NCBI RefSeq assembly: GCF_910592395.1
Contig: NC_088309.1
Location: 6,760,501 to 6,824,500, forward strand
DNA: 64,000 nucleotides
Direction of reading: 5' to 3'
Origin: Lineus longissimus
Lineage: Eukaryota; Nemertea; Pilidiophora; Heteronemertea; Lineidae
This document shows, in pieces, positions 1-64,000 of this stretch. A program made the position numbers and the translations under genes. How positions within the stretch are numbered: the first letter of the stretch is position 1; every line of letters starts with the position of its first letter. The notes beneath the pieces are model-generated. The model worked only from the letters and a program-made list of their open reading frames with translations, searched no databases and had not been told where the DNA came from.

Positions 1-594
1 GAATATTCATAGGTTGGAGGGTCGAGGCCTATCAATTAGACGAGTGCATGTTTTTAACTCTCAAGTACATATTTGGAGAGGTATTGAAACAATATTTGTT
101 GTGGCAAGTCTACAGATATAAAGAAATTGTTTGATGAAAAAATTAATTTCGAGTTTTGCTAATTGAGTAATAGGGGGCGTGTTTTGAGATTTTTCTGCCA
201 GTTGGCTGAAAAGAGTGGAAATATCAATGATTGTCTAATTTGTCGATTATCAAAAAATGTTCGTGGTCAACTACCAGTTTATTTTTCACCGTTTACTTGC
301 CCGACTGTCCGAAATATCATATCAAAATTTCAGATTCACAACCCCACGCAGTATTTGATGCGTCGCGGTCAAACAGTGACAATTTAACTGCTAAAAGGCT
401 TAAAAAATCAATTGTGGTCTTGTCTCTTCTACTTCATTTCAAGATTGCCGAAGGAGGCAATTGAGCTTATCAACACTTTTAAGTTTTATCAACACTTTTA
501 ACTTTTAAAATCCTGATATGAGTTTATTCGTTTAAAAATAAATACATGTAAAATACACCTCTCACATCAACAATTAACAAAAATTAATAAAGTC
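1..594. other. Intergenic DNA, no gene recognised
   Basis: AT-rich sequence beyond the 3' end of PTS. Only short frames are present and none resembles a known protein. A short direct repeat of the type TTATCAACACTTTTAA occurs twice at about 468-502. Confidence 0.5.
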
Positions 595-600
595 TTTATT
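595..600 (-). terminator. Poly(A) signal of PTS
   Basis: TTTATT on the plus strand reads AATAAA on the minus strand, 83 bases past the PTS stop codon. This is a plausible cleavage signal; position and motif are the only evidence. Confidence 0.5.
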
Positions 601-682
601 CTTGGTACTACATAACATTCATTGCATTCCTTCTCGATCACTTCCCTGCACAACCGGTAGTTAAATAACTAAATGTCCAAAC

Positions 683-3383
683 TCATAAACCCTCTCCCCG
701 AAAGTACGCAACGTTCTTGTCCGTTTCGTGTACCTTCACTTCATACAACGATCCTTCCGGCAGTTTTGTGACCATTCCTTTCCAGATGAAAACTGCAATG
801 TTTTCAGCCGTGCTGAAATAAAAAGTTTGAAATGAAAATATATAAGCCCGAGGAGGAGGAACACCAAAGCTCAAGGTATGCCGGCGTATGGTGATGAGTG
901 GTCGTACACGCCATTTATTTAGCTGGCTATCCATTCTGAGGTAATCACGTGTTGATGTTTGCTCATTCGTTGAGGAAGGCCCCTACCAGTCATAAAAGGA
1001 TAACCGAGCAGCGAGTTGACGCCAATTCGGGCGACGACGCCCTCTAAACTCCCAGATTCCGCTAATGCCATTGATACCGGCAAGGGCGTAGCTACAGATT
1101 GGGGGGTTTCACAAAAATAGCTAGGTCTCTATAGTATACGGTGACGACATGTGATCGAATGGAGGGCTATACAGCAATTTTGTACACAGGAAAATGTGCG
1201 ATATCTCGCTAAATCGTTACGATATCACGCGAAGTGCTGTAAGTGATTATGTAACCATTGTTAGAGAAAATATGCAGTTCATCGATGAAATCAACTAGGA
1301 CGTGCGCAGAAGTGCACGCGCTTTTTGCGCAAACCGCCAATTTTTTGGAAAGAGGCAGCTCGATTTATGACTAATTTCAGGAGGAAATAATGTAGGAGGG
1401 AAGTTATTTCCTCCTGGTTCGAAGATGAATCAAGGTGTATGTATATTGCGGACACGAATTGGACATTTAGGGGTGCACGAGTTTATTTTGCGGGTGCAGG
1501 CGAATTTCCCCGAATTGGCGACAACTCTCGCAAAACGGGGATTCTTGTCTGAATGCCCTACCTGACAATGTTTTCAAAATACGGGACATCCTTGTCGATA
1601 TTTTTGTGGTCCATCTGCTTCATGACTACCTCCTGAAACGAGGGAATAGCAAAATAAAATGGCCAATCACCAAATGGGCACTATACCTCCAAATCCAAAT
1701 TTTCCTTCGCGGGCATATATGGTATTAACTTTTGAAGAACTGTTAAGTGTAGATTAAAGTAGCCATCTCGTCCATCTCTTCCACAGAAAAGCCAGTTGGT
1801 TATGGGTTATATAATATACATTCACTTAAATCAATACGCCCCCCTTTAGGAAGGGAAAATGTGATAGACTGGTCAGGAGCATAAACCTGGTCATGGCATT
1901 ATAAATGTGACAGACTGGAGCATGTGCAGTGCCTAATTTTCCTACCTCCATTGCTACCTTTAAGTCCGTCAGATTCATCACCATCCCGGTCGAAGGATCT
2001 ACCTGAAAAAGTGAAAATGAAGCTGGCACTGAAGATTTGCGTTGTAATAGTCTTGACCAGCTATGGACATCGACACGTTCCCATCGTGACGCGAAAACGC
2101 CGGCAACTTTTTTTATGGGAAAGTGTCGAAATTTTGACGGGATGGGATTGTATTGGAGAAACGTGACGTGAACGAAAAATTTCCCGTTCGTGATTCATGG
2201 GTCCCGACTTTCCCGACTTTTTTGTCGGGAGGTATAAATCCGGAACCTGTTAGAAACGTGATGGGAAACGCAACGACAAACACATGTGCGAAGATCTTTT
2301 CATCAGATGCCACATTTACCAAACTAGAATATCTGGATTCCGTTCTTCAATTCAGGCAATTAATTATATACAGCAGAATATCATCGGACGTACTTATAAA
2401 AAAGGGGGATATTCAAAATGGGAAAAAGTTATTTTTTTTAAAATCAAGAATGTGCGATGCGCAAGACCAAGTCGGAGAAGTCGGGTCGTCCGCGTCCGGG
2501 CGGGTTGAAAGGCAGCAGTCTGATGCAGCTGACCAACGACAGATGGCGTGGTGACTCCGGCACCGCGCCATCTCGCCATCTGTCGTGGGTCAGTGGAACC
2601 AGACTAGGCGACAAAACAGAGGGATAGCAAATAGCCTACGGGATTCCAAAAGCGGAATCTATCATTGAAATTGCCCGACACCGATAACGTTTTGAAATTT
2701 ATAGTCCTTTTCGTAGATTCCGCCAAAATAATTTTGGATTCCGCATGCGGCTCCAGATTCCGCAAGTACATGATTGTATTTACCTTTCCTTTCACAACGA
2801 CTTCAACTGAAAAAGTGATACAATGATGATCATTGGCAAGGAATTACGGTGCTAGATAGGCCTAATCGTTACCGGGGGACTTCCGGCGATTAGACAATAA
2901 CCAATCAAAAGATACTAGCATTTTATACCCGGCTGTTCAGCTCAGACAGCATCATCATGGGCCATGGAGGCTACCTGCGGAAGTCCCAAATTTTTATTTA
3001 AGTAGAGAATACTCCTCCAAGGGCTGACCTTAGCATTTTTTACCCATTTCGCTGACCACTGGTATTTTGATATTATGCACGATGGAATACAAACCTTTGT
3101 AATTATGTCCATGTCCATTTGGATTGTTGCATTTGCCAAATATTGCTCGATTCTCCTCTTCACTCAATGCGGGGCTGTAGTAATATATATTAAATAGGAA
3201 CAATAAAAGACTCTTGCCTACTGACTACTAGTGCCGCTTTGCGGCTATTCGAGGAACAATCCTCTAGTGTCAAGATAGCAAACGACAGTTCGCACAAAGG
3301 CGATCGATGCCGGAAAAGACCTACCTATGTAACCTGTGACAAGCGCTGAATTTCTCCGTCCTTGATATGTAAACCTGAGCCAT
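683..3383 (-). CDS. PTS: 6-pyruvoyl-tetrahydropterin synthase
   Basis: PTS converts 7,8-dihydroneopterin triphosphate to 6-pyruvoyl-tetrahydropterin, the second step of tetrahydrobiopterin synthesis, in the cytosol. Six coding exons on the minus strand: 3383-3325, 3174-3095, 2806-2784, 2002-1946, 1632-1562 and 812-683. Phases agree at every junction and the total is 420 nt, 139 residues, close to human PTS (145). Visible family marks are FSACHRLH in exon 1, then the catalytic-Cys and zinc-His block [15 protein letters not shown] in exon 2, [15 protein letters not shown] in exon 4, [12 protein letters not shown] in exon 5, and [10 protein letters not shown] plus KVHETD in the last exon. The start is the first ATG of exon 1 and aligns with the short N-terminus of the family. 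The catalytic and zinc residues all appear intact. The gene is divergent from DNAI1. Confidence 0.93.
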
Positions 3384-3582
3384 AGTCGCCAGAAGGTCTT
3401 CCCCTAAATGTTTAGAAGCCTGGCCACGTGTTCAACGATCGGGGAGCCTGCAAATTTGGAAGTGATGACCCCGAAAATAAACCGACCAATGAAATCAGAC
3501 CGTGTCGCACTGTACGGTTTTTAGAAAACGTGGCATATCAAAACCCTAAGAATCTCCATATGATCTCCACCGCCCGACCCGA

Positions 3583-3590
3583 TGACGTCA
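3583..3590. promoter_or_regulatory. CRE-like site TGACGTCA (first)
   Basis: Exact 8 bp palindromic CREB/ATF consensus in the interval between PTS and DNAI1. Function is inferred from sequence only. Confidence 0.4.
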
Positions 3591-3712
3591 TTACCGGAAT
3601 TCCTGGTGGAAATACCCCAAGTATTTACATCACAATTGCGGCAACTTCAGCCCGGGAAGTAATCGATGAGCTAGAACCAATCAGAATATGGCCCTGTGGG
3701 TGGGGTAGTACA

Positions 3713-3720
3713 TGACGTCA
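3713..3720. promoter_or_regulatory. CRE-like site TGACGTCA (second)
   Basis: Second exact copy of the CRE palindrome, 130 bp after the first. Two perfect copies in one short intergenic interval are more notable than one. Confidence 0.4.
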
Positions 3721-4142
3721 TTTTGAAAAACCTCCCTCTAGCATTTAGGATTCAGTGATCACCTATATCAAAACTGCATAAACATGCCGTAAATTCAACG
3801 TTCTAGGACGATAATCGATTGGCCCTTGATCCTAAATCTTAGAACAAGTAGGCCTTCTATAGAAACTATTCGTACTTCAAGATTGAAATGAAATGGACTC
3901 TTGGCATTGCATTTCCAGCCGCAACGGCCCCTGTCCGTTTTACAGCTGTGGAATACTGGAACATGTCTGTCCAAACAGATTAAACCCTTAGCCATAGATT
4001 AACAAGATGGTATTGACCATTATGAGTGGGAATCGATTGTTTACCGACACTTTGCTCAATGGACACTGCTTTGCTTCACATCAGCGTGGCAGACCGGGTC
4101 ATATTTTCTATACACCACTTCCAGCACAATTGCGCGTGCGTT

Positions 4143-4156
4143 GTGTCCTAGGCAAC
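4143..4156. promoter_or_regulatory. X-box-like RFX binding site of DNAI1
   Basis: GTGTCCTAGGCAAC compares with the RFX X-box consensus GTTGCC-N2-GGCAAC. The right half-site is perfect and the left differs at two bases. It lies about 107 bp upstream of the DNAI1 start codon. RFX factors are known activators of motile-cilium genes, so the position fits; binding is inferred. Confidence 0.5.
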
Positions 4157-4262
4157 GGAAGTCGCCATATTTGTTGTAGTCGGCAACAGGTGCGCGCTAC
4201 AATCACAACAAACCCTTAAAACTAGGGATATTCGCTTTGAATAACACAAGACAAACGCAAAT

Positions 4263-21426
<17,164 letters not shown>

Positions 21427-22759
21427 ATAATCTACTTGGCGGTTTCGAAAAGTTTCACTTGTGCAGCATAAATATAACAACAGACTGAGATCAGTGTGAA
21501 CTTTGCCATCGAGAATTATCGATTATGAAATCAAAATTTGTCAATATTTGTTTCAAAGTATTGTTGAAGATCTGTGATGAATTGCCACGTCATCAGCATC
21601 CTTTGACTTACACCAAGATGTTTGATATGAGATAATGTGTCGCCCGTTAAAGTATCAAATCTAAAGCTTTCACTCAGATATTTATTAATGCGGCACATTC
21701 ACATGTGGAAAGGATTCATCCACAATTGGTTTTGACAAAAGTGCTGTTGAATTACAACAGACTGACAGTCTATTTTGATAATGTAGTCATACTGTTTTTC
21801 ACCTGTCCAGCTTCCTACATATGTATACATACAGTCATTGTATGACTATAAAATCCAATACTATGTTGATTTGTGATTATTTGTTTCATTGCAGTCCAAT
21901 AGAAACTCATTTGTTTTATCTGTGATATCTAGAAATCCATTCGATACTTTGTATAAATGAATATGCCGTCCAAAATTGGCTGCTCTCCTTATTTTCCTCA
22001 ACTCGGCTCTAATGTTTGATCAAAGTTCTGAATGTACGAATTACAAATTCTAATCCCCTCATCCGTCCTTGACATGTCAAAGATTTATTGACTGAAAATA
22101 ATGAACCGTCCAAATAATTCATGACCACGTTCTGTTTCTTTGAACTTTAATACTACCCCGCATAGTTTGTAGAAAGAGACTTTATGAATTACTGTACTTG
22201 TTTGTTACTTTATATTTATCAGTAAATGTTTTATGTACAAAAGCAAATATATCTTGTGTTGGTTTTGTTTTTAAAACTCTCTGGAGGAGGGACATTTATC
22301 CATGATGCAAATCCTGTGGAATTAAAGGATACTTTCTGGTATAGGAAATGTATTCTCTTGAAAGATTTTTGAAACCAGTGGACAGTCTTTTTGTCGTCTT
22401 TCCCTCGATCCCATCCAGATGACAAAACAGACCTGTCTGACATCGGCATTGATCTGGATTAGTTGCGACTCTGTTGTACGAGTCGAACTGTGGTCTTATC
22501 TCTGCATAATAGTGACAGGCTATGGTTAATTCCTGAAGTTCAGAGAAGTTGCTGAGTCTACATGTGGTACATGACATCCTTTGTTTTGACCTTCATCGGA
22601 GAGTATACCACAATGAGGTCCTAACTGGTCTTGCCAGTGCAATTTCGAAGAAAGGAATGGCTATGTAAGATAGATAGTGTCGAGCAGCACTATTATATAG
22701 TTGGTGGTGTACTTACTACTTTTCTTGGTAAGTCCTCTTCTTGCCTGGAGGGCACATAA
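21427..22759. other. DNAI1 3' UTR and intergenic DNA
   Basis: AT-rich sequence after the DNAI1 stop. An ATTAAA near 22321 could serve as a weak poly(A) signal, but no clear AATAAA was seen. No gene is recognised in the interval. Confidence 0.45.
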
Positions 22760-24330
22760 GGCTCCATTACCAGTTTCCAACATGTTGGGTAGGCAGCCTG
22801 TCTCTGGACGTTTCCCCATGTCAGACCAAGCTACTTCATCTCAGGCTCCATTACCAGTTTCCAACGTGTTGGGTTGGCAGCCTGTCTGGATGTTTCCCCA
22901 AGTCGGACCATTTTTAGCTACTTCATCTCAGGCTCCATTACCAGTTTCCAACATGTTGGGTTGGCAGCCTGTCTGGATGTTTCCCCATGTCAGACCAAGC
23001 TACTTCATCTCAGGCTCCATTATCAGTTTCCAACATGTTGGGTTGGCAGCCTGTCTGGATGTTTCCCCAAGTCGGACCATTTTTAGCTACTTCATCTCAG
23101 GCTCCATTACCAGTTTCCAACATGTTGGGTTGGCAGCCTGTCTGGATGTTTCCCCATGTCAGACCAAGCTACTTCATCTCAGGCTCCATTACCAGTTTCC
23201 AACGTGTTGGGTTGGCAGCCTGTCTGGATGTTTCCCCAAGTCAGACCATTTTTGGCTACTTCATCCCAGGCTCCATTACCAGTTTCCAACATGTTGGGTT
23301 GGCAGCCTGTAACTGGATGTTTCCCCATGTCAGACCAAGCTACTTCATCTCAGGCTCCATTACCAGTTTCCAAAATGTTGGGTAGGCAGCCTGTCTCTGG
23401 ACGTTTCCCCATGTCAGACCAAGCTACTTCATCTCAGGCTCCATTACCAGTTTCCAACGTGTTGGGTTGGCAGCCTGTCTGGATGTTTCCCCAAGTCAGA
23501 CCATTTTTAGCTACTTCATCTCAGGCTCCATTACCAGTTTCCAACATGTTGGGTTGGCAGCCTGTCTGGATGTTTCCCCATGTCAGACCAAGTTACTTCA
23601 TCTCAGGCTCCATTATCAGTTTCCAACATGTTGGGTTGGCAGCCTGTAACTGGATGTTTCCCCATGTCAGACCAAGCTACTTCATCTCAGGCTCCATTAC
23701 CAGTTTCCAACATGTTGGGTTGGCAGCCTGTCTCTGGACGTTTCCCCATGTCGGACCAAGCTACTTCATCGCAGGCTCCATTACCAGTTTCCAGCATGTT
23801 GGGTTGGCAGCCTGTCTCTGGACGTTTCCCCATGTCAGACCAAGCTACTTCATCGCAGGCTCCATTACCAGTTTCCAACATGTTGGGTTGGCAGCCTGTT
23901 CCCTGGATGTTTCCCCATGTCAGACCAAGCTACTTCATCTCAGGCTCCATTATCAGTTTCCAACATGTTGGGTAGGCAACCTGTCTCTGGATGTTTCCCC
24001 ATGTCAGACCAAGCTACTCATCTCTGGCACCATTACCAGTTTCCAACGTGTTGGGTTGCCATGTCAGACCAAGCTACTTCATCCCAGGCTCCATTACCAG
24101 TTTCCAACATGTTGGGTTGGCAGCCTGTTCCCTGGACGTTTCCCCATGTCGGACCAAGCTACTTCATCTCAGGCTACATTACCCGTTTCCAACTTGTTGG
24201 GTTGGCAGCCAGTCTCTGGATGTTTACCCATCTCGGACCAAGCTACTTCATCTCAGGCTCCATTAAAGTTTCCAACATTGGGTTGGCAGCCTGTCTCTGG
24301 ATGTTTCCTCATGTCAGACCAAGCTACATG
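22760..24330. repeat. Minisatellite, 19 units of 82-87 bp
   Basis: Units begin with GGCTCCATTACCAGTTTCCA at 22760, 22844, 22931, 23013, 23100, 23182, 23269, 23353, 23437, 23524, 23606, 23690, 23774, 23858, 23943, about 24024 (degenerate), 24087, 24172 and 24256. Three unit classes exist: about 84 bp (TCTCTGGACG form), 82 bp (TCTGGATG form) and 87 bp (extra TTTTT with 'aagtcggacca'). In the left part 87 and 82 alternate, a higher-order pattern. Long open frames cross the array, but unit lengths not divisible by three move the frame, so I do not call a gene. Confidence 0.92.
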
Positions 24331-25086
24331 CTCACCAATATGAAGATGTCTCTTCTTAGTCCTGAAGAGTTTGAACTGATGCATACCCATCCTGAACTTC
24401 AGGGCAACACTGACTGAGCCTACTCAGTAACTTGTACGAGGAGAGGAGCACACATCTGACCAGGGTGTTCGATATGGTCCATTCTGAGATGTTTGAAAGA
24501 CAGATACTAGTATCTGTCTTTCAAACATATATTGGTGAGCATGTCTGATAAAGGGGCTAATGATCAGTTCACAACAATTAAAGATAAAGTGAACTACACC
24601 ACCTCGGCTGATGGGAAAAGGATAGGCTTTCCAAAAGAGACCTGGCGCCACGCAGTAAAGGAGATGAAGTATCTGTATACGTGGCGGATCTCATATTCTG
24701 ACCACACAAATTGGATACTGTCCTTGACAGTGTTTTTGGTTGTGACATGTGTCTTGTCGTGTTCAAACACTTGAAGGAGGGTTGATTAGTGGTATGGTGG
24801 ATAGATTGTCATTCCGAGCAATAGAAGTTGACTGCAAGGCATCTTTTAAAGGAACCTATTGTCTGGTACACACAGACTGAACTGATGTTGCTCAGGTTCC
24901 TCAGGGCCATATGAAGGACCCCTGGGACAGAAAGCAACAGGTATGTCTGTGCAACCTGAGGACTGAGCGAATGGCCCATGTCCCAACCATCATATTAAGG
25001 AGAGCACTTGTCACTCCCGAGGGTTCTTTAATAGAGAGGTTCCACTGTATAGTATCAAAAGAAAACAAGTTTTCATACAAATTAAT
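24331..25086. other. Intergenic DNA between minisatellite and FKRP 3' end
   Basis: Holds the 40 bp palindrome at 24489-24528 and a stretch ending in 'agagaggttccactgta' near 25035-25050 that resembles another repeat-like stretch in the DNAI1 intron (about 9230-9420). No gene recognised. Confidence 0.45.
24489..24528. repeat. Perfect 40 bp palindrome
   Basis: The left arm ATGTTTGAAAGACAGATACT is followed directly by its exact reverse complement with no spacer. It lies 160 bp past the minisatellite. Confidence 0.95.
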
Positions 25087-25092
25087 TTTATT
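25087..25092 (-). terminator. Poly(A) signal of FKRP
   Basis: TTTATT on the plus strand gives AATAAA on the minus strand. It lies about 1.1 kb past the FKRP stop, implying a long 3' UTR. Confidence 0.4.
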
Positions 25093-26186
25093 GTGATCTT
25101 TGCACATGACATAAAATGCACATAAATGCTATAATATAAATGTGTGTCCCTGAGACACCTACCGGGTACATTAAAAATCTTTTTGAATTCTCTAATCTCA
25201 TTGAGTTAAACATGAAGTCCTCTAAAACTTAAGAACATTTTGTACAGCAGAGCACATAAGTATTGCACCAATGTCTAACACCCACAAACACGCATTCAAT
25301 CTATAAATAGCTTGCCAGTAATCAGGGGAGCTATTTGCAGACAATTGTTGTCACCCAGCCTCCAACAAAACTGAGACTAGGGGACCAGAGAGGCTGGTTG
25401 ACCAGGCAACAAAAGATTGTGATCATCAAACTGAGATTATATGTTTGATACAAGTGAAGACATTGCTATCCATGTACCGTACAGACATGATTACAGATTT
25501 TCCCATTTCATGAACAACTAGTTACAATACATGAAGAGGACATTAAATATGCATTAAGAAACATATATCATGGTACTCTAGAGCAAATCACTACTATATG
25601 GGCCGGAATTTAGGGCTGAATTAGAAATCAATAGTACACCATAATACAGCTACTTTAGGTTTTAATCTATTCACCAAGACTTACTGCCAACACTGATTTA
25701 TCTGGTGGGGACTGGTTTCCTTAGCCATGGTCAGCTACCCGTCTAACTCTAAGAGAAGGAAAACTCAAATATATGACACCACTCCCCAAACGATTCAACC
25801 CTTGCGTACAAAAGTTGTAAAAAAGAATTTGTCTGATGTAAAGGTTCTTTCTGACATAAAAATATAGACGTACATGTCTCATGAATTTTGAGATTCACCA
25901 CATGAAGAGTTCAGACGCAAAAACCACTTAATCCACTAACAGATCTTTCCAAGTAAAACATAATGGCAACTTGTCTGATGTCTCTCTAAGGGTTAAAAGT
26001 GACATTTTATAAATTTGATACATGAGTTCCAAAAGGATTTTTCGGGTTTGGAATAAAATGGATTGATACTTAGATCCGGGTTTCTGTCACCTTAATTTTA
26101 CCAGAGCCATCTCAATTTTTTTCGGAATGGCGTTTCCCTGCTTTGGCAACTGAACTCTTCAGATTTTCTGCCACAGATTCACATGA

Positions 26187-27710
26187 TTAAGGCTTTTGGT
26201 CATCTGAGAACTTCTTCCGTTTTGGGTCAGGATATTGTGGGTTCTCAATCACACCCTTACCAAATTTCAACTCGAGAAAATCCTTGACATTATTTGGGGA
26301 AGATGCCTGCAGTCCAACAAAAGCAATCTTTGTCAGGGGCTTCAAGTACTTTTCTGGGAATTCACAGTCCTGCTGATGAGATTTCATCCAAGTATTTTTG
26401 GTCATTATTCCATTCTTGGGAAAAAACGGAAAAATGTCTACATGGAGATGATTTGCATCACTAAACTGAACTCGGTAGAAATCACCCTCATGCTGCTTCG
26501 ATTTTTCCCAGACAAAACCATCATCATCAACAATTGACTGAAGTTCACAGTTTTTGAGTAGCGGTAGTTTCGGAATGTCCTCTTGATAAATACCGATATC
26601 AATGTCATAATCCCACGGTATGATATCACCAGAACGAGCAGCTCCCAAAAGACTTCCACCCTCGAGCCAATATCGGACACCAGCATTGTCTAAAATGGTG
26701 AACACGTGCTTAGCGGTTTCTCGAAGGTGTCTAAGACAGCACGGTGGAGTCCAGCGCTCTTCAAAGATGAACTCTGGCATATCGGCATACACCGAACCAA
26801 AACATCTAGTAGTATCCTTGTGACATCCATACCACTCCTCAAGGCCATTGGTCCGAACAACCTTCTTGAAACCAAACCTCTTGTACAGGATACGCAACCT
26901 CTCCTTCTCATATATATTATGCTTCCACTTCCTATGATCATCAGCAAGGTATCCTTCATGACGATAAAATACAACTTTAGCAATCTGTATTTTCCAGTTC
27001 CGCAGAGCACTCTGAATGAAAAATGCCTCTCCGAATGGCCTGGCAAATGGATCAGACAGATTTTTCATAATACTGCTTGGTATCAATAAAACAGAATCCA
27101 CTGCGAGCCCGTCACAACTCCCAGGGTTCAAAGATATAGAATACGTCAGAGTCCACTCCCTAAGGTTTGGCTCAATGGCTAAGAAATCAGAGTCTTTCAA
27201 AGCACTGCCAGCTCCTGCTACTATCAATTGTACAGCATGATTACTCTTCAGCATAACAATCAAGGAGGCTATTGTTTGTGAACTGTCTATCACAGTACCG
27301 TCAGGGACAAACACCACATATTCTGAATCAATGAAATTGAGAGGCTGTAGAGCGGAAAATGGTTTGTCAGGAGCTAATTTAGTAACTACCATTTTCACAT
27401 TTTTGGAATCAATATTTATGGAAGGATATGGAAGATGATCAGCAACTATCAAAATCTTACAATTGGGGAAAAATTTTACAATCACGTCAACAGTCAATTG
27501 CACACTGTTCCCAAAGTCTTCGAATTCGCAAATTACAAATGTAACAGACTCCTCACATAAGTTTTTAACTGCAACGTTTTCCTGAGAGCCCCTCCTCGGG
27601 TGCTCAAGACTGTCAGACTTTTGTCGATGAAACATGAAATACAGAATCAGAATGTTTACCACCACAACGCCACACAGGAAGGACTTCCTTGCAAATTTCG
27701 TGCACCTCAT
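26187..27710 (-). CDS. FKRP: Fukutin-related protein, ribitol-5-phosphate transferase
   Basis: FKRP adds the second ribitol-5-phosphate from CDP-ribitol to the O-mannosyl glycan of alpha-dystroglycan in the Golgi. The gene is a single uninterrupted exon of 507 residues (human 495, also one coding exon). The start is the first ATG, at 27710; the frame is open further upstream but lacks an ATG. A type II signal anchor lies at about residues 11-27 (FLCGVVVVNILILYFMF). The LicD-like catalytic part has YWLEGGSLLGAAR, then the metal-binding WDYDIDIGIY (acidic DYDID at about 367-371), HLHVDIFPFFP and ELKFGKGVIENPQYP near the C-terminus. Cysteines at about 296, 303, 324 and 325 match the zinc-finger loop of human FKRP. 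No break or missing key residue is seen. The gene is divergent from PMF1. Confidence 0.96.
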   Translation of the reverse strand: MRCTKFARKSFLCGVVVVNILILYFMFHRQKSDSLEHPRRGSQENVAVKNLCEESVTFVICEFEDFGNSVQLTVDVIVKFFPNCKILIVADHLPYPSINIDSKNVKMVVTKLAPDKPFSALQPLNFIDSEYVVFVPDGTVIDSSQTIASLIVMLKSNHAVQLIVAGAGSALKDSDFLAIEPNLREWTLTYSISLNPGSCDGLAVDSVLLIPSSIMKNLSDPFARPFGEAFFIQSALRNWKIQIAKVVFYRHEGYLADDHRKWKHNIYEKERLRILYKRFGFKKVVRTNGLEEWYGCHKDTTRCFGSVYADMPEFIFEERWTPPCCLRHLRETAKHVFTILDNAGVRYWLEGGSLLGAARSGDIIPWDYDIDIGIYQEDIPKLPLLKNCELQSIVDDDGFVWEKSKQHEGDFYRVQFSDANHLHVDIFPFFPKNGIMTKNTWMKSHQQDCEFPEKYLKPLTKIAFVGLQASSPNNVKDFLELKFGKGVIENPQYPDPKRKKFSDDQKP

Positions 27711-28371
27711 TGTAATTTTTCGACAAATTCCCAAAAAAGTATGGTAGTCAACTCCCTGATCTTCCGGTAGCAAGACGATCCATCCGCCAATCAGTAATGA
27801 GTAAGCTGCGTAATCATCCTTACTATCATCACTTTGTCATCCTCGCTCATCAGACATCTCTATGATCACCCCAATGACGATGATGATGATGATCGACCCT
27901 CGCACTGCAAGCACTAGAGACTCATTCAGATTCATGAGATAGGTAGCCTACATGTAAAGATGTACTGAAGACATTATGTCAGATAAGGCCAAATATGTAT
28001 TGTCTGATTACCATTGAATCAACAGGTATTCCCATCAATCTGTAGCTCAAAACGTTGCTTTGGTATATTTCCTTTATGTTGCATTTATCGAAGTCAATTA
28101 CTTTGCTCTACAATAGCGACAAATCATAATCTCATAGATGACATGAACTTCCTTGTGTTTACCTCATGGGCGCTGACATATTGAAGGGAGGTCTTATTTT
28201 TATCAGAATAATCCGTAAATTACTTTATTTTGTTTTACCTGTTGACACAAAACTAATACGTTGTTCATATTCAGAAAGAATATTTTGATGCTATGAATAC
28301 GATTTACATCCACAGCAATGTCAATATATGGCTGAAAAATTAGTTTTTCCGATAATTTGTTGTTAAAAGTA
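27711..28371. promoter_or_regulatory. Divergent promoter interval FKRP (-) / PMF1 (+)
   Basis: About 660 bp separates the two start codons. A short ATG/GATGATG repeat lies near 27880-27895. No coding sequence is recognised. A shared promoter is inferred from the head-to-head arrangement only. Confidence 0.45.
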
Positions 28372-30153
28372 ATGCTCCCAGAGTTCGAGAACGAGGCTTA
28401 CACCGGGAAATCCAAAATGGAGGTGGTGGAACAAAATATTGAAAATAATGAACAATATGATGTCGAAAGTGAGGCAAATGACAAATCTTCAGCTTCAAAT
28501 CCAGCTGAAAATGAAAGCGAAGAACCACAAGAAGAAACTAAACGAACAAGACTTCTGAGAGCGGCCTTATCAAAAGTTGTGCAGAAGTATTTATCTTCAA
28601 GCAGGTCTGTAAAAATGCATGCATATTCATTGCATTTGCATACGCCATAGGGGCCTACAAATGCACAGGATGTCCCAAAAAAAGTGCACTTGAATCATCA
28701 GCACAGCAGTCACTTTCAATAAGTCCATCTTTTGGCATCTGGCAAAATTTCAAGGCGACAATTAATTTTGGAGTTTACGTAAAGTGCTCAGCTCAGGATT
28801 CCATAAAATCTTAAAGGGTATCTTTTTAAGTATAAACAAACATTTGTGTGTTCCAGGTTGTCATTGTTTGCAAAAGCATACAAACCAGTGTTCAAGAATA
28901 ATCCAAAGGAGTTGAAGTCTATTGTTGAACAGCTCAATCACTTTATGGAAAAGGATCTCACAGTAAGTCAGCTTTCTGGTATTGTTTCTGTATTGTTAGA
29001 AACATTTACTACCGTTCACGGAATGAGTAAAGTTAAGTAAAATGTATGGAACATATTTATTGTACTGCATAACTTTATCCTAGTTCAAGGTAGTACAACA
29101 TTTAAAAGCACATCTCTTTTTTTAGTCTAAATCGTTTGTTATATTTTTGGTGGCCTAATCACTTGACATCTTCCTTTGTAATTTTAGTTACTTAACCAAT
29201 ACAACTTACTAATTTTCTTTTTTGTTTTATGACACATTGAATTTGCAGTGCATAAATGGTTGTTTTAATCTCTTTTCAGAGTGAAATAAATAAAATGTTT
29301 GATGAAGAGAATCTTCCTGATATCCTTCGTGAATTCGATAAGATAATTGCTGAAACACCAGACCCACCAAAGAAAAAATGGTAATTCAACTGTTTGCAAA
29401 TGATACGACTTGAAGAAAAGGTCCAAACATACAAGAAGACTTCCAAGGAACTGAAATTCCTGGCTCTTTGTGCGATTGTGGCTGCCTTTGGTTCTCCAGA
29501 AAGGTTTCTGGATAGGCTGGATAATAATGTTTGCGATTGTAAAGCGCTTTGAGACAGTAGATATTACGGTGAAAAGCGCTATATAAGAACTCACTATCAT
29601 TATTATTATTATTATCATTATTATTATTAAGTAAACAAAGACATCCATTTATCTTAGGAGACCTTCTGGCGACCCAGAGAAAGACCTGGCAGCCCACATC
29701 GTCCCTGAATACGAGAATCACGCGTCCAAACTTGAAAAGATCTTGAGTGACATTGTTGAGGAGAACAAACAGCTGACGTCTGCTGTGTTGCAGCGTAGGA
29801 AGTGCCTTCTGGATACCGTGAAGCACATCCAGGTTATCAAAGACGAGATGACGCTGGTAGGATCTTGTTTTGCTTTTAACCCTTTCTGCTTCACTGTTGA
29901 CCTTGACAGCAGAGAAGGCATTGAACAACTACGCAGACCTAGTCTCCATTGGGGAAAGAGGTGGTCAATCAGATGGCACCCAATCGAATGTTTGGCACAA
30001 ATCCGACAAAAATAATAATTTTAAGGTGCGAAAAACTTTGGATATTTACAGTACAGCATAATTTTCAAAGCTTTCCCTGTCCTTGGTGATATTTCTTTAC
30101 CTTCCTTTTGCTCCTCTTTGCAGGTAAGCAATACCATCGACCTTGAGAACTGA
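28372..30153 (+). CDS. PMF1: Polyamine-modulated factor 1 / Nnf1, MIS12 kinetochore complex subunit
   Basis: PMF1 (Nnf1) pairs with MIS12 in the four-subunit complex linking centromeric chromatin to the NDC80 complex. Exons: 28372-28604, 28857-28962, 29280-29380, 29658-29856 and 30124-30153, all in phase; 222 residues (human 205). The best family evidence is the junction of exons 3 and 4, which reads WRPSGDPEKDL, nearly identical to WRPSGIPEKDL in human PMF1. It follows an EENLPDILREFDKII helix and precedes a long coiled coil (HASKLEKILSDIVEENKQL). The N-terminal ~60 residues are acidic and low-complexity, as expected for a variable tail. An alternative start at 28417 (AAAATGG, stronger Kozak context) would give 207 residues. 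The last exon of only nine codons is the least certain part. Confidence 0.85.
29484..29636. repeat. SINE-like 3' tail with (ATT)n, in PMF1 intron
   Basis: 'TTGTAAAGCGCTTTGAGAC' is followed by 'GCGCTATATAAGAACTCACTATC' and an (ATT)n run. Tails of this GCGCTATATAAG type terminate many invertebrate retroposons. The 5' part of the element is not delimited. Confidence 0.5.
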
Positions 30154-30743
30154 TGAATCGTTGTGGCTGCAACATTAGGGAGGATGGAATTTAAAATCTT
30201 GCTTGTCTTTGTTGACTGCTGCAACTAGCGTTAAGGCTGCTTTTTCTATGATAACTTGTATAAATACTTCTGGATAAGGCAGTGAAGATGGCTTTCTCTG
30301 ATCACCAATGAAAAATGATGAATATTCATTGTAGATCCTGAAGTTTATCTTTTGCTCAATGTGTACATTTATTATCTATTGGCTTTTTTGAAATGTCCTT
30401 CAAGAGAACAATTACGGTATGTCAGAAAATTGACTGAGCATTTTCAGTTCCAATTACTTTTATTGTACGTGAAATTCACAATTCACTTTTTTGAAACTCA
30501 CTATCTACACTATCTACATTACATCTTAATACAGTTGGTAGAACTACAAAAAGAGGTATTCTACTTGCATTGCAATATGGCAATCTGCTGATGAGGTTTA
30601 TTGTCGAGGTTGGTTGGTCCACAGGACTATGATATTTTACCCTAACAACACCTGTACACCTGTGCGTACTGTTGAATCTGATCACCGTGGCATAGCAATG
30701 TACTTGCAAGAACCAGCCTTGCCAGATATCAACTTCTGTTACC

Positions 30744-30749
30744 AATAAA
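30744..30749 (+). terminator. Poly(A) signal of PMF1
   Basis: AATAAA about 590 bp past the PMF1 stop; a second AATAAA follows at 30780-30785. Either could end the transcript. Confidence 0.5.
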
Positions 30750-30785
30750 GCTTGAACATAAAATTAATGTCTTGTCCACAATAAA

Positions 30786-31360
30786 GTGTCACGTCTCTTT
30801 AGGACGTGAAGAGTTACCATCAGTGTAAATCTTGTAGGTTACCCGAAGCCATATTTCAGTAGCCTGGTTATGTGCACCCTACATCGCCTTTAAGCGCTGC
30901 ACAAACGAGTGATTTATGTTGCTGCGACCTACGATTATAATCGCTGCTCTGTGCGACAAAAACATCTCTCCACTTTCAGTAAAACCGGTAATTGCCAGGT
31001 TTGATATTGATTGCACTCACTGATTCTTGTCACAGGCACCTGAAATGACAACTGCAAACAAGCATTTTTTGTTGCATGCAATCATGATTGCAGGTTGTAG
31101 TGATTAAAATTACTTGTTTACAGGGCTCTTTATGTTCAGGCAATTTTCACCCAAATACCGTATGTTTGTAAATAAAATTCCTCTACTAGTATGTAAATAT
31201 ATATGTATGATAGATATTAAGTTGTGTTTTTTTTGTCTTTTTCTGTTGTCATATTGGAGTGTGATTTGGTGTGCTTTCCCATGCAATGATCAATTTTGTA
31301 TAATAGTTAGAAATATCCAGTGTTCATCCTTCATGATTATCATGGCTTGAAAATCCTGTT
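30786..31360. other. Interval between convergent 3' ends of PMF1 and the DEG/ENaC gene
   Basis: Noncoding. Contains stretches such as 'cgattataatcgctgc' and 'tgcatgcaatcatgattgca' resembling the TGCGATTTAAATTGC repeat family also present in the channel introns. No gene is recognised. Confidence 0.4.
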
Positions 31361-34300
31361 TCATCTTTTAAACGTCTTCAAACTAGTCCGCCTTAAAGTT
31401 CCCGCCAATGACAAATCATGGTATTCCTCATCGACTGGAGCTAAGTCAAGTCCAGGGTATGAACCAAGTGAAGCAGTAAAGGTCTTCTCTGTACTATACT
31501 GAGGACTGAGTTGATTAGTTTTATTGTTCGATGTATTAGAATCGGAGTTACGAGCGGTCTGAATTATATTTCTTCTTTTGAAATAGAGGGAGGTCAGATC
31601 AACGAGGAGCTCGATGCCTTCGAACACAGCGAGAATTGAGAGGCCGATCCATAGACCTACTGTCCCGCCAATGTCAGCAAACAGGTCATTGCCCTGGAAG
31701 AAAAGTACAAAATTTACTACAAGAAAAGCACAAACAATCAAGCTTTGACCACTTTGAATGCACTAACCATAATTTCAAAAGGGACATTCCTTCACAGAGT
31801 GGAAGGCTAGACGTCTCTTTTACTTTGGAGTATGATGCTTTACCATTTCTTCAAAACCGCATCACTCCCCAGAACTCCCAATCATCACCAACCAATATAT
31901 CCGAAGTGACATTTGTGCAGAATATGTTACTGGTGTTGCCTACTTACGGAATAATCTGGGTTCTGCTGGATCTTCTCAAAATTTAATTCATTGAAAAAGA
32001 TTTCGAGCTTGAGAAGATTTTCACTGAAAGAAAGGCAGAAATATTTTCATCCTTTGTGACCCATATAAAGGCAAAAGTTTTGCTTGTCTCTGAGTAACAA
32101 AAAACACATTTTGTTAATCATGCTTGTTATGATGACGTTCATCTTATTAATGTGTCTGACATCTCGTGTGACATCAGGCAACACAGTATCTTGGCAGTGA
32201 GTGGCGCTGTAATGGAGCCTTGAACTTAACTGGCAAGTTCCATTTTGCGACCCGTATTGCAACTTACTCTGTTGTCCCAGCATGGTGAGTCCCATAGACG
32301 ATCTCATAAAGTTCATCGCTATAACTTGCTATTTCTTTATAGTAGACATCCTAAAAATCAAACAAAAGTTTTACCTGGTATTCATTTTATACTTTATACC
32401 AAAAACATATAACATTTGAAGTGATATGTTTTTGATCATACTCATGAGAGATGTCAAGTTTCACCCTCTAGGGATTGAAAACTCGCATAACACAGCATAC
32501 CAAATTGTCATAAGGGGGACACTGCACTGCCATGGCACAGTAATTTTGTAATCAAACTCATTGTAGTTGTATGCGTTGTTACATGCAAACCAACCCCAGG
32601 ACACTAACCCGGTTTGTGAATTGACCTGTTTTTTTTATCCACCACAGTTTAACTTGCTGTCATAGCACACGCAAACATTTCGTGTCAATTTAGCTTTTTT
32701 CCACGAAAATCGAAGCTCCACAGGAGTGGCTCCCAAGTTGACACCGAGTGGTCCTGATACCATGGTATCTCATGTCCAATATCGTACTGAAGTGTGCGGC
32801 TCGGCACTCCCAATGTGTTCTACATTGTACTTTTTGAAATTACTAGATTTTGATGGCGAAGTCTTTCAAAAACGTGTCAACTTACTCGATAACGTACTGC
32901 TGGCCATTCAAAAGATGAAACAGTCATTTGGAAGTCTGTATCACTAGAAAATATTAAGCATATTTAGGTTCTATATTGCTTGTTTTTGGGCTGCCATGAT
33001 AAGAGATTATTACATGTTTTTTTGTGTATCCTTCCTTGTAACCTTCCCCGGAATCTCTATCCTTTCCCAATGCTTCTTGTTTATGCCATTTTACTGTTAT
33101 GCATACATGGCATTTCAGGAAACCCTGCCAACGAGTACAGAATACTCTTTTTGACCTAATGTTATTGAAAATAATACTCCTTGACTGATGGATTTTGCAA
33201 TTGAAAATGCATTGGGAGTACTCTTTGGATGTTGGTAGAAATCACTACACATGTACATGAATAATACAAAATTGGGAAAATTTTTAGACTCCAAAAGTCC
33301 AGTTGAAATACATATGGGAATTGATTGATTTATACTAAAATGACTATGATACTTACTAGCATGATTGTGGACAATCACAATTGCCAAGTTGGTCTTCGAT
33401 GAACATTTTTTGAATACGCTCCTCGCATTCAACTAGAGAGAGAAAACATGAGACTATCGGAAAACGGTCAATTTGCTTTGAAACCAGTTGTGAAATACAG
33501 GTTTTACCGTATTATGAATAGTATCACAAATGTGTAGGAGCTATGGTTCTCTATCTTTCACTGCTAAAACTAGGCAAATCAATGAGGCACCCCAACACCT
33601 GACAACTAGATCATAATAATGATGAATAATTTAATATTGGAAATTCCAATTAGCAAAAAGGTTAAGGTTTTACTTGTAAAAATGGCAGCAAAGCAGTATT
33701 TGTAAAGGCCCCCAACAGACTAGTGACTTTGTTGGTGCTAACAATCAAAATATCACTTTAAATTTTTGGTGCGCATTGCAGCAAGAAGCAAGTTTGTCAT
33801 ACGGAAAAGTACCAGTAATGTTTTTTTTGCTGCAATGGGAGTTATATTGCATGTCACCGCAACAGAATTGCATGTCACTGCAACAAAAAATGCCTCAGGG
33901 TGCGGAGAATTCCAGATTCAATCCTAACAATTGATATTTCTGGTAGTCTCTGTCTACTTACTTTCCTCTTCAGAAATACACGATTTGACCTCATGTTCTG
34001 TGTTCTTGGGCCAGACAGCCTTGAAGGCCTCACCGTATGTGTGGGGATAGAATGGGTCAGCACAATGACACCTTTCTATCATATTACGTTGATAGCATGT
34101 TTTCTCGCATGCCTGAAATGATATTAACAGAAATTCTTAGATTTATCTGACTTAAGAACTCAAGTGAAATTTTCATTTTCTTTGAGGTGGGGGTGGGAGT
34201 TATGTTACTTTAACACATTATTGATGCTGGGATAACACATAAGCTGTCTATGAGGGTACTTTTATTTGCCATAAAGATAGCAATATAGAGATATCACATT

Positions 34301-37300
34301 TAACTTCATGCCCTTTAAAACGCATTTGTAAGTTTTTTTGTCACCTTTAAACATCTGACAGATCCATATGAAAGGCGTATCATTGCCTTAGACTTACTGG
34401 AACTGTATATTTGACGTCGTGAATTTCAGAGAAAATCGAGTGCTCCATGCCTTCCTGTCTCGAGTAGTTGACACATTTACTTGGATAGGGATGCTGAAGC
34501 CGCACCAACTCAACCTGAAAAGTAGAGTAATATTGTCAGGCTTGTCTTCCAAGATAAGGCAGCAGAAAATTTGTCTGCCATGATATTTTCTACTCACCCG
34601 CCGCAGCCCAATAGAAGTCAGTGTGCCAGGTTGAGCAAATATTCCATTGTCTTCGGGGAAGGGCATGATATTCTGAGTCCCAATATTCACTCGTACCCCC
34701 GCTGCCTCCACCAGCTCTGGGACATACTCATGCTGCTCTATGAAGAGCTCCAGAGCTAGACCTGAAACAGTTTGAACATCATATGAATTTGGTTTAATTT
34801 GAAGGTGAAGTTGACCAGTAATCTTTATTTTTTTCTACACTCAAATGGTTTAAAGGGAGACCATGGGCAGGAGCGAGAGGGGGTATAATTAGTTCTTATA
34901 TTTTAAAAGCTCCTTGCATTCATGCTGCGCTTTCCCTAACAGTGCAGGACTCAGCTAGGATTTGGAATGCATGTGATGCTTCCCAAGTAACCTGCAAATG
35001 AGGTACTGGAAACGCTGAGCCCCAGAGTGGCAATTGTGTGGGCGCTGTTATATGATACACTGATTTCCAATTTGCAATTTCGTGAAAATGTTGGAGCAAA
35101 TCCAACAAAACTCATATCAATAGTTCTCACCGTCCGCATCACCCATCCCCCTTTGAGGGTCTGTTAATCAATACGCACTATGCAGAGAAAAGTACCAAGG
35201 GTGGTACATCTACTCTAACATCATAGCTAAACAAATATATATCAACATTGCCATTTCCATAATTTTTCATTATCTATTTTCAGGTGCGTCTTTGTTTGGC
35301 ACAAAATTATTCATCTCGTTGCTTAGATACAAAGTAAGGGTCCCCACTGAATCTGCCTAGTCTGCAATAACCATTTTAGTAAAGGAAACAAATGGAGCAA
35401 TGGGCGTTGCATTAGTGATCATATCTATTGCTTTTTCCCATAAAAACAATAAACAATTCTGTCATGTTAATAATTGGCCTGGTGATTTGGTGGTATTCAT
35501 GCTAATGAAATTGATGTCACGCCTGAATGATGTAAAACTGTCTATTGAACACTGATGCGGATATCAATCATCAAATATTCTATACCATCATGCCAAAATG
35601 AATAATGATTAATACCAACTGGATAGATGACACACTAATGGGACAGATTCATTCTTGTGTGCATATAATGCATGCTGGTGTGCAGTGCTTAAAGACCTAT
35701 GCCATTCATTAAAGATTTGAAATTTGTAATTGAATTTGACAATTTCTAATTCGCTAAAGATGCACTGAATATAAATTTAAACATTGCCGGTGTGTAGACA
35801 GATGTACAAATGCTAGGTATGCCAAGTTTCAGCAGAGTTGCATGCAGGATAACTGTACTTACCGCATTGTGTATAACTGCATTTCTATTTTCCTGACACA
35901 CAATTAAATACAAACAGCATACCCCTTTAATGTTTATTGAAATCTGGTTTTCTAGGTACACGCAATATCTAGGTGGTGGAGAATGTTCAAATGAATAAGT
36001 TTTACTGTTCTTTACATTCAGATTCATTTGACTATAATTATAGGGTACAGGGTTGTGGGGCGGCCATTTTAGACTCTGGTGGCCATCTTAGATTTGAGGC
36101 AAATTCCAGGGTGGCCTCAAAGCAGGTTAAGACCACTTAGAAAACCTTGATTGGATAAAAGCCAATTTTCTACCTTGGCTGTTAATGTGAATGTTATTTA
36201 AAACATGCCCAATGATTCACTAAAATTTCTTTGATTTATTGAAGAAGAGATTTCAGCAATAAGGCCCACGTATGCACAAAGACAAAATGGGAATGGGTTG
36301 ACTCAATAAATTCATGCAGAAGAGGATATCTCGCACTTGTAAAATCTTGCAGATTAAAAAAAAGAGGGCAAGGGACATATCAGGTTTCTCATTCTTGATT
36401 TCTTCTATAAACTGACCGTATTTTGAGCCTTTGCGGTAAACCTTTTTGATCTTGGTGCCATTCCGACCCCAATTATACACAAAACAGTTGCCATGAAATG
36501 GGTTAGAAACGACTTGCCATCTAAGAAAAAGGAGAGCAGATTGCGTCAGCGTCCAGTAGGACAATATGCGAAGAATAGAAGCGACGGAAAGACTACGAAG
36601 CGAAGCGAAAGAAAAATGCAGCTTTCAATGGAAACCCTGTACCCTGCTTCACTCAGGTGATCATCACTTAATGTTGACACATCGCATATTTTCTTGGGTC
36701 AGTTCACCCGGGATTCAGCAAAAGTTCCCAAATAATTTCTCTGGTGACAAGTAAATGAAGGGGTCAACAGGTATTCAACATACAAACTTTTTTGATAAAC
36801 AGAAATTTGACAGGTGGAAAAAACTGTTGGCTAAGAATTTGACCCCAAATTCGTGGAAACCCCCGAGTACAAGGTTAACATTGACCGTTGCATAAAAAGT
36901 TGGAAGTGATATTCAGGTAACTTTGATGGAAGGGTGTTGAGTTTTATCGTCAGCACTGAGCCTTTCACTACATCCTCCAAAAAAACCAATGGACAAATGG
37001 TGCAACTTGCACTGACCTTATTCCAAGCATATTTTGCAGATACACTGCAAATACACTGCAATTTTGATATAATTTTCAAGATCGGGTTGCTGCCTTCCAC
37101 CGAAGTTCCACTTTAAGCAAGCCATGCGCAAGAAAGATAATTTGCCCTAATCAATAGCCCATTCAAGGCAGAAGCCAACAGCCACAATGGTAAATGAATA
37201 AGTTTGTGACCACATTATCTATCATTTAGTATCTGCTCAAATACTGTTTAAAATAATCTTTGCTCCTAATTTAATGCATTCCGTTTTTGTTTTCCATTTA

Positions 37301-40300
37301 AAAAACTAGTTTGAATGCCCTTTCCAAATTTGACCGAACAAGGAATTAAGCATTTGTTTTGCTCACTGCTGATCAAGCCGCAAACCTTTCTTTGCCTCAA
37401 CAATAAAGTTCCCTTTGCCAAATATTAAAAGTTAAGTTTATATTCTTTCAGTTAAGTTTTTGAATGCATAACCAGGTCAGTTTACAAATTACATTGTAAA
37501 TGTGTGAAAATAACTATGGAAACACCAATAATAACGAGATTCTGCACAATATTACAGAATGAAATGAATTTGAAGCTGTACAGTTCCAAAACTTGAAGAA
37601 TATTGTATACTGTATATGAACTATACTACATGTATTGTAAACCAATACTCTGGTGTAAAAGTATCAAGCATTGCTACAGAGTTAAGTAAGTTTACGTCTT
37701 AAGGTGATACTTTATATATGTGCCAAAATCAAAAAGCTGAACCTACTCATGTGCTTATTTCAATTTGAAGTCACTAACCGTATCTATCGCCCTCACGTAC
37801 AGCTTCCATTACTTTTATGTTATTCCAACCCGAGTTAAATATGAAACAATTTCCATACAGCGGACTATTAATCACTTTGAAATCCCTGACAAAGATGAGA
37901 AGAAGTGATTTTCTTGAAGGTATTTGATTTGAGAGAAGGTTAATGCTAGTGGAACCTCGGTTTCCAGAGGGAATTTTTAATATCGTTTTAACCTGTATAA
38001 TGATTAGATATGCAGGTTTTGAAAAAGTCTTGCATTTATATCATTTGCCTATATCATCAACCGAACAAAATCATCATATCATCGAGATACCGTAAACTGC
38101 GCCAAGTTTTTGCCGGCATTTTATTTTTTCTTAGAATTTGGAAATAATCAAGAGAGCCAGCTAGGTCACTGAAAAACAGCTGAATAAAAAAAGTACAAGT
38201 AAAAATATTGTAAAGGCCTTCACCCTTTGGGGTTGTTTGTTGTATGATTGGTAGCCTCAATATCAATACCAAGTCCAGTGCTTGGGAAATGATGCGAAAA
38301 ATCACTGCCAAAGCAACTTATGTGGGTCTAAAAGGTAAAAGAACCAAAGAAGATTGTTTTGCCAGAGCATATACAGTTAAAGGTAGATTGTCCAAGGTCA
38401 GAGAGAAACCAACTCACCATGGAACACACCCTCGCCATGGGCTTTTCTCACCATACCACCATCCCAGCCCGAATTGTATTTAGAAAAATTTCCAAAAATT
38501 TGGCTGGTTACCACTTTGAAGTGTATCGTGAAGAGAATAATGGAAGTTTTGTTTACCAAGCAGCTTGCCTTGATGCTGCTGTCTTTTAGAATGGCTTTAG
38601 ATAATTGTTTTGCCAGAAGTCGTGTGGCTAAGATTCCGAGGGTATCCATGGTAAACTGTCCCAGAAGTAAAGGAAACCTACTCACTGTGGAATATGCCCT
38701 CTCCGTGCGCTTTTGCAACCCTACTGCCATTCCAGCCTGAGTTATATACGTAACAGTTTCCAAAAACTGGATTGTTTACTATTTTGAAATGTCTGGTAAA
38801 GAGAATGTCGAATGCATCCCATCAGTTTTGCAATTGCAAGCTAATGTCATTTTTGGAATCACTTATATGGTACAGGGGAGTCACTTTCAGCATTATCATG
38901 CTGCATTTGGTGATAGCAATTATAACATTTAGACACAGAAAGAGTTTGGAGGCATAAAACTGATCTGATGGTCATCCAAAATCCTTGGCTGGGCATGAGA
39001 TATTTGAGTGAAGGAGATTATATATATAACGAGTCTTGTATAGCGCAGTATCCGATCCATTAGGATCGCTCAAAGCGCTGCATCACTGCTCATGAAGGCT
39101 TCAGAAAAGATTTGGTAACGTTGATGGATGAATCCATGGAATAAACAATTGTTTATTCAATTTCATGACAGAATGAAAGATTGTTTATTCAATTTCATGA
39201 CGGAGTGAATGTTTTTCTTTTCATTTTAATGACAGAATATGATTGTTTCTCCAAATTCTTAACATGAAGAACGTTATGATCAATTTCATCGAAAACCGAA
39301 GTTCCACCATAAAGAAGGGCACATTTAGTAAAGGTTTGATATGAAAGTCACCAGCGAAAACATGTATGCAAGCTGAGGGATGATTACAAAACACCACGTA
39401 AAAAAATGTTTTGGTAAAATATTTCATATCAAGAGAAAGGCATTTGACGACTCTTCACTGAAGACAATGATCTGTCAGAGGTGAAAAGCCGCTTTTTTAG
39501 CCTTAACTCAAGATATGGCACTGACCGTACATGTGTCCCGCCCGTTTTGATTTTGTAATGTTTTTCGTGTCCCAGCCGGAGTTAAATGTGAAGCAATTGC
39601 CATATAGTGGATTACTCGTGAATTTGAAATCGCTGATAATAAAAAACATCATTTTAAAAACCCAGTTTTGGATCAGTGACGCACAATATTCAAAAGCAAA
39701 AAAAGTGATTTTTCTCACCATTAGAACAATGTTTGTTTCTCGAATTCTATTGCTATAACCTGCGATTTAAATTGCATGCAACGATCCCATGATGGTTCAA
39801 TTGCGATGCTTATCGCAAGTCGCAGCGATGAGCCAATCAATTTTAAACGCAACGAGTACTGTTTTTTTGCAGACAAGAGATCGTTTTGTTGCACTTAGCA
39901 GCGATTAAATCGCAGGAATTACGTGCAATTTAATTTTTTAAATCACTTGTTCGCATGCTGTTTATTGAAAGGTTAAGAACTTGAGGCATTGTATATCCAT
40001 CACATGAACCATTCAGTGTATGTAAAGGGGAGTTTATTTGAAAATTTATGTTTCACATATCATTCCCAAAACAAGACTATATACATATAAATAGAAGAGT
40101 GTAGGGGCCTAGAAATGCCCTCATGTCAATAACATATCAGTTAGAAAATTATAAAAGCATAATAATGATAAAAGAGTAAACTTTAGAACGCATAGATTGG
40201 TGAAAAGAGCCCTTTCAGGTCTGTAGCCTTTCCCGCCTTCAAAGCCAACATGCAGTTATTACTGTCCACTGCCAAATTTGTGTGCCTCTCTAAATGTTTT

Positions 40301-43300
40301 AGTATATGATTTAAAGAAATTTCAAAAAAAATTTAAAATTTCATTTTGGTGGATTGCACATTCTTTCAAATTTCCAAATCAAAAAAATATCTTTTGGTGA
40401 TTTTTATTTTTGAAAATCTAGGATATAAACGCCAGCAAAAATTAGGCAGTTTACAGTTCAATTTAGAAAAAGATGAAGCCAAAGGACAGTCACTGCAATC
40501 ACCAATAATTCTTGTCGCAGCTACCTGCGATGACCACAGCAAGCGATTATTGTCACATGTGATTTAAATTGAAGGTAACAGTGATTTTAATCGCTTGTGG
40601 GGCCCAACACTTAATCAGTCCTCAAAGGGCTGTATCAGAGGTGCACTTTGCTAACAGAGAAAGGAATCAAAAAAATAAAATATTCAACCAAATTAACCAC
40701 TTACCATGGATATGTCCCTCTTTGTGGGACTTGAATACGGTGGAATTGTGCCAACCAGAGTTGAATATGAAACAGTTTCCATAGAGTGGGACATTTATCA
40801 GAGTGAAGTCGCTGTTGGTGTAAAAGTAATGGCTTCAATATCGAGGTCACTTTGAAGGCGCAGGAAAGGCTGTCATTTTTGCAGGGCATCCAACTCAGTG
40901 GCTTTTGCATTTAAAAAAATCATGTTTATCCAATTATCAGGTTCAATAGAATCAAATAGTATCAGCAACCACATTTTTAAAAGGACAACTTGAACATGAG
41001 ATATGCTGGTTTTTTATACAAATAGGCCTGCCTGAAATTCATATGCTATGTCCAAATCTGCCTTGCAACAATGGCGATAATCATTATTAGATATCGACAT
41101 CAGTGTAATACTGCAAGTGGCGGCACATGGTGGCAAGCAGGGGCATTATCTTCCTGGACACGTAAATCCAACGCCAAAGTTGTCCCTTTAACAATAAAAA
41201 CAGCAAAAATCATATTTTTGCTTTGGATAAAACAAAAGTTTTGTGAATCAGAGCAAAGAGTTGGCAGTTTACAGGACATGATGTAGTTGGTTTTGTCCAT
41301 CTGTTCAGTGTGGATAATGATTGATGTATATACTCAGCCTCAAGTCCATGCACTCTCACAATGCGATTGAAAATCTTGCTTGGAATTACTTCAATTCAGT
41401 GAACCAATTCATATTTCTGACGTACAATACTGTATTTTTATTCACAAACATTATCACAAAGTTTTACTATACCCACTGTCATTACAATAAGGTAAGGTAA
41501 AGTGGGGAAAAGTTAGGCCTTGGGGGAAGTTACCCTCCTATTGTGCCATATTCACAAATAGAGTATGATGGCAGGGCCTATTTTTCCCCCAGTTTCCCTT
41601 GCAAAACATATACATGAATCAGGGCTTTCAAACATATATCAGGGATTTACACTCACCCTGTATGACACTCATGACCAGCAAAGTGACATCCCAGCAACAT
41701 GACATTCAAGTCGTGCCCCATGGAGATGCGATGACTGGAGTCAATACGGGCCCACACCTTGCTGAAATTCATCCAGAATGCGTGTCGAGTCTTGGCGTCT
41801 GCGTGCTACAGGAAATAAACAACCTTGATTTTAGGATAACTTTTTGCATCGCCATTTCCTCTGATCTTGACCATCAAGGTTAAAACATCTTATCAATTAG
41901 TCAGGAGGCATTCCTCTTTCCATTTTGATACACAAGATTCTGTTTTGTTTTCGCCGAATAAATTTTATTTCAAATAGCTATAATTTTATTTCATTTCATT
42001 TCATTGGTTCTAAAGGGAGAGCACAGGCATTGACAAACCATGCTATAAAGCCAGCGAGATATGGTTAGCTTTGGAAACGCCGGGTATAACGAGTATAGAT
42101 GTAATAAAAACTGGGAAACTTATGTTACTGACAATAATTCTTGTCAACCGGACATTCCGAAAAAGGAAATGCGATTTACCAGTTTTACTGGTATTTCCCT
42201 GGAGAATCGATATCTATTAGGGTATATCCTTCATCATACCATCCTTCAATAGCGGCAAACTTCTAAGTATGTGCGTGACATATATCATTAGACGAAAGTG
42301 TGGCGGAGTTGTCGCCAATTACGGTTAAGTCAATAAATACAAACGGTGACCGCTACCGGAGACCTACTTGAATGTAAATTAGAAATTATTTTCGTCATAT
42401 CGTCCACATTTGAAGTACATGTAACTGATGTACCATAAACTGTAGTGTAGAATCGCAATACTGTATCACTGATACGTTGATGATGGTAGACATCTCAAGA
42501 ACGTGTCAGTTAAATTCCGATTGTATTGAGATACCAGTTCAAAGTCACTGCGAAACCTCATCACAAATCCTCACAAAACCTGCAAGTTTTGCACTGATAT
42601 ATGTATATGCAGAATCATACTTACTGGTGTGTCATTTGTCAAGCCAGCAGAGTATTTTAGAAGATTAACAAGGTCTGGCCCACCGTCCGAAATGTTAGAT
42701 TTTCTGGAAATAAGAATGGAGGGAACATGTATGGAGAAGAAGGAACGGAAAGGGTGAGTATCCATCCTAAGATTCAGGGGTTTTCCACTCCTACGTCATG
42801 TACAACGAGAAGCGGAGTGCGTTGAAAACCACCCGTTATACGAGGATGGTGGTATCAGTTTTACCAAAGAAACAAGAGGGGGACCTGGATGGAGAAGGAG
42901 CAGGGTTTTGTAGAGAATAATTTATTGGAAACACAATATCAGAATGATGGTCTTCAATTCCTCTGCGGTTATGGAAGGATTGTGCTACCTTCCCAAATGT
43001 GGCAGCCTTCATTTGAGTTTGGTGTTCATAGCAGCAGAGAACATAGGTCGTCGGGGAGAGGTACTAAGGTGCATTTGAGACTTGCATGACAGCTATAGGG
43101 GTGTTTATTGATCTTTAATATAATCTTTAATAAGCAAATGATTATATTATATGGTATTTTAAACAGCTTAACATGCAATTCAAAAGACCAGAGTTTATCA
43201 AAACAGTATACCATGAATCAGAGGTCACACAGCTGCCAGAACAATATCACAATGCTCTCGTTTAGTTCATTTGGTCCGAGAGGCCCAACGGATATTATGA

Positions 43301-45154
43301 ATGTTTAGAGCATGCCCGTGCCGCAGCTGATGCGACTTTGTCGAAGCGGCCCGGACAATCTTCTCATTGTTGATAGATGATGGCATTGTTTTGGACAGAA
43401 TTGTGATGCCTTTGACCACTGACATCATCAGCATTGTGTCTTCAGCATCTGTGCCACGACCAAATCGTTCGTTGTATGATAATAGGCAGCTTACGAAGAA
43501 TTATACGAACGACAAAGTACGAAGTATATGCAAATGTTAATTGCTTCTAAACACAATAAAACTTTGGACGGTGAGTTTTATGTGGAAGACAACCAGTCTC
43601 ATTATTGGCGCCTTCCTCTGCATTTTATGTTTCACCCATCCTCAAAAATCTCGAGTCAGTCGTATCTCCTCCCCTCGCACACGTTAGCCTGAGCTTCAGG
43701 ATATTGTGTTTCACCCAACACCGAAAGTTCGATCGATAAGATGTTTATTACTTTTTTGCTGCTCTTAAGGGTTGCAAAACCCGCCAATGATAATAAAGAA
43801 TATATAATAATACAGAATAAGCCAGGTGCAACTTAATTAATACATCTGAAAAATGTGTTCACGCCCCAACCAATCGGAATACTAACAGCATTTCTCCCTT
43901 GTTTTTGCAAGCATGCCATTAGTTGCGCGAATGTAAGATTGGGGCTTATGAGGTAATTTCCGATTCCCGGACCTTCCCGAGGCATGGTACAAGTCGATAG
44001 CAGTCTAAAGCCAGGATGACGGCACCCAATCGCCCGATTGTGTCATGTGTGGAGGGAATAGATTTCCGGTGACACGGAACGCACCAGTCCGATCTTATGT
44101 GAGTGATGAAGTTGAGGGGTGTAATAGAGGAGTGCATTGCACCCCAGTAAAATTCGTTTGAGAAAAGATTCGGGTGAGTCCATTGTGACCGGTAAGCGCT
44201 ATATTTGATTGGACAAGTCTGCGAGAGATCATCAATATCGCAGAGTCTTTTTATAGTTAGCATTATATAAATCATTACAAATACTGTAGAAAGTCGTTTC
44301 GTAACAAACGTTTGCTTTTGGCTTTCGTTCGTCTAAGACAGGATAAAGCCGACAAAGCAAAACGTTTCTTGAAGGACCGACCGCCGCATGAACTCTGGGT
44401 GCTCCCAGCTTCAGCCTGAATGCTTGAATGTTGCCATACCGACTGTATTATTATTAGGCAAAGTTCCTTACCTGATTATGTTGGCATTACATATAGTTAC
44501 CGCCGGAAAATCAACCGTGCTCGCTGTGGTGTAATCGATACTGATGGCTACTTCGTATTTGAGAAACCGCTGCAGGAATTTTCCCCCTTGCCAGACAAAG
44601 ATGGCTGAAAAAGGAGCATTTCATAATCATAATAATGGCTAATGTTGCAGGCAGGAGTGGTCCGTACACTTCGGACATGGCCAGAACGCCACGCCAGAAT
44701 GCCACGCCAGAATGCCACGCCAGTATGCCATGCCAGAATGTCACGCCAGTATGCCACGCGCGCCAGTATGCCATGCCAGAATGCCCCGATGGAGGTGATG
44801 TGGTAACGTCAGCGTACGCCGAAAGTTGCAATGTGAAGTGGGGGAAAGCTAACCCTTGCCACTTTCCACTTGAGCATTGTGACTATAATACAGTGGAAGA
44901 GCTAGCCCCCCCCCCTCCCCATTATTATCTTTCTTTGACAAAGAGGGTATCATATTTATCACGATTCTGTCGGATGATCAGTTTACTTAAAAACTAAAAC
45001 ATCATTTACCTCCGCATATCAGGAAGCAGACTGTCCAGAAAACCCTCCTAAGTGGCGTACTCGCGCTCCCGGCGTGTGGTATTCCATGACAGGAACTACG
45101 GACCGCCCAATCCTTTATCAAAGACCTGTAGGTGACTTCTTCTTGTTCAACCAT
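31361..45154 (-). CDS. DEG/ENaC family cation channel with alternative exon 5
   Basis: Trimeric amiloride-sensitive-type sodium channel subunit of the plasma membrane. Exons on the minus strand: 45154-45010, 44604-44472, 42703-42625, 41805-41657, one of six exon-5 copies (40811-36417), 34761-34598, 34514-34398, 34112-33962, 33432-33357, 32943-32886, 32350-32268, 32023-31948 and 31693-31361. With a 107 nt exon 5 the total is 1671 nt, 556 residues. Marks in order: cytosolic HG motif (SSCHGIPHAG), TM1, VDFPAVTICNAN, LLGCHFAGHEC, YGNCF-x-FNSGW, ELFIEQHEYVP, MPFPEDNG, TSIGLRR, the cysteine-rich block (ACEKTCYQR, CHCADPFYP, CDCPQSCY), FEWPAVRY, and TM2 with IGGTVGLWIGLSILAVFEGIELL including the G-x-S filter (GLS) and pore glutamate. 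Splice phases agree at every junction. Ligand class (acid, peptide, mechanical) cannot be told. The start ATG at 45154 is the least certain point. Confidence 0.93.
34762..36416. other. Intron between exon 5A and exon 6 of the channel gene
   Basis: Noncoding sequence; I searched it for further exon-5 copies by the reverse complement of the GNCF codons and found none. Confidence 0.55.
36417..36520 (-). other. Alternative exon 5A of the DEG/ENaC channel
   Basis: A 104 nt copy, nearest exon 6 and most diverged: acceptor TTCTTAG, donor GTCAGT. It encodes NPFHGNCFVYNWGRNG; NSGW of the other copies has become NWGR and one codon is missing before the conserved cysteine. The frame is open and splice phases match the other copies. 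Confidence 0.8.
37779..37885 (-). other. Alternative exon 5B of the DEG/ENaC channel
   Basis: A 107 nt copy with acceptor TTTGTCAG and donor GTTAGT. Encodes DFKVINSPLYGNCFIFNSGW followed by a variable linker ending in EGDRYG. All conserved residues are present. Confidence 0.85.
38418..38524 (-). pseudogene. Dead exon 5C of the DEG/ENaC channel
   Basis: A 107 nt copy closely related to 5D (shared V-x-KAHGEG-x-FH linker). The acceptor dinucleotide is AT instead of AG, and the conserved cysteine of GNC is replaced (GNFSKYNSGW). The donor GTGAGT remains. With both splice site and disulfide residue lost, inclusion is unlikely. Confidence 0.8.
38686..38792 (-). other. Alternative exon 5D of the DEG/ENaC channel
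   Basis: A 107 nt copy with acceptor TTACCAG and donor GTGAGT. Encodes HFKIVNNPVFGNCYVYNSGW. It ends in A, so the codon joined with exon 6 is AGT (serine) where the other copies give glycine. Confidence 0.85.
39005..39095. repeat. SINE-like fragment in the exon-5 cluster
   Basis: 'TATATAACGAGTCTTGTATAGCGCAG' with 'CTCAAAGCGCTGCAT' resembles the reversed GCGCTATATA-type retroposon tail. It lies between exon copies 5D and 5E. Short and not delimited. Confidence 0.35.
39139..39240. repeat. 20 bp palindrome and 32 bp tandem repeat between exons 5D and 5E
   Basis: GAATAAACAATTGTTTATTC (39139-39158) is a perfect palindrome. Overlapping it, the unit ATTGTTTATTCAATTTCATG starts at 39148 and again at 39180, with a third degenerate copy near 39212. 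Copies of a pairing sequence inside an alternative-exon cluster could form competing RNA structures (inference). Confidence 0.8.
39526..39632 (-). other. Alternative exon 5E of the DEG/ENaC channel
   Basis: A 107 nt copy with acceptor ATTATCAG and donor GTCAGT. Encodes DFKFTSNPLYGNCFTFNSGW and a linker ending in AGHMYG. Closest to the family consensus YG-x-CYTFNSG. Confidence 0.87.
39759..39916. mobile_element. MITE-like element between exons 5E and 5F
   Basis: A 158 bp segment bounded by the perfect 12 bp inverted repeat CCTGCGATTTAA ... TTAAATCGCAGG. Similar motifs near 40510-40600 and 30930-31105 suggest a family. No coding capacity. Confidence 0.6.
40705..40811 (-). other. Alternative exon 5F of the DEG/ENaC channel
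   Basis: A 107 nt copy nearest exon 4, with acceptor CACCAACAG and strong donor GTAAGT. Encodes DFTLINVPLYGNCFIFNSGW and a histidine-containing linker (KSHKEGHIH). Confidence 0.87.
44681..44788. repeat. 13 bp minisatellite in channel intron 2 / exon 2 upstream
   Basis: About eight units of CCAGAATGCCACG with variants (CCAGTATGCCATG and others), interrupted once by CGCG. It lies in the intron between exons 1 and 2 of the channel gene. Confidence 0.88.
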
Positions 45155-48100
45155 CTCTGCCACGCAAAAATATGCTTGGGATCTTGCAAGGTTCATCTTG
45201 ACATTGTCACTGACGTATGTTCCAAGTAAAGACGAAAACTGGAAGTATAGACGCAGATTCACAACAAATGCAACTGATATGATTACGGTATTGTCCCGTC
45301 CGACCTTCATATAGCCAAACGAAACTTGGGGCAACTATACTTGCCCAAAAAGTACTGAATGGCCTCAACTAGACGTCCATTCTCTTTTGGGCAAGTTCGA
45401 GTTGCCCCCAAGGATTTAAATTCCGATCCCTGTGTGACATCTGTGCCGATGGTTGTTCCCCACGCTTGTGTTTCCATACAACAGACACGACCATTAATTT
45501 CCAACACAAAAAAAGTGATCGATGATTTATCTTTTAGCGTTTCCAAACAATAAGGGTATCTAAACACTCAAAAATGTAAATACTCAAAGTGTCACACCAG
45601 TATTGTAACACTGAAATGGTTACTCCAATGCCACTTAAGTAGAAAATGGGTTCTTGTCCTTCCCAAGACCGATGGAAGATCTGAGGCGGACACAGTGCAG
45701 CAGGATTGCGACGAAATATAGAGTGGTGTCTTTGTTCTTTGCATAACCTCCCACTTGGCTCGATGTTCACAAACTTTATGAAAAACATCTTTTCCCCAGT
45801 ATTGAGAAACTTTACGTCTTAAAAAACAGCCCTCAGGGATGACCATTGACGCCAATCGTTGCTAACCAGGACTCTCAGCACAGTAGCATATAAAAGAGAG
45901 ATTACCATATCATATTAATAATACATTTTCTTACATTTAATGTTATAAAAAAATGGTCCACCAATGACATAATAAGTACCAGGTGTTATGTGTCGTGTTA
46001 CAGTATTGCAGCATCTCGGATTAACCGATTCCGCCAGGAATCACAAATGCAAAACTCGGATGCACCCATGCAGGTGTAGGCTACTACAACTAACCCTGAG
46101 GACAGAAAACGTTGCCCCGAAAATGGACCCCGTTGTGGATACAACACCCTCACAGGTTAAAATAACCAACTCGCGGCAAACATGAGAAATAGTGAGTGTC
46201 CGCGTCCTCAGAAATGGACCTGTGGGGCTGGTGGATCCGCATTCTGATAGGAAGCAATCACGAAGGACGGAAATCCGGTAAAAGTGGAGAAAAGTGCCTG
46301 ACCCTACCAATCCACCTCAAACCACATGAAATCCTTTGGTCAACTTGGTCGTGTCCCCTCACGTCGTGGCCTGGTTTAATCCCATGGTAAAAATATCAGT
46401 AAATGGAATGAACGCAAGGCCCGCATGAAGCGAGTTTCGCGCTGAACGGCTGAACGGCTGGGCATCAGTTGCGATGTCTCCTGCTCCTTCAGCTGTTGTG
46501 ACAGGAAATGAAAAGGATGATCACTGATTCTGGTCTATAATAGTGCCGTTTACACGACACGAAAAAAAAGTCACATCGGATTGATATGGCTCAGACCACC
46601 TGATGAGATGAGACGCGGCCACGTTTCCAATTGGACGTTTCCTTTTCTTCATTGCATTGGTTGATGTAGTCTGCCGTGCAGCGGTGGGATTGGACTGTCC
46701 AGTTGGTCTTCGTCCTTGTTTTAAATTTGACGAAATAACTTCGTCGCAAAAAGAGATACATCCCCAAAAATGTTCTGGACCTATTATGATTAATCCATAT
46801 TACTCATTCAGGAGACAAAGCCTACCGTATTTCCGTGCTCCATTGATGTGTTCTATATACCCATAACCACAGAAGATGACCACTATCCATTTCAGATTGA
46901 CTGCAACTGCATCCGCGTTGTTCCTGTTCGGGCAGACGTCGGTCCCTTATTAACTTAAATGTATGGGTGGGAAAGTGTTTTCCAATACCATGAATACGCA
47001 CGCACGCCCAAACTGATACTCGATTCATGAATTATCCAATAGACTGTGCGATGTTGGAGCAATGTTGGAATGAAGAGTTGTATATCATTATTTAATATCT
47101 GACCCGAAGCTATTTCTCAACTATTAAGGGATGAACCTTTCAGATAAAGAGGTTTAGCATGAGTGGATGTGAGATATACCGGCTTCCCGTCTTGTTTCCG
47201 ACAGCCAGGTTTCGCAACCCTTACGAAGTATGTAAATGTATACTAGGCCTACTTCATCGAAGACTTTTTTGGAAATTTCCTCACGTTCCTCGTACAACTA
47301 AGTACTGGTATAAAAGACGATTTACTAGTGTCGTTTAACTGAATTCGCGCACGGCTTGATGACATCATAGACGTTCGTATACTACGTTGTTCGCCAGGGT
47401 TGCGAAACCTGCTTATTACCAAGTTGTTTTAATCTTCAAACAAACCCGTTTAGACTACTTACAACATGCTGTAACTCAGCCAGGAGCTGTCACAACCCAA
47501 AGACAGAGTATTTGAAATGCCAAATATTACGGTTAGGCCTATTGGTAGCCGCAACGGCTCCTGACCATTTAACAGTCGTGAAAATATAGGCTGACTAGGG
47601 GCCTACGTCCGCACTGTGTATTTTCCCGAGTGGATGAATTGAGGGCAGGTTTGTGGCTGGGGGGAAGGGGGGGTCGGTTGGCGCTGGAGCAGGAGTTAAG
47701 ACTGTATAGACAGATAGAGGTGGTGAAGACGACTTCGATTTGGAGCGAAACGACTGGGGGCGAAAAGATCAGGGAGCGAAACGACCAGATAGGCCTGCCC
47801 TACGTAGAAATGTACAGTGTACATTACTACATGCATTATGATGTTTGTGTACATTTGTGATTTGATCTGTAAAGTCTTAGAGAGGAAGATAAGATTTTTT
47901 TTGTAAAATGACAAATAAATCTAAAAGTATGCACATTTAGTGACATATTTTCGGTTTTGTTAATGTACCAGATGACTGTGCTTCTATTTATGTTTTTGTT
48001 TTGGGTGGATATGTTGAGAATATGTCGATATTCTCCATTTGACATGTTAATGTTTTATACTTTTCGAATTCAGTTAGGGGCCTAGGCCTAGTTAAATTCT

Positions 48101-48541
48101 AGGGCCTATTTATCAATATCAATCATCATTGACATTTCGATTTTGTGATTTTCTGCTCTGACTGAATTTCCCTTCTCCATCTTTTGTTGACCTCGGCTTT
48201 AACTCAAAGGCTCAAAAGTCAAAACAAGTCAGTATGTATAGGCCTATGTCATTTTCAACATTGCTCAGTTAGGCCTTGGAGTAATTATTTGGACAAGATA
48301 ATTACTCCAAGATACAATGTACATGCGTTCAGTTGGCCGTTAAGGTTTGTTTTCATTATACTTGTAGAATATCACAAAAACAATTAAAACAGTTAAATAT
48401 AGAAATTTTTATGTTTGCGCACTATCCAAAGCACCCGCGCGCACTTATTTAGTTGAACTTTATGCGGAAAAAATCAATTTATGGTTACGATTCTGCTATG
48501 ATGATGATGATGATGATGATGTATATCCATTCCCCTTGCAG
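45155..48541. other. Upstream region between the DEG/ENaC gene and the RRM/F-box gene
   Basis: Both genes start at the edges of this 3.4 kb interval and diverge from it, so it should hold both promoters and possibly a non-coding first exon of each. No recognisable coding exon was found. It contains a MITE-like element at 47207-47410, several TAGGCCTA-type motifs between 47247 and 48280, and an (ATG)n microsatellite at about 48499-48522. Confidence 0.5.
47207..47410. mobile_element. MITE-like element with 15 bp terminal inverted repeats
   Basis: AGGTTTCGCAACCCT at 47207-47221 is matched exactly by AGGGTTGCGAAACCT at 47396-47410. The 204 bp between has no coding capacity. A related AGGGTTGCAAAACCC occurs near 43768. 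No convincing target-site duplication was seen. Confidence 0.6.
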
Positions 48542-51500
48542 ATGTGCTGGTGATGCAGTAGGGATTGTGACAAGCATGAACCAGTTGAAGGAACTGCATG
48601 GTGAAGTCTTACTTGGATTAAACATTACGGCAACATGGGTTGATGAGGAATTATGCGAGCGAGGAGTCTCAAGGGCTCGGCGGCTTTCAAGCAATTCCGA
48701 TTGTTCCTTCACCTCACCAAGAAGGACACCTATTGGCACACCTAACGGACATGGTCACAGGTCTTCGGTTGGGTCGGTGGGGTTCTTTGCACCTAGATAT
48801 CCTCAGTCACGCCCCGATGTCAGTCCGTCTAAGATACCAGGTTTGCCTCTTACTTCGCCAACTCATAGCCAAGGGAGTGGGAAATCTGATGCAGATGACG
48901 TTGCCAGTGTCGAAGTTGAACAAGATGCAGTAGAGGAGAATTTGGAAGACCAGGATGTGACGAAGAGTGATTGTAAGACAATCTTTATTGGAAATGTCAG
49001 CTTCCGTGCAACTCGGTTTGACTTGACCAAGTTCTTCAGCAAATTTGGTGATGTGATGAAATGTTACATTGTGGAGGATCACAGGACGCGGAAGTCGAAA
49101 GGGTGAGTTGGTGTTTCTTGTGTGACCATCGATATTTTCATAGCCCAACCTTTCATATGACACTGATGACATGTCTTGAGCCTACAGACGTGACAGGTTA
49201 ACTCATTTCAAGGGTAAACAAGGCTTGCCCAGTTCACAGAAATTCATTGAAGCATCCATGGGGATTATAACAACTTCAAGTTGAATCTCTCTGGTAAAAT
49301 ATTCTCTTTCAGTTTACAATCTTTCATACATGTATTTCATCATTATTGGACCATATTACATGTATTTCATCTTTTTGTTCTAGGATTGCATTCCTAACAT
49401 TTGCCAGCGAAGAAGTTGTGAGAAGAATACTCAGTGCCACTCAAGATGAATTGTACTTTCAGCATCGGTAAGGCAACTTTTTACCCTAGAGCAGCAACTA
49501 AAGATGGTCAACTATGACACCAGCTTCCCAGGATGTGTAACAAACCTATTTGTGATCACACTATTACAGTTTAGGGACAAGACATCAGCCAAGGACCTTG
49601 GCCTGATCTTTCTAAAGAACTCTTTTGATAATGGTTTCTGTCTCCTCCAGATATCTTCGAGTGCACCTAGCGGAGGAGAAAAAGCGTGAGAGGGTTGCCA
49701 AGCAGCTGGATCCAGTTACGATCAAACTCTCATCACCAGAAATGGTCGAGGCCGAAATATGTGGCGACTCCCCCATCATGGTCCTCAATGATGATACACT
49801 GCTGGCAATCTTCTCTTATCTCTCTGTCCGCGATAAGATAATGATTGAAAGAGGTGAGTACAGTGAGAGTAGTTATCAATAGCAAAAATTATAAAACAGC
49901 CTCAATTATATTTGCTACTTTAGGATTCCCTCTTGTTATGGGCCCCAGACCACACAGTCTGGGGACCATATTGATATTGCTGGAATTCTGCATTCTATCT
50001 GTTACCAAACTTTAGTGTGAGTGTTCTCTGAAACAGCTGAACAAACCAAAAATCTTTCACCCCAAACCCACCAAGCATACCCCCATCCAAGGGACGTCAC
50101 TAAAGACTTTTCAAAATTTCGGCTCATTTTGATGTTATTGACGCTTTTATGCTGAGATTCGTCTGATCGTCTTCTCCCAACATGCCGAAGTCGCGATTCA
50201 ATCTGACATGCGCTGTGACATGCGCAGAGGCGAGACGCTGATACATTAGCATAAGCTCCGCCCCGTCATAATGACGTCATTATTCTCAGGAGTTGGTCGA
50301 GCGATGGGACGATGGAGGTATTATAAAGAAACCCAATTCGATTCATGGACTATCGCAAAACGATTTTTCAAAACTCAGAATAATTCGATGCTTTAGATGC
50401 GTTTTTATGACTCCAGCTCCTCCCTCTCTGGGAGCTGGAGTTAGTATTGTTTTCGCTCAGGTTTCTCGTCCAATCACGTGACCTCTCCAACACTCGATAA
50501 TGCACTCTTTTCGTCCACGTTTTAGGCCAATCTTCGGCATGAACATGAAATCTAATAAGCGCAGTACTTAAATCAGATGTTTCTCTCGCCTTGAAAACAT
50601 TCCTGGGTAAAATCCATTGAGATTAGCCGAGTTAATCTACTTTTTCCGTGATTAAAATCTCTGCCGCTGAATTCTATAAATAGAAACTATTAACATCGCG
50701 GCAGTGTGGTTCCCATTGTGCGCCCTCCCACTTCACACCATGTCTGCAAGTTTTACGGAGAGGGAGGGCGTGCGGTAAGAAGAATGGCCAAAATGACGTC
50801 ACGTTTTCCTGGCAATGCCTCTTGCCGGACCAGTCAAGCATTGGGAAAGCATCTTTAATTCTCAATGCTATTTCAATTTCATCTCAAACATGTCTTTTTA
50901 CAGACCCACCCCTTACACAGACAATGGGTAACATCAAGTCTTCTGTTTTCAAAGTGTTGGAGAAAGTGTTTTAGGCCTACCTCAGTAGCTGAACTGATAA
51001 AACACTGTCCAAGATCAGCAAAGCAGCAACTGAGAATGGTGTCAACAATGTTTTTAACAGAAACAAGCCTCAAACACTTTCCCCAACACTTTCAAACCCA
51101 AGACTTTACCTCACCCAGTGAGTGATGCACTCTGAACTATACTTACCAAGAACTGTCTCCACCCTCATTCTCTGGCTAGGATAATGTAATCCATACAACA
51201 GTTTACTATCGCTAGGATAACCCAATGCTCCCTCCATCCAATACTCGGGGGCCCATTTAATTTGCTGTTAAGCAGATTTCTCAATCTAGTTTTAGCTTGA
51301 TTTGTGTTACATTTATCTTATTCCTTATCACCTTTCAGTGTGTAAAAGATGGAATTCTGTTCTGATTCGATCCTGGGTGGCTCAAGACCATTTACACCTG
51401 AGAAACCTAGTGCAGCAGTGGTTCAGTGGCATAACTGACCAGAACCTCAAGAGTCTACTTGTCCGTTGTCCTAATTTAAAGTCGATAGATCTGTCTAGTA

Positions 51501-54500
51501 AATGTCGCCACCTTACTGATTGGTCCCTCGAAATGATAGGTGAGTGAATGTTAAATATAGTAGAAGCTTTGCACCTGTGGTACAGTTATTTCACCCCATA
51601 TTTTAGCTACAGTCCAAATCACAATTGACATCCATCCTGCTTTGCGTCAGTGCCGCGCGACATACTCGTGTGTTGCGCACCAGTGACGTGCTTATCTCTA
51701 TGTTCCGCGTATATTACGTTTGACCTACACGCTGGGTAGCACGTCAATGACGCGTGATTTATGGGATGTCATTTGTGATTTGGACTGTATGCACTTCATC
51801 GTGTTTTGTGAGACAACTAGTGCCACCTGTTTGCTATCGATTCCGTCCTTCATATTATGTGGCTCTTCTGTATTCATGTTGAGTTTATAGCAGTGATGCA
51901 GATAAAACACCTTCTTTCTTTTCAGCCCAACATTGTCCAAAGTTGATGAAATTAGATTTGTCTGGTGTGGCAGTCACGAATAACTCCTTGAAGACGCTTT
52001 CAACTAAGTGCACAAGTTTACAGTGGATCAAACTCAGCCGTTGCTTCGATGCAGGCGAAAAGGGCTTGTGGTGGCTTTTCAAAAACTGTGGAGATCTGAC
52101 TTATGTTAATTTGGAGGAGGATTCGAAGGTTACTGGCAATGTAAGTAGCATATGAAATATCTCCTCTCGTAAAGTAGTTGTGGTTGTTCTTGTTTCATGA
52201 AAAAAAATAATGTCCAACAGAATAGACTTCAATTTTGTGCATATTTTCATTATGCAGTAAACATGTAGGAGGCCAGTTCTAGTTGCTTGAACACCAGAGT
52301 TAAGAGTCTTTCATTGCATCAAGGTCCAGTATAAGAGTATAGGGAATTACAAGTCCTCGGTTTTTCTTTTTCAGTGTTTTCATGTTATGGGGACAAAGGT
52401 GAAGAAGTTAGTACTTAACAGATGTGGTAAGGTAGGTGAAAAAACTTTGAAATCACCGTTTGGCTTAGCCACTTCTTATATGATTGGGTTGAATTACGAA
52501 TTTGTGATTTCTTTTTGCCTCTGTAGTTACTTAACACCTCTACTTTTTGTTTCATTTTCCAGCTTGACGATGTAGCATTTGAGAAGTTGAGCAAAAAGTG
52601 TGCTTATGAGCTGGAGGAGATGCAGATCAGTGAGTGCAATAGTGTGACAGACACCGGATTCAAAACATTCGCTGAAGTAAGTTTCAATTCCATGTCATTT
52701 TCAGTTTCCCAGTCAAAGCAATTAGTTTGTTCTGTACTTCTTTTATTCTCTCTTTCTAACAGCAGCATTAGCAACTAATATTCATCATTTTGATAATGTC
52801 TGTTCTATATTTCCTTGCAGGGTTTGCCAAACCTAAAGATTTTACATGCATCTGCGATGTACAAAGGTAGTTGTCATTAATTTCTATAGTATTACGAACA
52901 TTTCCTTTTTGGCTTGATTTAAGATTTGGATCAATAGGTCTTGTTGAATCTAACAAGTAACACCAGTTCCACCTTCAGTCATGAATAATAATCCCTCATT
53001 TAGTTAATTCAGATTTTGTGAAAACTCTGATTATCAGTATTAGAATATTGAACTCTAAGCTAAGCAAGCAAGTACTCAAAAAATATATCTTTTTCTTGCA
53101 ATTTAGGTTGATTGTGCTAGTATATGTATCTCTGACCTGGCTACAGAGCTTCTTCTTGGTGTGATATTCATAAAATATTTCTAACACTCCTTTTATTTAC
53201 ATTTTCAGTCACGGCTTTTGGACTTTCAAAACTTGGACAACTAAAAAATCTGGTAGGTAGCATTCCTCGGCAACAGCAGAAGGGGCTCACCACATTTTCC
53301 ACAATTTTTTCACTGATAAATTGTACCTTTCTATTAAAAAGGGAAGGCAATGTCAACAGCTAGTCGGCACTACATATTTTTCCAGAAAGAAAAAATTGTT
53401 CACTCATCACCTCATAATTCCTGATGTAGTTGTGAGGTTAAGTTTTCCTGAATAAAATCATTCACACTGATATTTTCCAGACCAGGACACTTTACTGATT
53501 TTCGATGTTTTAAGTTAAAGTTTTCCTTATATTCCAGACCCATTTGTACCTGTCTCATAATACTGGTGTCAGTGATAGTGTTCTCTATAGAATAAGTCAG
53601 GGATGCTCAGAGATTAGGTGAGTCATTGCATGGTGGACCTTTCCCTATCTCGAGCAGTGTATCAAGCCTCTCAATTACATCATTTGGGAAACACCCTGAT
53701 TTCCTTTAAGGCTTAATTTCACGTCAAATATCGGTTGTTTGCGCAAAATTTTTTAGCATGATCACGAGACTACCGGGTAACTTGATGTCTTTTGCCATTT
53801 CAAAAAGGTGTTTAGGAGCATATCTGACCATCTTAACCTTCTGGAGTGTATCTCATCCCTCTGTGATCTTACCTGAATTCCTTCCTCGTTTTAGACTTCT
53901 TGAACTGATCGGTTGTCATCAAGTGACAGATGCCGGGATGCAATGCGTGTCTAGCTTGACGAAACTCGAGTCGTTGAACATAAGCTACCTGCACCAAATC
54001 AAGGACGTGTCATTAGAACTCCTTGCGATTAACTGTGATCTTAAAACCCTGGCACTTCAAGCCTGCTCAGATATTTCTAATGACGGTACGTATCCTAGGG
54101 ACGAGGTGAGATTAGTGTCTTTGGATAGCTGTTAGCAAAAGCAAAATATTCATACGACCGTAATAGGTAGTAGGTAGATTTCCTCTGGATTGCTTGGTTT
54201 CCTGCTACAGTACAAATCTCCCTAATATTGTCTAAGGTTTTTCGGAACGCCCATTAAGTTGTTGTGAGTTGTTATAATTGCAATGTTCAGACTGAAGTTG
54301 TTGTTTTTTTCTGTCACACCACTGCTAAAGGAATCGACATTCAATTGAAAAGATGTACAACATCAATTCTTTGTCTATTTCAGGTCTCTGTGCAATAGCG
54401 TCTGGGTGCCATTCATTAACTGATTTAGACATCAGTGGATGTATACAAATCAGCAACCGTACTCTGGGAGCGTTTCTTGATGCCACCAAGGATAAGGAAC

Positions 54501-55593
54501 ACCCGAAATTAAGCCTAACAATAGGAGGTAAGAGCCATTTTGATTGGAGTATCAGAAAATGAGGCCTTTTGTAAAAAGTAATCAGAATATATTATAATGC
54601 GATGAGTAGCAAGCTGTTACCATTAAACAAAGTTTTTTCCTATCGAAAATACTGATATCCATTGTGAAACTATTACGATACAGTGATTGACCCTAGTCTA
54701 GTTGGTGCCAATGACAATACTGATGACCATTATGAAAACATTCCATTTCAGGTACAGTGATTGACCCCAGTCTAGTCAGTGTCCATGACAATATTGATAT
54801 CCATTATGAAAACCTGTCCAAGAATTTCCTCAGGGCAGACAGGGCTCTTGTTCTTCCTGTTGGTAAGTTTCTCATTCTGAAGTGGGTACGGTATTTTGCT
54901 AAGACATGGTACTGGGGGAACACAAGATGCTTGAGCTGCATATTGCTCCTCATGAAGGATTTTGATTCTCAGGTGTTCATATGCTACTGAGATACTTGAG
55001 TATTTAGGGTTTTCAACTGATTGGCAAATGTCATTTTTAACAGAAATGCATGAGAAATAAGAATCATTATCATATTTGTGTGCGCATTGCTATTTCAGCT
55101 GATGAGTTTAGTGACCAGGAAGGAGCAGAGCAAGAAGAGGGTGCAAGCGTAGATGGTGATGATCACGAGATTGATAATAATGCTGAATTTATGGCGGCTG
55201 GTATGGAGGATCACTTAGGTACAGATATAAATTTCAATCATTTTCTTGGCCCATTGAATAAGCCTGCATTAAAGTCAGTGACTGTTTTAACTCAGAAATA
55301 TTTGTGTGCCTTTTATTTTGGCATTTACAGATAATCACAAAAATATGTGGGAGGAAAGAAAATCAAATTGAAAAAAACTCCTAGCTATTTTCTTTCTCAT
55401 TGTTTCCTATGAATATATCAGAAATAAAGGAAACGTCTATCTCTCCATCCCTAATTTGATATCTTGTCTCTTTTCAGATGGGTATGAGGGGGATTACGTT
55501 GGTTCATTTGACGATTTTGGTATCGACGATGACGCAGAGAACTACATGGATGGTGATGACCCAATGTTTGAGGAGCGATTTGATATATCCTAA
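48542..55593 (+). CDS. RRM, F-box and leucine-rich-repeat protein (EEED8.10-like)
   Basis: Exons: 48542-49102, 49384-49467, 49651-49853, 51339-51539, 51926-52140, 52375-52431, 52563-52676, 52821-52866, 53209-53252, 53538-53617, 53895-54085, 54384-54527, 54752-54862, 55099-55218 and 55478-55593, all in phase. Counting from the ATG at 48576 the product is 750 residues. Order: Ser-rich N-terminus; an RRM with RNP2-like IFIGNV and RNP1-like KGIAFLTF across the first junction, ending in RYLRVHLAE; an F-box (LNDDTLLAIFSYLSVRDK...VCKRWNSVL); about ten LRRs of the C-x-L type; an acidic C-terminal tail. An F-box implies an SCF ubiquitin-ligase adaptor and the RRM implies RNA contact, so it may direct ubiquitination of RNP targets (inference). 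The nearest architecture I know is C. elegans EEED8.10. An upstream coding exon cannot be excluded, because the first exon is open to its acceptor at 48541. Confidence 0.88.
49937..49975. repeat. Hairpin sequence in RRM/F-box gene intron
   Basis: CCCCAGAC and GTCTGGGG are separated by CACACA, giving an 8 bp stem and 6 nt loop. Probably part of a small inverted-repeat element. Confidence 0.55.
50410..50441. repeat. Hairpin sequence, 11 bp stem
   Basis: ACTCCAGCTCC and GGAGCTGGAGT flank a 10 nt loop in the 1.5 kb intron at 49854-51338. The arms are perfect. Confidence 0.75.
50927..51115. mobile_element. Foldback element in RRM/F-box gene intron
   Basis: The left arm near 50927-50976 (core AAAGTGTTGGAGAAAGTGTTT) recurs inverted near 51070-51112 (core AAACACTTTCCCCAACACTTT), about 45 bp with mismatches. 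There is no coding capacity. Confidence 0.55.
54640..54745. pseudogene. Decayed duplicate of an exon, upstream of exon 13
   Basis: The segment 54676-54740 repeats the start of the real exon at 54752 (ACAGTGATTGACCC-AGTCTAG, GACAATA-TGAT, CCATTATGAAAAC). A third partial copy lies at about 54648-54672. The duplicate lacks an AG acceptor at the matching position (CGATAC instead of CAGGTAC), so it looks unspliceable. Confidence 0.75.
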
Positions 55594-56979
55594 ATATCCC
55601 ACCAAAAAACTGTTGTACCCTGTTTTATTTGCCAGCTAACTGGCATGCGAGTAATTTTGTCCTTCAATATTACTGAGAACATCAGAATTGGGGACACATA
55701 ATTGAAAAGGATTGATACATGTATTTAGATATGCAATAGCAAATGATTTTAAAATTGATATGTGTAATTGTAACTCCCTTGAGTCTACCAAGGATGCTTA
55801 TTATCACCTCACCTGACTGATTCTTTCCATCTGCGTCATTTTGTTTTTGGACTTGTCAGGAAATCTATCAACATGAACAAAGTTTCTTTTAGATTACAGT
55901 TTTCATTTGTATATGGATTGTTACTATTGTAATTCATTGCTGTATGTAATGTTTATGTAACCTGCATTTATGATATTTTAGTTTTTTACATTATTGCCAA
56001 TCTACATTATAACCAAACAGTAATCATGATTACATGTGCATTGTATTTATCCAGAAGAGCAGTTCCTTTTTCATTGTTTTAGAATAACCAATAATACATT
56101 ATTTTATTTCATTGGGGCTAAAAAGTGGTTACATGTACATGTATGTGCATTATATCAGTAGGGGTTAGAGATTTTTGAAAATTTGCATATAATTTATAAT
56201 AGCATACATTTGCTTCAAAAAAGAAATTTTCAGGTTTCTCAGCTATGCATGAAAACTATCAGGAACAGAAGATTTGATGAATTCCAGGTGGTGTTTTTCG
56301 AAAACCGTCCGCCCGCAAACGATTTGCAGGTGGTTTCACACGGCTGGAGCACAGACGTAAACAAAGGGTTTTCGTTTCTGCCGACAAACTTGTTGGCATG
56401 ACTGTATTTTGTACAATCCATCTTTGAATCGCTGAGAAGTGTACCTGGGATGAGGCTGGAAGTTAGGTTGCACGTGCGCACTGTGACATATGCATCTTGC
56501 ACCACCTGGTTTGATTCTTATCTTATTCATGTTAACAGTCCTGTCAGTCTATTCGCTGGTGTAATTGTTCTTTTCATGTCGGTTGCAGACCCAGAAAAAT
56601 ACATGTAATTTGTATTTTTGAGTTCTACACCGTATCTTAGAATGAACGCACTTGGCCTTAAAGTGTTCATGAACAGACATTAGCATATGTTAGGATGATT
56701 GTATGTGAATATGTATAGCATATACTGTCTCCTAGTACAAATCATGTTGTTGAAAGAACGTAGATTTAGAATTCGTTTCGCATGGATGCTGTGAGAAAAC
56801 TTATTGTAGATACTATATTGTTGTTAAAGCTGTTGAAAATACTGTGTCGATGTGTTTAAGTGGGTTGAAGTACATCTTTTACACATAGGCGTATGACTGG
56901 TAAAATGGCCTTTTGTGCAGGCGGCCCTCAACTGGCTTAAACTTGTCAACACAGTATAGAAGTTGATGTGTATGATATG

Positions 56980-56985
56980 AATAAA
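56980..56985 (+). terminator. Poly(A) signal of the RRM/F-box gene
   Basis: AATAAA about 1.39 kb past the stop at 55593; the intervening AT-rich sequence has no gene and fits a long 3' UTR. Confidence 0.4.
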
Positions 56986-57967
56986 GGAAAGCATTTTTAT
57001 GACATTTGTTTTTTTCTTATCATTTATCTTCAAATTTGTTCTCAGGCATGGTTCCTGTAAACCCTGTCTCTTTCTCCAATTGCCTGCACTCCCATCTTGA
57101 ATGTCTGTGTCAAAATATGCAGGAAAATGCCAAAAGTATTCCTTGCCTTCAGGGTCTGTCTCATTGTCCTGGAAGCCAATTGGTACACCACACGATCATG
57201 ATCAATAGCGTTTCTGTCATTCAATTTTCCGTATGAGCCCTGGCCACCACCACTCTCGCGTCGGCACACCAGCTGATGTTGTCTCTACTTAAAAGTATCG
57301 TTCATCATGCAGCACCAAGCAGGGGTATCGCCCAGAACCTGTCCTCAACACTACCGTACGTCACACCAACAACTGAAATAGATAAATCACAATATCATTT
57401 CAGCCAAAAGCTCAACAGCACCAAACCTACTCGGGTCTCATTGACAGAACACGGCTCCTTCACACCACGAAGAGGGAACTGGACCGACCCCTTAATCGGC
57501 CACAAAAGGGTTCAGTAGGTCATACTACCTACCACAATCTGTTCTAGTCCACTAGCATAACTGATGAGGTCATCCCTACACCGAAACCGTTTTCCTGGCA
57601 GACTCAAGCCCTGCTTCTCATTTTCCGACCTTGAATGACCACAGCAAGTCACTCAAGCGCACACCCTATATTCCAGGAATTTCCCTTGACGACCACACTA
57701 GTCAGGACTGGGGCCTCACCACCACCACGGGTGACGTCACAAGGGACACCTTATGCCACACCAATAGGGTGGTGATGTCAAGACATCAGGACACACCAAC
57801 GATACTTTTTCTGATCTGACACAATGTCAGTCACAACGGTCTTACCCTTTGGACAAGCAGCATCAAACACCCATTCTCACAGATCATGATCAATACCATG
57901 TGGACGACAACTGCTGGTTTGTCCAGGGACCACATTCCCCAAGTGATGTATGGGCCTGTTTGCCTAT
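56986..57967. other. Intergenic DNA before the LTR element
   Basis: No gene recognised. The sequence GATCATGATCAATA occurs near 57196 and again near 57885, hinting at duplicated repeat DNA. Confidence 0.35.
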
Positions 57968-58350
57968 TGTTATATAATATTAATAAGGTTACTTTCAAAC
58001 AGTACTGTAGTGTTACAGTTTTCCCGCCAAACTCAAGGCCACATCTTGTATAATGCTTTATCCTGATTGGTCAGTTTCGCTACGTCTCGTCAGGGTATAA
58101 AAACCCGCCCGCGCTTCTGCGCAGTCTCTCTTTCTTAGTTTTACCAGATCTCTCTCGCGTGTGCACGAGGAGACTGGCTGACGATAGCACGTTTTGTCAA
58201 GTCGAAGTTTGTCAATAAATTCATGATCAAATACTCGGGACATTCGTTTTACCGTGGTTTATTCCATAGAAGGATGCAGGACGTTTGTCAAATACTTCGG
58301 GAGGCAAATAAGTAGTTTCAACTAGGCCACGGAGGATTCAGAATATAACA
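57968..58350 (+). repeat. 5' long terminal repeat
   Basis: A 383 bp segment starting TGTTATA and ending TATAACA, an exact 7 bp TG...CA inverted terminus. It contains TATAAAAA at 58096-58103 and AATAAA at 58214-58219 in the order expected for U3-R-U5. Boundaries are inferred from these termini and the abutting PBS, since the 3' LTR is not available. Confidence 0.75.
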
Positions 58351-58358
58351 TGGCGACC
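58351..58358 (+). other. Primer binding site
   Basis: TGGCGACC starts directly after the LTR terminus. TGG-initial sequences pair with the CCA end of a tRNA. The tRNA species is not assigned. Confidence 0.6.
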
Positions 58359-59420
58359 TTCCCAGTCAGAATGGACAATTGCAACACGTGCGTTGTTCTT
58401 CTCCCGAATTTTCCATACCATTTGATTGAACCTTTAATCATCTAAACTCCGTGTGCTATTCGTCTACAACTCCGTGTGCTATTCTGCTGATACGAACGTT
58501 CTATATTCGTCATATTTTTGTCTCGTGCGAACTTTTCTACTTCGTGCAATTTTCCGGATTTGTTTACATTTGTGTGCACATTTACCTATGCCTCCAATGC
58601 ATTGACCGTACTGTACATTGACTGTACATTGTGGATCGATAATCAGATATAATCGTGAAATCCCTAGATTTATCTTTGTAAGGTGACTCAACAGAGCCGT
58701 CAACACCTCTGTCCTGCCTACATCGTCTATCTTTGGATACCTGTCGTCAGTGTCGATGTTCAACCATTCAATCAGCCCTGCAGTAAGTCGTGATGTGATG
58801 TGATTGTGAAGACGAAGTGATTCTAAAAACCCCCCTGTGTCTGTGATGCCCTAACTAGTTTCAACTGAACTCTTTAAGTGACTTTAAGTGACTTTGAACT
58901 GTGAACTTTTCATTCTCCGGATTATCTAAAGACATTTGCCATTGGTCCGACTTCGTACTCGTAATATTAACTGTATTTAACAATCACAACATTCATCCAT
59001 TGAGACATGTTTTAAAATGTTTTAATCTAAACTCTTTCTAATCCATTCCCCTTTCAGGACGCCTGACAACATCTGACTGACCCATGGCATTCCCCATTGC
59101 ATTGCAGATCACTATTAACTTTTGCTTCCCAGATATTATGATTTTTGCTTCCACATAAATAATCCGCTTGATTCCAGTACCCCATGTAGCTTTCAACCTA
59201 TATCAACAACTCAATTTATCTAACATAGTGTAGACAGTTAGCTTGCAGTAAATATTATTCCAGTAGTTTGCAGTAAAATAGACCAGTAAATATTATTCCA
59301 GTAGTTTGCAGTAAAATAGTAAGACCCTTCACTCGTACAGGTACACGTCATTGTACACTGACCCCATCTCTACATAGCTAGCTAGATTTAGATTACATTA
59401 TTATTATTATATAGCTCACA
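58359..59420. other. Untranslated leader of the LTR element
   Basis: About 1.06 kb without a recognised frame. It contains a short duplication of ACTCCGTGTGCTATTC near 58446-58485 and a 38 bp tandem duplication at 59246-59319 (AGTAAATATTATTCCAGTAG core). Confidence 0.6.
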
Positions 59421-60602
59421 ATGGCCGGACAACTACGTCCCACAGATTTTCTGCCTAAACCATTCACAGGCGAAATCATTGACTATGACATTTGTCATGC
59501 TCACTACTTATCATTTTATGACTTCCTGTTGGCTCATGATTTAGATGACCCTCAAAATGTAGCCCAAGTTGCCCATATAAACACCCTCTTCAAAACCACT
59601 TTAGTAGGTAAAGCCCGTCTCTGGGCAGAGGGCAAAGTTTTTGCTACCCTTAATGAGATCAGAGATCAGTTTTTACAGCGTTTTAGCCCATCCCACTCAA
59701 ACTTTGGTAATGTAAAATACTTTCACAGTCTCGTCCACACCGCTGGTGAATCGGCTGAGCAAACCCTCAATAAAATACGATTGGCAGCCCAACGTATCGG
59801 TTATGGCAACCAGCAAGTGCGAGATAAATTTCTCCAGGTTCTCCCTTCGCAGTGTCAGGCTGCTGTTATAATGTCTTCCCCGGCAGACGCCAATGCTGCT
59901 GTACTCGCCGCAAGGGCCCAACAGTTCTTCGATTTTTCCCCTAGTTTTGATGGTTCTCAGTCTGTTTCCGACACCAGGCAGGTTACTTTTCAACCTACGG
60001 ACCAAGTCCATGTCGCTCAGTCATCCATGGCTTCAGAGCCTAGCAATAATGCTTTTGCTGCTCAAGCACAAGTGTTGTCTGACCTCTCATATCAGGTTTC
60101 CAGGATTCAAGACGATCTGAAGTCGCTTAGACTTGACTCCAGTCGTGACTCGGTCCATTTCACTCAACAAAGTCAGGGTCAGGGTGAACACCGCCCCAGG
60201 TCTCCACACCCATCTTCACGCCGATCTCATTCTGGTAGTAGAGATCGTTACAACAACCGTAGTGGAAGCCGCCCCCGTGATTTCCGTGATTCTTATCGTT
60301 CACCTAGGCGATCTCAGTTGACTTGTCATTTTTGTCACAAACCCAATCACAAGTGGCGTGATTGTTTTACGTATAAACGATTGCAACGTGAGGGTAAGAA
60401 CCCTGCTTATTATCCACATCGCCCGGCCTCCGGTCCTCAGTTTCACTCTCAGTATCCAAGCCAGCCTCACTCTCATTATCCAGGCCAGTTTGACAGCTAT
60501 GGTTCTCGTGATCAGCAACATGCTCAGTCCTATCCATTCCAAGCTCAGTCTCAGTACTCGAGCCAGCCTCCACATCCTAGGCAGCGTCAGGATTTTCAAT
60601 AG
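59421..60602 (+). CDS. Gag polyprotein of the LTR element
   Basis: 393 residues from an ATG at 59421. The N-terminal two-thirds resembles retrotransposon capsid (FLPKPFTGE, KTTLVGKARLWAEG, FLQRFSPS). A basic Ser/Arg-rich stretch precedes one CCHC zinc knuckle at residues 302-315 (CHFCHKPNHKWRDC). The C-terminal 70 residues are Gln/His/Pro/Ser-rich. The capsid would package element RNA. The reading frame is intact. Confidence 0.88.
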   Translation: MAGQLRPTDFLPKPFTGEIIDYDICHAHYLSFYDFLLAHDLDDPQNVAQVAHINTLFKTTLVGKARLWAEGKVFATLNEIRDQFLQRFSPSHSNFGNVKYFHSLVHTAGESAEQTLNKIRLAAQRIGYGNQQVRDKFLQVLPSQCQAAVIMSSPADANAAVLAARAQQFFDFSPSFDGSQSVSDTRQVTFQPTDQVHVAQSSMASEPSNNAFAAQAQVLSDLSYQVSRIQDDLKSLRLDSSRDSVHFTQQSQGQGEHRPRSPHPSSRRSHSGSRDRYNNRSGSRPRDFRDSYRSPRRSQLTCHFCHKPNHKWRDCFTYKRLQREGKNPAYYPHRPASGPQFHSQYPSQPHSHYPGQFDSYGSRDQQHAQSYPFQAQSQYSSQPPHPRQRQDFQ

Positions 60603-63600
60603 AGGGTCGTCCCGCCGGCCAGCAACCGGGAGCGCCCCCCTTTGACTATCCTCCTTCTAGTTCTAGTTTGAATCATCACTGTGTTTATGAAAATGACGCT
60701 ATATATCCTTCTGGACATCCTGATACCAATCCAGAATCTCAGTATTTGGGTAACGAACCCGTAGAAATACAGTTAACTAGCAAAAATTATTGCAAAGGTT
60801 ATTTACCAAATGGCCAAGGTCTTGTTTGTCTCTTTGATTCTGGTGCAACTCAAAGCTTGATTGGTCTAGGGTCAGTCACTGACTCTCCCTATCTATCTAA
60901 ATTACCTAAGATAGATATCACCCCTGTTCGCTTTCGGATTGGAAATGGCGAGTATCTTTATGCTAAGCAGGCTATCAAACCTGACGTCAAATTTCAGGGC
61001 CATTCTTTCCAGTTATTTACCATCATTGCTGAAAACTTCTCAGGTCCTGATATTCTGTTGGGTACATCCACTCTCAAGGAATTGAAAGGCTCGTTAGATT
61101 TCATCACCAACACTTTCAAGGCGAGGCCAAAGAAAGCTTGGTTCACTCCCACCAAGCCTATGGTAATCAAACCTCAACATGTGGAACTCATCCATGTGAG
61201 AGGTAGGCTTCCCAAGCACATGAAAAATGCTGCTGTGTTATTGAAACCTACCCCGTCTCTGGCTAAGTTTTGTCCATCTACTACGCTTTCCAAGTTCAGG
61301 CATGGCATTGCTCCATTGAGGATCTGTAATCATTCTAAGAGGCCTCTGTACCTCAAGCCAGATAAACCTGTGGCATGTACTGATCTAGCTGATTTTATTC
61401 ATGTCACTCAGCAGCTCCCCAGTGAGCTTCTCACCGCTCCAGTCAAGCCAAGTCAAGCTCGACCTCCTGTGTCTGATCTCCAGGCTCACAACTTGAAAGC
61501 ATACCCTCATCTCACTCCTGATGACCCAGACTCTCACCTTTCCACTGGTCACATCATTAGGAGAGATATCAAACTTGATAATAGTATCCTCAACCCAAGT
61601 CAGCGGCAGGATTTCTATAAGCTTATTGAACAGAATCATGAAGCTTTTAGTTTGTATGGTGAAGTTGGTACTTGCCCAGATTTTGAGGTGGATATTCATC
61701 TGACAGACACCAGTCCATTCTATATTCGGCCCTACCCTGTAGCTGATGAAAACAAGCCTCTTATTGATAAGGAACTCACCAAGTTGGCAAAACTAGGTAT
61801 CTTGCAGCAAGGTCACACTCCCTACACCAGTCCTGTTCTCTTGGTCAAGAAGCGAGATTCCACTGAGAAAAGATGTGTAGCTGATCTCAGGTTTCTCAAC
61901 AACCGCTGTGTCAATGCCAACAGTGACGTCGTCACTGTCCAAGACATCTTGCAAAAGCTTGGTAAATCCAGTTGTAAGGTGCTCAGTGTTATTGACCTGA
62001 AGAGTGCTTTCCATTGTCTGTCTTTGTCACCCAAGGCTCAAGCCTATACAGGAATCAGCTCCTATCGAGGCGGGCCTACTTACTATCATAAGAAGCTCCC
62101 CATGGGACTCAAGATTTCGACGTCTGTTTTCTCTCAAAAGATCAACGACATTCTGTCGAAAATACCCGACTCTGATTCTTTCTGTCAAGCTGTCCATGAT
62201 GACATTCTGATCTTCAGCCAGAGTCTTGCTGATCACAACAAGCACTTGCGTCTCATATTTCAGGCATTGAGCAACCATGGTCTTAAGATTTCACCCAAGA
62301 AGTGTAAATTCTTCCAATCTCGTGTTATCTATCTTGGGCATGTGATCTCTGTTTCTCCTGATGGTCGTGTACAGATAACTGCTTTAAATGACAGATGTCT
62401 TGCCATTCAGAAAATGAAAGCACCCACCAATGCACGTGGTGTGCGTCGCTTCATTGGCGCAGTAATGTATCTCAGCTCTTTCTTGCCTAAATTACAGTCA
62501 TTGCTCGCTCCTTTGCATCAATTGACCAGAAAGAATGAACCCTTTTCCTGGCAATCTCGTCATGAGGAAGCCTTTCAAGCAATCAAACTATCGCTGACTC
62601 AGCCCCCTGTTTTGTGTGCTCCTACTGGCAAAGGCCAGCTCAGACTCTATAGTGACACATCTCGTGTAGCTACTGGTTCATACTTGGCTGAGTATATTGA
62701 TGGGAAGGAATACATCATCGCATATTACTCCAAGAGGCTCCCCCCAGCAGCGAAGAACTACTCGGTCAGCGAGTTGGAGCTGATGGGCATATACTTGAAT
62801 GTCTCAGCTTTCCGCTACATGCTCTTGGCTAGAAATTTTCAGATCTTCTGTGATCACAGTGCTTTGGTTCAGATTTTTCGAAGCAAGCGTCAACCACCCA
62901 CTACTCGCATTCAAAAGCTACTTGAGCGTCTTTCTGAATATAGTTTTCAATTGGCCTACATCAAAGGCACAGATCTTGTATTGTCTGATTTCTTGTCCAG
63001 AGCTCCTGTGGACGATGATAAGGAATTTGATCGGATTCTCCCAATAGCATTCTCTGTTGAAGCTGTCTATGAATTGGAATCATTAGCTGACACTGTCACT
63101 CATGATTGTTTCTATAATTTGCCAGCTCCTGAGAAGATTGTTACCCGCGCATATGCTAGGCAAATGCGCATTCCGGTTCAACCTCTCTACAAACCTAGGC
63201 CACAACCAAAACCTAGGTCCAGGAATAATGTCACACCCTCTTCTCAGCCTGTGCTGCCACCACCCCCTGTGGGCGAACCAGTTCAGCCATGTGCTGAGAG
63301 GGCTCCACCTATTATAACACCACGATCCAGTCTAGTGCCAGTTCAGTCAGTCATGGCTCCGGCATTGCCCATGCCAGTTATTCCATTCATTCCGCCCAAG
63401 ACTAATTCTGCTCAAGCCAGGGAGGCTACTGAGCCTCGGTTAGTTGATTCTGTTGATAGGTCTCCAAGCTCACAAACTGTTGAAGAGTTTTCAGATGATA
63501 TATCAGATCTCTTGAAAAAGCCTCAGCCTTTGATTCCTCAGATTGATGTAATGCAAACACGTCATGTTCCAAACCAGGTTTCTTTGAACAAAGTACTCAA

Positions 63601-64000
63601 GATCATCAAGCGGAGAGTCATCCGGGATTTCAATCTCCCTGTTGAGTCTCAGCAATTCGCTTTGGCTCAACAAACCTCTCCCCACTTCAAGGCGATCTAT
63701 GACTATTTGGCCTATGATATAATCCCGGCCGAAAAGAAGGCTGCCAGAATCGTTATAATCAAATCTGAGCAGTACATCCTGTGTAATGGTATTTTATTTC
63801 GGATCTTCTTTCCTTCCAACTCGGATGATTTCTGCTTACAACTCGCCGTACCTGAAAAGTACATAGACACTATCATAGGTCTTCACCACGGTTCTGGTTT
63901 ACTAGGCCATGGCGGCTGCACCAGAACATATCTGACGGTTAGGAAAAACTATCACTTCCCCGCTATGTTTCAGCGTATAGTGGCATACATTCAATCCTGC
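60581..64000 (+). CDS. Pol polyprotein of the LTR element (partial, runs off window)
   Basis: An open frame of 1140 codons to the window edge, in the -1 frame relative to gag; the frames overlap at 60581-60602. Protease active site LFDSGATQS at about 60830-60855. Reverse transcriptase has DLKSAFH and LPMGL; the catalytic box reads VHDD (62192-62203) rather than the usual Y-x-DD. RNase H begins near LYSDTS (62645) and has YSVSELELMG. A proline-rich linker of about 250 codons (63000-63750) separates RNase H from integrase. The integrase zinc finger starts with HH (63884-63889) and GHGG; its first cysteine is the last codon of the window. No stop or frameshift is seen. Confidence 0.9.

Follow-up and report, generated by a model that had tools for sequence, protein, structure and literature searches.

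Diversity in the DEG/ENaC superfamily is usually ascribed to gene families and to the mixing of subunits. ASIC1a/b and ASIC2a/b each come as two variants that differ in alternative 5' parts (the N-terminus and TM1). In the insect channels RDL, GluCl and nicotinic alpha6, alternative exons exchange a piece of a ligand-gated channel; these proteins belong to the pentameric Cys-loop family, and their fold is unrelated to that of DEG/ENaC. The splice variants ASIC1a/ASIC1b and ASIC2a/ASIC2b are named in an excerpt of PMC5405051, and an excerpt of PMC4019635 has GABA potency at RDL influenced by both splicing and editing. Mutually exclusive exon clusters are known in Dscam, Mhc, MRP and srp, and in clusters of more than three exons decay is not able to police all combinations (both from excerpts of PMC6071210).

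The window analysed here, 64,000 nucleotides of the ribbon worm Lineus longissimus, carries on its minus strand a DEG/ENaC channel gene in which six homologous exons stand between two constant exons:

46826..46843, minus strand: coding exon 1 (MEHGNT), placed by motif; joining it reproduces the annotated protein P0001 exactly
45010..45238, minus strand: coding exon 2 (N-terminus and start of TM1), tblastn, 100% to P0001
44472..44604, minus strand: coding exon 3 (remainder of TM1, start of the extracellular part), tblastn and full model
42625..42703, minus strand: coding exon 4, tblastn
41657..41805, minus strand: upstream constant exon (coding exon 5), tblastn
40705..40811, minus strand: copy 5a, 107 nt, intact, tail WHNSTVFKSHKEGHIHG, family HMM
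39526..39632, minus strand: copy 5b, 107 nt, intact, tail WDTKNITKSKRAGHMYG, family HMM
38686..38792, minus strand: copy 5c, 107 nt, intact, present in NCBI isoform X3
38418..38524, minus strand: copy 5d, 107 nt, degenerate, without acceptor AG, invariant Cys replaced by Phe
37779..37885, minus strand: copy 5e, 107 nt, intact, without N-glycosylation sequon, family HMM
36417..36520, minus strand: copy 5f, 104 nt, intact, tail net charge +7, family HMM
34762..36416, minus strand: last cluster intron, with 7 of the 13 GCATG words of the cluster introns
34598..34761, minus strand: downstream constant exon (coding exon 7), tblastn
31361..34514, minus strand: span of the constant exons to the stop codon (34514-34398, 34112-33962, 33432-33357, 32943-32886 and, as the last three, 32350-32268, 32023-31948, 31693-31361), tblastn and full model

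When spliced with 5c, the model is identical over 590/590 amino acids to the RefSeq protein "isoform X3" (P0001), where we take the "X" to denote a computed annotation. The protein cluster containing it has five members, isoform X3 being the one that was read; there are thus as many members as intact copies. A 179-residue fragment from the middle of the protein, used as a query to catch other isoforms or pieces of transcripts, gave no hit. An earlier reading of the DNA, made from the sequence only, had the coordinates of the two flanking exons right (41805-41657 and 34761-34598) and their numbers, 4 and 6, wrong: with three more coding exons upstream, and 42703-42625 as the fourth, the correct numbers are 5 and 7.

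From coding exon 4 onward, the 463-aa model matches PF00858 (ASC) at E 2.3e-62 over profile positions 138-454 of 455. In an alignment of 33 of the 36 family matches, C193, C216, C307, C407, G497 and S499 (P0001) are among the invariant columns; G497/S499 presumably mark the GxS filter in TM2. The AlphaFold model (pLDDT 78, pTM 0.71) matches ASIC1a in Foldseek (E 8.8e-34) and thus has the ASIC/ENaC fold. By sequence comparison, a 228-residue piece is nearest to ENaC beta (E 1.7e-32), with ASIC1 at 3.6e-20, Aplysia FaNaC at 1.6e-17 and FaNaC1 at 1.5e-8; an FMRFamide-gated channel as the closest relative by sequence is ruled out, since ENaC beta and ASIC1 are nearer.

Each of the six coordinates proposed in the sequence-only reading coincides exactly with the 3' end of a minus-strand copy, and the lengths it gave (107 nt for five copies, 104 nt for one) are correct, as is the common phase, all copies entering after two codon bases and leaving in need of two. 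It had also put the number of copies with intact splice sites at five of six, and AG acceptors and GT donors are indeed found in all but 38524-38418 (5d), where the acceptor position reads ...cttcacgat in place of the expected AG. Alternative in-phase AGs would make 5d an exon of 161, 158, 146 or 86 nt, all open; rescue by this route was rejected, given poor pyrimidine tracts (judged by eye) and loss of the Cys. This residue, Cys216 of P0001, is invariant in 33/33 aligned family members and is kept in 5a, 5b, 5c, 5e and 5f. The pairing of donors with U1 is a little weaker in 5b, 5e and 5f (-4.7 to -4.9 kcal/mol) than in most constant exons (-5.1); the donor of 5a pairs better (-8.6 kcal/mol).

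A family HMM, made from 32 segments taken from other members of the family with P0001 and the copies excluded, recovers all five intact copies from the two strands of the window at E 6.3e-11 to 0.033 (database size 100,000), 5f being the weakest; only one further row is listed, at -1.7 bits, and 5d is absent from the matches at E up to 1. The exon cluster is not due to chance. Lineus has many DEG/ENaC loci (at least 104 ASC matches in the genome, each exon counted separately), and the copies might on that account be pieces of separate tandem channel genes. Constant exons flanking each copy were sought by tblastn with the whole protein, but no second copy of any constant exon was found in the window (other rows E of at least 0.86), and the copies lie within a single gene, the full model of which is identical to the RefSeq protein. 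With a single exon repeated within one RefSeq-matching gene, this explanation was rejected, and we find it hardly credible, in agreement with the earlier assignment of all copies to one gene.

Across all 64 inclusion patterns, the frame is open in 6/6 single-copy choices and in 0/58 other subsets, so that skipping or double inclusion breaks it, as had been predicted. Each intact copy alone gives a full channel frame of 590 residues (589 for 5f), and the annotated isoform X3 holds exactly one copy, 5c. One exon duplicated in tandem, in the same phase and in frame by single inclusion alone, is the architecture of mutually exclusive splicing that the earlier reading had proposed. Introns between the copies measure 161-1258 nt, and combinations are therefore not sterically excluded, as would suit ordinary cassette exons joined in varying numbers; yet the frame is open in none of the 57 multi-copy subsets, four-copy sets included. 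Exon stacking was rejected on these grounds and appears very improbable. Another use of the same frames would be a regulated off-switch, whereby skipped or doubled transcripts, frameshifted and decayed, set channel abundance and cassette identity is minor. Its stops are in place: in the skip and the ten intact-copy pairs (11 cases measured) they precede the last junction by 694-821 nt. One exon would be enough for such a switch, however, and a series of copies whose first part is conserved would be unneeded; we hold it to be quite improbable.

In a tree of 46 segments, eight of them from other Lineus loci and two of these eight identical, the copies form one clade with support 98/94. Copies 5c and 5d share a 157-nt block at 71%, an intron having been carried along in the duplication; a genome-wide pattern search found no second such cluster. 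Differences among the copies are denser in the 17-residue tail than before it: over ten pairs of intact copies, mean pN and pS are 0.241 and 0.761 in the first part and 0.441 and 0.842 in the tail. Since mean pN in the tail is below pS, and pS is near saturation, positive selection there is unsupported. A different view of this divergence is that one or two copies are used (5c by annotation) and the others are remnants en route to loss, like 5d, which has already lost its acceptor and Cys; among the copies 5f has the longest branch (1.15) and matches the HMM least well, and 5c is the sole copy seen in an annotated protein. Against this, five copies are still in phase and open, with splice sites and the invariant Cys retained, and a profile built without them recovers all five; moreover, synonymous differences near saturation beside a conserved first part are not expected under neutral decay. 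The protein cluster of five, one sequence of which was read, likewise agrees with the intact-copy number. Such decay seems to us rather unlikely.

The reading that we favour, and consider probable, is that this nemertean DEG/ENaC gene contains a cluster of mutually exclusive exons, with swapped cassettes that tune the channel. The splicing machinery would take one copy per transcript, skips and multiple inclusions would be removed by nonsense-mediated decay, and the copy would be chosen by cell-specific factors; we infer that copies besides 5c are used, that such a choice mechanism exists and that the swap has electrical effects. By comparison, the swapped segment, which presumably begins at the strand named beta3, would extend through the beta5-beta6 palm loop. 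The distance from NSG/NWG to the next Leu is, by count, 17 residues in cassettes and in ASIC1 alike, and cassette positions 31/32/37 therefore fall on K211/G212/G217 (7rnn_D numbering). The cassette thus ends at ASIC1a G217 and spans K211/G212, which sharpens the structural assignment of the sequence-only reading: the beta5-beta6 loop, through which ASIC1a subunits contact each other, lies within the segment. The tail of the AlphaFold model has only a two-residue bridge, not two clear strands. Most likely, it is this loop that is swapped by mutually exclusive splicing.

In ASIC1a, according to excerpts of PMC12658276, K211 is directed at the adjacent thumb and acts as a pH sensor, and K211R alone already shifts pH dependence; the position aligned with K211 is K in 5a, G in 5c and R in 5b, 5e and 5f, and this R is therefore not equivalent to K. 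G212 mutants have altered pH dependence and kinetics (PMC7198790, in excerpt). In FaNaC1 the loop flips on ligand binding, L211 by 20 A, and PMC11026163, in excerpt, leaves open whether this movement belongs to activation or desensitization. By analogy with a loop that faces the next subunit's thumb in one channel and flips in another, the cassettes may tune gating or desensitization, plus interface charge and glycosylation, with the pore and finger constant. The function of the ASIC loop is transferred here by analogy, since ENaC beta is nearer by sequence and its loop is one residue shorter. More tentatively, and as a possibility that we would not press, one gene might give five subunits differing solely in the loop segment; if the copy is chosen by cell type and trimers are mixed, splicing alone would yield families graded in gating and desensitization and in their sensitivity to ligands or protons, and the locus would then be a natural loop-swap set at the gating interface of a channel superfamily.

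As to how a copy is chosen, short-intron exclusion is ruled out by the lengths of the cluster introns (161-1655 nt), and U2/U12 conflict by the splice sites, all intact copies being GT-AG with gtnagt donors. When the two outer introns were each scanned for docking/selector pairing with every other intron, the best sum was -149.1, no better than chance: shuffled sequences ranged from -143.7 to -160.5, and 5/12 were lower. Of the shared complementary 8-mers, CAGTTTAC occurs in two introns and GTAAACTG in three, a result equalled in 67/200 shuffles, in a comparison of low power in one species; Dscam-type control was rejected at that same low power, pairing not going beyond shuffles. GCATG words, presumably RBFOX-type and one of eight motifs tried, number 13 in the introns of the cluster, where 5.5 would be predicted from the remainder of the window (Poisson p 0.0046), and 6 on the opposite strand. 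They are also frequent in the gene's other introns (10 in 6,922 nt, vs 13 in 6,256 nt for the cluster), and their enrichment is a weak lead.

The claim of novelty holds in the literature searched, with most subscription journals outside it, where no DEG/ENaC cluster of this kind was found. In the family paper PMC3583452 the words splic, exon and isoform are absent, and in PMC10148893 splicing is mentioned in one reference only. A tandem internal exon cluster would add splicing to the sources of channel diversity. The swapped piece holds the site where ASIC1a mutations change proton sensing and kinetics (excerpts of PMC7198790 and PMC12658276), and a set of natural loop variants borne by an otherwise constant channel would allow the role of the loop to be tested directly.

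In comparison with the clusters of Dscam, Mhc, MRP and srp, the Lineus copies are likewise tandem, homologous, of similar length and in the same phase, they likewise come from exon duplication (5c/5d with an intron), and the frame is likewise lost unless one copy is used; unlike there, the host is a DEG/ENaC channel gene, and docking/selector pairing was not found in the one species analysed. Four-copy sums that restore the frame length still contain stops in Lineus, and decay could therefore police every combination. As with the ASIC1 and ASIC2 variants, RNA processing in the same family would alter part of the extracellular domain, but in Lineus it is one internal exon that is repeated in tandem. 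As with insect RDL, GluCl and alpha6, its alternative exons would swap part of a channel.

Six homologous copies of one exon lie on the minus strand between two constant exons of a DEG/ENaC channel gene, and they form a genuine, well-preserved array whose architecture is that of mutually exclusive splicing. The six positions named in the sequence-only reading are exact exon ends:

41805-41657, minus strand, upstream constant exon
40811-40705, minus strand, copy 5a
39632-39526, minus strand, copy 5b
38792-38686, minus strand, copy 5c
38524-38418, minus strand, copy 5d
37885-37779, minus strand, copy 5e
36520-36417, minus strand, copy 5f
34761-34598, minus strand, downstream constant exon

That reading had also given the sizes (107 nt for 5a-5e, 104 nt for 5f), a common phase and five intact pairs of splice sites, all of which hold: each copy begins after two codon bases and ends two bases short, and an AG acceptor and a GT donor are found in 5/6 copies (5a, 5b, 5c, 5e and 5f). 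The acceptor of 5d is without AG and reads ...cttcacgat; 5d also lacks the cysteine that is invariant in 33/33 aligned proteins (33 of the 36 found entered this alignment). A family profile of 32 segments from other family proteins matches all five intact copies in the window, with E from 6.3e-11 to 0.033; beyond these, no match listed there exceeds 0 bits, and 5d is absent among the matches listed. Amino-acid identity between copies ranges from 11/36 to 23/37 (15 pairs).

The constant exons joined to any single copy give a protein with the ASC domain (the Pfam domain of DEG/ENaC channels, E 2.3e-62), and ENaC beta is the nearest PDB match for a 228-residue piece of the channel (E 1.7e-32). 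Among the 36 proteins found in the first protein search, the top match was P0001, the RefSeq protein of this gene, which is titled 'amiloride-sensitive sodium channel subunit beta-like isoform X3 [Lineus longissimus]' and belongs to a protein cluster with five member sequences. The spliced model with 5c is identical to P0001 across 590/590 residues; the gene model is therefore correct, and one annotated isoform uses 5c. From 'X3' we infer three or more named isoforms in the annotation, and the remaining members of the protein cluster presumably carry 5a, 5b, 5e and 5f. The hemichordate and brachiopod names among the six relatives examined alongside P0001 bear no isoform number, which on annotation alone hints at one isoform in each.

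Every possible combination of the six copies, 64 in all, was joined between the constant exons. Single-copy inclusion is open to the natural stop in 6/6 cases, and 0/58 other subsets, all 15 four-copy sets included, stay open, in agreement with the earlier claim that skipping all copies or including two breaks the frame. With skipping, and with any two intact copies together (ten pairs), the premature stop falls 694-821 nt upstream of the last junction; stops so far before the last junction are expected to elicit nonsense-mediated decay. The introns separating the copies measure 161-1258 nt and the outer introns 845 and 1655 nt, and the ends of every intact copy are U2-type, so that steric and U12 mechanisms of exclusion are ruled out. 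Docking/selector pairing found no support in the cluster introns, where the real best was beaten by 5/12 shuffles and the best set of shared 8-mers was equalled by 67/200. U1 pairing is slightly poorer at the donors of 5b, 5e and 5f, and better at that of 5a, than at most constant donors. The word GCATG, which we take to be an RBFOX-type motif, occurs 13 times vs 5.5 expected on the transcribed strand of the introns within 34762-41656 (minus), 7/13 of them in the intron preceding the downstream constant exon. RBFOX-type control of the cluster is possible, a weak lead weakened further by the raised GCATG density in the gene's other introns.

A tree built from 46 segments (32 from other family proteins, the six copies, and eight rows from other Lineus loci, two of them identical) places the copies in one clade with support 98/94, on 42 usable columns and with a program warning of many unresolved forks and some long branches. 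A 157-nt block common to 5c and 5d is 71% identical and extends into the introns. The copies are old, the strand region constrained and the tail (the last 17 residues of the cassette, i.e., of the segment encoded by one copy) freer: averaged over the ten intact-copy pairs, pS is 0.795 and pN 0.334, with pN at 0.241 ahead of the tail vs 0.441 within it, and pN/pS of these pairs gives no sign of positive selection.

A degenerate DNA pattern covering all five intact copies had 20 matches in 391 Mb, and its reversed control had 3. The intact copies account for five of the 20, and among the other 15 no pair shares a strand at a distance of 10 kb or less. A stricter pattern had 12 matches, three at this cluster. 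The partial control comprised 41 other stretches of 3-10 kb, some overlapping (the 30 best ASC matches plus 5 and 6 further ones), and two segments of at least 8 bits were found in 0/41, one in 22/41 and none in 19/41. By these tests, then, the cluster looks both single in the Lineus longissimus genome and lineage-specific. Genome-wide, nine DEG/ENaC matches (L001-L009) cover nearly the full profile in a single stop-free frame of 563-677 aa (E 3.8e-60 to 1.5e-45) and seem to make up an intronless DEG/ENaC branch in this species; many other DEG/ENaC matches are split into exons.

From NSG (NWG in 5f) to the next Leu there are 17 residues, the same count as in ASIC1. By residue count rather than program alignment, cassette positions 31, 32 and 37 correspond to K211, G212 and G217 of the ASIC1a structure chain 7rnn_D, and the downstream constant exon begins at L218; the printed alignment with ENaC beta has a one-residue gap. 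In the predicted model, residues 205-210 and 214-219 form strands; the tail that follows has a two-residue bridge, and the next strand comes at 240. By hand count, 5a has K at position 31, 5b, 5e and 5f have R, and 5c and 5d have G; the 5a tail holds four histidines. Tail net charge varies from 0 to +7, and the tail N-glycosylation sequon is present in 5a, 5b, 5c and 5f and absent in 5e. PMC7198790 reports altered pH dependence and decay in ASIC1a G212 mutants, and assigns these residues to the beta5-beta6 palm loop. In FaNaC1, according to PMC11026163, ligand binding flips the beta5-beta6 loop, displacing L211 by 20 Å, and the FMRFamide pocket lies away from that loop, at the finger helices and the beta6-beta7 loop. 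Since the loop flips there with the peptide pocket elsewhere, then, by analogy with these relatives, it would be coupling or desensitization, not peptide recognition, that the cassette tunes.

The window also holds the following features:

16843-17184, plus strand, WD40-repeat frame (E 2.2e-7, above the curated cut-off)
22759-24327, 84-bp unit repeated in tandem ~15 times, with long open frames on the plus strand
26187-27836, minus strand, one open frame encoding a Fukutin-related protein (FKRP_N E 4.6e-59, LicD E 4.6e-16)
29635-30015, plus strand, Nnf1-matching frame (E 1.6e-6), downstream of the channel gene and on the opposite strand
59415-60602, plus strand, 395-aa frame without Pfam match, by eye retroelement gag-like with a CCHC knuckle

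The Fukutin-related frame lies ~3.5 kb downstream of the channel stop codon, and Nnf1 is presumably a kinetochore protein. A WD40 match at 15774-16277, neighbouring the first frame, is below the curated cut-off; the frame itself is possibly, by eye only, a dynein intermediate chain.

The sequence-only reading knew of no such cluster in the DEG/ENaC family, and we likewise found no published report, most subscription journals lying outside the scope of the search. The passages of PMC5405051, PMC3583452 and PMC10148893 that were consulted describe none; in those of PMC9949801, where a Lineus longissimus transcriptome was searched for ASICs, 'splice' has 0 occurrences and no splice variants are mentioned. 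The exon-array architecture is already known as a kind and, as far as these searches reach, is new for the DEG/ENaC family, in which the array sits on a loop of mechanistic interest.
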